A stretch of 64,000 nt of DNA from Hondaea fermentalgiana (taxonomy: Eukaryota > Sar > Bigyra > Thraustochytrida > Thraustochytriidae). A program made the position numbers and the translations under genes. The notes beneath the pieces were generated by a model. That model did not search any database, had not been told where the DNA came from, and worked only from the letters and a program-made list of their open reading frames with translations. Positions within the stretch are counted from its first letter, which is position 1, and the number at the start of each line of letters is the position of its first letter. Location of the stretch: the NCBI GenBank assembly GCA_014084085.1, contig NPFB01000018.1:134888-198887 (forward strand), written 5' to 3'. Positions 1 to 64,000 of this stretch are shown here, piece after piece.

Positions 1-364
1 GGGCGCGAGCAAAGCCGCAACCGCCGCGCAGGCAGGCAGGGAGGAGCAGCGCGCGAGCAGGGCGGGCAGGCGGGCAGGAGAAGGCGCAGCGGCGCCGTTG
101 GACGCGCGCCAGAGAGCGGCGGCGACGCAGGCGGCCGCGCACCGCGGCGGTGTTTGCGCACGCAGCTTGCCAAGAGCCGGGAGGGCGCAGAGCGGGCAGA
201 GCGAGCAGAGCAAGCAGAGCAGAGCAGACCCAGCACGAGCGGAGGCAGGCAGGCAGGCAGGCCAGCGAGCGAGCGCGCGCGCGGGCGGAGACCCGCTGCG
301 GACGCGGGCGGGCAGGCAGGCAGGCAGCGACGCAGCCGGAGCGGGGCGAGCGAGGCGGGCGAGC
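1..364. other. 5' flank of the glycosyltransferase gene, GC-rich simple sequence
   Basis: This stretch is rich in GCAGG-type tetranucleotide repeats and GCGAGC runs. It stays open in the frame of the downstream gene from about position 98, but only from a TTG codon, and it would encode Arg/Ala/Gln low-complexity sequence. I read it as promoter and 5' UTR, not coding sequence. Confidence 0.5.
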
Positions 365-1768
365 ATGGCGCCCAATCACTCGTCGAGCGCGCCGACCGCG
401 GCCGCGCAAGTCCTGAGCGGACAGCGCGTGGAGGAAGAGGTGGCTGAGGTGGCGCCCCGCGCCAAGGTGCTCATCATCTCGCCCGTCTTCCCGCCGCAGG
501 TCGCAGTGGGCGGCGGCGTCGCCGTGACCGTGGGCGCGCTCACCGACAAACTCATCCACCGCGGCTGCGTGGTCAAGGTGCTCTCGCCGCGACTCTTCAA
601 CGTGGACTTTGGCACGTCCAGTCTGTACAAGTCCTTCCCGGTGCAGTTCCCGACCGTCTTCAACCTGCGCCTCTTTTACCGCGAAATCAAGGAGGCCGAT
701 GTCCTCGTGTGCCCGGACAACACCGTCATGCCTTTCCTCCTCTACTTTTGCCACCTGCTCGGCAAGCCCCTGGTATTTAACCTGCACACCAACGTGCGCA
801 AGCTCCTCGAGATGACCGGACCCTTTGGCCGCTACGTGTCGGCGCCCATCTGCGACGGCTTCATCCGCTCCTGCTCCAACATGACCGCGCGCACATTCAC
901 CACCTCGCCCAGCTACAGGGAGGTGCTGCAGAAGCGCGGCTACCGCGTAGACGCCGTCTTTTCGCCACGCATCAAGCTGGCAATCTTTGAGGTCGAGGAC
1001 TCGCAGGCCGAGATCGATGAGGCACGCAAGCTCCTCAGCAAGGGCGCGGTAGACAAGACCCTGCTCATTTACGTGGGCCGCTTCTCGCACGAGAAACGCA
1101 TCGACCTCCTCGCGCGCGCCAAGCCCGCAGAGTGCGTGCTGGCCATCGTCGGCGACGGACCCGGCGAGGCCGGCGATGATGTCGAACGCCTTCACGACCC
1201 GGCCAGCCATGTGCACGTCTTTCGTGGCATGCAGGGCCAGGCGCGCCTTCGCGTCTTCTACAAGGCCAGTGACTTCCTCGTCTCGGCGAGTAACTTTGAG
1301 ACGCTCGGCATGACGGTCGCCGAGGCCAACCTCTGCGACACGCCTGCCATTTGCGAACGGGCAACGGGCTTTGACACCCAGATTGTCCACGGCGAGAACG
1401 GCTTCCTCATCAACTATGACGACAGCGAGTCCGCGCGCGAGGCCATTCGCGACGCCATCAAGCACAAGCCCACCGCGGCAATGATTCGCAAGGTCATCGG
1501 CGGCGACCAGCGCTGGGATCATGCCTTGCCAAACCTCGAGGACCTCGTGCTCGAAATCGCAGATGTCGGTAACGACAAGTCGCGCTGGGGATCGGGACCC
1601 CTCCCTCTGTGGATCATGACACCTGCCATTGTTTTCTTTTACGTCATGTTCTGGATCGTTGGTTTCCCCTTTAACCAGGTCACCAACTTTGCCGATCGTA
1701 AAAACCCCGGCCCGGCCATTTTTAATTCCAAGCGCCTCGCACCAAAGGCTTCATCCGCAGCCAACTGA
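365..1768 (+). CDS. GT4-family glycosyltransferase with C-terminal membrane segment
   Basis: Retaining glycosyltransferase of the GT-B fold (467 aa). The N-terminal half has a Rossmann-like start (KVLIISPVFPP near residue 34) followed by a glycine-rich GGGVAV loop. The C-terminal half has YVGRFSHEKRIDLL near residue 237, VGDGPGE, and the GT4 signature FETLGMTVAE, which supplies the EX7E pair E312/E320 that binds the nucleotide-sugar donor. Unusually, a hydrophobic segment at about residues 412-440 lies close to the C terminus and could anchor the enzyme to a membrane. The first ATG in frame is at 365, just before recognisable sequence; upstream starts would be non-ATG and low complexity. Glycolipid synthesis resembling SQD2-type lipid glycosyltransferases is possible but inferred only from fold and membrane association. 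Acceptor and donor cannot be named. Confidence 0.85.
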   Translation: MAPNHSSSAPTAAAQVLSGQRVEEEVAEVAPRAKVLIISPVFPPQVAVGGGVAVTVGALTDKLIHRGCVVKVLSPRLFNVDFGTSSLYKSFPVQFPTVFNLRLFYREIKEADVLVCPDNTVMPFLLYFCHLLGKPLVFNLHTNVRKLLEMTGPFGRYVSAPICDGFIRSCSNMTARTFTTSPSYREVLQKRGYRVDAVFSPRIKLAIFEVEDSQAEIDEARKLLSKGAVDKTLLIYVGRFSHEKRIDLLARAKPAECVLAIVGDGPGEAGDDVERLHDPASHVHVFRGMQGQARLRVFYKASDFLVSASNFETLGMTVAEANLCDTPAICERATGFDTQIVHGENGFLINYDDSESAREAIRDAIKHKPTAAMIRKVIGGDQRWDHALPNLEDLVLEIADVGNDKSRWGSGPLPLWIMTPAIVFFYVMFWIVGFPFNQVTNFADRKNPGPAIFNSKRLAPKASSAAN

Positions 1769-3390
1769 GACCGCCGACCTTGTGTCGCTTTTGCTTTTAT
1801 TGTCGCCTAGGCTGTGCTTGGCCTCGGCGAGCACTTATATTCACCCTCGCTCACCTAAACATGCACTCGCTCTTTGCATCTCTGTTTTCTTTTTTCGTTT
1901 TTAGTAACACCACTCTCTTCTTGCCCGTCGCATGCACTGCACTGCGCATGACTCGGCATGGCATGGCGTGCCGAACTTGCCCAGCATCTTATTGGTGATC
2001 GCCTCCTACGGTTTGATCATCCTGGTGCAAGTGACGCCGTCGCTTGCGCATGCATGATGGAACGAGGTTGAACGGTAGATTCTCCAGAACCCGTTTCGCG
2101 ACAATAAATGCGTTGTGCACAAGCTTCCGGGCCGGCGTCAAAAAGAGAGAAACGTCGCAGGTGGCTTGGAACTTGACGCAGGCAAATCGATTGGTGACTA
2201 TTTACAACAGCAAAAAGGTACTTGCGTCGAAAAGATGGTGAGAACATGGACGCGTCAGCACAACCTGCTTTCTGAGTATCGTAGATGCAGATACGTGCAA
2301 ACTGCGCGTTGTAAAGACCGCTGCAAAGAAAGTGCATCAACAGTACACATTTCTCCCTTCGGCCCCTTTAGGCTCCCCCCCCCCACACGCATCTAGCTTC
2401 TCTGTTCGACCACCAAGGTATTCAATCGTCAACCACATTGACGCTCACCTTGCCATTCACGCTCACATTAATTACTCTTTGTTCATTTTCCTCGCCAACA
2501 CCCATGGCGGCGTACAAGTAGAGTGTGCTTGGTCCAAAGCTACCTTTGCTTGCTTTCTTGATTTGTCCGAATCAACCTCGTTCTTGCTATAGGCCCTACA
2601 TTGCACAGCCCTAAAATAAAAGAAAAAAGAAGAGAGAAGCGCTTTGACTGTGAATGCAGCGGCCTGAACTTCGACGATTCATTCGCTCTTCGCTCAACAA
2701 CGAGCCCATGACGCAGGAAAGGCAGTTGCGAATGCTGCTGTCCGTTCCGTACGCCTTGAGCAACAACACCTTCCCTGACGCTGTCCTCCCTTGCGGACAG
2801 CGGCAAGCATTCAGGCAAAAGCGCTTGTTGCTCTACTGATGGCCGTAAAATGCTTCTTGTTGGCTCCTCAACAATGTCAATCGTAGCAAGTGCCATTCAC
2901 TTTGCATTGTAGGAGCTTGTAGGCGTGTTTTCGCGTCAGCATACTACTCGTAGCACGGCACAGTGCAGGACATTAGAGCGCATTGAATCGCGGCTGCTCT
3001 GCAGAGGCCCCTCATGCGTGTCATTTCTATTTACTCTGCTCGCTCCACGTGGCGCGATGTAGTCCTTGCTGCAAACGCTGTGTTTGTTCGTTCGTTCGTT
3101 CGTTCGTTCCCGGTTGGCCGATAGGGACGGCCAGCCAAAGAGCTGCAGACAGCAGCCAGAGATGTTCACGTCATGGATCGGTTCCACGGCCCGAGGCAAC
3201 CTGCGCCCTCATGCTTGCCAACGTCCAGAAACTGCTCGGCTCAAGCTTGCATTTGCACACCATCTCAGACCTGCTCGACCCGAGCCTGCATGCACCTACT
3301 TATCCATGCTGCCAATCCGCGAGTTGAGCAGGCTTGCACAGCAAGTTCCAAGGGAGCTGGCGTCGGAGAGACAAGCGAAACTGCTTCAGT
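1769..3390. other. intergenic, no gene supported
   Basis: Downstream flank of the glycosyltransferase gene. Base composition is more balanced than in the GC-rich DNA further on. Open frames are short, overlap on both strands and show no domain-like sequence. A short TTCG repeat lies near 3085-3110. Confidence 0.5.
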
Positions 3391-4900
3391 GAGGTGGCCG
3401 CGAGACCCAGACAGCGAATTGCGCTCAGCGCAAGTTCCGCGAGAGCTGCAAATGAAGAAGGAAATGATCCCCGAAACGATGATTCGATAGATTAGGAAGC
3501 AAGCAGCCTCGCCAGCGTCTCGCTCAGGAATTTTTTCCTTCTTTTCCTCACACTGAGGCGGCCACTGGCAGCCCTGCCAGCGTCCCACTTAGCAGGTGCC
3601 TTTTCTTTCTTTCCACGGGTATCGTAACGAGGTGGCCACTGGTAGTTTTGGCGATCACTCAGTCCTTTGAAAAAATACATCAAAAAAGGCGAGGCGTTTT
3701 ACTGACCAGGCTTCCTCTATGAATAACTAAGGCGGACCGCTGGTGGCCGCGTCGCCAACGTCTTGTTCGGGATTTTTAAGGCCAGTTCCCGATGGTAGCC
3801 GACTTACAGACCGGCCCGCTTTGCAAGGTTGAAAAACAATGCTCCACAGCCACCACTGTCGGGGCAATTTGTCGCGGAAATTGAAAATTGAACCTCGAGA
3901 TGCTCCCCAACTACGTGCTCGCCCGTATACAACAAAACCAACAGCGACAAACAACTATGCCTTGCACGCGTTTTCTGGCGGGATGAAGATGGGTGAGGCC
4001 TCTGGCAAATTCGAGCAATTGATCTCGCCCCTGCAGTTTTCAGAAGTCAGCCATCATGCCAGTCAGCTGCTGCTGGCATGATGGCTGACCGGCGGGCTGG
4101 CTGGCGGGCTCACTGACGGGGGTAGTGCGAAGCTCGGAACGACGCGATGCAGATCGGGCCAATCTCGCGCTTGTCGATTGATTACTGATTGCTGACAGAC
4201 TGACTGACTGACGAAGGCGTCTCATGTTGGGCTCGAAACGACGCGATGCAGATCATAGCAAATCTTGCGCTTGCCGATCTTATGGCTGACTGGCGAAGCG
4301 TCTCGCGTTGGGCTTGGGACGACGCGATGCAGATCAGACCAGTCTCGCGCTTGTCGATTTTAAGAACTAACGAAGCCGTCATGTCAGGACGACGCGACGC
4401 AGGTCGGGCTAATCTCGCGTTTGTCGATTTATGTGTCTGACTAGGCCCCTCATGTTGGGCCCGAAACGACGTGAAGCAGATCGGGCCAAAGTCATGACGC
4501 GAGGCCCGAGAAGTGCGCACTCGTCACGTCCGGGGCGTTTTTTTTCCCAGGAACAAATGATCTGCGCAGGCGGGAGCGGCCCAGGTTGCCAGCCGAATTC
4601 GCTGAGCCGGTGGCTGACTGTGGCGAGCTGCAGCAACCAATTTGCACGGCCGCAGGCAAGTGAGGCCAGACGTAAGACAACGGAGGCGCAGAGTGCGCAT
4701 TGGAAGAATGTCTCGTCTAGGGCCATGGGGCCATGGACGGCCGGACAACACGATGTGTCGCAGGTGGCCGATGCTAGTCGTGTCGCTCTCGCACACGCTG
4801 TCGCTGTCGCTGTCGGTCCAGGCAAAGCTGAGGTATAGCGTCTTGTTCAGGCGGCACGAGGAATCTGGTTCGGGCAGCACAGCTAGATCAGAAGCATTTG
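3391..4900. repeat. degenerate interspersed repeat block (GGTGGCC / CGTCTCGTTCAGG units)
   Basis: Short related units recur at irregular spacing. Variants of GAGGTGGCCACTGG appear near 3392, 3555, 3630, 3730 and 4760. Variants of CCAGCGTCTCGCTCAGG appear near 3515, 3755 and 4838, some followed by a T-run. The copies are diverged, so they look like an old, decayed repeat family and not coding DNA. Confidence 0.5.
4138..4505 (+). repeat. degenerate tandem repeat, about 70-100 bp unit
   Basis: Five diverged copies of a unit beginning ACGACGCGATGCAGATC start near 4139, 4238, 4319, 4389 and 4466. Most continue with a CTCGCGCTTGTCGATT-like block. Spacing varies from about 69 to 101 bp because the connecting sequence (CTGACTGA- and TCATGTTGGGC-type) changes length. 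Spacing and copies are too irregular for a CRISPR array. Confidence 0.7.
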
Positions 4901-5223
4901 AGGCGGACTCTTTTAACGTAGAGGTGGGGTCGGCCAGTGCACAACTTGTCCCCTTTGCACGAACGCTGGTGTTGAAATAGTCGGTGTAGCAGTGGACGGG
5001 TATTGCGCATTTAATTTGAAAATTATCTCTTTTTCAGAAAAGCCATTGGGTGATAAGCTCAACGAGCGGTAAAACTTGCTCCTTGCAGCTGGCTTGAATT
5101 GCGAAGCCGATGGTTTGGAAGGACTAGCGTTGATCTAAATGGAGAAGAAGAAATGGCCGCAGCCGCGAAGGCCGAAGTGGGGAAAACACGTATGGAAGGC
5201 CGAAAATGGTGCCGGCACGGAGT

Positions 5224-5225
<2 letters not shown>

Positions 5226-5277
<52 letters not shown>
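5226..5277 (+). repeat. (GA)26 microsatellite
   Basis: Uninterrupted GA dinucleotide run of 52 bp in gene-free DNA. Confidence 0.98.
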
Positions 5278-5282
<5 letters not shown>

Positions 5283-6374
5283 CCTGTCGCTGTCGCGTCA
5301 CCACACACGGTTCATGGTTTCGACCCCACTGAAACGCTTCAAAGATCATTTAACGATTCCCGTCAGCGCGACTTGAAACTATGCCAGCCAGGCGCGAGCA
5401 ACTGCAGGCGCGAGAAGGAACATCTTTTTCAACGAACGTCCTCAACCTGCTCCACCTGCTGGCTGTTTCTTTGCCTCTACAAGCTGTTGCTGAATCATTT
5501 ACGCCATACTGAGCCCGCCATCGGAAGCTGGCTCCTGCACTTTCGCGTGTTGCTGCGGACACCTCGAGACAGTGATCCCTATTCTAATCCTATTTTCTTT
5601 TCATTTCTTTTCATTCCTTCCATTTATTCTTTGTTTGTCACCGCCACCAGCCGCGATTTCACGGTCTCTCATCCGTGAGCTTGCTTCAAAGCCGGACAAG
5701 TTTCTCGGACAATGATCGTCCCGTTTCGTCTCACATCTGAACGTGCCTCCCCGCGTCGCCCCGCGCGATCCCGCGTCGCGTCGAGTCGTGTCGCGTCGCC
5801 TTGTCCCCTCTTGTCTCCGCCTCGCTGGCTTGACGTTGCAAGTCGCATGTCCAGGTGACCAAAGAAGTCCGTCTGCGGGGCCACTCAACACTGCTTCAAG
5901 CCAAGCCCCCACCCTCAGTGACCCCTCTAGCTCACTTCAGCCGGATGGAACCCCGCAGACCGCTGAAACACGCAGGCGCGGTCTCCCTCAGAAGAAGGGG
6001 AGAAAACATGGGCACTGAGATCGGAATCGCACATCGGCCACCTCCGTTCGGCTAGGCTCGGGCCCGCAGCACCCACCAAGCCAACCCGCCCCTGTGCGCG
6101 CGCTCACGCACTCGCTCTCGCGTCGGAGAACCGACTCCGTACGTCACTGCACGACGGCCACGGGGCCCCGTCCGAGAGGCGTTGCAGCTAATGCATGCAA
6201 GCAACGCGACAACTCGTGGTACATCTGAGAGCAAGCGCGAAACCTGCTGAGGTTGAGGATGCACGAGAAACCGTACAATTCGGGACCTCACCTGCACGCC
6301 TCCACAGTCGCGCCTCACATCCACAGTGTCCCGCGCCTCTTTTGCGTCTGTGGCCAGTCGACGGCCTCGCTTCC

Positions 6375-6462
6375 AGTTATTTCTTTTTCTTTTCTTTTTC
6401 TTTCATGCTTGGAAAACTTTTCTTTTTCTTTTTCTTATTTCATCTTTTTCATCTTCCTCGTC
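6375..6462 (+). repeat. polypyrimidine tract
   Basis: Almost pure C/T with repeated TTTTCTTT blocks. No adjacent gene or splice acceptor was recognised, so I treat it as simple sequence. Confidence 0.8.
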
Positions 6463-8725
6463 TTCGAAAAGAAGTTTTTATTCGGGCGCAAGGTGCCGCG
6501 AGGAACGACGCAGTCGCCGCGTTCGAGGCGCGCTCCGGCGTCCGTGCCGCGGCTGGCGGAGACGTACGTACACGGCGGTCCCGCCGCGCAGAAACCTTTG
6601 CAGAACTGCAGGTCGCGCCTTGGGTGGGAGGGGCAGAAGTGGGAAGGAGCGGAGCGGAAAGCGCGGGCGGAGCGGACGCACTTTGCATTGACGCCATATT
6701 CGCGGAGAACGCTGCTTCCGAAACCCAGCACCTGGCGCAGACAGTGGCCAATTGAGAAGGAGGGCGGGCGTCCACGGCCCAGCCAGAGGGAGCTGGTGCG
6801 CGCGGCTGCGGCCAGTGGCTTATGAAGGATGATGGCAGGGAGAAGGCGTCACGTGGCGGGGCAGCCAGATGAATCGAGCGCGGAACAGCGGAGGCTTGAT
6901 GGTCGATGGCCTGGCCCAGCGATGCGACTCTAGTGAGGCCATGACAGTGAGTGGATGTACTATTGCGTCTGGCTTTCACTCCCCTCGAGTGCGGAAGACG
7001 AGGGTTAATCGACAGGACGCCAGGGCTTCATGGGGCCAGAGCTTGCTTTTAGGTGTGATTGTATGTAGAACACCCGCTCCATCCAGTCGCAAGCCCCGAA
7101 AGCGAAAGCTCCCTTTGCCAGAAATTGGCCTCGTTGCTGGACACATTCGAGTCGCGAACTTTAAAATGCACTCCGTAACCGTAAAAATCGATCTCGAGCG
7201 AGAACCATGCTCAAGCTTCGGTGGAAGCGACGAGTGTACGTTAGCTCGAACGGAGGAAGGATTTGACAAGTGAAAAGACACGGCCTGTCGTTGATGTTCT
7301 TGTGAATAAAATGAACAATTTGCTGGGTATTCGTTGATTTCTAATTTGGCGTCGAGTCGCGTCAATGCAGCAATGGTGACTTTATTTGACCGCTTGCTTC
7401 TCGCTGGGTGAACAGCAAGCTGTAGAAAGCTGGTGACCATCCATTCCTTCTAATACTTCGAATGCCCTTGCAATAGACAAAGGTGTACTCTTCTTCGTTT
7501 TTATTCATAAACTAGTCGTGCTTCATTTATGAAGGCGCGCACTGCAAACTTCAAGCCAACGGGGAATTTGATCAAATTGCAATCTGTCGATAGCTACGTT
7601 GCAACACAATGTGGCTCTTCCTGTCGTTCTCGCAAGTTTAAAATTGGCCATCTTCTTGCATTCTTTTCGACCAGAGAACAACTGATGCAATAGGTCGGCC
7701 GAACAGCATCACTCGCTTTAAAATCTCTAGTAGAGGCCGTTCGCATGATCACTGGCTTGCTTGTATTTGTCTCCTGTATCATTTCTTTGCGCCGCCACCA
7801 TGCCGCATAATGCTCCTCATGATTTTCTAGATTCTCGATCAAGACGTCCCTCAACACGAGATAGTTGCAGTTTCTAAGAACAGAGTTGACTCTTGTAAAC
7901 CGCGAATCTTCCTATTTGTGGCCAACTGCCATCAACGTGGCTGGTCTGGGGCCGGCTCGGGCTTGACGTTTCGGGTCGGTCATTCTTTTACTTGGCAAGA
8001 GAGGCGGGGTTGCGGTGGAGGTGGCGAGATGAGCAGGAAGGGCGTGCGATGACGTTGTTAAGCAGGCAGGCCGTTGTGGGTCGTTCTACGTTCGCAGTGC
8101 TCGCGGCCCTGAAATACGATGGCAGAACAGAAGAGGGAACTCGTCCAGCGACTGCTTGACAGTCAACGATCTCGAAGCTCGGATAAACCTTTTTCCGAAG
8201 CGTCGCTGCCGATAGTGACAGGGCTTGCCGAAGGCGCTGATGCGTATCCTGAACGTGACGAACCGAAGTTGAGGCGGCCGTGCTGACTTGCTGACCTCGC
8301 TGTGCATCACTGACTAACAAGCAACCAGCCTTTTCTTCTGCACGAGAATTGGCCGATGGGGCAGAATGTCCTGGATTCTTTGTCTGCGTCGCCGTGGCCG
8401 CCGAGATTCGGTAAGCCGGTTTGCTTGCTGCGTCCGTCGCAATCCGTCGATGCGAAGGCGCGGCCGCTCACGGCTCTGTGTCCACCTTTGTTGGTCGCTC
8501 TATGGTCGGTGGCTCCGGAACGCTGGTTCTCGAGAAGACCAATCCTCCTGATGCGGGATATGGCGGGATGCGGAACCGAGTGCCCGAGAAGAGTGCCTGT
8601 CTCTGCCTGCAGAAGACAGACAGATGCACATTGTGCAAGCGTGATCTCGGCAGGACGAGATGTGCGGACTCGAGACGCGGTGTGGAAAGCTTGCCTCCGA
8701 ACCGCTTTCTTTGTTTTTTCGGACC

Positions 8726-8744
8726 TTTTTTTTTTTTTTTTTTT
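8726..8744 (+). repeat. T19 homopolymer
   Basis: Nineteen consecutive T bases in gene-free DNA. Length may be unreliable in the assembly. Confidence 0.9.
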
Positions 8745-9511
8745 CTCGCCCTTGCTCAAGCAGAGGGTTGCCTGATCGACTGACTCACTGACCCGCAGAC
8801 GATGAGGCGACTCAGACAGCTTGCTGTGGTACTGGACCCTAAAAAAGAAGGCAAAAAAGGCTTCCAACCCCTCAAAGATGTGGGCTTCGCAAGCTTTGTG
8901 TGCTCCACGACGGATGATGCGGCCACAGCGGGTCTGGCGGCCACAGCGGGCATTGATTGGTCCCACACTCAGTCATCGAACCCACAGCAGACCTACCGCG
9001 CCTCCGTTGTGCGGGTCTCGTGCGAATTCTACGATTTTCCAAAGCGATGGCACCGTCAGTTGCGGTTCGTTATAGAGGCAAGGCAAGCAAGCGGTGGTGA
9101 AGGTCTTTGGCCCTTCCTTGCCTCTTTACTCATGTGCTAGTCCGTCGATGCTCTTCTCATGTCATCCAGCTTCTCTCGCAGACAATGGCTGTGGTCGCGG
9201 GTCAGCAGGCAGGCTGGTTGGGGACTGGTGAGGATTTTCCGCTCGCCTCTTCATCCCGCGTCATCTCCCCTGGCCGCCGCGCCGCCACCAACTCGCCGCT
9301 GCTGCTTGCCGGATACCACCAGCACACATCCTGGCCGCTGCTGCTGGCCGTCCGTAGCTGTCCGTCATCACTCAGCCACCGCTGGTGCTACCACTTCACC
9401 CATGGGTGGATGGCACTACACTTCGCGGCCGGGGCAGAGCGCTGACCGATAGGAGCGTCCGGAAAGAAAAGAAAAGAAAAGGAAAGGTTTTTCATGTTTG
9501 TCCGTCTGTCA

Positions 9512-9541
9512 GTCTGTCTGTCTGTCTGTCTGTCTGTCTGT
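9512..9541 (+). repeat. (CTGT)n microsatellite
   Basis: Seven or more CTGT units in a row, with one imperfect unit near the start. Confidence 0.9.
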
Positions 9542-9712
9542 TGCTGCACGTGCCCTTACCGCAACAACTTTTTAAGATGCACCAACGAAGCGCAGCCGAG
9601 AGCTTGATTCGGCTGTCGTTCGCGTTGCACCATCACCATGGCGAATCTCCTCTTGGCTGTTTCTTGCACCGCCCGACTGTCCGGAAATGAGAATGCGTTG
9701 TGCGTGCATGCA

Positions 9713-9812
9713 TGGATGGAAGGACAAATGGATGGATGGATTGATAGATGAATGGATGGAGGGAGGGATGATAAGATGGGTGACTGTGAATGATGGGATG
9801 GATGAATGGGAT
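9713..9812 (+). repeat. (GGAT)n-like degenerate microsatellite
   Basis: Repeated ATGG/GGAT units with interruptions, including GGAGGGAGGG, over about 100 bp. Confidence 0.8.
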
Positions 9813-10300
9813 GACACTGACATTCTGATGATCAAGATAAATCGCCCTCGACACAAGGAGCAGGAATTCAAATGACTCGCGACCACGGAGTCGCAGCCTG
9901 CGCTGCCGCTATCAATCTGCGCTGCCAAGTTGACAGGCAGGATGCTCGGTGCCAGCCAGCATTGATGCCAGGCGACGCGTCAGAGCGACCGATCCGAGCT
10001 GAAAACGAGGATCCTGATTAAACCGTCCGCCAGCCTTGGTAGCAGCGAAAACATCCATGCCAGCTGCCGAGGCGGCCGTGCCGGGCCGGCAGGGATCGCG
10101 CGGTGGGGAGGCATACATGCGTGCATGCACGCGGGCCTTCCTTGATCGCGCGCGGGATCGCCTGGTCTTCGATCTTCCCTCGCGCACACTGCTATTCTCA
10201 CCGCGCGCACGCGCCGCCTGTCCCTGCCGCTCCAGCGCGTCCAGTCACGGTCGCTGATACGGGGCGCCTCGCACCGCCAGCTTCGTAGTGCTCCGCCGGC

Positions 10301-11949
10301 TCGCTGTCGGTGCAGCGGCTGCAGCAGCCACGCCAGCCGCAGCCGTAGCTAGCTGTCTCGGCGCAGCGCACAGACTCAAGCTCAAGCTAAAGCTAAGCTT
10401 TCAAGCCCAGACTCAAGCTCAAGCTGGATCCAAAGCTTTCGAGCTTTCAGGCGCGCCTACTGCTGCATACACCTGCTCCTCGCGGCGTTGAGCAGCTCCC
10501 TCTCTCCTTTTCTCACCCCTTCCCTCCCTAGGTGCGTCGCATGTCGCTCTGTCGCTCGTTCGTTCGTCCAATGGTTACCGGTCGGGAGAGGAGGTTACTC
10601 TGGTTAGTTGCCCACGTAGCTAGTAAGTTAGTTCACACCCCACAGTCGTATTTCCTCCCATGCGTCGCCCGGTCTCGCCCGGCTCCGTCCGTGTGTCGTG
10701 CCGAGCCGCCGAGGCCAGCGGCTCTCTCCCTCGCTCGCTGCCGTCCCTCGCGGGGCCTTCTTCGCTACCTTCGCCGCCTTCGCGTCCCTCCCGCTTCCGC
10801 TCCGCAGCCGCTCGCCGCCACCGCCTGCGGCACGGCTGCCGTCGTCCGAGCCGCGGGGAGCCCCGCCACCACCGCCCAGTATCCCTGGATAAATTGACAG
10901 ACCCATCGATACCCGTCCCGTCGGCGTCGTGACACGCAATGTCGCAGCCCCGCCCTCTGCGCCGCCGCCGGCCTTGCTGTCGCGCCCCAGTCGACGCCTC
11001 GCTCGCGCGCCCCGACAGACAGCCATGCAGCTGCTGCCGCCAGCTGGCTGCCGCGTACGTACGCCATGCGCGCGGGACGGAGTGGCCGGCCTGGCGCGCA
11101 TGGATCGCGTCACGTGCGTGCATGCATGCCCGCGGCCGGGCTGGCTGCGCGCACAATGAAAGATGAGGCCTGCCTCTGCGTGCCTGCCGGCGAGCCAGCC
11201 TCCGCGGCCACCGGGGCCGCGCGCGTCGCGCCTCGGCGCAGCGGGTCCCGAGAACGAAGGAACGAACGGCGCAGACGCACGGCGCAGGCCTGCGAAGGCC
11301 AAGGAGCGTCTGCGTGTGCGTATGTCTGTCCGCGCTGGTGTGTGCATGTGCATGGAAGGGAGCGAACGCAAAGCAACGACGCAACGCGGCGCCACCAAAC
11401 AACCCGCAGAGGCGGGCTTCTGCGACCTGCTGCTGACAGCGGGCGAGCGAGCGAGCCTGCGTGACCGCGCGCTGCAGTGGCGGAAGGGCCGACGGGTCTC
11501 GGGCGGGTTGCACGCACGGCGCTTGGCGCCTACGCGAGGGGCGCTGGAGGAGGCGCCGCGCCTTGCTGCTGCAGGATGCGCACGAAACGCTAGGGCCTGA
11601 CCCCTAGATTTTTTTGCAAGAATTCACGGAGCCTCCCTTCTGCAGCTGCAGCTGCTGTAGCCGTCGCTGCAGCTGCGTGCGGTGAGGCCGAGGGGAACGA
11701 GGAGAGGATCCTCCTCGAGGCGGCGTCGCAAGATGAGACCGAGCGAAGCCAAGCAAACTAGGGCAGAGCGAAGCTACGCTGCGCGAAGCAGCCGCGAAGA
11801 GAGACGCGCCTGCCTTCAAGTTCCCTCGCTTGCTTCCTGCCGATAGAACGATCGGCCCTCCGCCCTAACTTTTTTTGGATTTTTTTTTCAATTTAGAAAG
11901 CTCCTGCATCGTCGTGGACGGCGGGCGAAAGAATTGTAAGACGGGCAAG

Positions 11950-11950
<1 letters not shown>
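10301..11950. other. intergenic GC-rich DNA, no gene supported
   Basis: Very GC-rich, so long open frames occur in several frames on both strands by composition alone; their translations are Arg/Ala/Pro-rich low complexity. A 15-bp block ACTCAAGCTCAAGCT occurs twice, near 10372 and 10409. No domain-like sequence was seen. Confidence 0.45.
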
Positions 11951-12005
<55 letters not shown>

Positions 12006-12106
12006 CNNNNNNNNNNNNNNNNNNNNNNNNNNNNNNNNNNNNNNNNNNNNNNNNNNNNNNNNNNNNNNNNNNNNNNNNNNNNNNNNNNNNNNNNNNNNNN
12101 NNNNNN

Positions 12107-12154
<48 letters not shown>

Positions 12155-12155
12155 C
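11951..12155 (+). repeat. (CAGG)n array interrupted by an assembly gap
   Basis: A CAGG tetranucleotide array runs into a block of Ns and resumes in the same pattern on the far side. The gap therefore lies inside the array and the true array length is unknown. Confidence 0.95.
12007..12106. other. assembly gap, 100 N
   Basis: Exactly 100 N bases, a conventional placeholder for a gap of unknown size, flanked on both sides by CAGG repeat. Confidence 0.99.
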
Positions 12156-12837
12156 GGGCAGACTGAGAGGGTTCGGGCGTCGCACAGGTCGGCGCCTCGG
12201 GAGGGAGACAGAAAGGGAAGCGAGTGCGCGGAGACAGGGCAACGAGAGAGACCGGTGGGATCGCTGAATTCAACTCCAGACGAGACCGCGAAACCTGCCG
12301 GCAGCGGCTTCCTTGAGGCCCTTCCAACACCGTCACCGCAGCGTACCGTGGGCCGCAGCTGAAGACGTTGCTGTGGCTTATTGAGTGTGGGGCCTTGCGT
12401 GGGCCATTCTGCGGCTGTTTGCTAGTATCGGCAGGCCCGCCGTTAGCTGCAACGTCTTCCGAGGCCGCGGAGACCGACGCTGCCGAAGAATACCGCTCGA
12501 AGCCCGCCCGTGTGCCCTCTCTCTTTCTCTCTCTCTCCTTCAGCCTGGCCATCTTTAGCAGACGAAGCGGCAGACGCAGACGCAGGCGCGTCCGGCCGCC
12601 CTGGGCTCTTTCTCCCCCACTGTGACACACACCCGCCCGCCTGCCCACCAACCACAAATGGCCGATGGCCCGCCTGCCCCGGTAGATAAGAAAGAAAGGC
12701 AGGCGGAGGCGGAGGGAGAGACCCAGGGTGTCTCGAAAGACTCGGTCTCGCTCGTCGCGGCCGGCTGCGGCAACCTGTGTTCAAGTTGCCTAGTTGCAGT
12801 GTTGCTGCCTCGCCCGACCCGCGCCTGCCGCCTGCGC

Positions 12838-12913
12838 GCATGCCGTGCATCTTCATGCCGTGCATCTGCATGCCGTGCATCTGCATGCCGTGTATCTGCA
12901 TGCCGTGCGTGCG
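12838..12913 (+). repeat. 15-bp tandem repeat, about five copies
   Basis: About five copies of a 15-bp unit, TGCATGCCGTGCATC, with single-base differences. Each unit holds a GCATGC palindrome and a near-palindromic GCAT pair. Confidence 0.9.
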
Positions 12914-15900
12914 TGCCATGGCTACGGAGGCGCCCGCCCTGGCCGCCTCGGCGCGCGACGACGCGCAGGGCTCAAAGGCGGCGGGGCTGGATGGAGGGAG
13001 GGAGGGAGAAAGGGAGAAAGGGAGGAAGGGCTGGTCCTCACAGGATCACGCCCGCTGAAGCGGCGAAGACGCGGCCGAACGGAGTGGAGCTGAGCTCGGC
13101 TGGGAACGCTGCGCGACGCTGCGCGAGCGGAGTCGGGGGCATGGATAGCCGGCTCGTAGCGGCCGGAAGCTGAAGGTGGTGGTGCGTGAGGGACGGAGGG
13201 AGAGAGGGTGGGAACAGACGAGGACTGACATGCCTGCGGATGCTGCAGGCTGTAGCTGACCGAAGTTGGACCCATCGCTCTGTGTTCTCTGTGTCCAGCG
13301 CCTCGAGAGGCCATAAGCGCAAGGTGGCGCTGCACTGCACAACATCGCTCTGCGCTACACAGCATCGCACTGCCAGGCAGGCTGAGCCGGCGATATTCAG
13401 AGAGGGGACCATGCGGAGCGAGCGACGAATGGCGGCAAGTCAATTATTAAAAGCTGGCTTCGCTCAGCGGCAGGTGTGGACGGCTTCCGCACACACTACA
13501 ACAGCCAGCCAGCCAGCCAGCCAGGCCTGCCTGCCTGCCTGCAAAGGTTGATGAGCGGGGAAAGAACATGGTTCGTGCTCTGATGCTCAAGGGAATGCTG
13601 CGCTGCGTGAGCGGATCAGGAGCTGCGCAGGAGGGTGGGTGGGCGTCATGCAAAACGGCAAGCATGGAGGCGGTGAACCGCAGTGCCCACACCCCGGGCG
13701 CCGGAGCCACCACACACGGCACCTGCCTGGCTGGCTGGGTGGCCCGCAACAGAAGTTCATTTTTATTTCATTCCATTTCATTTCATTTCGTTTCATTTTC
13801 CTTTTCTTTTTTTTTTAAGTTTTGTTCTTCATTTCGCGAGTCCCGCCCGCAGTGGTGGCACGCTGTTGGCAGCTTCGTCGAAATGCAGACAGAGTCGATG
13901 GTTCCTTGCCCTCAGTGCGAGCCATCGCCCACCCTACTTGCTACAGATAGCCAGCTATAGCAAGCTAGCTTTTTTGTTTGGTTGCAGCTTCGAGCGACTG
14001 TGGCGCACAAACCCGCAGCCCATGCGCCCAGCGTGCACTGTGGGTGGTCACCGGGGCTGGTTGGTTGGGCTTCGATTGGCGGCCTTCGCTGAGCCTGCCT
14101 GCCGCCGGGGCCGGGGCCGCAGGAGCATCTGTAACCGCCTATCCATGTGGAAACCTATACCCGGCTGGCCATGGCAGAAGCCGGTAGTGTCGGCGACCAA
14201 CTTCCCTTGCCCCCGCTTCTCCTCGACGTTGCTGGTTCCGCATGCATGCGCGCATGCATGCCTGCAATGAAATGCAGGCTCCTCGTCGAGGATACGTCGT
14301 GCCAGCATCTCATCATCTCCCGACCACTGGCTCGCGCCTGCCGTATGCCACATGTTCGCGCGTCCAAGACGTTGCTGTTGCTTGTCTTCGCGTGTGTCTT
14401 GCTCTCGACCAAATGCGCCTCGCCAGGACTTTGTTCTTCCTCGACATGGACGAAAGAAGGCCGGGCAAGGCAAGACCCGGCTAGGCAAGGCGGCCGGCCC
14501 TCTGGCCGATGTCGCGTCTGTTTCGTGGCCGCAGGCACTGCAGCGTTGCGGCGGACGTCCCCACGGGTCGCGTCGCGCGGACTCACCTGTGGCGTTGCCG
14601 GAACACGGCGGCCGCGAGCGACCTCGCTGTCGCGCACACGCGCTGCTCCGCGTCGCGGCTGAGGCTGCGGCGGCGCACACACGGACACTACCATGCGGGC
14701 GGGCGATGGATGCACAGAGTGGAAGGGAAGGAGGGTCGACCTGGTAATGGGAAAGAAATGAAAAAGGAACAAAGGAATGATTGATTGACAGTGAAAGAAT
14801 GAAAGAAAGAGGGAAAAAAAGGATGGCTGCAGCGATTGGTTTGCGACCTGAATGATCGTGAGTGATTCCCACGCCGTCGGCGTCGCCCTCTGTCGTCGGT
14901 CATGGCGCCATGTTCGAACGATAAAAGCCGGCGATGGTCGCTCGTCTTGGGCCCCGGAATGACCTGGGTCCAATCCCCTCTCGAGCGCACGGCCACGGCC
15001 GAGAGCAGGGCCCCCGCCGAACGAACGAACGAACGGACGAACGAAGTAAATTGCGCGAAGTGCCCGGGCGACCACGGGCTCGAAGAGCTGGTGCTGGTGC
15101 TTGCTATGCATGCAAGCGTGCTCGAAAGATCCCGTCCGATCGCCTGCCCACCTGCCTTCCTATACCTGGCGTAACGAATGGAGGCTGGCCAGGCAGCGAG
15201 CTAGCTAGCTACCGTCCACAGTTTCGTTGTGCTCGCAGGATCGAGGCATTCACGGCCCAGCATCATGCGCCAACGTTTTCACCTTTTTCGGACTGATACG
15301 AGCGAGACGCGCGAGCGAGGAACCGAGCGACCAGCCTGAGCCGGCCAGCGATGAGGAAAGCCGGCAGGCCTCAAGCTCTCATGGAATCTGGCCTGCTACA
15401 CTGCGTGAAGAGCGCGCTGCGTTCTGAACATGCAACTCAAGAAGACTTGCGATTGGCGGATGCTTGCTTGCTTGCTTGGGTGGTTATTTAGTTCTCCAAG
15501 ATCAGTCAGTGGAGTATACAACCTATGCTGAGAAGAAAGAAATCTCGGGGAGAGAGCAAAAGGAAACGCTGCGGCCGCCAGGGCGTAGTGGCAGTCGGCC
15601 AGTCAGTCGCCGAGGAATTCATTAAAATATATCACCTCGTTCACTCGCTGGCTCGCTGGCTCGCTCGTTCACTCGCTGGCTCACCGACAATAAATGAATT
15701 AGACGCGTTGGCTGGTTGCAAGTTTTGCATAGGCTTACAACTCATCTCATCTCGTTCTCAACTTGGAGATGATCATTCATTCACGCGTCCACCAACGCTC
15801 TTCCGCTGCGAGCACGAACGACGTCGCCGCCAGCCACGCTCGCGACCGATACCTGCTGCAGCGAGCTAACAGACAGCTAGGTCTTCCTATGTGCTGCTCT

Positions 15901-16640
15901 CACTTCCGGCCCGCTACCGCGTCGAGGCGCCGTCCGAGCGCCGTCGTCTTCCTCAGCCGAGGCAAACAGATAAACAGCATTGATCGATATCGATCATTCG
16001 ATGGAGCCGCGGCCGCGGCCGCGGCCGCGGCCGTGGCCGATCAATCAATCAACCAATCAATCGATCGATCGGTCGAGCTATCGATTTTTCCATGGATGAT
16101 CTCTCCACCCTCGAGCGTGGGCCGCTCCTTCGCAGCTAGTTAGTTAGGCATTGTTAACGTTGCAGTTTGTTGGCCAAGCAGCCGCAGCTGCCAGGCCGCA
16201 CTTGGTCGCGCACGGTGGCCGCGGCCCCGCACGATGCTGCTTCCAATTCCTTCCCCGACCTCCTCCCTCCTTGGTTTTTCCTTCCCCCACCCCCCACCTC
16301 GACCTGCAGTGCCAGCCAGCCGATATGGGCTGCGGCCACGATTCCCGCACTTCCTGTACACTGTGGTAAGGTCCCGCACCAACCCCGCAGCTCCTCCGCT
16401 GCGGCCGCGACCGCCCCAGTCGCCAGTTGCCCGGCTCACTGACTGACAGACGGATTGGCAAACCAGCCAGCCGCTGCCGGCAGGTCCTCCGCCTCCGACC
16501 CAGGGCCGCTCAACGCGCCCGGCCGTCTGCCCTCTCGCCCGGCGCGGCGGCCGGCAGGGCCCGGCCCCACGTCTGGGCTCGCCTTGCGTTGCGCAGCGCT
16601 TCGCGGCCCCGGCGCGGCGCTGAGCCAGCCGGCCCACAGG
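12914..16640. other. intergenic, microsatellite-rich, no gene supported
   Basis: Contains CCAG/CTGC repeats near 13504-13542, an ATTTC-rich tract near 13764-13800, a CGAA repeat near 15022-15048, a CTCGCTGG repeat near 15643-15685, and a GCGGCC run followed by ATCA/ATCG repeats near 16006-16084. No open frame with domain-like sequence was found on either strand. Confidence 0.45.
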
Positions 16641-16850
16641 GGACAGGAAAGGGAAAAAAAATGGAAAAGAAAAGAAAAAGGAAGAAAAGGAAATGAATGA
16701 AAAAGAATGGAAAGGGAAGATAATGGAAAAGAAAAAGAAAAAAGAAAAGAAAAGAAAAGAAAAGGAAAGGAAAGAAAAAGGAAAGAAAAAGGGGGAGAAA
16801 GAAAGGCTGGAAAAGGTAGAAGAGGGGAAGAAAGCAGAGAGACGAGTCGA
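16641..16850 (+). repeat. polypurine tract (GAAAAG-rich)
   Basis: About 200 bp of nearly pure A/G on the plus strand with repeated GAAAAG and GGAAAG units. Both coding translations are Lys/Glu/Arg low complexity, so it is treated as simple sequence. Confidence 0.85.
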
Positions 16851-18607
16851 GGCGCGGAAAGAGGACGCGGCAGACCTCGAACCCAGGCAGCGAGCGCGGC
16901 GCCGCGCCCCGCCGCGTCAGCGAGCGAGCGAGAGAGCGCGAGCCGGAGAGCCCTGGACACGGCGAGGGCCGAGCCCCAAGCAAGCGAGCAAGCGCGCCGG
17001 CGCGAGAGCCGCGAGGCGCGCAGTGCAGACGCTGGCCCTGCGAGCGGGCGACCTCGAGGAGCCGCGAAACCAAGAGCACATTCACCCATCCATCCATCCA
17101 TCCATCCCTCGTCGCCCGATCCCGTCCTGGCCTGCTCAAGCAAGCAGGCACAGCGAGCGAGGCCTCGCGCGCAGCCAAGGCAGCCAGGCAGCGGGGCGCG
17201 CCGGCGCCAGCAGTGCAGCGCAGCGCAGCGCAGCGTCGCGTCGCGTCGCCGCAGCCGGAGACCACAGCCGCAGGTCCCGCGTTTTCCGTCTTGCGTGCAA
17301 TTCGAGCAGAGCACGACCTGGAAAAAACAAAGCGCTGCAAGCAGGCAGCGAGCGAGCGAGCAAGCAAGCAAGCGGGCAAGGCCGCGCGGGCCCGCCGCGC
17401 TCCCCGCGCCTTCCCGCGTCCCTCCCTCCCTCCTTCTCTCCCGCCCGGCGGTCTCTCGGGCCCTCGCGCCGGGGGGGCTCGCGAGCGAGGACGAGGAGGA
17501 GATTGGGATTGGGAAACCAGCGGAAAGCACGGAAGGCCCTTGCTTGCTTGCTTGCTTGCTTGCGTGCTCGAGAGCAACCGCGCGGGCGAGCTGCCTGTCG
17601 TGGCTGGCTGTCGGCCAGCTCTGCTCTGCTCTGCTCTGCTGCGCCCTGCTCGGCGCCGAGCCAGACGCGCAGACGCGGAGCCGAGGCAACGTAAAAGGCC
17701 GCGGGGGAGAAGGAGAAAGAAGTCGCCGCAAAGCTAAGCCAAGCTAAGCCGAGCTAAGCTAGCTCACGAATTTGACCGGCGCTCGGACCAGCTAAGCAAG
17801 CAGGCGAGCACTAACACGCGGGCTGAAGGCGAGCACGCTCCCGCTCGACCGACCGCTCGACCGACCGCGTCGAGCGAGGCGAGCTCGGGCAGCGCGGCGC
17901 CTTGGGCCGAGGAGCCGAGCCGAGCCGAGCCGGGCAGGAAGTGCACACGCCCGCGGCGGGTCCCCGCGCCTCGGCGGTAACTGCCCGAGTCCGCGCAAGT
18001 GAGTGAGCCCGCGGCCGGGCGAGCGAGCGTAGTTTTTTCGCGCCTGTCTGGGTTGAGCGGGTCTCCCTGTCGCGCACGCTTTGCGGCGAATTGATTTGCT
18101 CTGCTGCCGACACTCGGGCGGCCGGGCCCAGCGAGCGCGACCAAGCACAGCATAGCATAGTACAGCGCAGCACAGCACAGCACAGCGAAGACCTGTCTGC
18201 GCTGCACCTGCGCCGGCCACCTGCGCTGCGGGTGGCCTCCGGAGCGTCAATTGTGAGGGGAGCAAGCGACCTAGCTAGCTCTTCCTTGCGTTCCTTTCTT
18301 TCTTTGTTGCCCTTCTTTTTGTGGTGGTGGTGGTGAAGCATACAATCAGAAGGAAAGCGGCTTGGAGGATTTTGTGAGCGAGGCATTGGGCCGAGGTAGC
18401 GAGATTGATTCCGATTGCGACAGGTGGGACGGGTTTGTGGTGCCAGGCGGACGTTCAGTCAATCGGCACACAAAAGTTGGAACAAGGCCCAACAGAAATC
18501 AACCCCCTGACTTGGGACGTGCAGCAAGCAGCCTGCGTTGTTGAGCACAGCAGCCACTCCTCTTGTAGCCACCGTCGCCGCCTCTCACAATATCAGTCAG
18601 TGAGGAC
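16851..18607. other. upstream flank of the Q-rich gene, GC-rich simple repeats
   Basis: Extremely GC-rich with CATC near 17090-17110, AGCG/AAGC near 17347-17375, TTGC near 17540-17560, CTGCT near 17618-17640 and AAGCT repeats near 17730-17760. Long overlapping open frames on both strands translate to Arg/Ala/Ser low complexity and are rejected as genes. It probably includes promoter and 5' UTR of the gene starting at 18608. Confidence 0.45.
17993..18001 (-). promoter_or_regulatory. CACTTGCGC 9-mer upstream of the Q-rich gene
   Basis: Exact minus-strand copy of the 9-mer that also occurs in the divergent promoters near 49.6 kb and 54.4 kb. It lies about 600 bp upstream of the start codon at 18608. 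Regulatory function is inferred only from recurrence. Confidence 0.25.
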
Positions 18608-20797
18608 ATGTCAGTTTCGATACTTGAGTCACGGTCACAAACTCAAGCAGGCTGGGATCCCTCCTCTTCTTCGGCGTCTTCTTCTTCTTCTTCTTCTTCT
18701 CCATCTTTGTCTCCCTCAATCGCGCAGACTATTTCTGTTCACACACCTGTCAAGGGGCAACATTTGGCGCCTCTTGGCCAGCACCAGCTCCAGCTCTTGT
18801 TGCTTGCTGACAAAGTGCATCGACCAATGAAACGTCAAAGGGAAAGGGACCAGGCCGACGACGACGCGAATGCAGCGCGTCGCATGTCACAAGCACATGC
18901 CGGCACTCTCGATGCAGCAGCTCAGGCCCAAGTCGAACAGTACAGGGCCCTACTCGCGCTCATCGATCGCTCCGCTCCCAATGCTCAAACCACACAAACG
19001 AGTGCGCCGCAAGTAAACTCCTTTGCGCAGCTCGCACATCTGCAAAGTCAAAATGGAAACGCTGGCCAAAATGCCAATTATTCCGCCATGACCAGCGGCG
19101 TCCCGGCTCCTAGTCACGGCATCAGGGGAGGGCCCCAGACCATCGACTTCGCCGAGGAACTACGCCGCCAGCAACTCCAGGTGCAGCTGCAGCAACATTA
19201 TCACCTGCAGCAACAGCTTCAAAAACAATATGCCTCACCGCAGCGCGCACCGAGTGTCGTCAAGTTAGAAAACCCGCGCCACGATATTCAGCAGCAGCAG
19301 CAACAACAACAACAACGGCAGCAGCAGCTCGAGACGCAGCTCACGCAACATCCAGAGCACGCTCTCCAATACTCGGCGCTTCTGCACCACATACAGCAGA
19401 CACAGAACCAAGTGCATTCTTTCCCTGCGGACCCTCTTCAGGCACAGCGACATCTCGCAGAAATTCTCGCTGTGCAACGATTCCAGGATCAGCAACAACT
19501 TCAGCAGCAGCAGCAGTTCCAAACCCATCATACCTTGCAAGGCGCTGTCAATGCTGCAGCAGCTGCTGCTGCCGCCGCCGCCGCTGCACAAGAGCAACCT
19601 AGGGAACTTGATGCGGCCGCTGCGCTACGCTCCCGTCAAGAGATATCAAATAATCTTTGGCAACGATTTGCTTCGCAGCCTCCATCACAATTTAGTAGCA
19701 ACGTCACTCGTGAACCCTCCACAACGACAATAACGCGCCCTCAACAACAATCCCAGCAGCAGCAGCAGCAGCAGCAGCAAGAAACCGTGCACTTTTCTCT
19801 CCCCGGTGTAGCGACCCCCTTCATCAACGCCGTCACCGGAGAGTTCACGTCAGACTTCTCCAAACGATATCAGCGCAACAACAAACGTGGTGGACTCAAG
19901 AACCTGAGGTGCTTTCCCAAATGTAGCGAAACCCACAAGGATCGTGGCTTCTGCGGAGGATCCGTTCATGCAAAACTTGAAACTCGCTTTGCGCCCAACA
20001 TCCTGCGCGAAGTCGTCTGTCTGGCCCGCTTTGCCCGTAGTGCGAGCATCTCTCTTTCCATGGCAAACAGCCCCGACGCTTCGCTCGAGGATGCTGCGCA
20101 AGGTACATCCACGCCTGTTCCCTTCGGGTCTGACCTCGTACGCCCCGGCGACATCATCTCCGCCTCTCGCTTGAATGAGTTGCGCCGCACGCGCGTCGAC
20201 CGCACCAAGCCTTGGATCGTTGGCGATCTCGCGCAGGCGCCCCAAACTGAAATCAAAGCTGGAGAAACGATTCATTCGGCATCCTTTGAATTCAATCGCA
20301 TGCGGTGGGGCTGGCACTACGGCTGGGTCTCCAACAAACACGCCTGTGACAGCGAACATGTTCTACAATGTCTCATTTTTCTACCGTACGAGCGCGCTGC
20401 TCCTTCGATGGGTCTACCTCCGCTATCCAAAGCAAACCTCGCCGCGTCGTCGTCCTCTTCGTCCTCCACCACAAGCGATTTTCAAGCAAGGCGCAGTATC
20501 GGAGGAACAGGGCCAGGAGGAGGCGCCGCTCCAACGGACGACCTCTACGTTTGCATTTCGACCTTTTCTTCGCCTTCATTTGTTCTCTTTTGCCGCAGAA
20601 GAAAGGAGAGATTTCTCGAGTATGAGGCCGGTGACAACGATGCAGCAGCTGCAGCCGCCGCAACCACACAGCAGCAGGGTCTGAAAAAGGAACATCAACC
20701 AGCAATTAGCGCTGACGATGATGATGACGATGACGACGACAATGACGATAACAATGACAATGCTCACGCTCGTTCGTCGACTGCTATGCCGCAATAG
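18608..20797 (+). CDS. Q-rich low-complexity protein with a Cys-containing core, function unknown
   Basis: Not recognised (729 aa). The N-terminal half is low complexity: a Ser run near residues 19-31, poly-Gln tracts near residues 229-240 and 383-393, poly-Ala near 315-330, and many Gln/His pairs. A more ordered core follows from about residue 398 (GVATPFINAVTGEF). It contains NLRCFPKCSETHKDRGFCGG near residue 433, with spacing C-x3-C-x9-C, and RMRWGWHYGWVSNKH near residue 566. The tail is a Ser run, an Ala/Gln run and an Asp/Asn run. Poly-Gln with poly-Ala is common in transcriptional regulators, and the three Cys could help bind a metal, but both points are inference. The ATG at 18608 opens the frame. 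An alternative at 18827 (MKRQRERD) would drop the Ser-rich start and may be the true one. It converges on the VPS13-like gene, 468 bp apart. Confidence 0.75.
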   Translation: MSVSILESRSQTQAGWDPSSSSASSSSSSSSPSLSPSIAQTISVHTPVKGQHLAPLGQHQLQLLLLADKVHRPMKRQRERDQADDDANAARRMSQAHAGTLDAAAQAQVEQYRALLALIDRSAPNAQTTQTSAPQVNSFAQLAHLQSQNGNAGQNANYSAMTSGVPAPSHGIRGGPQTIDFAEELRRQQLQVQLQQHYHLQQQLQKQYASPQRAPSVVKLENPRHDIQQQQQQQQQRQQQLETQLTQHPEHALQYSALLHHIQQTQNQVHSFPADPLQAQRHLAEILAVQRFQDQQQLQQQQQFQTHHTLQGAVNAAAAAAAAAAAAQEQPRELDAAAALRSRQEISNNLWQRFASQPPSQFSSNVTREPSTTTITRPQQQSQQQQQQQQQETVHFSLPGVATPFINAVTGEFTSDFSKRYQRNNKRGGLKNLRCFPKCSETHKDRGFCGGSVHAKLETRFAPNILREVVCLARFARSASISLSMANSPDASLEDAAQGTSTPVPFGSDLVRPGDIISASRLNELRRTRVDRTKPWIVGDLAQAPQTEIKAGETIHSASFEFNRMRWGWHYGWVSNKHACDSEHVLQCLIFLPYERAAPSMGLPPLSKANLAASSSSSSSTTSDFQARRSIGGTGPGGGAAPTDDLYVCISTFSSPSFVLFCRRRKERFLEYEAGDNDAAAAAAATTQQQGLKKEHQPAISADDDDDDDDDNDDNNDNAHARSSTAMPQ

Positions 20798-21265
20798 GGC
20801 AAGAATGTCGCTGCATCATTACATACTATATCTAGACACGAGGAAATTGAACCTGAATCTGACAACTTTATCTTGATATCGCCTATTCCAAGGGGATTCT
20901 CCCTGGGGGAGAAGGCGCAAGAGATTGGGAGGGATACAGATCTGCTTCACGGCAGGGGAAGTTGCACAAGCAACTTCGCAAAGATTGATGTTTCGGCGCA
21001 AAGTTTGTATTTTGATGCTTTTTCCCGCAAACAAGTTGACGCAAAGCTTGTATTTTTCTTGGCATTCCTACAGATGCTCTTCACCACAAAGTTTGGTGTT
21101 TTGACGCAAAACCTCATGCAGGCGCAAAGCTTTGATGCCACGCGGTCTCCTTCTCTTCCGCAGGAAAGTCAAGCCGTGCATCGTCTCAGTCGGCCTGTAT
21201 TCGCAAATCCAGAAGAAGCCTCCTCACCCAAGCAAGTCCAAAAAGCTCAGAATATATTTTTTTCA
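20798..21265. other. convergent intergenic region with degenerate repeats
   Basis: AT-richer than the flanking genes. Variants of GCGCAAAGTTTGTATTTTGA recur near 20996, 21040, 21087 and 21122. It probably carries the 3' UTRs and polyadenylation sites of the two converging genes. No gene is supported. Confidence 0.5.
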
Positions 21266-24200
21266 TCAAAACCATTCCAGAATGCCAGCACAGTGCAAGA
21301 TGTAAATCGCCAACCAAATGATGTTTAGTCCGGGCATCAGCATAATGCAGCAGTGCAGAGAGTGGTTGATCTGAAATTGCGACTTTGCATTCGCGTCAAT
21401 CGCGGTCTGAGATAAACCACTGAACTTCGTGTCAAAGACATTAATGATGAACGCGTCTTGGTCGTCTGCCTGCGCATGTAATCCAGGTTCACTCTTGAAA
21501 AACAAATTGCCTCGTGAACCAAAGGCTGAACGACTTCGCCGACTCCACCGCCCTTCCTTCTTGACAGACTTCTCGCTACCCTGCCTCTCATTTGCCTGAC
21601 TGCGCGTCTCGGTCGCGCTCTCAAGCGCCTCGAAAAAGCCATTCTGAGGTCGCGACTCCTCCAGGTCAAAAGGAGAGTTCAGACTCAAAAGGCTCCCTTG
21701 CACGGGCGCCGGTGATGAAACAAGCGTGTCGAGCGTCGCACGATGCAACGTGCGCGACGCCCCTGAACCCTCACTTACGACATCGTCGCGCGTGTCAGCG
21801 CCCCCAGAGCTTGACGCGTTGCAAACATCGTCTTCCTCCTCGGCCTCAATACCGGTATCGCCTTCGTTGCCCTCGTCTTCGGAGCTTCTGTCCGACTCGT
21901 GCGTCCGCAGCACAAATGCAATACGGTCTGTCGTCGCGTCGTCGCCGATGATTGGCTCATACAAACCGTGCTCGTTAAATGTCCGTGGCCTTCGCGTGGG
22001 GTAAACAGACTCGTGTCTCGGGTCGAAAAACTCCACGCCTTGTTGTGAAGCCTGCAGCGCCGTTGTGAGCATACGTAGAGGGAGACCGAGGTGACGAATC
22101 GGTCGCGTGCCTTCTAAGATCGTCGCAATTGAGCCCGTCACACGCCACGTCAACTGCAGCGGCGCGGCCACAGAGGTACACATCACGCTCGCTACGCAAG
22201 ATCCAAGCTCCGCGCTCGCCTGCTCTAGGCCGCGTTCGCGGAACACTTGCACTGGAATCGTACTCAGGGCCGCGAGCGAACCCACAACGCGGTCCACAAA
22301 GTGTTGCGGGTTGCCCAAAATCTCAAGCGCCGCAATTCCTTTCCAAGACTGCTTTGACAACATGATCGCATATCGAGTGCCTAACAGCTTCGCGATCTTG
22401 ACCGGGTCCGCAAAGAGCGAAGTTTCTCTCACATCTCCGCATCGAATCACGACGTCGCTCCACTTGCCAAAGCCGGCAATCACACCCTTGATGGGGGCGA
22501 TCGCGGGCCGTTGATACTGCGTGATGAAATCCGTCTCGCCAAATTTGAAAAAGAAAGAAAGCGTGATCTTGATCGGGTAAATGTGCAAATTTCGAACGTA
22601 CAACGTCACGTGACTTTGCAAGATGCGCTCCACCTCGCTTGCAATGTTGATTGTTTGCAGCGAGTGGCCCGCAAAAAAGCGATGCACCGGCTCCGTCACC
22701 AGCTCCCCAGACTCGTCGCTCTCCAGCAGAACAGAAGTCTCCCCAGCAGACATGTCCTCGACGAACTCAAAAGAAGTTGTGCGCTTTCCTTCAAACGTGC
22801 CGTTCACAGACGCCTTTGCACGCCGAACAACGACCTCGAGTTCACCCTTGCGATCAACGAGACCTTTCGACACGCCTAGAATTGCATCGATAAATTTCTC
22901 GTCAATCTTGACCTCCAGACTCTGCATCACAAGCTGAAGATTGTCCACGACCACGGTGTTGCCTCCCACATATCCAATCGCGAAAAACAGCTCAAGAACG
23001 GACACATCCTTGATCGTGGGCACGACGCAAACGCGATTTTGCACAAGCGGCTGATTGTTGTCAACTTGCAGGCTCCGCACCCGCAGCGTCGTCGATATCC
23101 GACCCCTGTCCGATATCTGAACGCCAAAGTCGATTCCGCTCACCCGGCCATAGAGGTCCTCGCGCCGTTGTGCGCTATTGATAATTGAAATGCCAAACCC
23201 CTCCATTCGGACTCGCAGCATCCGGGGCACCGACTGATTATCCTTGCTTTCATTGGTCAAAAAGTACATCTCAAAGCGAAGTTGTGTGTGTTGGTGGCCG
23301 CCCGCCACGCCTACGTTCACCGACATCCAGTCTGGCGCAAATTTAGCAATGTCGCGCCGGTCATAAAAACTGGCGGGAATCGGTAGCCGTACCGACCCAA
23401 TTCGCTCGTGCCGCACTTGGCCCGAAGAGCCGCTCACAACAGGTTGAACTATTTCAAAACGAATCAACTGCGGCTTCACCAGATCAAAATCGAAACGAAT
23501 CGGCGCATGAACCCATCGAACATTACCCACGGGCCGGCCTTGTGCCAACTTACGCTGTCCCTGCGAAACATAGGCAGCACTCGGTGACTCAACGCCAGTC
23601 TCTGCAACTTGCACCGGCGCTTCTGCCTCGGGTGTCATGTTCGATTGAGTTCCGCAATGCACAACAACACGCGGATATCCTGCAGGCTGCCCTCGAGGCG
23701 CGCCAATGCCCCGTGCTTCCAGCACGTGCACACTGATAGAATATCGATGCTCCTCATCTGCCTCGTTCAGTTCTTCGTCGTCGGGAGAAATGTTCATACC
23801 GGGCTGCTCAGCAGAGCGCGCACCGGGCCATGCCGCAGAGGACGACAATGGTGACGTCGCCCAATCTGAGCTGCTCGCCATTCCTCGCATTCTCGTGGTC
23901 GTGTCCAAATGGCCAGACCGCAGCCCTGACGAGGCAGCCCATCTTTCGCCACCATCTAGCCCTTCATCCAACGAACTATACGTCGAAGCCCTGCGTCCAC
24001 GTCCTTCTGCAGGCCTCTCCTGCGCCTCAGCCTCCGTAGTAGCGTGAAACTTGCGCAGCTCACTAATAGTCATCTTCTTGCGCAAGGTACTTTCGCATTG
24101 AACTTCGATGAGACGCGACGATCCTACGACTTCAACATTGGCGTGCAGCTCGATGTGCCCGAGCGAGTAACTCTTGAGCTTGCCAACCTTGTCAAGCTTA

Positions 24201-27200
24201 TATGCATGTGCGAGATCGTCGGAAATATGCCGCATGTACCCCTGCCTCAAGAGGTCTGACTTGTCCTTTCCACGCAAGACCATGCGGACAAGGAGTTGCC
24301 GGCGATCCTGCGAAGGCTCTGTCCAGCCAAACGTCGCCGAGTCCCCGGGCCGCAGCACATTCTCGCAGACAGACAAAGAGTCCTCTGCGTTGTTGGTGGA
24401 CTGATTTTCCCGTTGGCTCACCACGATCGTTCGCTTCGAGCGATTTTGCACGATATAGGTCGGCGGATCGTCCATTTCGAACGAAATGAATCGAGTCGAT
24501 GCCGCCTGCGTACTTCGCGTCACCACGATCCGAATGATGCGTACTGGCAGTCCATCCGTGTCAAAGAGCGCAATGGGCAGGCTCACAAAATTCTCCTGAA
24601 ATGCTTCTGCCTTCAAGTCAATCAGACCGGACCAATCGCTGCTTGGAACTGTCTCTGAGATCGCGTGTCCCATCTCGTCCATTCCAACCACGGCGACGTC
24701 TGCCTCGCTGGTCGTCTGCGACGCTCGATTAGCAAACGCGCGCGAGCGAATCTGCATCTGATGACTCCCATAGTGCCAGGGGAAATTCTCTAGCTCCGGC
24801 TGTAATGTAAAGCTACCCATGCGTCGGTAGGCCCCCGTGGCGCGAAACTCCAGCAGTACGTTCGTCTTGTTGGAGATATAAATAGAGTGCCACAGCTTCA
24901 CAACGCGAGTATCCAGCGTGTTTGGGGCACCTCGAGATTCCGCTGCGACAAACTGAGAAACGTTCAAAAGTTCTCGCCCCGAATGCACATCTTTGAACTT
25001 GAAGTATAGCTCAGGCGACGTGAATTTCGTTTGCATCACATTCGAAAGTTTGTCGCCGTACCGATGAAGCGCGACCTGCAACATTTCGCGATCACTATCC
25101 AATAGCAAGCTGCGTTTTGGAGGCACGACGGAGATGCTCGCTGCGCCGGCCTGTGTGCTCTGTACAACGGCTTCCACGCTTGACTCATTCTTGAACCACA
25201 TGGGAGCGTGAATCGACAATCGAAAGCCTGCATCCTGAGCATTGCTGATACGACATCGCAGAGCAAGCGGGCAACGGCGACCATCGAACTCCCGAAGAAT
25301 TCGATCGAGCTTGGCGTGATCCTCCAGATTCTCCGGAAACGGACCGAGCAGTCGTTGCTCAATGAGTTTGATCTTTTCTTGCGACGAAATGGCCTGCCGA
25401 ATAGCCTCTTGCTCAGCTCGGCGACGATGCGTCAAGTTGGTGCCGAACTTGCGTACGGCCCGCGCAAAACCAAGGTTTCCTAGCAGGGAGGTCCGCGTGC
25501 TCTCTTCAATGCCCTCGTCGTGCCCCTCGCCTGAATCCCAAGACTCCACATCGCTGTCCACGTCAGACCCTACCTGCGAAAGGACCTCGAACTCTTCGTC
25601 ATCCGTATCGGGCTCCACATCTTGGACCACGTCGCCATCAAGACGTCCGCCGCCGCCGCCTCCGCCGCCACGGTGCTTTGCCGAAGATGCCTTCCCAGGT
25701 TCTCCCATGCGCTCAAAGCCCGCCGTGGCTGCCTTCCGGCTCAGCACGCGCACGTCGATATCAATCTCGGCAAGCACGCTCTCCTTCACCAGAGTTCGAT
25801 CGTCCGCAGGACCAGAGATGGCGTGGATCTGTACAGTAGATCGCTGGCGTCTCAACTTGCCCTGGCTAAACTCTTCGAGAAGTTCCGCCAAATCAATGCA
25901 CCCTATTCCAAGCAGCTTTGGTCGGCCTGACGCATGCGCACCAAAAGTATGAGGAAATCGCGCGACACCAATGTACTGTACATAAAGCTTCTTGGGCACC
26001 TGTTTCTTGCTCTGCCAAATGTTGTCAAACATGAAGTTGATCGTTTCCTCCCACAGCAGACTCCGTTGATTGTTTTTCGCAATCTCGATCATTTGTTCGC
26101 GTGTTCCAATGACGCGCTGACGAAACATAAGAGTCAGCTTTCGAAATGCTAGAGGCTGACGAGCAAGGTTAGACATCTCCACCCCCGGCGCCCCTGCAGC
26201 GCCGCCGACAGGCCGCCCCATTGTCCGTTGCGAGTCTTGGTCTCTGCGCGCGTGTGGCGTCGTCTCTCCTGTCCTCGTGCTTTGTGTCCCTTCGCGAGAC
26301 TCAATGACACGAACAGAAATAACATGACGTCTCTGCGAGCTGCGCAAAGAGCTGGGATGCACCCTGCGCGCAAGTGGGAAACTGACGTCGGAAGGCTCGT
26401 GAACGCTTAGGTCATTGCTCGACCCAGTGGTCCCCGTGGCGTTCCTTCCATCACTGGCAACGCCAGCGGCATCCATCACGTTGGACCTAGCGCTGAGAAG
26501 GCTCGCGTCCACACCCTCCTCGTGGGTCGCGCGACCTGCTTCGAGAACGGCCATGTCACTCCCGTAATTCGATGTCTTTTTGGAGTTCATCTTCTTCTGC
26601 GACTTGGCACTCCGAGAGGCTGATGTCCCGGGCTGTAATGACTTCTCCACCACGTGTTTGCGCAAGTGAAAACTTTGAAGGGACTTGTCTGTCGACATTC
26701 TCCGCACGCCGCTGATACGAGTTTTTGGAACGACATCCTTATCTTCCTGTCGAGCACCAGGGGCTCGAATCGACTCTGGCGACGTCGCTGGGTTTGGCGG
26801 CGGCCCATGCGGCGAGGGCGGGAATATCGCCACCGTTTCCACATCTCCTTCGAGACGACTGAGTACTTCTCGCGAAGCGACAAGGGCAGAATCTGTGGCA
26901 CGCCGCGCAGCTGCATTCACGGTTTCTGCGGCTTGATGCAGCACTGTTTCCGCATTTTCTTCCTCGTCCTTTACAACGCGCAAATGAGAAGACAATGTAG
27001 GTCCGAGCTCACGGTGATTGTGCCCGAGTGACCGCAATCGGTCGGCAATATACGACGGCGCAAGAACATCCAAAGGAATAGGCAGGCTCCATTCTGTGTC
27101 CTCCGAAGGCACCTTGAACTGTACTGCATCAATCTGCGTGTCGTCGCAGATGTAGCGACCTCCTGGGGCGACGTATTTGGGGTCCTTTCGAGGACCTGTG

Positions 27201-30200
27201 CGCCGCACCGAAGACACCAACAGAGGAACGGGAAGCAAATTCGAGACCGCAAACAATGGCTTCAGCACGATCTGCACAGCCTGCAAAGTATGAGCGCGAG
27301 CTGCCTTTTCCATCAGACGCCTCTCTCGCACTTCCTTGGAACGCATGCCAAATTCGATTCCAGCTGCCCACCGCGGGCGTAGCTTTTCAAAACGCAAGAC
27401 CGGATCAGTCGTGACTTTTTTATTCTTGTCCCGCCGTTTTCCACTCTCAAGGTAGATCCATCCTGCCATTGAGTCCAAGGCATGAAATTCGAACTCGACA
27501 GCGCAAAGGAAGTTACCCGCCTCCAAGATAAGTGTCTGTTTTTGACGTGGGATCCGATGCAGATTGATGTGCAGCTCGGCTCCAGAAGAGCTTAACACGC
27601 TCGACCTTGACTTGGATCCTATACCTGGATCGCGACGCGATTCAGAACCTTGGTTTCTCTGGTTCCGAGCTGCTGATCCATGGCTTTCTGGGCGACTACC
27701 ATTGCCTTGGTGCGCCGAAGCGCCGCTTGCGTCTCGCGCACCGGGCGTGCTGATCGTGCGGCTCTCACCCTCGGTGTTCATGCGCTCGCTCCATCCTGCT
27801 TTCTCCTCTCCTGCTTCATCGACGGAATCGAGTCGAGCCTCGCTTTCAACCGTTGCTAGCGGCCGTGAAGAAGAGCCCGGAGCGCTTCCATCTTTCGAAG
27901 CGTCGTGGGTTGCATCCACGGTGTAGTAGAGGCCAAGCTCGTCATCGGTCATACTGAGCGGGCAGAACATAGTTCGCAATACATTCAATCCGTAGACACG
28001 GTACTCATCATTGACTGACCGCGAAAGCCAAACATCGCGGGCGGTGCGATTTGCCACCGAGACGGTCGACAAGAGTTTGATCTTGTGAACAAGTCCATTT
28101 CGGGTGCCCACGGAAACCCGAAGCACGTTCCCATTGCCGAGACGAAGCGCGTAATCTCCAACGCGGTCCACTCGAACGAGGTATGCCTGAAAACTCCTGT
28201 CATAATCTTCGAATTTGATGCGAATATACCGATGCTTCTTCTCCCTCGACGCTGTGTCAATGTAGTCGCGCTTGGTCCACTTTCCGCCCAAAATAGCCTT
28301 GGCGTCTGATTCACGCGTTGGAAGCATCGTGTCTTCCATAAACTCTGGAGATGAACGCTGCGAGCTGTTTTGGTCAAGCTCTGAAGACCAAAATCCGAGC
28401 TCGGCGCTTCGACTGTCCTGCAGAACCTCAAAGGGCGTGTTAAGGTCCCATCGCGACTCGCAATCCAAACGCATGTCTCGACCTCGAGGGTCAAGAACAA
28501 GGTCAGGGTCCTCTTCGAGAACGGGTTGATACAGAACCGTTTCGCCCGTAAGATTCCACAACTCGAACCCATGTCGGTGTTTCTTTTCTTCGTCAATCAA
28601 TGGGTAAAACGAGGTAACTAATCCGTGACTGTCCTGATCCAAGAATCGGATCCCTTGGATGCAGAGCTGCACAATCGTCGTGACAAACTCCTCTGAAATG
28701 TCGATATCCATCACTTCTTCGGCCAACACGCCAGCACCCCGGAATTTCATATTTCGCAGCCCCCGATGCACATTTTCCGTAATCACTGAGCCATGAACAT
28801 GCCAAGGCTCCAACACGGGCTCCCAGCCAGCCTTTTTCAAATTGAAGTACGAGAGAGCCATCTGAGCGCCAACGCTCATGTTCGGGTCGTTCCACAACCA
28901 CGAAAGCGACCACTTGAGGCGTAGCACAGGGGAATCGTCATGCCCAATGATCGCGAGAAGCGTGAGAAACCTTTCTTGGGACACGGTTTTCACGGTGTTC
29001 GCATTGGCGTGCTTGAAGGGCACCTGTAAAAGAGGAAAGGCGCTAATGGAATGAGTTATAGATGAGGTCTCTTTGTCTTCTCTCGAGGAAGCCTCCTGTC
29101 CAAAGTCTTCACTTTGTGACCGTCGCTCCGACTTGGTCTTTGCATTCTCCGAACCCATACTCGCGCTCGACATGCGATACGCGCCGAACCCGCTCGAGTG
29201 CCGCGCTGGAGAAGAGCGCTGATGATCGCTCCGTCCAGTATTCCGCACTTTTGCAGCCGGTCCAGAAGCTGCGGAAGCGTCGCCCTCATCGAGGTCATCG
29301 AACCCGATGAAATCAAGATCTGGGTCGCGCGCACCGTCGTTTGGCGTTGGGATAGCGAAGCGAGTTCGCAGATTCTCGGGTAGCTCAAAGCGGAGGATCA
29401 TGTCGAGTTGTCGCTCTAGTGCGATGCCATCGTTTACAAAGTTGAGAAGAATGGAGCACAAAAGCGCCATATCCTGGATCCAAAAATAAATCACAATCGG
29501 ATGCGCAGAAAAGACAGCGTCCAATAAAGCTTCGCCAAGCTCATCGATGGCGAGCATTAGCTTAGCATTCACGCGAAAGCTGCTCAGAATACGATGGCTT
29601 ACCTTCCAGCGAGAATTGCGCATGTCATCCACCTCTTTGGGAAGAGAATTTGTGGTCGTAAACTCTGCGGAGGATCGCCGGCGACGCATTTCGGTGTGCG
29701 ACTTGGCATGGCTGTTACGGCTCAGTCTGCACATGCCAAAGCCAAAGTCTACATTGACTTCAAGCTCCTCAGCACTTTCGAGCGCTCTGGCCGTGTAGTG
29801 GCCCTCGAGGTTTGTCAGCGCGTAAAATGCACGCGAGCCGTACACGGAGTCAATATTTTCGGCAAGGTACACGGTGATGTTTGATTTGAATCTCGTGGAA
29901 AACTCGACAACTGCAATGGATGGCAGCTGGGGGACTTCGATCAGTTTCACGAGCGGCATGATGCCTCCGAGTAAAGCTGGCAGTGTGTATTGAAGTGCAG
30001 GCGTCTCGATGGCAATGTCTTCGACCGCGACGCTCAATAACAACGAGCCCTCAAGGTCATCGGGCGGAGGAAGTGCTCGGCGGTCGGCAAAATTCAGGCT
30101 GTATGCCCAACCGTAGGGCATGTGAATGGTCACGCTCACCATAGGAAGCAACGTGCGAGCGGCTTGAGCGTGGAAGTCTGTGTTGCGATGGTTTTCTCGG

Positions 30201-33200
30201 GTCAAGACAGGACGATCCGGGCGCTTCGAGTCCATGATGCCAAGCGAACCCACGAGGGCCGTTAAGCGAAGTGCCTCTTTGTCGAGACTTTCGTCGTGCG
30301 CGTACGTGTGCAGGCTGATTCGCGCCTCAGTTGCGACGAGATAGGTCACTGTTTTGGACTCTTCGCCTGCGCGACCAACAAATGTTGACACGGAACCATC
30401 GCCCCACGTAAATCCAGCCTTGACTTGAGTTGCATACACGTGACACGTGAAACGAAAGGGCAAGTCGCCCGCGGTTACAATAACCCAAGGTCGACTCACC
30501 TGTGAGTCCAGGTGCGTCGTCGATGAGGTTTCGCTTCGAGTGTCACCCACTCCTACAGCCCTTAAATTCGATGCAAGGATTCTTCTCAGGCGCTGTCCGA
30601 CAGCAACAAGGTCGTTCTCGTCTTTGATGGGATTGGAGCCCGTTGCTGACGACGACGCCTGCATGACCGGAGAAGAGGGCGAAAAAGGTGGGACCACAGG
30701 TGAGGTTGCGCCGTGGCGTCCCTTCTGTGGGCTTCCTGCTGCGGTTGCTCCTGCTGCTCCCGTGGCTGAAGATCCTGGTGCCGCCAAAGTTGGCGATTGC
30801 TCGCTGAGGTACAAGAGCTGGAACTGATTGAGAAGAAAGAGAATTTGCCATCGCGAAAAGAGCACCGAAGTATGAGCGAGCTGCACCAGGACATCCACCA
30901 GGACACCAGGACTTTCTTCTGGCAAATGTGCATGAGCGCTTGCTGGAGCAGCCCTGGCGCCTTCCAGGAAGCTTGAGCGCGGCGTAGAAGGTAGGCTTTC
31001 TGGTGCGGAGGGCGTCTTGACATTGTCGACGAATCCAAAAAGCTGGCTCACCTTGGCCCAGAGACTTTCTCGATCTGCAATAACAAGCACGTTGGTGCCT
31101 TCCTCGATCCGAAGGAGCGAAATGTCGCGCACCTCCATTCGCTTGTCTGTGTCCCCCGCAGTTGGGCCAGGTGTACGAGGTGTTCGCGTGCCTGTATCCG
31201 CCGCGTTCTCAGAAGGAGAATGGTTTGACTCGGCAGCGGCGCGTTTGAGAGAATTGAGCGTCTCGATCGTTGCAATGCTGCGCAGCTGTACCTTGCCAAG
31301 CCAGAGTCCGAGCCAGAGTGTAGGTGCGGGCCTACCAGGCCACAGCTTGACAGCACGAGGTGCGTGCAGTTTGTTTTCCTCGAGAAAAGGAAGATCAGCG
31401 GTGTGTTGCTCGAGGCATAGGTGGACAGAGCTTCCATCTCCACCAAGTTCGACCCATCGATCGACCATCTCACCGACGCGGAGATGCTTGGTTCGAAAAC
31501 TAAGAATCGCAGAGCCGACGAGTTCGTCGCGCTGCAAGTCGCGAACAGCCCAAAGCTCAATATCGATGTCAATGCGACGCATCGACATGAGGTCGGGTAT
31601 CGTAAAGTGAAAGCCCTGATTCCATATGGGGTTGGAGACCTTGGAAAAGGTTTTTGTCTTGTGTTGCTCTTGCTTGTGGCGAATCACAACGTAAGTGGCT
31701 TGCGCTTTCCGCAGTGCGCGTGCCTCGAGTACATGGATGACCAGACCCTGAGATTGCGGCGGGCGGGAGATGCGGCCTGCAAGACGCTTGCCATCCACGG
31801 CGGTACGTCTTTCGGTTAAGTCTTCACTCGAATGATCGCGAAGGCTGAAAGCAACGGTGCCCAACGTGGCGAGGACCGCATTGTCGCTGAATTTTGACAA
31901 TGACACACGGACCTCAATCTCTTGGACGCAGATGCTCATGTCGAAGCTAATCGCAAAGCTCGCTTCCTCGAGCGCGGCGAAGCGGAGAGAGTCGTTATGG
32001 TCATGCTGCGCGGCGTTAAGCTGCGATACGCTAAACATGCGTGAAAGTCCCGGTTTGGAGGAAGCGCTGTTTCCTCGAGGACTCGCCGGGGGACTCGGAT
32101 CCCACGACGCAAGACTCCCTAGTCTCGGCGCCATGGATGCAACACTTGCCCGTTTGTTTCTCGCATTTCGAGCCTGGGGAGGCGCAGCAAGTTGGGGAGG
32201 TGGAGAGGGCGAAGGCGAAGGCAACGGGGACGGCACGGGTGAGGAGGTCTGGCCAAGGGCCCGGGCCCACTTTTGCGACGTCTCTGTTGCAGGCGAGGCC
32301 GTGGCCGCGCGTGGTCGTGCGCTGGGTAATGAAGAAGCCAAAGACGGATCCGGAGGTGAGCCGGTCTTGATTTCGTGTTGGCCGTGCGTTGGCCCGCCCT
32401 GCGGATGCGACGAGGCCTGCTGGGTTTGCGCAGCGCTTTGGTCCTCGCGATGTACTCTGTGCAAAACCTCGAGCCAAATGCTGGCGAGATCGTCGAGATG
32501 AACGTCGGCTTCAGCGGCGCGCAGGGCCTTGAGGCGTTTTTTCTTTTGCGACTTTGACCCATGCTCGATGACTGTCAAGTGTATAAATGCATAGTACCTG
32601 TCTTTGTATCTGTTGCAACGCGTCGCATGCTCTTCAAGACTCATTGTATCACGAGCGTTGAGCGCGTCCATGGTGCGGACCTTGTCTTCGATGCTCTGCT
32701 TCCACGTGTCAAGTTCATTGACCATTCCCGCCAGAGTACGAATGAAAACGCTGTGGAGATGCATTTTGATGGGGGAGACGAAGACACGCAGAAAGATGTT
32801 TGGTCGATATGGTTTGGGTGGCGCTGGCCACCAATCACGGACGGCGAGACGCAGTGTGAGTGAAGTGGGCTCCAGGAGCCACGTATGGGGGAAATAGGAA
32901 ACGAGTTGCGTGGGCACGCGCACCGAACGGCCGTTTCGAACCTCTTTGAAGGGTACAAGGTGAGCGCGGGGCGCTTCGCTTTCCACGTAGCAGCCCAGGC
33001 GATGTATACGAATCAGTTTAAAGAGCTCCTCTGGTGATGGACACCGGCCCGGCTGCCACTCTGCGTTGCAAGAGACGACATCAATGGCCTGCAGACAGAT
33101 CCCGATGGCTTCGCAGCGATTTGGCGCCTCTTTGGAGGAATCATGTGCTTGCTCAATACGCACGTGGACATTTCCGACGTGAATTTTGATGTTGCCGAGC

Positions 33201-33787
33201 AAGTTCTTTACAAAGCCTGGAAGATTAGGCAGCTGCAACTTGTTGAGACCAGTCCCCGAGGACGATGCGCGGCCGTCGGACGCCTGTGAAGGGCTGCGCG
33301 TTGAGCGTCGCGCGCGGCTTCCTTGCATGCTCTGGAAATCCTCGGAGGTTGAGTGGTCGCCATCGTCTTCGGCAAAAAGATCGTCGTACGAGTTGAAAAA
33401 GTCGACAAAGTCGGCGGCGAGCTGCTTAATGAACTGCGCCTCTACCTCGCGGCGCAAAGTGTCTTTGCGCTTGCGAAGGCGCGATATGAGGTCCTCGCGG
33501 GACACATCGTTGTCCTTTTTGAACTCGAGGACCACAGAGACGTCCTCTATGAAGATCTCGGTCGTGCGCGAGGACAAGTGGAAGAGCGGGAGCGCGATAG
33601 AAACCTTGCCAAGGATTCCCTGCACGACTTTGACGGGGAACGAGCTCGGGATGGCTGTCTTCTTGAGCTGCACATTCTCCAGGTTGATGGTGTTGCCCGA
33701 CGAAAACAAATTAAGCACAAGCCCAAAGTCCGTCTCCACGAACTTGTCCAGCGCCTGGATCACGGCCTTGCGGATGAAGAACTCCAT
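21266..33787 (-). CDS. VPS13-like bridge-type lipid transfer protein
   Basis: Giant single-exon gene (4,173 aa). VPS13 proteins form long hydrophobic troughs that move lipids in bulk between membranes at contact sites. The N terminus MEFFIRKAVIQALDKFV and the following 110 residues match the chorein_N domain that begins this family. Middle and later parts include VPS13 adaptor-binding (SHR-BD) style sequence, for example LFAVSNLLPVPLLV near residue 2,170 and beta-rich repeats to about 3,200. Near residue 3,740 is a C-terminal region resembling the VPS13 C/ATG2-like segment. C2-like domains appear at about residues 678-790 (VIHVLEARALRKAQ), 2,490-2,640 (with an insertion) and 3,350-3,480 (VHVLEARGIG). 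Acidic and Ser-rich linkers separate domains. The last 30 residues are hydrophobic with almost no charge, which is unusual for the family. The start is the first ATG directly before the chorein motif; upstream codons in frame lack an ATG. Length is similar to or larger than animal VPS13 proteins. Confidence 0.9.
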   Translation of the reverse strand: MEFFIRKAVIQALDKFVETDFGLVLNLFSSGNTINLENVQLKKTAIPSSFPVKVVQGILGKVSIALPLFHLSSRTTEIFIEDVSVVLEFKKDNDVSREDLISRLRKRKDTLRREVEAQFIKQLAADFVDFFNSYDDLFAEDDGDHSTSEDFQSMQGSRARRSTRSPSQASDGRASSSGTGLNKLQLPNLPGFVKNLLGNIKIHVGNVHVRIEQAHDSSKEAPNRCEAIGICLQAIDVVSCNAEWQPGRCPSPEELFKLIRIHRLGCYVESEAPRAHLVPFKEVRNGRSVRVPTQLVSYFPHTWLLEPTSLTLRLAVRDWWPAPPKPYRPNIFLRVFVSPIKMHLHSVFIRTLAGMVNELDTWKQSIEDKVRTMDALNARDTMSLEEHATRCNRYKDRYYAFIHLTVIEHGSKSQKKKRLKALRAAEADVHLDDLASIWLEVLHRVHREDQSAAQTQQASSHPQGGPTHGQHEIKTGSPPDPSLASSLPSARPRAATASPATETSQKWARALGQTSSPVPSPLPSPSPSPPPQLAAPPQARNARNKRASVASMAPRLGSLASWDPSPPASPRGNSASSKPGLSRMFSVSQLNAAQHDHNDSLRFAALEEASFAISFDMSICVQEIEVRVSLSKFSDNAVLATLGTVAFSLRDHSSEDLTERRTAVDGKRLAGRISRPPQSQGLVIHVLEARALRKAQATYVVIRHKQEQHKTKTFSKVSNPIWNQGFHFTIPDLMSMRRIDIDIELWAVRDLQRDELVGSAILSFRTKHLRVGEMVDRWVELGGDGSSVHLCLEQHTADLPFLEENKLHAPRAVKLWPGRPAPTLWLGLWLGKVQLRSIATIETLNSLKRAAAESNHSPSENAADTGTRTPRTPGPTAGDTDKRMEVRDISLLRIEEGTNVLVIADRESLWAKVSQLFGFVDNVKTPSAPESLPSTPRSSFLEGARAAPASAHAHLPEESPGVLVDVLVQLAHTSVLFSRWQILFLLNQFQLLYLSEQSPTLAAPGSSATGAAGATAAGSPQKGRHGATSPVVPPFSPSSPVMQASSSATGSNPIKDENDLVAVGQRLRRILASNLRAVGVGDTRSETSSTTHLDSQVSRPWVIVTAGDLPFRFTCHVYATQVKAGFTWGDGSVSTFVGRAGEESKTVTYLVATEARISLHTYAHDESLDKEALRLTALVGSLGIMDSKRPDRPVLTRENHRNTDFHAQAARTLLPMVSVTIHMPYGWAYSLNFADRRALPPPDDLEGSLLLSVAVEDIAIETPALQYTLPALLGGIMPLVKLIEVPQLPSIAVVEFSTRFKSNITVYLAENIDSVYGSRAFYALTNLEGHYTARALESAEELEVNVDFGFGMCRLSRNSHAKSHTEMRRRRSSAEFTTTNSLPKEVDDMRNSRWKVSHRILSSFRVNAKLMLAIDELGEALLDAVFSAHPIVIYFWIQDMALLCSILLNFVNDGIALERQLDMILRFELPENLRTRFAIPTPNDGARDPDLDFIGFDDLDEGDASAASGPAAKVRNTGRSDHQRSSPARHSSGFGAYRMSSASMGSENAKTKSERRSQSEDFGQEASSREDKETSSITHSISAFPLLQVPFKHANANTVKTVSQERFLTLLAIIGHDDSPVLRLKWSLSWLWNDPNMSVGAQMALSYFNLKKAGWEPVLEPWHVHGSVITENVHRGLRNMKFRGAGVLAEEVMDIDISEEFVTTIVQLCIQGIRFLDQDSHGLVTSFYPLIDEEKKHRHGFELWNLTGETVLYQPVLEEDPDLVLDPRGRDMRLDCESRWDLNTPFEVLQDSRSAELGFWSSELDQNSSQRSSPEFMEDTMLPTRESDAKAILGGKWTKRDYIDTASREKKHRYIRIKFEDYDRSFQAYLVRVDRVGDYALRLGNGNVLRVSVGTRNGLVHKIKLLSTVSVANRTARDVWLSRSVNDEYRVYGLNVLRTMFCPLSMTDDELGLYYTVDATHDASKDGSAPGSSSRPLATVESEARLDSVDEAGEEKAGWSERMNTEGESRTISTPGARDASGASAHQGNGSRPESHGSAARNQRNQGSESRRDPGIGSKSRSSVLSSSGAELHINLHRIPRQKQTLILEAGNFLCAVEFEFHALDSMAGWIYLESGKRRDKNKKVTTDPVLRFEKLRPRWAAGIEFGMRSKEVRERRLMEKAARAHTLQAVQIVLKPLFAVSNLLPVPLLVSSVRRTGPRKDPKYVAPGGRYICDDTQIDAVQFKVPSEDTEWSLPIPLDVLAPSYIADRLRSLGHNHRELGPTLSSHLRVVKDEEENAETVLHQAAETVNAAARRATDSALVASREVLSRLEGDVETVAIFPPSPHGPPPNPATSPESIRAPGARQEDKDVVPKTRISGVRRMSTDKSLQSFHLRKHVVEKSLQPGTSASRSAKSQKKMNSKKTSNYGSDMAVLEAGRATHEEGVDASLLSARSNVMDAAGVASDGRNATGTTGSSNDLSVHEPSDVSFPLARRVHPSSLRSSQRRHVISVRVIESREGTQSTRTGETTPHARRDQDSQRTMGRPVGGAAGAPGVEMSNLARQPLAFRKLTLMFRQRVIGTREQMIEIAKNNQRSLLWEETINFMFDNIWQSKKQVPKKLYVQYIGVARFPHTFGAHASGRPKLLGIGCIDLAELLEEFSQGKLRRQRSTVQIHAISGPADDRTLVKESVLAEIDIDVRVLSRKAATAGFERMGEPGKASSAKHRGGGGGGGGRLDGDVVQDVEPDTDDEEFEVLSQVGSDVDSDVESWDSGEGHDEGIEESTRTSLLGNLGFARAVRKFGTNLTHRRRAEQEAIRQAISSQEKIKLIEQRLLGPFPENLEDHAKLDRILREFDGRRCPLALRCRISNAQDAGFRLSIHAPMWFKNESSVEAVVQSTQAGAASISVVPPKRSLLLDSDREMLQVALHRYGDKLSNVMQTKFTSPELYFKFKDVHSGRELLNVSQFVAAESRGAPNTLDTRVVKLWHSIYISNKTNVLLEFRATGAYRRMGSFTLQPELENFPWHYGSHQMQIRSRAFANRASQTTSEADVAVVGMDEMGHAISETVPSSDWSGLIDLKAEAFQENFVSLPIALFDTDGLPVRIIRIVVTRSTQAASTRFISFEMDDPPTYIVQNRSKRTIVVSQRENQSTNNAEDSLSVCENVLRPGDSATFGWTEPSQDRRQLLVRMVLRGKDKSDLLRQGYMRHISDDLAHAYKLDKVGKLKSYSLGHIELHANVEVVGSSRLIEVQCESTLRKKMTISELRKFHATTEAEAQERPAEGRGRRASTYSSLDEGLDGGERWAASSGLRSGHLDTTTRMRGMASSSDWATSPLSSSAAWPGARSAEQPGMNISPDDEELNEADEEHRYSISVHVLEARGIGAPRGQPAGYPRVVVHCGTQSNMTPEAEAPVQVAETGVESPSAAYVSQGQRKLAQGRPVGNVRWVHAPIRFDFDLVKPQLIRFEIVQPVVSGSSGQVRHERIGSVRLPIPASFYDRRDIAKFAPDWMSVNVGVAGGHQHTQLRFEMYFLTNESKDNQSVPRMLRVRMEGFGISIINSAQRREDLYGRVSGIDFGVQISDRGRISTTLRVRSLQVDNNQPLVQNRVCVVPTIKDVSVLELFFAIGYVGGNTVVVDNLQLVMQSLEVKIDEKFIDAILGVSKGLVDRKGELEVVVRRAKASVNGTFEGKRTTSFEFVEDMSAGETSVLLESDESGELVTEPVHRFFAGHSLQTINIASEVERILQSHVTLYVRNLHIYPIKITLSFFFKFGETDFITQYQRPAIAPIKGVIAGFGKWSDVVIRCGDVRETSLFADPVKIAKLLGTRYAIMLSKQSWKGIAALEILGNPQHFVDRVVGSLAALSTIPVQVFRERGLEQASAELGSCVASVMCTSVAAPLQLTWRVTGSIATILEGTRPIRHLGLPLRMLTTALQASQQGVEFFDPRHESVYPTRRPRTFNEHGLYEPIIGDDATTDRIAFVLRTHESDRSSEDEGNEGDTGIEAEEEDDVCNASSSGGADTRDDVVSEGSGASRTLHRATLDTLVSSPAPVQGSLLSLNSPFDLEESRPQNGFFEALESATETRSQANERQGSEKSVKKEGRWSRRSRSAFGSRGNLFFKSEPGLHAQADDQDAFIINVFDTKFSGLSQTAIDANAKSQFQINHSLHCCIMLMPGLNIIWLAIYILHCAGILEWF

Positions 33788-35848
33788 GCCGGCCAGCCCC
33801 GCCGCCCCCGCGCCCGCGCGCGGCGCTCGAGGCTCTCCGCGCCGCCGGCCGGGTTTGCTGCGATGCGATTCAAACAAAACGGAGTCACACTATAGGCTCT
33901 CCTCCCCCTGCCTCGGTACCGGTATCCCGCGGTCCCAGTATTCGGGACGCAAATTCCCTAGTACCGCGCTTTTTTTTCTTTTCTTTTTTTCTCGCGACGC
34001 CAGCCAGGCCTAGTTGTAGCCTAAACAGGGACCCGACGGGGGGGGGGGGNNNNNNNNNNNNNNNNNNNNNNNNNNNNNNNNNNNNNNNNNNNNNNNNNNN
34101 NNNNNNNNNNNNNNNNNNNNNNNNNNNNNNNNNNNNNNNNNNNNNNNNNGGCTGCCACCGAGGCCTGGCCCTCCGCGCGGCACGACAGCGAGGGTGGCCG
34201 CGCGGGGAGCCTCCCTCCCTCCCTCCCCGCTCGCCCGCTCGCTCGCGCGCTCGCTCGCAGCCGCCTTCGCTCGCAGTCTCTGCGCGCCGCGCGTGCTCTG
34301 GGCAGGCCTGGCCTGGCGTCACGATGCCGTGCCGCCGCCGCGCGCGCCCCGGGCGCAGGTCGCTGCCGAGAATTGCGGCCTGTGTCGGTCAGTAAACCAT
34401 CGAGGCCAGCTCGCGCGTGCGCACGCGTGAGTGGAGTGGCCGCTCCTTTGGAGTTGCCGCGCGAGGGGCTTGAAAATATGGCGGCAGCGGATCGCAGCGG
34501 ATGAAGAAGGAAAGTTAGTAGAGCGAGGCGTGGGCAGGGAGAAGCGGGGTCGACCGCGCAAAGTCTCGCGCTGTCGGGACGTGGACGGGTGGAGCGACGG
34601 CTGCGGATGGGTGGCGGCGGAGCGAGCGGCGACGAGCAGCGGAGGCGGCGGCGCGAGCGGCCGCGTGCACGCGGTCAGCGCCGGAAAGAGACTCATTTAG
34701 AGGAAGCAAGTTGAGGAACAGGAGGGGAAGGAAAGGTGATCTTGTCTTGAAGATCATTTCTTTGGTTTGTTTGTTACTGTTAGTTATGTAGCCATGCGAG
34801 CTCCACTGCAGCTGCTGCGAGGCTGGGCGACGCGATGCGAGTCCACCTGGCCCGGCGAGGCAGGATCGACAGGAAAACGTGACGGGGCAGCAGCCTGACA
34901 AAAGTTCTCTCGCCGCCGCTGCTCTGCTGCTTTTGACGGCATGGTCGGAAGAGCACCTGGCCAAAGGACAGTCAATGGGTGGTCGCTCGCTTGCTCGCAA
35001 ACTTGCGCGGCGGGCAAAGCCGAGTGGCTCAGCCGGCAGGGCTGGTTTTCTTTCTCAAGGTTAGCTTGTGGACATGTCAGTAACAATCGCTGTCGGCAGT
35101 GTGACCCCCGTCACCACAGCTGTGCCGGCCGGAGGAAGACGAAAAAGTAATCAAGGAAGAAAGAATGGGAAGAAAGGGGAGAAGGAGTCTCTCGCGAAGT
35201 ATTTTTCCAACAGAGAGAATGAGGGAGGGAGAGAGAGAGACCTTTATGGAAGAGAAAAGCGCCGTAGGAGTTCCGGCCTGCTGCCCGGCCGCGCGTGCCG
35301 CGCTGCCGCCTCCTCCTCCTTCTTGCGTCGCTAGCCTCTGCTGCTGCAATCAGAAGGCGACACGCGCGAGGACCTGACAGCGACAGCGAGTTGCTCAGGG
35401 CCAGTCACAGTCGGGCCGCTGGCCGGCCGGCCGGCTGACCGACCGACCGACCGACTGCCTGCGGCCGATTGCGACGCGCGGTCCGAGCAGCGCGAGCAGC
35501 AGCAGCTATTTCCGCCGCCAGGCCGGCGCAAGCAACAGCAGCAAGCAAGCAGCAAGCAAGCAGCAAGCCAAAAAAGAAATAGAAAAAAAGGAAAAAGGAA
35601 AAGAAAAGGGCCCTTGGGCCACGAGCGGGTGGAGCCACTCACTCACTGATCAGCCAACCTCGGCACGCGAGGGCGACAAAAAGTAAACATAGAAGAAGGA
35701 CTGGTCACAAGCACCAAGTCAAGACTGGACCAGGCAATCCGCCGGTGCCGGGCAGGACCGGGCAAGCAGCAGCAAAACCAAAACCCGAAACGCAAGACTC
35801 GAGCACAAATCAAGACTCGAAGAAGCAGTAGACACAAGAGAGCGCAGC
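33788..35848. other. divergent intergenic region with assembly gap
   Basis: Region between the VPS13-like gene (-) and the first NhaC-like gene (+). It contains a G-run, a 100-N gap, CTCGC repeats near 34210-34275, a purine-rich tract near 35150-35260, and GCAAGCA/AAAAGG simple sequence near 35535-35610. It must hold both promoters. No further gene is supported. Confidence 0.5.
34050..34149. other. assembly gap, 100 N
   Basis: Exactly 100 N bases following an eleven-base G homopolymer at 34039-34049. The gap size is a placeholder. Confidence 0.99.
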
Positions 35849-38137
35849 ATGAGGGCTGCTACAGCGGCATTAAGCATGGCCGCCGCGGCGATGGCGGCCG
35901 TGGCGCAGGCGGACACGATCATGTACGCGCCGAGCATCGACGAGGTGAGCATGGGCTACGATACGCTCTTCAAGGACGAGGAGTTTGACGTCACCGCGGC
36001 TATCTCGTGGGGCGACCTCGACGCTGCGTACGCGCAGGGCGACTACCTGTACTGGCGTCTCTCTGTTAACGGTGCCGCTTTCAGCTCTGGCAGCGAGCTG
36101 ATCAACGCCTCGCGCGTTCTGCTCTCGGAGATCACCGCGACGGGCGTGACCTCGGAGCTCGGTACGACAACCGCGACCATGGAGGTCTCTTTGGACGCGA
36201 GCTTTGCGGACGAAGACGTGACGTCGAGCGGCGAGGCCTCGGCGCAGGCCATCAACGCCGGCGCCTCGGTGGTGCCCCTCATCATTGTTCTGCTGGTGGC
36301 CATTTTCCTTCGCGACGTGCAGGCCAGTCTCTTTAGCGGCATCTTCATTGGCGCCTGCATGACGGCCGGCGATCTCCGCACGGGCTTTATTGACACCTTC
36401 GCCACGTACCTTGTCAATGCCGTGGCGGATGCCGATCATCAGTTTGTTATCCTGTTCTCGCTCTTCCTCTCGGGCGTTGTCTCGATGATGCAGCGCTCGG
36501 GCGGCACGCGTGGTCTGACTTCGCTCATGATCCGCTACGCCAAGACGAGCCGCACCGTGCAAGTTCTTGCCTTCTGCAGCGGTCTCTTGCTGTTTTTTGA
36601 TGACTACACCAACTCGCTCGTCATCGGTAACACGATGCGCCCGATTCTCGACAACTTTGTCAGCCGCGAGAAGACGGCCTGGATTACGGATGCCACCAGC
36701 GCCCCGATTGCCAGCATTTCGCCCATTTCCAGCTGGGTTGGCTACGAGGTGTCGCTCATCCAGACGGAGATCGACCGCATTGTGGAGACCAACGGCGGCA
36801 CGGCCCCGACGGGCCTCCCCACTAGCGGCTACGCCGTCTTCCTCTCGACCATTGCGTACAGGTATTACCCGATCTACCTCATTGTCTTTCAGCTCAGTCT
36901 GGCGATTATGCAGCGCGACTTTGGCCCCATGCTCATTGCGGAGCGCAAGATTTACATTTCCGGCCGCAAGGACGGTGGCGAGGGTGCCTTCGAAGGCGGC
37001 GGCCACCTGCAGCAGGTCAAGGTGCGCTCGTCGACGCCGGCGCGCGCGTGGAATATGCTTGTCCCCGTGGCCATTCTCGTGATTCTTGTGTTCTACATTC
37101 TGGTGGAGACGGGCCGCAGCTCGACGGGCGCCGACGCTGACTTTCTCGATGTGATCCAGGCCTCCGACTCGTACACGGCGCTCTTGATCGGCACTGTGGG
37201 CACAGCGGTGTGCATCGCTGTCTTTTACGCACTCCAGTTCACCAAGGACGGCGAGATGACCTTGCCGACGGCGCAGTCTTTCAAGGACATGTTGCCCAAT
37301 CTCTCGTGCTTTGGCGACAAGGAGGAACCCAAGCCCAAGATGGACAAGGTTGGCTCGGTCGCCTCTTACAATGATGATGGCGAGGAGGAGGACATTGTCG
37401 ATCCCTCGGCAGGCCCGCGCATGCTCATGTCGCCCATGGACTCGTTCACGACCTTTGTCAACGGTCTTGTGCACCTGTTCCCAGCCATCATTGTGCTGGT
37501 CCTCGCATGGACGGTGGGTAGCATTATGACGACTGTTGGCGCCGACCGTCTGTTCGCACGCGCCATTACGGGTGGCAGCCTGAACGTGGGCTACCTTCCA
37601 ACGCTGACCTTTACGATTTCGTGCATCATGGCCATTGCCCTTGGTTCCTCGTGGAGTGTCATGACGATTGTCTTTCCTCTTGTGACCCAGCCTGCGTGGG
37701 AGGCGAGCAACGGCGACTTGAACATCTTTTATGGCACCATGGGCGCCGTCTTGGCCGGCTCGGTGATGGGCGACCACTGCTCTCCCATTAGTGACACCAC
37801 GGTGCTCTCGTCGATGGCGGCGGCGTGCCGTCTCGACGCACATGTGCGCACGCAGGCTCCCTACGCTCTCCTCGTGGCGCTCATCTCTCTCTTTTGCGGC
37901 TGCATGCCCGTGGGCACGGGTGGCTACTCGACGGGTGTGGGCATGGGCATTGGCTCCATTGTCACCATTGTTCTTGCCTTTTTGCTCACTGCCCCCGTGC
38001 GCTGCGCGTCAGGCCGTCTCGACCCGATGACCGAGCTGTACTTGCTTATTACCAAGGACGAGGGTCTGGCCGAGATCAAGACCGAGACTGCGCGTACTTA
38101 TGCGGAGAAGACCTCGGCCGTCTCGTTGGACATTTGA
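35849..38137 (+). CDS. NhaC-family Na+/H+ antiporter-like membrane protein, copy 1
   Basis: Predicted cation/proton antiporter of the NhaC superfamily (762 aa). A signal peptide spans about residues 1-21, ending AVAQA before DTIMYAP. A soluble domain of about 110 residues follows, presumably luminal or extracellular. The transporter core starts near residue 135 (VVPLIIVLLVAIFL). Family signatures are LFFDDYTNSLVIGNTMRP near residue 249, SSWSVMTIVFPLVTQP near 607 and GDHCSPISDTTVLSS near 640. About ten or more hydrophobic segments can be read, with a charged cytosolic loop near residues 487-528. The family is best known in bacteria, where members exchange Na+ or organic acids for protons. The substrate here is unproven; Na+ export would suit a marine cell. 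A close paralogue starts about 3.8 kb downstream on the same strand. Confidence 0.88.
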   Translation: MRAATAALSMAAAAMAAVAQADTIMYAPSIDEVSMGYDTLFKDEEFDVTAAISWGDLDAAYAQGDYLYWRLSVNGAAFSSGSELINASRVLLSEITATGVTSELGTTTATMEVSLDASFADEDVTSSGEASAQAINAGASVVPLIIVLLVAIFLRDVQASLFSGIFIGACMTAGDLRTGFIDTFATYLVNAVADADHQFVILFSLFLSGVVSMMQRSGGTRGLTSLMIRYAKTSRTVQVLAFCSGLLLFFDDYTNSLVIGNTMRPILDNFVSREKTAWITDATSAPIASISPISSWVGYEVSLIQTEIDRIVETNGGTAPTGLPTSGYAVFLSTIAYRYYPIYLIVFQLSLAIMQRDFGPMLIAERKIYISGRKDGGEGAFEGGGHLQQVKVRSSTPARAWNMLVPVAILVILVFYILVETGRSSTGADADFLDVIQASDSYTALLIGTVGTAVCIAVFYALQFTKDGEMTLPTAQSFKDMLPNLSCFGDKEEPKPKMDKVGSVASYNDDGEEEDIVDPSAGPRMLMSPMDSFTTFVNGLVHLFPAIIVLVLAWTVGSIMTTVGADRLFARAITGGSLNVGYLPTLTFTISCIMAIALGSSWSVMTIVFPLVTQPAWEASNGDLNIFYGTMGAVLAGSVMGDHCSPISDTTVLSSMAAACRLDAHVRTQAPYALLVALISLFCGCMPVGTGGYSTGVGMGIGSIVTIVLAFLLTAPVRCASGRLDPMTELYLLITKDEGLAEIKTETARTYAEKTSAVSLDI

Positions 38138-39383
38138 GTTTGTCTGCTTTCCTTTCATGTTCCCTTTCCCCCTCACCCTTTCGTTCATCCATCCATCTAA
38201 TTCATGTTTACTCTTTTTTGTGATTTGACAAAAGAAAACAAGACGCTTTTGGCGACCGAACCCATCTCGACTTGCTTGCGTCTCGGGCCTTGCAAGGAAG
38301 ACCCCAGCCGCGCTTCTGTGGGTCTCATTCATCTGCCGCGCAGAGAGGATCGACCGGGACCCGCCCCGCTCCGGACGAAGTTTTATTCGAGCTTGGTCAC
38401 TTTGGCGCAAAGCGAGGTGGGTTTGTGTCCCGCAAAGAGAAAGGAGGAGGGCCTCGAGGCAGGCAAGGCTCGCATAGCAAAAGGCATTCCTCATACCAAT
38501 CCCCAAAATAATAGCTGCTTGAACCGCGACAGAAGAAGCAGGAAAATTTTGCATCAATGTAATCCAGTTCAGTTCAGATTAGCTCGGTCGCACTCCAGCG
38601 ACCACTGTCCTATTTGTTTGTCTGTTTCTTCCCGCGATGACGACTCGCCATGCACTCGAGTGCATGGCTGATGACCAGAATGAAAGAACGAAAGGAGAAA
38701 CAATGAATGCCTTTTCTGTGTGACGTGTTCAACACTGCATGTTTGGTGATGATGCTAGCGGCTTTCAATCATGGCCCCGGCTTTCCATGGTAGCTACACA
38801 AAAGCGAAGAGGATCAGTGCTGGCCAACAACGTAGGGTGGCTCCCTGCCGCGCCTTATGAGTTGGAAGAGCGATTTTTTTATTATTTTTGGTCGCCATCG
38901 ATCGATAATTGGCAGTTCGGTGGCAACTCGCGCGTCTGAAGTCACGGTGGACATGGTTCATGGTGGCGAGGCGATGCGATTTTTGTGCAGGCAGCGGCAG
39001 CTATCAGCATCCAGCCAATGCAGAGGCCTGCCCAAAAAGTTGCCTCGTAGTTGCTATTTGATCTGCCATGATGACAGGAAGCGTCCCGACTCTTGAGGAA
39101 GCGGCACCACTACACGCTCCCGGCCAACCACGCTAAATAACCCGCAGCCGAGGCCTGTCTGTCGGCCAATTGTCTCGCCTACGTCTGCTAATCGCACCAC
39201 GCCAACGCGAGACGGCGACTACTGAAAACCTCGAAGATGGCTGGCTGTCCTGCCCCGGCTACGGTCGCCGCCGCGTCTCCACTGCTCCCATCGCGTCTCT
39301 GTCTGCGCCTGGCCTCCCTCTCTCTCTCTCCCGGGCGTGCGCAGGTGCAGCTGCAGGTGATGCAGGTCCTGTCGTGGCAGCGT

Positions 39384-39436
39384 GTGGTCATAGCAGCTGC
39401 AGCTGCAGCTGCTGCAGCTGCAGCAGCCGCAGCCAT
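39384..39436 (+). repeat. (GCAGCT)n microsatellite
   Basis: Repeated CAGCTG/GCAGCT units with a few CAGC variants. Each unit is self-complementary, so the strand could fold. Confidence 0.8.
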
Positions 39437-39492
39437 GTTTCCACTGCAGTTGGGACTCGGGGGACGAAAACACACTGACCCCTCACGCTTAA

Positions 39493-39496
<4 letters not shown>

Positions 39497-39523
<27 letters not shown>
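39497..39523 (+). repeat. (AG)13 microsatellite
   Basis: Uninterrupted AG run in gene-free DNA. Confidence 0.95.
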
Positions 39524-39527
<4 letters not shown>

Positions 39528-40101
39528 CAAGAGGAGGAGGCAGAGATGGGAAAAGTGGGTCAGTCCCATGCCGTTTTGCCCGCGCCGCTGCCGCCAACAA
39601 GGAAAGACGGCATCCACTGCCACGAGTTTCGTTTGCAGCAGCAGCGGCCTTGGGTGCGCTGCTCGCTTCCTAGCTCTCTCTCGCGTTCCGAAGTTTACCG
39701 AGGCAAGACGAGGCAAGACGAGGCGAGGAAGCTGCGCGTTTCAAGCATCTTGTTCCGCCGCCAGGAGCCGCCGCGCTGTGCCGACCTTCCTTCCCCTCTC
39801 CTGGTGCAGCGATCGCGCGGTGCGGAGGGAAGCAGCGCCAGCGAGGCCGCAAGAGGAAACGAGAGAGAGAGAGCGAGAGAGAGGCGCAGCGCCAACTGAC
39901 AAGTAAAAGGATGAGAGCGAGAGAGCCACCGCGGCCACTGCCACTGGGTGGTGGTGGTGTGGCCAGCGGGCTTCCGGAAGCCTGGTCCCGCCTTGAGTCC
40001 CCTGGCCCGCTGTTCGGACCCGCCTCGTCAGCCCGGCCTAGTCAGCTCGCGTCCTCGGCACGCAGGCGCACGCACGCAGCCAAGGCAGGCAAGGCCGGCC
40101 A

Positions 40102-40215
40102 GGTCGAGCCAAGCCAAAGGTCGAGCCAAGCCAAAGGTCGAGCCAAGCCAAAGGTCGAGCCAAGCCAAGCCAGGCCAAGCCAAGCCAAGCCAAGCCAAGC
40201 CAGACAGGCCAAGCC
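40102..40215 (+). repeat. 17-bp then 5-bp nested tandem repeat (GGTCGAGCCAAGCCAAA / GCCAA)
   Basis: Three exact 17-bp units (GGTCGAGCCAAGCCAAA) lead into a run of GCCAA pentamers. The pentamer is part of the longer unit, which suggests that the array grew from within. Confidence 0.85.
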
Positions 40216-41090
40216 GTCGCAGGCCGCGTTGCGAGAGCGAGCAAGAGAAGACGATCTCGTGCGGAGGACATGTGGAGAGAGCATGGGACTGATGCGAGTG
40301 ACAGAGAGCATGCCATGACATGACCGAAGGCGCGACTGGCAGCTGCGCTGCGCTGCCACGCGCCGCGCCGAAGCAGGGCGGAGAGGAACTGGAGGGCTGC
40401 GAGGAGGCGCCACGGGTGGCTCGCGCGGGCCCGTTCGGAGCGACCGGCCGCTCGCGTCCGGCCTGCGGGCGTCGCCTGCCGCGCGTTCGCGCCTCTCCGT
40501 CTCACGGTCAATTTGCGGAGGGCTTGCTTGGTTGCTTGCTTCCTGACCCGCGCGGCACGGAGACGAACGGTCGAAGGGACGCGGTGGCTGTAATGGCAGC
40601 CGCGGCAGCGGCAGGCAGGCAGGCAGAGACTCGGCGGGACGGGTTTTTGAAATTCGTTCATAATCTGGCCGTCGCGGCGGAGCGGCGAGTTCCCTTCCGA
40701 GCCATGGCGGGGCGCGCCCTCCCCGGCGCGAGCCAGTCAGGCAGATGCCAGCCACAGCCACCAGCCAGTGGCCGCTTCGCCGTATCGCTCGCACGCGTTC
40801 AGAGTCTTGGGGCCACTGAGCAAGGCCACCGCCGCGAGGCGAGTTCGTTCGTCTTCCTTTCTCTCGGTCGGGAAAGGAGGCGAGGCGCGGAAGCGACCGA
40901 CCCGCTACCGTGCGGGTGGCCGCTGCGACTGGTCATGGCCGCCCGCCCGGCCGCGCGCCTGCCCGCCGCGTGCCTCCGCTGACCGACGCGGCCCTGGCGT
41001 CGCGGCGCGGCCGCCGAGGCGAGGCAATCGATCTTGCAGTGGCCGCTGAGGAGCAGGAGCGCGAAGAGCTGGATGGCAGAATTCCAATAC

Positions 41091-41137
41091 CAATTCAAAT
41101 TCAAATTCAAATTCGAATCCAAAACCAAAACCAAAAC
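41091..41137 (+). repeat. adjacent (AATTCA)n and (CCAAAA)n repeats
   Basis: About four AATTCA hexamers pass directly into three CCAAAA hexamers in AT-rich sequence inside otherwise GC-rich DNA. Confidence 0.85.
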
Positions 41138-41927
41138 CTGCAACGCCGCGGCTCGAACCCCGCGCGCCCGCTTGCTCGCTCTGTCGCGCGCTGTTGCTCG
41201 CACCGCTTGCGCGCACGCTCGCACGCTCGCACGCCCGGACGCACGCACGCGCAGGGCAACGCCGGAGCCCACTTTTGAGGCGGAGCGCCGCGTCCAGGCC
41301 TCGCAACAGGTCGGGCCCAGCTGCCAAGCCACCACTGCCGGGCGAGCGGAACCCACTGCGGCAGCCAGCGCCAGCCTAGCGCGAGGGACAGACACGGAGC
41401 GGAGCGGAGCAAAGGCATCGCGGAGCAACGGAGAGCGTCACGGCGCCATTGCTTTGATCTTGCATTTATTATAGCTGTAGGTTGGCCGAGCCGACGCACG
41501 CAGTGCAACAGCCAGCTGCAGACGCGGACGAACGAGCGCGCCACGCGAACAGCCAGCCAGGGCTAACTTTTATTCGACAGACGAGGAGACAGACCAAACA
41601 GGACAGACGAGCATTGATTCATCCATCCATCCATCCATCTGTTCGTCGGCCGGCGCCAAGCAAAAGCAAAAGCAAAAGCAAAAGCAGGAGCAAAGCAAAG
41701 CAAGTTGCGACGCTGACGCACGCTCCCTCGCATCGCACCGCACGCACGCACGCACGCACGCTCTCTGGCTACTTTTTCCGCACTGCCGCAGAGACAGAGT
41801 GGGAGAGAGTGAGAGAGAGAACGCAGAGAGGAAGACAGGGGAAACAGGAAGGAAGAAAGGAAGAAAGGAAGGAGCGACGCGCAGCAGACAAGCCCGGCCA
41901 GCGACCACCGAGACCAGCAGAACTGGA

Positions 41928-44447
41928 ATGCGAACAGCTGCGGCGAGGAAGACTGCGAGCAACAGCAGCAAGAAGATGATGATGGTGTCGGCGATGCTGG
42001 CCACCGCGGCCATGACGCTGATGCTGGCCACCGCCGCGCGGGCCGAGCCTATCCTGTACGCGCCCAGCGCCTCGGTGGAAATCGAGTACACGACGCTCTT
42101 CAGAGACGAGGCCTTTGCCGTCACGGCCGCGCTCGAATGGAGCGAACTCGACGCAGAGTATGCCCAGGGCGACGCGCTCTACTGGCGCCTCTTTGTGGAC
42201 GGACAAGAGTACAGTACGGGCTCCGAGGCACTCAACGAATCGCGGATCCTCCCCGACAGTATCGACATGGGTGACGTCACTGTGGATCACACGGGACTCG
42301 TTACCGTGAGCGCCGACCTCTCGCTGGACAGCACCTTTGCCGACGCAGACGTGACCACCAGCGGCGACGCCTCGGCCCAGGCCATTAACGCCGGCGCGTC
42401 GATCGTCCCGCTCATCGTTGTGCTCTTTGTCGCCGTCACTCTGCAAAAGGTGGAGATCGCCCTCGTCCTGGGCATCTTTGTGGGCGCCTGCATGGTGGCC
42501 GGAGAGTTGCGCCAAGGCTTTATCGACACCTTTCAAACCTACCTGCTCGAGGCCGTCGCAGACAGCAGCCACCAGTTTGTCATTCTCTTTTCGCTCTTCC
42601 TCTCGGGCCTTGTGGCCATGATGCAGCGCACTGGCGGCATGGACGGTCTCTCCGCCACCATTGTCAAGTTCGCACGCAATGCGCGCTGGGCGCAGGTCAT
42701 CGCCATGGCCAGTGGCATCCTCATTTTCTTTGACGACTACACCAACACGCTCGTGATCGGCAACACAATGCGCCCTATTCTCGACAACTTTGTCAGCCGC
42801 GAGAAGACGGCATGGATTACTGACGCCACCAGCGCCCCGATTGCCAGCATCTCGCCCATCTCCAGCTGGGTCGGCTTTGAGGTCTCGCTGATCCAGACGG
42901 AGCTGGACCGTATCACAGAGAGCAACGGCGGTACGAGCCCCGAAGGCCTCCCCTCCAGTGCCTATGCCATCTTTCTCGAGACCATTGCATACCGGTACTA
43001 TCCGATCTACCTCATTGTCTTTCAGCTCAGTCTGGCGCTCATGCAGCGCGACTTTGGCCCCATGCTCGTCGCGGAGCGCAAAGTCTTCATTTCGGGTCGC
43101 ACCGATGGCGGCGAAGGCGCCTTTGACGGCGCCGCCGGCCTCACAAATGATATCCAGCCGAAGAAGGGTGTCCCCCGCTACGCATACAACATGCTCTTGC
43201 CCATTGCTGTTCTGGTCCTCCTCGTGTTTTGGGTATTGGTCACCACGGGCCGCAGCGCCTCGGATGCGGACGCTGATTTCCTCACTGTGATTCAGAACTC
43301 GGACTCGTATTCGGCGCTCCTCATTGGTACGGTGGGAGCCGCAGTGTGTGCCATGGTCTTGTACATGTTGCAGTTCGTCAAGAATGGCCACCTGGCAATC
43401 CCGACGCCCCGTGGCCTGTGGGAGCTCGTGCGCCCGTGCAAGTCTAAAAAGGAGACGACGACCTCCTCCTCCTCGTCTTCGTCCAAGGGCCCCGAGGCGA
43501 CCGAACAGGCTGTCGACGACAAGGTCGCTGCCGGCAAGACCCTCTCGGAGGAGGACACTCGCGGCGCTGCCAGCAGCAACGGTGCCGAATCGGCTGACGG
43601 TGACGCAACGATGAATGACGACATTGCACGCCCGCTCCTGTCGCCGGTGGAGAGCTTTGAGTACTTTTTGATGGGACTTACCACGCTCTTTCCGGCCGTA
43701 ATTGTCCTCGTCCTCGCGTGGACCATGGGATCAATCATGACGACCGTCGGGTGCGATCGTCTGTTTTCGCGGGCCATCACCAGCGGCCTCAACGTGGATT
43801 ACCTTCCCACTATTACCTTTATTATCTCGGCATTTATGGCTATTGCCACGGGCTCGAGCTGGTCCGTCATGACCATTGTCTTTCCGCTCGTGACGCAGCC
43901 TGCTTGGATTGCCAGCGACGGCGACCTCAACATCTTTTACGGCACAATTGCTGCTGTTCTGGCCGGTTCGGTGCTTGGTGATCACTGCTCGCCCATTAGC
44001 GACACGACCGTGCTCAGCTGTTTGGCCAGCCGTTGCGACCTCCAGCGCCATGTGCGTACCCAGGCCCCGTACGCGCTCACTGTGGGCGTCGTTAGCATCA
44101 TTGTCGGCACTATCCCCGTGGGTGTGGGTTCGTACTCGACGGGTGCTGCGATGGGTGTCGGAATTGTCGTCACCATTGTCCTGTGCTTTATTATGAGCGC
44201 CCCCACGCGTGGCGCGAGCGGTCGTCTTGATCCTTTTCTCGAACTTTACCTGCTCATCACAAAGGATGCCAAACTTCGCGAGCTCAAGGAAGCGACTCGT
44301 CGCGCCGCCTCGGAGGACCAGTCCACTTCGGCCGGGTCTGACGCACATCTCTACGAGGGCAACGACGAGGTCGAAGACGCTGACGCTGACGCATCTGCGA
44401 GCAGTAACAGCAACAATGACGGCAACAAGGCCATTGCTTCTGTGTAA
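41928..44447 (+). CDS. NhaC-family Na+/H+ antiporter-like membrane protein, copy 2
   Basis: Paralogue of the preceding transporter (839 aa) with the same plan: a basic n-region, a hydrophobic signal sequence ending TAARA before EPILYAP, a soluble domain of about 110 residues, and an NhaC core. It repeats the signatures FFDDYTNTLVIGNTMRPILD near residue 266 and GDHCSPISDTTVLSC near 683. The central cytosolic loop (about residues 505-570) is longer than in copy 1 and is Ser- and acid-rich, and the C-terminal tail ends in an Asp/Ala/Asn/Ser low-complexity stretch. These two regions are the main differences and may set regulation or location. ATG codons at 41928 and 41976 both leave the signal sequence intact; I chose the first. 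Longer frames upstream would need a GTG start. Ion specificity is not visible. Confidence 0.88.
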   Translation: MRTAAARKTASNSSKKMMMVSAMLATAAMTLMLATAARAEPILYAPSASVEIEYTTLFRDEAFAVTAALEWSELDAEYAQGDALYWRLFVDGQEYSTGSEALNESRILPDSIDMGDVTVDHTGLVTVSADLSLDSTFADADVTTSGDASAQAINAGASIVPLIVVLFVAVTLQKVEIALVLGIFVGACMVAGELRQGFIDTFQTYLLEAVADSSHQFVILFSLFLSGLVAMMQRTGGMDGLSATIVKFARNARWAQVIAMASGILIFFDDYTNTLVIGNTMRPILDNFVSREKTAWITDATSAPIASISPISSWVGFEVSLIQTELDRITESNGGTSPEGLPSSAYAIFLETIAYRYYPIYLIVFQLSLALMQRDFGPMLVAERKVFISGRTDGGEGAFDGAAGLTNDIQPKKGVPRYAYNMLLPIAVLVLLVFWVLVTTGRSASDADADFLTVIQNSDSYSALLIGTVGAAVCAMVLYMLQFVKNGHLAIPTPRGLWELVRPCKSKKETTTSSSSSSSKGPEATEQAVDDKVAAGKTLSEEDTRGAASSNGAESADGDATMNDDIARPLLSPVESFEYFLMGLTTLFPAVIVLVLAWTMGSIMTTVGCDRLFSRAITSGLNVDYLPTITFIISAFMAIATGSSWSVMTIVFPLVTQPAWIASDGDLNIFYGTIAAVLAGSVLGDHCSPISDTTVLSCLASRCDLQRHVRTQAPYALTVGVVSIIVGTIPVGVGSYSTGAAMGVGIVVTIVLCFIMSAPTRGASGRLDPFLELYLLITKDAKLRELKEATRRAASEDQSTSAGSDAHLYEGNDEVEDADADASASSNSNNDGNKAIASV

Positions 44448-45440
44448 AACATGAGACGTTTGTCACTGTATCGCTTGCGTGTAATGATCAATTTTCGTTC
44501 TTTTCGTCTAAGCTTGTTCTGAACTTGAAATGAGGTAAGACGTGCAGGATAAAAAGAAAAGGTGAACAAGCATGATCTTTCTCCCGGAGATTGCAAAGGG
44601 ACTGGTCGCGTTTCTGTCACAAGCTCTCCCCCCTCCCCCTGTTTTTTGTGTGTTGTCAACTTGGCCGGGAGCATGGGACATGAAGCTTTTTCCCGAACCG
44701 GTGCACTTGGGGGCGAGAGAGCGAATCTCTCTGTTTTTCTAATGCTGCACACGCGAGATCCAGCGCAATCTCGCTCGTTCGTTTTCGAGAAAGGAAAGTG
44801 AGCTTTTGCGCTGGTCTGGCTGGATTTTTGGTGGCCACAATGATGAAAAGATTTGAATTATCTCAAAGATCTCGATCAAAGTTTCTCACCCGTCCTCCAA
44901 TTTATTAGACGAATTTGGGGGGGGGGGGGGGGGGGCGGGCGAAATAGTTGACTTGGGAGCTGGCGATAGGCGACTTGCGGCGCGGCGATAGCGCACTTGC
45001 GGGCGGCCTGCGGGGAATCAAGCGGCACGCGAGCGATGGATCGATGGATCGAAAAGTCGATGGACTGATCGATCCATCGTCGCACTGCGCACGCGCGGCC
45101 TCGAGCGAGCAGGCCTGGCGCTCGCCAGCAGACCGGACTCGCGACGCCAGCAGACCGGACTCGCGACGCCAGGCCGCGCTGTGCCGGCCGCGCAGCGCCC
45201 GCGCGCGGACGTTCGTCCGGGCGCGCGACCGGGCCGGGGGGCCTTCGCAGAGGCGTCCGGGTCGAAGTCGATCCTGGTCGACCTCGTATCGTGGGAGGGA
45301 GGGAGACGGACCTCGAGCTCGAGCTCGAGCGCGTCGCGGAGGACGCGCACAGCGACGGGCACGGCGAGGGGCGCGGAGCCGAAGAGCCTCCGCGGCAGGC
45401 GCGGACACGGAGGAAGCGGGCCCGCGGGGCGGAGAATGCC
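44448..45440. other. intergenic region with a long G-run, promoter side of the Cys-rich gene
   Basis: Holds the 3' flank of NhaC copy 2, a G19 homopolymer, ATCGATGG-type repeats near 45033-45078, and two near-identical ACTTGCGG blocks near 44972 and 44994. The minus-strand open frame here and into the next gene is a compositional shadow. No additional gene is supported. Confidence 0.5.
44917..44935 (+). repeat. G19 homopolymer
   Basis: Nineteen consecutive G bases. It may fold as G-quadruplex DNA, and its length may be inexact in the assembly. Confidence 0.9.
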
Positions 45441-46748
45441 ATGCAGGCTTCGAGAAGCCTCGAGACTGGCGGCGACGAGGGTAGCAGCAGCAGGACTAGC
45501 AGCAGGAGCAGCGCGACGAGCGCCTTTGGCACGGCGGCGTCAAGCAGGAGCCGCAGCTCGAGCAAGGGTGCAAGGGCTGCCGGCGAGCTCATGATCAACG
45601 TAGGCCTTGACGAGGACGACCTCGAGGGAAGTCTGCCGTCGCGCAAAGCGAAGAGCTCGAGTCGCGCAAAGCTCAGCAAGTCCAAGCGGGAAAGCAGGTC
45701 CAGCGGCAGCCTGACCAGGACGGGGAGCGGGAGCGGGAGCGGGCGAATTCGGAGACGAGCAGGCCGCGACCGACGGAAGCGAGGTCCTGCCTCGGTGGGT
45801 CTAGCTGCCCTGGTTCTCATCGAGACATTGCGGCTAGCCGTCGTGGCGATCGTGGCCATCGCCAAGGGTAAAAAGGCCCGCGGGGCGGCGTGGGCAGATC
45901 TCCGCAATTGGGTTTACGATGGAGCATCTTCAGCTCGCGCAGATCCCAAACATGCGATCAAAATGCTAGTCTACACCATTGCCATCCTCGGTGTGTTTGT
46001 GCTTGGTCTGCAACTCATGGGGTTCGATGTTGGGGGTGGGCTGGTCCCCTTTGGACGCGGTGCAGGCCCAGAAGGAGAACTGGTGACGCTGGGGACCGTA
46101 GAAGGCGCATCATCCCCCAGTAATGGCGCGGGTGCCAATGACGGTTCCGATGCGGACTTTGAAGACCCAGCTATTGTCGATCCTAGCGGCGGGCAAACTG
46201 TAGAAAAGAAAAAGCTTTCCAAGAAGGAGGAGGTTGCCTTTGCGTGCAAAGAGGTCGAATGCGTCGAAAGGTGTGTCCGCAAGTCAACGAAGAAGTGTCT
46301 TCAGAGCGAGGGATGTATCAAACAACGCGTTTATGCGTGCAAAAAAAAGTGTCGCAAGTCCCGCTGTGAGAGCCGCTGCAAAGTAGAACCTGCAACGGGG
46401 TATGTCGAACGTGAGATGAAGACAGACAAGTGCAAGGAGGATTGCTCGATGAATAACAAGTGTATCGAGAAATGCGAACGCGAGGGCAAGCCTTGCAAGG
46501 CCCGCTGTGGCGAGCGTCGCAAGAAGTTCACCTGCGATCGGCAGGCCGAGATTCCATGGCCGAATGCCCAAGCTGCTGTTAGCGCGGCCGAGATTCCTGA
46601 TGACGAAGATGCCGACGATGCTGGTCTCGACGAGGACGACGACGCAGGAAGCGCAGGCTTCGCGGCTGACGATGCAACGGGTGCCGGAGGTGGAGACGAA
46701 AGTGCAGGCGGCGGCGGCGGCGATGATGACGACGACGATGAAATATGA
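45441..46748 (+). CDS. Cys-rich membrane protein, function unknown
   Basis: Not recognised (435 aa from this start). The N-terminal 120 residues are Ser/Arg/Gly low complexity with basic patches. Two hydrophobic segments follow: GLAALVLIETLRLAVVAIVA, then AIKMLVYTIAILGVFVLGLQ about 30 residues later. After a Gly/Asp-rich spacer comes a basic Cys-rich domain starting near residue 269, with 16 Cys in roughly 100 residues, mostly as C-x3-C and C-x2-4-C pairs (ECVERC, CKKKC, CESRC, CKEDC, CIEKC). The C-terminal tail is Asp/Gly-rich and ends in an acidic run. The Cys density suggests a disulfide-bonded domain outside the cytosol or a metal-binding one; topology is inference. The first in-frame ATG is at 45441 with a purine at -3. 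The frame extends upstream to 45291 only from a GTG. It converges with the SMN gene, 182 bp apart. Confidence 0.75.
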   Translation: MQASRSLETGGDEGSSSRTSSRSSATSAFGTAASSRSRSSSKGARAAGELMINVGLDEDDLEGSLPSRKAKSSSRAKLSKSKRESRSSGSLTRTGSGSGSGRIRRRAGRDRRKRGPASVGLAALVLIETLRLAVVAIVAIAKGKKARGAAWADLRNWVYDGASSARADPKHAIKMLVYTIAILGVFVLGLQLMGFDVGGGLVPFGRGAGPEGELVTLGTVEGASSPSNGAGANDGSDADFEDPAIVDPSGGQTVEKKKLSKKEEVAFACKEVECVERCVRKSTKKCLQSEGCIKQRVYACKKKCRKSRCESRCKVEPATGYVEREMKTDKCKEDCSMNNKCIEKCEREGKPCKARCGERRKKFTCDRQAEIPWPNAQAAVSAAEIPDDEDADDAGLDEDDDAGSAGFAADDATGAGGGDESAGGGGGDDDDDDEI

Positions 46749-46930
46749 AAAGGAAGGAAGAAAGGAAGAAAACGTTCACTCCATGATGAATCATGTTTAT
46801 TTTGCTCAATCTAGGTGTGTTCCTTGACGATTTCTACGCAAGCCGAAAACACATGTTGTTTGCTTGTTTTTCTGTTTGGCGCTGTCTATCTGTCTCTTTG
46901 TCTGTCTGTTTATTTGGCCATCAGCCAGCG
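46749..46930. other. short convergent 3' intergenic region
   Basis: 182 bp between the stop codons of two converging genes. It contains a GTCT/TCTG-rich stretch near 46888-46912. Both 3' UTRs must lie here or overlap. Confidence 0.6.
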
Positions 46931-47452
46931 TCATCGCTTCCTTGCACCTTGCATGGAAAGACGTGATTCCTGGATTGCTTCGTACCGACCTGTCTGGTAT
47001 CCCGCATAGTACCAGCTCATGAGCAAGGCAGCCAACTCAGGGTCGTCGCTGGGTGGCACAAGACCCATGGACGCTGGTGCTGGTGGCGCAGAGTGCGTCG
47101 TGTCTGGACCTTTGGTTTGTCTTTTCGTAGCCTTGGGTTTTTCAACGAAGCTACTGTCGCTGGCGACATCGTGAGCTCTGTTCTGCTTCTGACTCTCTTT
47201 GCCGTCTGCACTATCGCTACCCCCGTTCCCTTCGTCCTCGTCGTTGTGGTCGTGCTCGTCCCCGCGCTCGTCGTGGTCACGGCCATGGCGCTCGTCGCTG
47301 ATCGAGACCCATGGACCCGGCTGCGGCGCTGCGGCACCTGTCGCAGGCGTCTGTGCGCGCGTCTCGGGCGCCGCGGGGTCAGAGTCAAAGGCGTCCACCG
47401 CACGCTGAAAGGCGCCGACGATGGCAGAGTCGTCCCAATCCTCGCCGTTCAT
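46931..47452 (-). CDS. SMN1: SMN (survival motor neuron)-like protein lacking a Tudor domain
   Basis: SMN is the core of the complex that loads Sm proteins onto spliceosomal snRNAs (173 aa here). Two conserved ends identify it. The N-terminal EDWDDSAIVGAFQRAVDAF (residues 4-22) matches the Gemin2-binding helix. The C-terminal LLMSWYYAGYQTGRYEA (about residues 143-159) matches the YG-box that drives oligomerisation. Fission yeast Smn1 has a nearly identical LIMSWYYAGY core. The 110 residues between are Asp/Glu/His/Gly- and Pro-rich with no Tudor domain, again like fission yeast and unlike animals. The ATG at 47452 directly precedes the first motif and has A at -3. Another in-frame ATG at 47581 would add 43 residues that do not look conserved. 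The next gene upstream on this strand is the C-CAP/TPR gene. Confidence 0.87.
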   Translation of the reverse strand: MNGEDWDDSAIVGAFQRAVDAFDSDPAAPETRAQTPATGAAAPQPGPWVSISDERHGRDHDERGDEHDHNDEDEGNGGSDSADGKESQKQNRAHDVASDSSFVEKPKATKRQTKGPDTTHSAPPAPASMGLVPPSDDPELAALLMSWYYAGYQTGRYEAIQESRLSMQGARKR

Positions 47453-47918
47453 CCTTGTCGTCGAGGTTTCAACTTTACGCCTAGCTCCTTCAATGTCGCC
47501 CAATGGCGCCCGGGACTCACAGTCAGCTGCCCGTTTCTTGCTAGCATGGGCATGTCGGGAATGTCGAAAAAATTGCAACATCTTCTTCTACAAAGTTAGA
47601 GGAATACACAAGCACTCCCAACTGTAAACCAACTTGAAATCGAGAGTGAGGTTCTGTTCGATCGCATGGGCTCGGAATGGATCCAACGAAAAATAACTTG
47701 ACGCAAAGGACACGCGAGTGTTCTAGAAGTTGCCCTGCTCGCGTTTGCGAGGTGTCTCGGCCTGTCGACGCTTGTCAAAATGCGATGGCGACAGCAGCTT
47801 ATTCATCAGTAGTTGAAAATCCTTGTTTTCTCATGTTCTTGTCATGGTCTAGTCATGGTCACCAGGAGTAGGGCGTTCGTTATACACGGCCAGTGAGCGT
47901 CATACAATTTTGTTCACT
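47453..47918. other. intergenic region upstream of the SMN-like gene
   Basis: About 470 bp between two minus-strand genes. It holds the promoter and leader of the SMN-like gene and the 3' flank of the C-CAP/TPR gene. The open frame of the SMN gene continues to an ATG at 47581. Nothing else was seen. Confidence 0.5.
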
Positions 47919-49196
47919 TTATGCGCTGGTACTTGCTTGGCGCAGACGCATCTCAGCAAAGGTAAGTGCCTGCTTGATCTCCTTGTTCTTGGGCTCAAGC
48001 TCGAGAGCCTTGGAAAGCTCAATGGCCGCTTCACGGTAGCGCTTCATGGCGTGAAGCGCAATGCCCTTCCGAAAAAGCGCCTTGGTCATGTCTGGCTTGA
48101 GCTTGAGCGCCTCGTCTGCAGCTTCCAAGGCCTCGGCATGATGGCCGAGCTTGAGACGGGAGAATGCGAGGTTGGACCACAACGTAGGCACAATCTCTGC
48201 GGTTTCAGGCGCAATGTCGAGACCTTCGCGGTAGAAGACGCACGCCTGCGCGTAGTTGCCCTCCTGGAATGCTTCGTTTCCGCCAATCTTCTTGAGCTCC
48301 GCCGCGCGTTCGCGCGATTGCAGGCCGTCGCCATCGCCGGCAGCCTCGGCGGCGTCAATTTCGGCTTGCGTCAAGGGCATGTTTCCACGCGAGCGATAGA
48401 CACGCTCTGTGACGATGTCACCGTTCTGGACGTGCGAGAGGTACTGCACCTCGGCAGGCCTTTCGGCGTCGTGGTCCTTGGCGCCCAGTTTGAGATAGCA
48501 AATTTCCTCGGAGGCAATCTTGCCTTCGGGGTGGTGAATGTGAAGCGAGGAGTCTTCCACGCCCGCATGGAAAAACTTGTGCTCACCCGGCTGAAAGACG
48601 CCCGGCGCGTACCTCACCTCCAGACCCTTGCACAGATCGGCCTGCAGGATATGGTTCGTGGCGCGAAAGAGCACCTTGCAGTCTGTGCAGTTGGACACCT
48701 CCACGTGGCTCGTAATGGTCACGGTCTCTACGTTGAAGGTACAGTCCTCGCACTCCTCGATAAAGACCTTGACGAGCTTGGCGTTCAAGGAGGCGGGAAG
48801 GGTAAAGGTGCTACCCTTGGCGCCCTTGAAGGATACGACGCGCTTGTCGCCGATCAAATTTGATTCAAGAGTGATTTCCTTGCCGCTGTACTCGTCGTCA
48901 AAGACCTGGCGCATGGCGGCCTCGGACATCTTACGCTGGTCCCAGGCCTTTTTGGCCTCCTTGAGGGCCTCGCGCTTTTCGCGATCGCGCTTCTCGGCCT
49001 CCGACTTGGGCTCATCCTTGTTCAGGCCCAGGGCCTCGGACGCTTTGGCGCGGGCCTCCTCTTCCTCGCGCGCAATGTCCGCCTCGGACTCCTTGGTGAA
49101 CTTGTCCCACTTGTCGTAGTAGTCCGTGCGTTTGCTGGCGAGCTCCTCCGAGGACGTGCCTGGCGCCGCCGGCGGTGTCGCGCCTTCGCTGCCCAT
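47919..49196 (-). CDS. C-CAP/cofactor C-like domain protein with C-terminal TPRs
   Basis: Two-domain protein (425 aa). Residues 1-110 are Lys/Glu/Ala-rich and probably helical. From about residue 108 to 250 there is a repetitive beta pattern with many Cys-x2-Cys turns (VFIEECEDCTFNVETVTI, VEVSNCTDCKVLFRATNH). This fits the right-handed beta-helix of the C-CAP/CARP family seen in cyclase-associated proteins and tubulin cofactor C. From about residue 305 there are three TPR units (KKIGGNEAFQEGNYAQACVF, LWSNLAFSRLKLGHHAEAL, ALFRKGIALHAMKRYREAA), close to the TPRs of Hsp90 co-chaperones. A cytoskeletal or chaperone adaptor role is plausible but unproven. The start is the ATG at 49196; the longer upstream frame has no ATG and is Arg/Glu-rich. 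It shares a divergent promoter with GatA. Confidence 0.82.
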   Translation of the reverse strand: MGSEGATPPAAPGTSSEELASKRTDYYDKWDKFTKESEADIAREEEEARAKASEALGLNKDEPKSEAEKRDREKREALKEAKKAWDQRKMSEAAMRQVFDDEYSGKEITLESNLIGDKRVVSFKGAKGSTFTLPASLNAKLVKVFIEECEDCTFNVETVTITSHVEVSNCTDCKVLFRATNHILQADLCKGLEVRYAPGVFQPGEHKFFHAGVEDSSLHIHHPEGKIASEEICYLKLGAKDHDAERPAEVQYLSHVQNGDIVTERVYRSRGNMPLTQAEIDAAEAAGDGDGLQSRERAAELKKIGGNEAFQEGNYAQACVFYREGLDIAPETAEIVPTLWSNLAFSRLKLGHHAEALEAADEALKLKPDMTKALFRKGIALHAMKRYREAAIELSKALELEPKNKEIKQALTFAEMRLRQASTSA

Positions 49197-49613
49197 GCTG
49201 CTTTCTTTTCTCGCCCGCTCGCCCGCGTACGTGCGTTCCTGCTCAAGCGCGCGTTGCGTCAGACCTCTTTCTTCTTCTTCTTCTTCTCCCCTCGCAGGCT
49301 GGCAGGCAGGGACTTGGGTGCTCTCCCGCGCTCGCCGAGATCTCTGCTCCTGCTCCGCAGCACAGCGCACCGCAGCACGTGCCCGCCGCCCGCTCGCTCG
49401 CTCCTCGCTCTCTCCGCCCAGACGTACTTGCTCGCTCGCTCGCTCGCTCGATCAGGTTCTGGACTCCGGAAGGCGCTCGTCGATCAGCCGGGCATCGATC
49501 GATCGCTTCTCGCCTTGGCTTCTCGCCTCCTTTCTCGCCCCTCTCGCATTGTATTGTCCATCACTCACACTCGCACTTGCACACGCACACCCTTGGCCGC
49601 GCGCGCGCCGGCC

Positions 49614-49643
49614 GCGCAAGTGAACCTTTCCCCCGCGCAAGTG
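49614..49643 (-). promoter_or_regulatory. two CACTTGCGC 9-mers 21 bp apart
   Basis: Minus-strand copies at 49614-49622 and 49635-49643 sit in a short direct repeat whose flanks also match (CGCGCAAGTG followed by a T/C-rich stretch). A spacing of two helical turns suits protein binding on one face. This is inference. Confidence 0.35.
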
Positions 49644-49782
49644 GACTTTTCCGCCCATTCCCGTGTCGCCCGCCCTGGCCGGCGCGCGCCGCCTCCTCCT
49701 CTTCTCTCTGCCCCCCTCCTTCCCCCTTTCGCGCGCGCAGACAGGAAGGGGTTGGTCGCCCGCGACCCCCGCCCGCTGCGCC

Positions 49783-49791
49783 CACTTGCGC
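49783..49791 (+). promoter_or_regulatory. third CACTTGCGC 9-mer in the same promoter region
   Basis: Plus-strand exact copy between the two divergent genes. A partial copy (GCAAGTC) follows near 49823. Confidence 0.3.
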
Positions 49792-50323
49792 TCCCGCGGC
49801 GCCAAGTCGGGCTCTCGCAGCCGCAAGTCCAGTTTACCCGCCCGTACACTGCACCAAACTCCGCGCGCGCGACTTCCAAGACGCCGCGCGGGTGTGCACA
49901 CGCGCCACCCCAGGCGGACGCCTTAAAACACCGGCTTTAATCGGCTCAAAACCCCGCCAGGCGCAGCTCGCTTAAGGTGGGGGCGCAGAGCTCGGCCTTC
50001 CAGAGTCTTCTACTACAGTCAGAACCCATGCAGAACCGGCACGGCACATCCGAAGAATCTATGGAGAACCAGCCGAGAACGGTAACGTGGGGAACGAATG
50101 GCCGCAGCTGGTCATCGCGCAAGACGACCAACGTGAAGGCGAGAAGGGCCTCTCGCGCGCTCGCGCAGCCGGACGGCGAGAAGAGGGCCGGCCAGGCCAG
50201 GGCGCGAAAAAGCGAGCGAGGAAAGAGAGAGAGAGAGAGAGGGCTGGAGAGGAAGGATATCGAGCTTTGCAGGCCTCGAGGTCTCGCGGGCGTGGTCACA
50301 CCAGATCGCGCTTTCTGGCGCTC

Positions 50324-51775
50324 ATGACCTCGGTAGCAAACGCTGCGGCCAAAGCGCGAGGCGTGCGCGCCGTAGAGCGCGCAAGGAAATGTCTGGCCGA
50401 GGCGACCGTAGCGAAGGTAGAGCTCAATGCTTTCACAGAGCTGAGGGATGAAAAATCGGTAATGGCAGACGTGGAGGCCGCCCAAGCCCGCTGGGAGCGC
50501 GGCGAGGCGCGCAGCCCCGTGGACGGGCTGCTCTTCGCTGTCAAGGACAACATCTGCCAGGCACAGACGCGGTCCTCAGCGGCCTCGCGCATGCTTTCAA
50601 ACTTTGTCGCGCCCTACGATGCAACCTGCGTATCTCGACTTCAGGCCGCCGGCGCCATTCCGATGGGCCGCACCAATCAGGATGAATTTGGCATGGGATC
50701 CTTCGGACTCAACTCCTACTACGGTCCGAGTTATCGTCCCGGAGACCATCGCGTAGCAGGAGGCAGCTCGAGTGGAAGTGCTATTGCGGTAGCCACTGAG
50801 GCATGCCACTTTGCGCTCGGGTCCGACACGGGTGGCAGCGTGCGTTTGCCAGCGGCTTTTTGTGGCGTCATGGGCTTCAAGCCCTCCTATGGCCGCATCT
50901 CACGACATGGTCTCATCTCATACGCCAGCAGTCTCGACACCATTGGTCTCCTTTCCGGCGATGTGGGCATCATTGCCGAAGCCTTTGGCGTCTGTGCGGG
51001 TCCCGACAGCAACGATTCAACGTGCATCACCTCTCCCTTGGAATCATGCCCGTTGCCGAACGAGACCCAGAGCGACGCGGCCGCCATTCCTCTTCGTGTT
51101 GGCATTCCTGTCGAGTATAATGTGGCGGAACTGAGCGAAGACGCGCGTGCCGCCTGGCATGCCCAGGTTGAGCATGTCAAAATATGTCTCGGACCCGAGA
51201 CCTCTATTGTCCCTATGAGCGTTCCCTCCGTCAGAGACGCGCTTCCTGCTTATTATGTGCTTGCATGCGCCGAGGCGTCGTCAAATCTCGCGCGTTACGA
51301 TGGCGTTCAGTACGGCCATCGAGCTGCCTGGAGCGACGATTTTGAGACCTTGCATCAGGAGTACACGGCGTCTCGCACGGAAGGATTTGGCGCAGAGGTT
51401 CAGCGACGTATTCTTATGGGCGCGCACGTCCTTAGTGCTGAGGCATTTGATACGCTCTATTTGCGCGCGAATGCCGTCCGCGATGCCTTGCGCGAGGACT
51501 TTTCTGCAGTTTTTCACCATGTTGATTTCCTCATTACGCCTGTGGCGCCTGGGCCCGCGCCAACACCGGAAGAAGCTGCGCAGCAAGACCTCGTGCAATC
51601 ATACCTAACCGACGTCATGACAGTCCCAAGCTCGCTCGCGGGTCTGCCAAGTATGGCCTTACCCTTTGCCAGGACTTCGACTTCACAAGAAGACGTCGGG
51701 AGCTATCAGCTCATCGCCGGTCCTCGTCAAGATGCCAAATTGCTGAGCACGGCACGTCTTTTGAGCGCTGCATGA
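50324..51775 (+). CDS. gatA: glutamyl-tRNA(Gln) amidotransferase subunit A
   Basis: GatA-type amidase-signature enzyme (483 aa, normal length). In organelles and most bacteria it releases ammonia from glutamine so that the GatB partner can convert Glu-tRNA(Gln) to Gln-tRNA(Gln). All three catalytic residues are readable: Lys74 in FAVKDN, the cis-Ser148 in GGSSSGS, and nucleophile Ser172 in GSDTGGSVRLPAAFCG. MGRTNQDEFGMGSFGLNSYYG and GFKPSYGRISRHGLISY are typical of GatA, not of fatty-acid amide hydrolases. The ATG at 50324 is the first in a frame that opens upstream from a GTG. The protein lacks an obvious long presequence, so mitochondrial import would rely on the short Arg/Lys-containing N-terminal helix. 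GatB and GatC are not in the window. Confidence 0.92.
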   Translation: MTSVANAAAKARGVRAVERARKCLAEATVAKVELNAFTELRDEKSVMADVEAAQARWERGEARSPVDGLLFAVKDNICQAQTRSSAASRMLSNFVAPYDATCVSRLQAAGAIPMGRTNQDEFGMGSFGLNSYYGPSYRPGDHRVAGGSSSGSAIAVATEACHFALGSDTGGSVRLPAAFCGVMGFKPSYGRISRHGLISYASSLDTIGLLSGDVGIIAEAFGVCAGPDSNDSTCITSPLESCPLPNETQSDAAAIPLRVGIPVEYNVAELSEDARAAWHAQVEHVKICLGPETSIVPMSVPSVRDALPAYYVLACAEASSNLARYDGVQYGHRAAWSDDFETLHQEYTASRTEGFGAEVQRRILMGAHVLSAEAFDTLYLRANAVRDALREDFSAVFHHVDFLITPVAPGPAPTPEEAAQQDLVQSYLTDVMTVPSSLAGLPSMALPFARTSTSQEDVGSYQLIAGPRQDAKLLSTARLLSAA

Positions 51776-52143
51776 ATTCTGGCAGGCAAGTGAATAAAGA
51801 AGGCAAAGAGTATGCGATTGACGGATGGATGCCATCTTGGGTTGATGGAACTGAAAAGGGACCTGTAAGTAGATCCAGAAGACAAGACAAGACAAGACCA
51901 GTGAAGAGAAGAGAAAGGTGGAGAAAAAAAAATGAAATTTTACTTTTACCAGGCTGTTCTTGTGTGTCCACTCTGTGAAATCACGGGATCAGAAACGTGT
52001 CTTTCTGCATACGCACACAACGTTTCGGCGCATGTGTAGCCAACGTAGAACTCTCGAAAAGAAAGAAAAGAAAAGAGAAAAGGGAAAAGAGATCAACAAT
52101 AGACCTGCACGCGCAGTGGAAAGCCAGAAATCACAGACAGACA
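51776..52143. other. convergent 3' intergenic region
   Basis: 368 bp between the stop codons of gatA (+) and the PUM3-like gene (-). Contains ACAAG repeats near 51884-51897 and GAAAAGA-rich sequence near 52056-52085. It should hold both polyadenylation sites. Confidence 0.5.
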
Positions 52144-54099
52144 TCATTGCACGAGCTTTGCGAGAACCTTGAGCCCTGGAGTGGCATCCTTGCCGGAAGT
52201 TGCCTTGAGAGCAGAGGCGCACGCTTTGTTTGACTTGAGCTCTGCCTTGACTGCATCTGCCGTGTCCGGGTGCTCGACGAGTGCAACAAGGAGAAAGCAC
52301 GCCGCGTTGACGCCGATCAGCGAGTCGACGCGGGGCTGAAGTAAATCCCAAAGGCGCTGTGCAAATCCTGCGCGATCATTGCCCTCGCGCGCCCCTTCGG
52401 CCACAATCAGCCGCTTCAGCGTGCGCTGCTCCAAAGGCTTCTCTACAATTTCAGGCGCAGCCTTGACCACCTCGAGCAGTTCATCCATGAGTGAGGACGC
52501 CCAAGAGGCAGCCATGACCTCGACGAGAAGCTCTGCGCCATGCGGATGTGGGAGACTGGCCTCCACCGATCCTTCGAGCGCCTTCGCCAGAGGGAATGCA
52601 GTAGCGTCGCGGAGTTCAGAAACACGGGCCTCCGGATCCTTTTTCGAGGTGCCTGGCGCCGGTTGAATCGCCTCAAAGTCAACGCGACGAAAGTAACGAT
52701 TCACCTTGGATGTCAACGTCTGCATGTACACCAGCCGTGCCGATGTTGTCGCGTCGGGCACCTGCACCGAGGCCACCAGCCTCTCGAGGACATTCTCCTC
52801 AAGAATCTCAGGAAGAATGCTCTTTTTCAGGAGCACGGTGTCATCAAGCACGTTGATGAGCGAAGCCAGAGCAAGAAAGCCAAACTCGTGAAAACACAGG
52901 TTCGCAGCATGACCCTTGAACACGCGAACGTACTTTTTCCGCTCCTTGGCGCTGGCGTGGGCGATGCAGCGTGCCACAGCGTATGCGCCATCCGCCGTCG
53001 AAATCATCGCCAGCGAGGCCTCCGCCACAAGCGGGACCAGCTCCGTAAGGATCGCGGTCTCTTCCGCGCTACCCGCCTCCGCCTCTGCTTTGTCAGCATC
53101 GCCTTCGTCGTCGCCGCCCTTCTTTGCGGTCTTCGTTTTCGCCTTGGCCGCGCTGCCATCGTCGTCGCCGATTTTTAACTCTGCGATATTCAGCTCGCAC
53201 CTCTCGACGAGGGCGCGCGCAATCGAGTGGGCAAAGCCGAGACGCAAGATACCCTTTTCTGCCTGCTTCGTCACGATGCGATGCATGCTCGCCAGGGCTG
53301 CACGCCTACGCTTCATGTTCAAGTTTGCGTACATTTTGGCCTCTGTCGGCGCCGCGTCTGCGTTCTCTTGGCCGAAAATGGCGAACTCGGGGCCGCAGAA
53401 TTCAAGTCGCAGCTTGCTCAGCACCGCCGGTACGGATACCAAGACGGGCCCGGCGTCACCCGCGCCCTCATCGGAGGACTTGGCAGACTTCTTGGCCCGT
53501 TTCGCGGCGCGACCACGCTTCGTCTTGGCCGCGTCCACATTGCAGTGCGTAAAGGCAAAGTCGAGCACGCGGGATCCGCAGTTGTGCGTCGCCAGTCGCG
53601 ACATGTGGCCGCGGAGCTCGTTAAGCACCTTGACGCGTTGCGCGTCGCTACCATATCGAAGAAGTGCAATCACTAAAAAGCAAGAATACTTGTCCTTGGA
53701 GAGCGAGACCATCTTGCCCTTGAGCTCCTCGAGGATGGACTCGCGCATCTCCTCGTTACCAAAGCGGAAGCAAACCTGGACACTTCGGCAGGCGTCGTGC
53801 TTCATGGCAAACTTGAGCATGCGGCCCTTAAGCGAAGCATAAATCTCCTTCACCTCGGACCCGCGCTCCTCGTCCTCATCGTCTCGGAGCGCGGAAGCGG
53901 TGCGCTTGTTGAGCTCTTTGACGGTCTCGCTCAGGTCCTCGGCACCGCGGTTCTGAATCCAAACGCCATCCTTGCTATGCTTGTCTAGCTTTTGCTGGCC
54001 CTCCTCGGCCTCGGGCTCCGTCTTCGCCTTCTTGCTCTTGCCCTTGGCCTTGTCGTCGCCCTTGCTCGTGGGCCGCTTCTTGGAGCCCTTCACGGCCAT
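52144..54099 (-). CDS. PUM3: PUM3/Puf6-type pumilio-repeat protein with CPL domain
   Basis: Nucleolar RNA- and DNA-binding protein family required for large ribosomal subunit assembly (human PUM3, yeast Puf6). Length here is 651 aa, almost identical to the human protein. A Lys/Arg-rich start (residues 1-30, nucleolar-type signal) precedes PUF-like helical repeats from about residue 90: GRMLKFAMKHDACRSVQVCF, GKMVSLSKDKYSCFLVIALL, GHMSRLATHNCGSRVLDFAF. A Lys/Ala/Asp low-complexity insert lies in the middle (about residues 310-345). The C-terminal third fits the CPL domain (EKPLEQRTLKRLIVAE, NAACFLLVALVEHPDT). The start is the only ATG before the basic segment; the frame runs 105 codons further upstream only from a TTG. 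It is divergent with the wybutosine fusion gene, which also acts on RNA. Confidence 0.9.
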   Translation of the reverse strand: MAVKGSKKRPTSKGDDKAKGKSKKAKTEPEAEEGQQKLDKHSKDGVWIQNRGAEDLSETVKELNKRTASALRDDEDEERGSEVKEIYASLKGRMLKFAMKHDACRSVQVCFRFGNEEMRESILEELKGKMVSLSKDKYSCFLVIALLRYGSDAQRVKVLNELRGHMSRLATHNCGSRVLDFAFTHCNVDAAKTKRGRAAKRAKKSAKSSDEGAGDAGPVLVSVPAVLSKLRLEFCGPEFAIFGQENADAAPTEAKMYANLNMKRRRAALASMHRIVTKQAEKGILRLGFAHSIARALVERCELNIAELKIGDDDGSAAKAKTKTAKKGGDDEGDADKAEAEAGSAEETAILTELVPLVAEASLAMISTADGAYAVARCIAHASAKERKKYVRVFKGHAANLCFHEFGFLALASLINVLDDTVLLKKSILPEILEENVLERLVASVQVPDATTSARLVYMQTLTSKVNRYFRRVDFEAIQPAPGTSKKDPEARVSELRDATAFPLAKALEGSVEASLPHPHGAELLVEVMAASWASSLMDELLEVVKAAPEIVEKPLEQRTLKRLIVAEGAREGNDRAGFAQRLWDLLQPRVDSLIGVNAACFLLVALVEHPDTADAVKAELKSNKACASALKATSGKDATPGLKVLAKLVQ

Positions 54100-54162
54100 T
54101 CTCGCTCGCGGCCTTGCCGCAATCACCTCGTCTAATTCGTCGCGACGCTTCTGACGCCGTCT

Positions 54163-54220
54163 CCGCGCAAGCTCTTCGCGCGAGAAAGTCACCGCGCAAG
54201 CTCTTCGCGCGAGAAAGTCA
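54163..54220. repeat. 29-bp tandem duplication with TTCGCGCGAGAA cores
   Basis: Two exact adjacent copies of a 29-bp unit. Each contains the near-palindrome CTTCGCGCGAGAA. It begins 64 bp upstream of the PUM3-like start codon, so it probably lies in its promoter or leader. Confidence 0.9.
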
Positions 54221-54419
54221 CCGCGCACCGCGTGCGCCAGGGGTTTGTTTCGTCTCGTCTCGACTCGACTCGAGTCGCCTCGAGTCTTGTCGTCTCGTCT
54301 CCAGCTCCGGCGCGCCAAGCAAGACTCCCGCCACCCGTTCTGCGCACCAACTATTCTGCACTTGAGGAGCGAATTCTTCACTTTGCGAGGTCTCGACAAG
54401 AGGAACTTTCCCAATTCTG

Positions 54420-54428
54420 CACTTGCGC
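54420..54428 (+). promoter_or_regulatory. CACTTGCGC 9-mer
   Basis: Exact copy of the 9-mer found three times in the gatA divergent promoter. It sits about 300 bp from each of the two flanking start codons. Confidence 0.35.
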
Positions 54429-54718
54429 CAAATCAAATTGGGTGTATTCTCGCAGCATACACCCCGGAGGCACTTGAATGCCACTTCTAACGAAGGCAAA
54501 CCAGGGGGCTCCAACGGACTATGCGCATGGCCATTCGTGGGGATGCCAGGTCGAGGTTAGCAAGGAAGGGAAGGACCTTGGCTGTCAGAACTCGCGGCAC
54601 AGGCGCGCCTCGAGCGAAGGCAGCGCGGGGGAACGCGCGAGGGAACGAGGTCAGACATCGCTCGGACCCGCAAAAGGGCTTCTTCACGGTCGACGAAGCG
54701 TCATTCTCTCTCGCGGAG

Positions 54719-57700
54719 ATGGCTCACGAACTGGCGCTCGAGACCGCGTACGCGAGCTTGCAACATCAGAAGCAACAGTTTGACGCCTACAAACGCAGCA
54801 TCCTCGCCGAGCTAGCGGACGTGGGCACCGACGCGTACTCAGACAAGTCTCCAAAGGGGTCGCTGGATGCCGCGATTGTCGAGCTGGTGCGAGACATCAA
54901 CGCAAGTCGCGACTATGTTACGACGAGTTCCTGCTCCGGTCGGGTAAGTCTATTCTACGAAGGAGGCAGCAGTAGCAACACCAGCGCCAGCCAAGATCCG
55001 CTCGAACACAAGGAAAAGTCTGATTTGCAAACACCACAGGCTCCCCGCAAGGGTCAGGGACGCTGGCTTGGTGTGAATCATGACCGCGCACTCTCACGTC
55101 AGGAAGTTCTCGATATGCTTGCGAGCGTGCCTCCGCAACAAGGCGGCAGGGCCGTCCTTAAACACGAACCCTTTGTTCTGCATGTCCAATGTAGGGACGA
55201 GCGCAGTGCGCAGGCCTTGCTTCGTGTCGCAATGGACAGCGGCCTGCGTGAATCTGGGCTTTCGTTGGGACAAAAGAAGATCATGCTTGGCATCCGGACG
55301 CTCTCAAATGTCCTCGAAGTCCCTGTTTTGGTGGACGGCCGCCAAATTCTATCAGAAGACGCGCTCGGCGTCATGTGCGATGTGGCCGCTGAGAAGTTTC
55401 GCATTAATTGCGAACGTCGCGCCGCCTTCCACGCCAATGTCGCTGCTTTTCTTCGCAACGCCGACTCTTCGCCCGTCCCCGAGTACCCTCGCTCCGATGC
55501 GAACGGCTTGCGAACGTCGACACGGAGCTTGAACCCGCAGCAGGAACGTCAAAAGGAGCGTAGGCGCCAAAAACAAGCCTCTCTTTCCCGTGCTCTCGAG
55601 TGGAAGGAAGTTGGGGCTGGCGCCGATCTCTTGCAGAGATGGGGACATGCGTCCGTGCCTCTCCCGGACGGCTCGGCCGCTTTGGTGTTTGGTGGATTTG
55701 GTCCATGCGATGGAACCTCACACGAACGGCGTAACGATCTCATTTTAGTGTGTCGGAACACGGAGGAGAATGGCAGCAGCTTTCTTTGCGAACGTCTCCA
55801 AGCCGAAGGAGAACCTCCCTTGGCTCGCATCAAACACGCTGCGTGTTGGCTTGACGCAAGTCACGCGTTGTGCATTTCTGGCGGTCGTCAGTCTCCTCTT
55901 AAGGCGCTTAGTGACCTTGCGCTTTTTCATTATGATCAACGCCGCTGGGTTCCAGTCCAGACATCGGGCGCATGGACACCGCGTTGGAGTCATACCATGG
56001 TCACTGCTGGTGAGCACGCCATAATTTTTGGTGGGCGCGATGCCAAGAGCGTGATGAGCGATACAATCATGATCACGATCCAGGATGCCAGCGCCAAGGT
56101 GTCCTTGCTCGAGTGCCATGGCGGGGCTTCTGTGGTAGGTCGATTTGGTCACTCGGCCGTTACGACGAACCAAGGGGACAAAATGGTCATATATGGCGGC
56201 TACGCGAGAGTGGGCGAGAATGACGACGACGAAGCTGTTCCTACGCAGCACATGCTTGGCGACGTTCAGGTTCTCGAAATCTCAACCCGAACTTGGTCGA
56301 CGGTGTGCGCGCATAGTCCGAGCTCCTCAAGATTTTCGCACGGGGCTGTAGCTCTGGACGATGACCGCATGCTCGTTGTTGGCGGCGTTGGCATTGAGTA
56401 CCGCGACAATGGGGCGAAACTTTTGACGCTGTCGACGGGTCAATGGGACGTTGTCCGGTCCTCCGAAACGTATGGCGCATCGTGGGCTCCGCAAGCGATG
56501 CAGCAAAAGTTTAGCCTCATCAAGCTGCAGCAGGGCTCGCAGCTCGACTTGCTCTCGCTGGGAGGCGGTAATCTCTGCTTCTCTTTTGGCTTTTGCTTTG
56601 GCAAGTCGTCGCATGCCGATGCGAGCTGGATGCTCACGCACGATTTTGTGCCCGACGCACTTGCGATTGAGGCCAGCGAGGCTAAGGTCGCCAAAGTTTG
56701 TCTCGAAAAGGCAAAGCTTTACGACCGCTCACGCAAGATCGTTCCGTACTTGCACAATGGACGTGCTGCCCTTATGGCAATTCCCGTCCCACAAGATGCA
56801 ATTGCGCGGGTCGAAGCGCTCATTCAGGACGGACAGCTCGGTGCCGCCAACCTTGTTCACTGTCCTGCACCCCCTTTAAAGAACGGCGCCGCCCCCGCCG
56901 CATCCACCGCCGCCGCGGCCAAGGCTGAGGGCACTTCAGCCTCCGCAAAGTCCCAGAAAAAGACTGAGAAACCGAAGAAGAGTGTGCCGAACAAAGAATC
57001 GCAAGTCAAATCAAAGGCTTCAGACGCGACAATTGCCGGACTGGGCGTCAGTGTTGCGGCATCTGCATGCAAATTGTGCAAGTCGGCCTTGGAGCAAGCT
57101 GGCCTGTATGACAAGAGCCGGCGCGTAGGGAAACTAGCGAGTGGCATGATGGGCGTTCCCGTGCGGGGTTCGCTCGAGGCTGCAACCGCTGCCTTGGCCT
57201 CGGTAGGTGTGGAACCTGCAGAAACCTCGTCTAGCATGATGCTCCCGTGCTCGCCCGTTCCGAAGCAACAAGTTGGGTCCAAAAAGGCGCGCGCTGCCAA
57301 TGGAAACAGCCGGCGCGCTGGTATCAAGGAGCAACTTCGGGTATGGGTCGAGGGTCTCGTCACTCGCTCGCCGAGCCTCGAGCTCCCCTCGGCCGAAGTA
57401 ATGCGAAGTGAACTCCCGAAGCGCGTCGAGGTTTTGGGGGATGTAGCAATTGTGCCTCGAGAGGCCTTCCGCACCGACCAAGTCTGGGCGCCCATCATTC
57501 ACGCCGGTGAGGAGCGCGTTCAAGACTGTCTTTGGGCCATGATTGCTTCATTGACAGGTGCCAAGCGCGTTCTGTTGCAGCGCAAGATTGACATAGGCGT
57601 GAAAAGGCAAAGTCGTGCCACCATGGTCTATCCACGACAGCATCCCGACACCGCGGTCATGGTCAAGCAGAACGGTGTCACGTATTGGTTTGACATGGAA

Positions 57701-59293
57701 CGGTGTATGTTTTCGTCGGGCAACATTTCCGAAAAGCAGCGTGTGGCCAAATTTCCATGCCGTGATGAGGTCGTTGTTGACATGTTCGCAGGCATTGGGT
57801 ACTTTACGTTGCCCTATCTGGTCAAGGCAGGCGTGGCGCATTTGCATGCTTGTGAGTGGAACGCCGACGCACTCGCAGCGCTGCGCAAAAACCTTGCGTT
57901 GAACAGTGTTGAGGACCGCTGCACCGTTTATGCCGGGGATTGCCGTGTCTCGGTGGAGAAGTCGCTTCGCGGCATCGCAGACCGCGTGAATCTTGGACTT
58001 ATACCGTCGTCTCGGCCATTTTGGCCAACGGGGGTACAGGCACTGCACGAGACTCGGGGTGGCTGGCTTCATATTCACGAGAACGTTGTTCGCAAGGAAT
58101 GCGACGCCTTTGTCAAGGACATGCTGGCCGAGATCCAGGCTCTTCTTCCTGAGGGCTGGACGGCAGCGTGCAACCATGTGGAGCGCGTCAAATCGTACAG
58201 CCCGCACGTCGATCACATTGTCGCAGATGTTCGCTGCGGGCCAATTGATGAATTAAACGCCGGCGAACTTCAGGGCGGCGCCTCGTCTCAGATTGCATCA
58301 GGAGAGCTTTCTCGTGTTTTGCGTGTGCCAAGGAGCGATGAACGCGATCCGTTGCCGGTGATCCGACGTCCATACCCCAGGAGCGCCCAGGAGGCGCAGG
58401 AGATTATGGCAATGGATAGACCTGTTGTCCTCACTGGCATTCCATCATGGTCATCGTCATTTTGGAAGCTGGAGGCCTTGCAGGAGTTCTGCGCAAGTCA
58501 CACCGACACTGGCAACACCAAGGTGAGCGTTCACGTCGCTGATGATGCGCACTTGAGTTTTGTGAACAAGTCCTTTCGGTTTCAGGTAACTGAACTGCAA
58601 GCGCTTTTACATGCCGTCGCACAGAACGACGCCAAGCCCATGTACCTTCGCGCAGTCGGTCCAAACCCGCGCAAAGACCGTGCGCATTTTTGGCGTGATT
58701 TTGCAGAGCTGGCTAAGGCGTCTGGTCTGGGGCAACCCGATGAGTTTGTCGATGGTGATCGCGCGAAAATCTTCTCGTCTGTTTTTCGTGTCGCTTCTGC
58801 CGGTCTGCAGCTCTGGACTCACTTTGATGTAATGGCAAACGTCCTTTACCAGCTGCATGGGTCAAAGCGTGTTGTCCTGTTTCGCCCCGAGGATGTTGGG
58901 TGCCTCGACATGCGGCAAAGCGTGAGCGCGGTGGTGGACATTGATGGTCAGCCGTCCGACAGTCTTTTTGGTCAGGCTCGTGTCCGGGCCATGGAAGTTC
59001 ATCTTGAAGCCGGGGAGGCTCTCTATATTCCAGCACTCTGGCCTCACAATGCACGGGCCAAGACAGCAAGTGTGGCTGTCAATGTGTTTTGGCGGTCCCT
59101 TGACACGAGCTTTTACGGCGCCAAAGATCTCTACGGAAACCGAGATCCCCTGCCCGCGGAGCGAGCACTTGCTCTCGTCCAAGAGGCCAGCGATCTCTTG
59201 GGCGCGGCGCAAGACAATGGAAATGTTTTGCCCTGGCAATTCCGTCAATTTTACGCACACATTGCCGCCGGGAAGTTATTGCAAAATGCATAG
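54719..59293 (+). CDS. wybutosine biosynthesis fusion: TYW3-Kelch-TYW2-TYW5 (JmjC)
   Basis: Multi-enzyme chain (1,524 aa) for the hypermodified guanosine at position 37 of tRNA-Phe. Residues about 1-240 are TYW3, an N4-methyltransferase (SPKGSLD at 44, TTSSCSGR at 68). Residues about 300-580 are five Kelch blades (VFGGFG, CISGGR, IIFGGR, VIYGGY, VVGGVG). Two similar segments of about 60 residues near 653 and 780 share LYD(R/K)SR. TYW2, the aminocarboxypropyl transferase, runs from about 870 to 1,180, with SAM motif DMFAGIGYFTLPY at 1021. A JmjC oxygenase from about 1,230 to the end has Fe ligands His1368 and Asp1370 (THFD) and His1443 (LWPHN). Its ending, FWRSLDTSFYGAKDLYGNRD, resembles TYW5, the wybutosine hydroxylase. 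Plants fuse TYW3-Kelch-TYW2; the added hydroxylase is unusual. TYW1 and TYW4 are not in the window. An in-frame ATG at 54521 would add 66 Arg-rich residues; I chose the later one because it already covers the whole TYW3 domain. Confidence 0.92.
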   Translation: MAHELALETAYASLQHQKQQFDAYKRSILAELADVGTDAYSDKSPKGSLDAAIVELVRDINASRDYVTTSSCSGRVSLFYEGGSSSNTSASQDPLEHKEKSDLQTPQAPRKGQGRWLGVNHDRALSRQEVLDMLASVPPQQGGRAVLKHEPFVLHVQCRDERSAQALLRVAMDSGLRESGLSLGQKKIMLGIRTLSNVLEVPVLVDGRQILSEDALGVMCDVAAEKFRINCERRAAFHANVAAFLRNADSSPVPEYPRSDANGLRTSTRSLNPQQERQKERRRQKQASLSRALEWKEVGAGADLLQRWGHASVPLPDGSAALVFGGFGPCDGTSHERRNDLILVCRNTEENGSSFLCERLQAEGEPPLARIKHAACWLDASHALCISGGRQSPLKALSDLALFHYDQRRWVPVQTSGAWTPRWSHTMVTAGEHAIIFGGRDAKSVMSDTIMITIQDASAKVSLLECHGGASVVGRFGHSAVTTNQGDKMVIYGGYARVGENDDDEAVPTQHMLGDVQVLEISTRTWSTVCAHSPSSSRFSHGAVALDDDRMLVVGGVGIEYRDNGAKLLTLSTGQWDVVRSSETYGASWAPQAMQQKFSLIKLQQGSQLDLLSLGGGNLCFSFGFCFGKSSHADASWMLTHDFVPDALAIEASEAKVAKVCLEKAKLYDRSRKIVPYLHNGRAALMAIPVPQDAIARVEALIQDGQLGAANLVHCPAPPLKNGAAPAASTAAAAKAEGTSASAKSQKKTEKPKKSVPNKESQVKSKASDATIAGLGVSVAASACKLCKSALEQAGLYDKSRRVGKLASGMMGVPVRGSLEAATAALASVGVEPAETSSSMMLPCSPVPKQQVGSKKARAANGNSRRAGIKEQLRVWVEGLVTRSPSLELPSAEVMRSELPKRVEVLGDVAIVPREAFRTDQVWAPIIHAGEERVQDCLWAMIASLTGAKRVLLQRKIDIGVKRQSRATMVYPRQHPDTAVMVKQNGVTYWFDMERCMFSSGNISEKQRVAKFPCRDEVVVDMFAGIGYFTLPYLVKAGVAHLHACEWNADALAALRKNLALNSVEDRCTVYAGDCRVSVEKSLRGIADRVNLGLIPSSRPFWPTGVQALHETRGGWLHIHENVVRKECDAFVKDMLAEIQALLPEGWTAACNHVERVKSYSPHVDHIVADVRCGPIDELNAGELQGGASSQIASGELSRVLRVPRSDERDPLPVIRRPYPRSAQEAQEIMAMDRPVVLTGIPSWSSSFWKLEALQEFCASHTDTGNTKVSVHVADDAHLSFVNKSFRFQVTELQALLHAVAQNDAKPMYLRAVGPNPRKDRAHFWRDFAELAKASGLGQPDEFVDGDRAKIFSSVFRVASAGLQLWTHFDVMANVLYQLHGSKRVVLFRPEDVGCLDMRQSVSAVVDIDGQPSDSLFGQARVRAMEVHLEAGEALYIPALWPHNARAKTASVAVNVFWRSLDTSFYGAKDLYGNRDPLPAERALALVQEASDLLGAAQDNGNVLPWQFRQFYAHIAAGKLLQNA

Positions 59294-59579
59294 AGTAACA
59301 ATGATTTTATCAAGTTGCTATGGGTTCCAGGCATTATCTGAGGCGCGGCAAATAGCCAAGGCAGACACGTATTGTCTAGGCTTACATTAACTTGACTTGC
59401 CTCGGCCTGGCGTGACTTTGTTGACCAAGTATGCTGTTGTGTGTGGCAGGACGTCTTGCTGAGAGAGGTCAAAGCATTACTTTTCAAAAGACAAAATCAA
59501 CAAAAACAATAAACGGAAAACTGACGTGGTAAAGCATAAGCTCGGCCGGCTTTGGTTCTTTTTCCTTTTTTTTCTAAAG
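59294..59579. other. convergent 3' intergenic region
   Basis: 286 bp between stop codons of the TYW fusion (+) and lipase copy 1 (-). AT-rich in the last 100 bp, with an AATAAA at 59509. No gene is supported. Confidence 0.5.
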
Positions 59580-60827
59580 TTAAAACCAGTCGTCATAGCT
59601 GGTGTGGTCCGAAATGGAAGTCGAAAAGCCTGGCTTGTCGCGACCTTCGTCGCCATTGGAGTTCTTGTTCGTTCCAAAGTGCTTGTAACCCATCCAGCCG
59701 TACGGCACACTGGGCACAATGTCGTCGTCGTGAACAAAACGCATTTGTGTGAATTGGCCATGGATCTCATCAGAAAGGTCGTCAGAAAGCACGCGCGGCG
59801 AACCAAAGGTGACAAGAACCATTCGGCTCGTCTCCCAAAGACCATCCTTGTAGACGGCATAGGCAAAAGCGTTCATGACACCACCACCACGGCTGTAGCC
59901 ATTAAGAATCAGACGGTCGTTCGAGCTGCAAGTCGAGCTAATTTGGCTCCAGATACTGAGTCGCATGTTATTGTGCGGCTTGACAAAGCCATCATACCCG
60001 TTCGAGTACGACTTGTACGTCGTGCAGGTCTTGTACGTCGAGCACCACCACCACGTGTATTTGGCGCATCCACAGCTTTCGTCGCGAATACTGTACGTGG
60101 CGATACTCTTGATGTCTTCGTCGCCGACGTCAAGATTGTCGAGCCAATCAGCGATATCACCCGTCGCTTGGGCGGTCACCCAACATGCGTATCCTGATGT
60201 CGAGCCAGAGGTGCCAAAGGCGGTGTCGCTTTTGCGAAGAACGAGGACAGCGTCGTTCTCGTAGGAAACGCCACCACTGTATCCCAAAGTTTCAGCTTCC
60301 TCGACTACAGCCCAAGCCGTTGCGCCAATCGTTTGCTGCGTCGAGGTAAGAGCCAACTGCCGGTAGCGATTAAAGTTCTCTTCTTTGCTGCTTGCACGCA
60401 GCGAACGAACCTCGCCCTGCTCGTCGTCGCGCAGAGTCTTGAGGGCGCTCATGATGTCGGAGGTCATGAACTGGTCATCCCAGTCATCAGACTCTTCGTA
60501 GGCGTCAATGAGCTCGTTGATCTGCGAAATGGTCAGGTTTTGGGTGAAGGCGATGTTGGTCTCATTTTTGAAGGCGCTTCGGAGCGTGACCTGTGCTTGC
60601 GCAACGGCCGTCTCGGCCACGGTGTCGGTATTCTCCGAGGTCGACGTTGAAGAGGAGGAGGCCTGGCCCGCCACGAAGCCGACGCCGGCGGCAACACCGA
60701 CCACTCCGAGGGCAACAAAGGACTTGAGCGCGAGCTGCTTCCAGCTGCGGCCGCTCTTGGGTTCTTCAATCTCGACGTGTTGCGTCACATCGCCTGCGAA
60801 AGCGGGATTCTGCGTGGAAACCTGCAT
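59580..60827 (-). CDS. membrane-anchored class 3 lipase, copy 1
   Basis: Alpha/beta hydrolase of the class 3 (fungal-type) lipase family (415 aa). These cleave acyl esters of glycerolipids. A short N-terminal segment MQVSTQNPAF is followed by one hydrophobic helix at about residues 33-54 (ALGVVGVAAGVGFVAG), giving a signal-anchor layout. A Ser/Thr-rich and helical region leads to the catalytic domain. Nucleophile Ser312 lies in NGYSRGGG; a candidate Asp is in RFVHDDDIVPSVPYGW; candidate catalytic His408 lies in SDHTSYDDWF at the extreme C terminus. GWMGYKHFGT near the end is typical of the family. Cys residues in CGCAKYTWWWCSTYKTC are shared with copy 2 and may form disulfides, which fits a lumen-facing domain. 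The start is the only ATG; upstream frame depends on a TTG. Substrate is unknown. Confidence 0.88.
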   Translation of the reverse strand: MQVSTQNPAFAGDVTQHVEIEEPKSGRSWKQLALKSFVALGVVGVAAGVGFVAGQASSSSTSTSENTDTVAETAVAQAQVTLRSAFKNETNIAFTQNLTISQINELIDAYEESDDWDDQFMTSDIMSALKTLRDDEQGEVRSLRASSKEENFNRYRQLALTSTQQTIGATAWAVVEEAETLGYSGGVSYENDAVLVLRKSDTAFGTSGSTSGYACWVTAQATGDIADWLDNLDVGDEDIKSIATYSIRDESCGCAKYTWWWCSTYKTCTTYKSYSNGYDGFVKPHNNMRLSIWSQISSTCSSNDRLILNGYSRGGGVMNAFAYAVYKDGLWETSRMVLVTFGSPRVLSDDLSDEIHGQFTQMRFVHDDDIVPSVPYGWMGYKHFGTNKNSNGDEGRDKPGFSTSISDHTSYDDWF

Positions 60828-60880
60828 GTTCGTCGGCAATGATGCTCTCTCTTGATACTCGGTTCTTTGCTTCACTGGTC

Positions 60881-60903
60881 GGTTTGGGGTTTGGGGTTTG
60901 GGG
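60881..60903 (+). repeat. (TTTGGGG)3 telomere-like short repeat
   Basis: Three TTTGGGG units preceded by GG. It lies 54 bp upstream of the start codon of lipase copy 1 and so reads CCCCAAA on that gene's sense strand. Confidence 0.9.
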
Positions 60904-61290
60904 TCGCGGAGCAAGCCCCTTCTTTGCAAGATCGCGTCTGTATTCCTCCTTGTCCTGAATGGTATGGCTGGTTTGCTTTGGCAATTCAGAGCCTAGTGGC
61001 ATCTGGCACGATCCCGCATCTTGCTTGGTGCCATGAAGCGTCGACTTCCCTCCTTCGCAGCCTGGCACGAGCCCGTTCTTGGCCTGCGTCCATGACAGGA
61101 CAGAGAATCATCGCTACCTATGAACGACGGATGTAGTACGAGGCCTACTAGGCCTATGTATGAACGGGTTGGAGTGGTCCAGACAAGACCCGGCCGGCCC
61201 ACTTGAGCCAAAGGCCAAGAGTCAGATTCGCTCCAAGTACGTCTGGCTCATGGCCGCGTTGAGCTGAGCTGTGCGTTGAGTTGAGGCGAT

Positions 61291-61334
61291 TCGAGTCGAG
61301 TCGAGTCGAGTCGAGTCGAGTCGAGTTGAGTTGA
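61291..61334 (+). repeat. (TCGAG)n pentamer repeat
   Basis: Seven TCGAG units passing into TTGAG variants. The minus strand reads CTCGA. Confidence 0.9.
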
Positions 61335-62170
61335 GTTCAGCTAAGCCGTGCACGTGCCGGGTGTTCTCCGTTAGCAGTTAGTTTGCGCCAGGGTTGCAAG
61401 GGTAAGATTCGTGCGTCCTGCTCCGATACTATCCGCCAAGCAGCCTGGCTAGGCCGCCCGGGCCGCAGGCCTCCCCCCTCCCCACCCACTCACGTGACGA
61501 AGAGCATCGGCACGTTGCGTCTTCGCCCGGGTCGCGAGCGTCGTTCGAGGCGTGGAGGTCCCGCCAGGGCCTGCCTCTCGCGCACTGCAAGGGCGGGCAA
61601 GATTCCCAAGGTAGGAGAAGAAGAAGGCCTGGGTGCGCACGCACACCATTTTTCCCGCAGCTGCGAGGCTCCTTGCAGTCGGTGTCGCTACTGCTGCTCG
61701 CAAATCAGTCGGTCGATCTCGGACTCGCAATCCGATCTGCGCGCGTGGTGTGGACGGAGGAGGAGATGGGTGCCTCGCGGACTCACTGTCGGCCCCGAGG
61801 CAGACTGTCCCTGGACAGGGTCCGTGCTAGCGAGGGGAAGAGCCCGCTCGCGTCCGGACGAGCAGCAGCCATGGTCGAAGACAACGGGTGAAAAAAACAT
61901 GGGTCAGTAAGGCTTTCCAGAGGCGTCGCCAAGTGCTCGCCGCTGTTTCGGCCCGCCTGCGCAGGAAGGATCGTGCTATCACCAACAGCAATAAGAGCAT
62001 CAGCAGCTACAACAAAGACAACAAAATAATGAATTTGGCTTGCTATACGAAGCAACTTGAAGCAAGCGAGCAAGCAAGCAAGCAAGCAAATAAGCGCGAA
62101 TCGCGGAAACAGCAGCGGATACGAATCGGAAACAGAAGCGACGAAAAGACAGACGCATTGCTTTGCGGAT

Positions 62171-63445
62171 CTAGAACCACGTCCCATACGAAAGGTGATG
62201 CACAAAGCCAGAGAGAGAAACAGCAAAATGAGGACGGTCGCGACCTTCGCCGTAGCCGCAAGAATTACACTTCATCGTTCCGAAGTGCTTGTAGCCCATC
62301 CAGCCATACGGCACACTGGGAACAGGGTCCTTCTTGTAGACAAGGCGAAGCTGAGTGAATTTGCCATGCACTTGATCAGAGGCGGCATCGTTGAGAGTGC
62401 GCGGCGAACCAAAGCTGACGTAGACGAGCTTGTTGAGAGGCCAGAGGTTGTCCTTGTACACAATGTAAGCGAGCGCGTTGAGAATGCCGGCGCCACGAGA
62501 GTATCCAGCAATAACGAGCCGATCGTTCGAGTTACACTTGCTCTTGACGCGATTCCAGATGGCATAGCGCATCTTGTTGTAAGGCTTAACGAAGCCATCA
62601 AAGCCTTTTTGGAACGTCTTGTACGTGTTGCACTGCTTGTACTTGGAGCACCACCACAGCGTCTTCTCTTGGCAGCCGCAGCGTTCGCTGCGAATGTAGT
62701 AGTTTTTGATGCTCTTGATGGGATCGCTGCCAAGGTCAAAGTTGCCCGTCCAGTCGCCGAGCTCAACTTTGCTTTCCTCGGCAATGACCCAGCAAATTTT
62801 TCCTGTCGTTCCGCCAGATGTGCCATAGATGTTATCGCTTGTACGGAAAACGGTGGCCTTGTCCGAGCCGGAAAGCACGGGATCCGGATAACTGGTCGTC
62901 GAGATTCGCCTCCATGCCTCGTTTCCGAGCGATCTCTGCGACGAGGAGAGCGCGAGTTCACGCTGTGCCTCACGGCGCAGAGAAGGAATAGACAAGAGTT
63001 CACGAGATCCCTCCGTATTTCCGCCCTCATCGTCATCGCGAAGGGTTTGAAGGGCGCGCATGATGTCGGCGGTCATGAACTGATCCTGCCAGCCCTCCGG
63101 GTCTGCCTCGTACATGTCGAGAAGCTCGGTGATGTTATCAGCCGTCATGTTTCCGGTAAACGCGACGTTCGAATCATCATAAAAGGCCGCGTGAAGCGTC
63201 TTTTGCGCTTCCGCCACAGCTGTCTGCGCTTGGGGGGCCGAGTCGTCCGCGCTGTCGCCGCTGTTCTGGCCCACGACAAAGCCGACTCCCGCAGCAACGC
63301 CGACAACGCCCATGACGACAAAGACGCGTAGAATGTTTTGCTTCCAGCTGGTTCTCGCTTCTCCTTCGTTCATCTCGCCCTCGGGAATGACCACGGACTG
63401 GGCCACTTGGCCTTGAAAGGCCGGGTTCTTGCTGCTCACTTGCAT
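62171..63445 (-). CDS. membrane-anchored class 3 lipase, copy 2
   Basis: Paralogue of the preceding lipase (424 aa) with the same architecture. The N terminus MQVSSKNPAFQGQ is nearly identical, followed by an anchor helix at about residues 40-60 (VVMGVVGVAAGVGFVVG). The middle part has matching motifs (NVAFTGNM, QDQFMTADIMRALQTLRDD versus DDQFMTSDIMSALKTLRDD in copy 1). Nucleophile Ser316 lies in IAGYSRGAG; candidate Asp is in RLVYKKDPVPSVPYGW; candidate His is 416 or 417 in GFVHHLSYGTWF. The Cys pattern CGCQEKTLWWCSKYKQC is conserved. The ATG at 63445 is the only one before the conserved start. Same strand and orientation as copy 1, so a tandem duplication is the simplest origin. Lipid substrate and the membrane it sits in are not shown by sequence. 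Confidence 0.88.
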   Translation of the reverse strand: MQVSSKNPAFQGQVAQSVVIPEGEMNEGEARTSWKQNILRVFVVMGVVGVAAGVGFVVGQNSGDSADDSAPQAQTAVAEAQKTLHAAFYDDSNVAFTGNMTADNITELLDMYEADPEGWQDQFMTADIMRALQTLRDDDEGGNTEGSRELLSIPSLRREAQRELALSSSQRSLGNEAWRRISTTSYPDPVLSGSDKATVFRTSDNIYGTSGGTTGKICWVIAEESKVELGDWTGNFDLGSDPIKSIKNYYIRSERCGCQEKTLWWCSKYKQCNTYKTFQKGFDGFVKPYNKMRYAIWNRVKSKCNSNDRLVIAGYSRGAGILNALAYIVYKDNLWPLNKLVYVSFGSPRTLNDAASDQVHGKFTQLRLVYKKDPVPSVPYGWMGYKHFGTMKCNSCGYGEGRDRPHFAVSLSGFVHHLSYGTWF

Positions 63446-64000
63446 TCTCTTCACTTCTTGGCGGCTCTCCCTGCGAGATCCGAATTGCTCTTTTGCTCTT
63501 GAAGTCGATTGAATGGGTTTTGCTGGGGAGACCAACGGGCCCGTCGACCAAGTCGCAACGTTCTTGACAATGTATTGCTTTGTTCTGCTTTGTTTTGTTT
63601 TGCTTTGTTTTGTTTTGCTTTGCTTTAGATATTATCGAAACAAGAATCTGCGAACACTCCATCCCACCAATTTTAAATTACAGCGAGTCCTACTCGGACT
63701 AGCCCCTTGCTAGACCGCGCTGCCTTCCTTCGATGGCAAGCCGAGGCGCCCTGAGCGCTACTCCTCATGACTCTCTGTGTGGAAGCAACAGTATCTCGAG
63801 ATCTTGCAGGCCAGCCGCCGGTGCTGCCCATCACGTCGCGCCAGGCGATCATCGCGCCAAGAGAGCAGCCTGACGCGGCCCCGCTCGGGTGCACTTCTCT
63901 TGTCTCCGCGGCCAGCCACGTCGCGCCAAGCGAGCAGCTTTTGCGCGAAGAAGGGCGCGCGCCCGCCCAGCTCAGAGAAGGGCGGGTCCAAAAGGGAAAA
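63446..64000. other. upstream flank of lipase copy 2 to the window end
   Basis: Contains a TTTTGCTTTG-type repeat near 63578-63626, which is A/C-rich on the sense strand of lipase copy 2 and probably lies in its promoter. From about 63.7 kb it is GC-rich with several CGTCGCGCCA blocks (near 63832 and 63919). No gene can be supported before the window ends. Confidence 0.45.

Follow-up and report, generated by a model that had tools for sequence, protein, structure and literature searches.

A putative four-part wybutosine enzyme joining TYW3, Kelch, TYW2 and TYW5-type domains in Hondaea fermentalgiana

In the wybutosine pathway, as outlined in PMC3386263, PMC4682802 and PMC7694415, TYW2 adds the acp group, methylation by TYW3 yields yW-72, which is hydroxylated by TYW5, and methylation and methoxycarbonylation of the side chain fall to TYW4. 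The Arabidopsis protein At4g04670 is described in PMC2956550 as a fusion of Tyw3, Tyw4c and Tyw2; the same source reports that no wybutosine derivatives were detected in that plant, and refers to studies of wheat wybutosine. According to PMC4417183, the TYW4 of Trypanosoma brucei, which is compared there with that of Aspergillus oryzae, carries a JmjC extension similar to TYW5, and hydroxywybutosine was measured in T. brucei, so that the fusion of a TYW5 domain with a second wybutosine enzyme has a precedent in a product-making lineage. Human TYW5 (C2orf60; PDB 3al5 and 3al6) stands alone, without TYW2, TYW3 or Kelch.

The window analysed here, a stretch of 64,000 nucleotides of the thraustochytrid Hondaea fermentalgiana, contains a gene (54719..59293, + strand, to which the coordinates of all its parts refer) with a single open frame of 1524 aa plus stop, in which Pfam recognises, from the N to the C terminus, the domains TYW3, Kelch, TYW2 and TYW5-type JmjC. 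The first three follow the order of the plant TYW2/3/4 protein (At4g04670) and are homologous to it over all three parts, which bears out the plant-like base proposed in an earlier note on this DNA, whereas none of the six plant proteins compared (P0063-P0066, P0069, P0073) has the JmjC/TYW5 domain that the four-part chain carries. The TYW4-TYW5 fusion of T. brucei and A. oryzae, as described in PMC4417183, likewise bears a C-terminal TYW5-type JmjC domain on a Kelch-bearing wybutosine enzyme, but there the partner is TYW4 (LCM methyltransferase and Kelch) rather than TYW3-Kelch-TYW2; our example of this fusion, P0006, is annotated as tRNA methyltransferase ppm2 of Cladophialophora chaetospira, with an LCM domain scoring 18.9 bits, below the Pfam cut-off of 22.3. 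Human TYW5 has the JmjC domain, the iron ligands, the tail motif and the fold in common with the chain. The proteins P0081 and P0084 also possess an N-terminal TYW3 and a C-terminal Cupin_8 domain, but Kelch and TYW2 are not recognised in them by Pfam and their JmjC domain belongs to another group, while in P0033, P0037 and other TYW5-like proteins TYW5 is joined to a TYW2_N-like piece, but without the TYW2 transferase domain. The four-part chain is a TYW2/3/4 fusion with TYW5 added, and extends the plant and fungal fusions without being a new type of system. No published description of a TYW3-Kelch-TYW2-TYW5 chain was found among the titles and opening abstracts of the open-licence literature, and an earlier report elsewhere is possible. 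From sequence and predicted structure we consider it likely (probability about 0.8) that this one gene encodes a multifunctional wybutosine enzyme which would carry out acp transfer, then N4-methylation and then hydroxylation, and whose Kelch propeller probably derives from TYW4.

The reading frame and the TYW3, Kelch and TYW2 parts

An in-frame upstream ATG at 54521 would extend the frame to 1590 aa; the starts of three aligned relatives lie within about 20 residues of the start of the shorter form (54719). Judged by base composition alone, the log10 probability that a frame stays open for so long is about -25, and the TYW2-JmjC junction displays no break in GC content by codon position. Stronger proof of the join than the stop-free run is its conservation: six proteins, this one among them, share the four domains and their order, which makes the join real. 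The four-part chain in one uninterrupted frame, as the earlier note had read it, is therefore confirmed by the Pfam order, the 1524 open codons and this recurrence.

Elsewhere in the window, a PUF-repeat protein with a CPL domain is encoded at 52144-54414 (- strand), divergent from the four-part gene and separated from it by a gap of about 300 bases. Two same-strand frames (35849-38137 and 41799-44447) both match the Na+/H+ antiporter family PF03553, and a frame of 4203 aa (21266-33877, - strand) shows VPS13-type matches and a C2 domain, its VPS13_N match of 71.1 bits being below the Pfam cut-off of 80.

The TYW3 methyltransferase domain (residues 25-241; 54791..55441) matches PF02676 at 5.7e-48, covering nearly the full model (profile positions 3-209 of 211) with 163.5 bits against a cut-off of 27. 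Its SPKGS and TTSSCSGR stretches are invariant across four chains, and the four-part gene provides the only TYW3 match in the whole genome.

The Kelch propeller (residues 309-556; 55643..56386; PF24681, 2.4e-45) is probably derived from TYW4, by analogy with the Tyw4c part described for Arabidopsis At4g04670 (PMC2956550). A closing motif, GGGNLCFSFG, identified by motif comparison, lies at residues 615-624 (56561..56590); motifs of this type are present in all six four-part chains and in the fungal TYW4 P0006 and in none of nine unrelated Kelch proteins, but also in none of the six plant chains examined. A Kelch profile ranked the TYW4 protein P0006 lowest among ten proteins and could not separate TYW4 Kelch from other Kelch domains, and against the PDB yeast Ppm2 ranks just 16th of 17 matches. 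An LCM-type methyltransferase domain is absent from the four-part chain in the Pfam scan.

Between the Kelch and transferase domains lie two TYW2_N-like segments. The second copy (about residues 777-830; 57047..57208) matches PF25132 at 4.2e-5, with a score of 24.2 bits that is under the curated cut-off of 27.8, and the first copy (about residues 648-705; 56660..56833) resembles the second, with 0 of 1000 shuffles scoring as high. The tandem occurs in P0001, P0002 and P0003 (0/1000 shuffles as high in each), while a motif scan found one copy each in P0004 and P0058 and none in P0059.

The TYW2 acp-transferase domain (residues 893-1172; 57395..58234) contains a TRM5-TYW2_MTfase Pfam match at residues 982-1123 (1.9e-27). 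In the PDB, structures of PH0793 (3a25 at 8.6e-23, another at 1.1e-22) and of MJ1557 outrank the Trm5 structures, the Trm5-type MJ0883 reaching 1.4e-9; among the NCBIfam models those for Taw2 come top (2.3e-28), yet under their archaeal cut-offs. These matches assign the transferase domain to the TYW2 type rather than to Trm5. For human TYW2, PMC3386263 reports that changing K225 or E265 abolishes activity, that both residues are essential in a yeast rescue, and that changes of Y242, F248 and D293 leave the enzyme active. The spacing of human K225, Y242, F248, E265 and D293 (17, 6, 17 and 28) fits K1006, F1023, F1029, E1046 and D1074 of the chain, the proposed equivalence of K1006 and E1046 resting on the residue spacing given in that source. 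In a model of residues 840-1524 the bodies of the TYW2 and JmjC domains are well predicted and the linker between them (residues 1182-1207; 58262..58339) poorly (pLDDT below 50, predicted disordered); the pTM of 0.49 means that no fixed packing of the two domains is predicted.

Proposed mechanism and the rest of the pathway in the genome

The substrate would be G37 of tRNA-Phe, on which Trm5 and TYW1 would first make the tricyclic base. The TYW2 domain would then add the acp group, and N4-methylation by the TYW3 domain would produce yW-72. This would be the substrate of the TYW5 domain at the C terminus, a predicted Fe(II)/2-oxoglutarate JmjC oxygenase that would turn it into undermodified hydroxywybutosine; in the pathway these are the three middle steps. 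The Kelch domain, probably the propeller part of a TYW4, is likely to bind the tRNA or a methyltransferase partner, and the last modifications may be made by an LCM-type enzyme encoded separately. We infer every activity, the order of activities on the chain and the handing-on of the tRNA; judged from the sequence, hydroxywybutosine is a plausible product. A more extended scheme is tentative and rather doubtful: a single polypeptide would perform all G37 steps between 4-demethylwyosine and the hydroxylated product, with the tRNA passed among three active sites, and, if a TYW4 methyltransferase-Kelch gene is lacking, the pathway would end at undermodified hydroxywybutosine or a separate LCM-type methyltransferase would dock on the Kelch domain.

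The assembly searched for the remaining components comprises 36.0 Mb in 238 contigs. It contains two tRNA-Phe genes, with anticodon GAA and then G37, and two TRM5-TYW2 places above the family cut-off, the four-part gene and L010, whose sequence reads as Trm5. Three LCM places were found (L014, L015, L016), in whose open frames, as read by eye, no Kelch part is visible; L015 scores 154 bits with human LCMT1, 97 with yeast Ppm2 and 87 with yeast Ppm1, and may be LCMT1 or a separate half of TYW4. A TYW4 methyltransferase-Kelch gene was not found in the genome, and neither was TYW1 with four queries: by eye, the seven radical-SAM places comprise MOCS1A, BioB, CDK5RAP1, CDKAL1, two Elp3 and an RlmN-like frame, none of them recognised as TYW1, and TYW1 was not seen in the six flavodoxin places read out of seven (L047 left out).

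The chain could be a relic, intact in a lineage that has lost TYW1 or TYW4, with little or no substrate or a truncated product; the unsuccessful TYW1 search and the three LCM places without visible Kelch are what such a loss would leave. We regard this as improbable. The four domains and the key residues are conserved in relatives at 60% (P0002) and 42% (P0003) identity to this chain, which argues for continued selection. Moreover, the control gene lipA, which is present in most eukaryotes, was likewise not found in the genome (a weak match only, at the BioB place), so that the search misses expected genes and the missing TYW1 or TYW4 gene carries little weight.

Two loci met in this search are recorded in their own right. 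The RlmN-like radical-SAM frame, identified by eye, lies at L024 (C184) of this eukaryote-like genome, and L050:2730-7115 (C166) holds a frame of 1462 aa with three consecutive flavodoxin domains followed by FAD- and NAD-binding reductase domains.

Assignment of the JmjC domain to the TYW5 type

The C-terminal domain (residues 1209-1523; 58343..59287) is assigned to the TYW5-type JmjC oxygenases by its match to human TYW5, its predicted fold and profile scores. Pfam reports Cupin_8 at residues 1224-1462 (1.7e-30), and when the whole chain is compared with the PDB, human TYW5 comes first (3al5; 159.9 bits, 5.8e-46). The AlphaFold2 model of residues 1200-1524 has a mean pLDDT of 91.5 and a pTM of 0.89; a Foldseek search with it places human TYW5 at ranks 1-6 (TMq 0.75-0.83), followed by FIH at rank 7 (TMq 0.58), with JMJD5 chains at about 0.60. 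The predicted iron ligands are H1368 (58820), D1370 (58826) and H1443 (59045), the residues named in the earlier note, and the His-x-Asp and distal His are invariant in alignment A2, which has 20 invariant columns over its 22 TYW5-like rows (two of which are the window's own sequence and one P0006). With a TYW5 profile the four-part gene scores about 425 bits, a value helped by the presence of its own domain among the ten TYW5-like domains of the seed, and other frames of the same genome at most 59.6 bits, a clear separation in a comparison that covers all 24 Cupin_8 places found by the genome search. No second TYW5-like domain occurs among these 24 places, where intron-split genes could be missed, and a second, stand-alone TYW5 in the genome is on this ground rejected.

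A JmjC oxygenase of another family, such as an FIH-like or JMJD5-like protein hydroxylase, attached by chance and making no hydroxywybutosine, would be compatible with a fold common to several families, with the weak PDB matches over the JmjC region (25 bits for FIH, 22 bits for JMJD5), and with a JmjC tree of 51 rows in which 47 TYW5-like rows, P0006 included, are set against four own-genome paralogues with a support of 91/90 that is not starred, the branches of the four paralogues and P0006 being very long. Against it stand the 159.9 bits with human TYW5, the six leading Foldseek ranks held by that protein and the 20 invariant columns. We consider this explanation very improbable, and an origin from another JmjC family is rejected on the PDB match, the own-genome profile scores and the predicted fold. 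By sequence and model, the JmjC domain is of the TYW5 type, in agreement with the hydroxylase proposed in the earlier note.

One argument of that note has to be abandoned. It had held that the C-terminal sequence follows TYW5 and not the TYW4-type domain, but the tail columns D1470, Y1472, G1473, N1474 and D1476 do not vary among the 22 rows in A2, P0006 included, and TYW4-TYW5 fusions are described in PMC4417183; since a fungal TYW4-JmjC protein shares the tail motif, the tail fails to tell TYW5 from TYW4.

Relatives and origin of the fusion

TYW3, Kelch, TYW2 and Cupin_8 occur together in at least six of the 47 proteins examined (P0001-P0004, P0058, P0059), with identical domain order in the six full-length four-part proteins, this one included. 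At least 18 of the 47 contain TYW3, Kelch and TYW2 without a listed Cupin_8, among them the six plant proteins, the oomycete P0061, Blastocystis P0070 and P0005, and at least two (P0081 and P0084) combine TYW3 with Cupin_8 but give no Pfam match for Kelch or TYW2; these counts are lower bounds, about 8000 candidates sharing most words having been scored. P0005 is a three-part protein with other domains behind: it spans 2482 aa and carries acetyltransferase and PhyH-type oxygenase domains after TYW3-Kelch-TYW2, which may be another oxygenase fusion or a joined gene model.

The architecture is also found in a related protist. P0003 bears the label MMETSP0098, which is a strain of the clam parasite QPX according to PMC6011583, where four QPX transcriptomes are listed. 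P0003 stands for four member sequences, which may be those of the four QPX strains. The parasite is Mucochytrium quahogii, classified in the taxonomy under Labyrinthulomycetes, Thraustochytrida. A full four-part frame is thus present in a QPX transcriptome, so that the refuting outcome named in the earlier note, two separate transcripts, is countered for this relative, as distinct from the present genome.

A tree of 26 rows built on the TYW3-Kelch-TYW2 part unites five of the four-part chains in a clade with starred support (100/97) and leaves the placement of P0059 undecided; a constraint that keeps the six in one group gives a slightly better tree and is not rejected (p-AU 0.545). In the JmjC tree the six four-part domains form a group with P0007, P0008 and P0009 (93/87, not starred), and an exclusive clade of the six is rejected (p-AU 0.029) because these three fall among them. 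P0009 is a gene call of 387 residues whose start reads as a TYW2 C-terminal tail, and so resembles a fragment of a four-part gene; among the three, such a tail is seen in P0009 only. Most likely the fusion arose once, by C-terminal addition of TYW5 to a TYW3-Kelch-TYW2 protein such as plants and other stramenopiles possess, a single origin being the simplest reading and not proven. A common JmjC origin with P0081 and P0084 was rejected (p-AU 1.65e-8), as was a grouping with the fungal TYW4 P0006 (p-AU 0.00245), the sole fungal row and a very long branch.

Further domain combinations were seen among the relatives. P0081 has a CCHC knuckle, and the intervening stretch of P0081 and P0084 may, by eye, be a decayed TYW2 transferase. 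P0023, P0024, P0027 and P0035 combine an aldo/keto reductase and a TYW5-type Cupin_8 domain in one predicted protein. A TYW2_N-like segment lies ahead of the JmjC domain in the TYW5-like proteins P0033, P0036, P0037, P0039, P0046, P0049, P0051, P0052 and P0054: a TYW2_N-like profile built here matched 9 of 25 N-terminal pieces of TYW5-like proteins at E < 1e-3, the best of 500 shuffled pieces reaching E 0.61, and a Pfam scan of four of the nine recognised no TYW2_N.

That two neighbouring genes or an assembly error were read as one, with TYW3-Kelch-TYW2 and TYW5 made separately, is the least credible alternative, since the disordered linker at 1182-1207 that would suit it is outweighed by 1524 codons without a stop, by the same join in six proteins (P0003 and P0059 being EukProt records with transcript-type labels) and by the TYW2 tail ahead of JmjC in P0009, and a chance join or assembly artefact is rejected on the six homologous chains.

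Read as one multifunctional enzyme, the chain adds TYW3-Kelch-TYW2-TYW5 to the joinings of wybutosine enzymes represented by TYW3-Kelch-TYW2 in plants and TYW4-TYW5 in fungi and trypanosomes, and this repeated joining of consecutive steps suggests that wybutosine enzymes work as a physical assembly. From the chain one would expect bases of the hydroxywybutosine type in a protist group where the open-licence literature searched gave no report of them. With three catalytic domains in one chain, the handing-on of the tRNA from one step to the next would be testable with a single purified protein.
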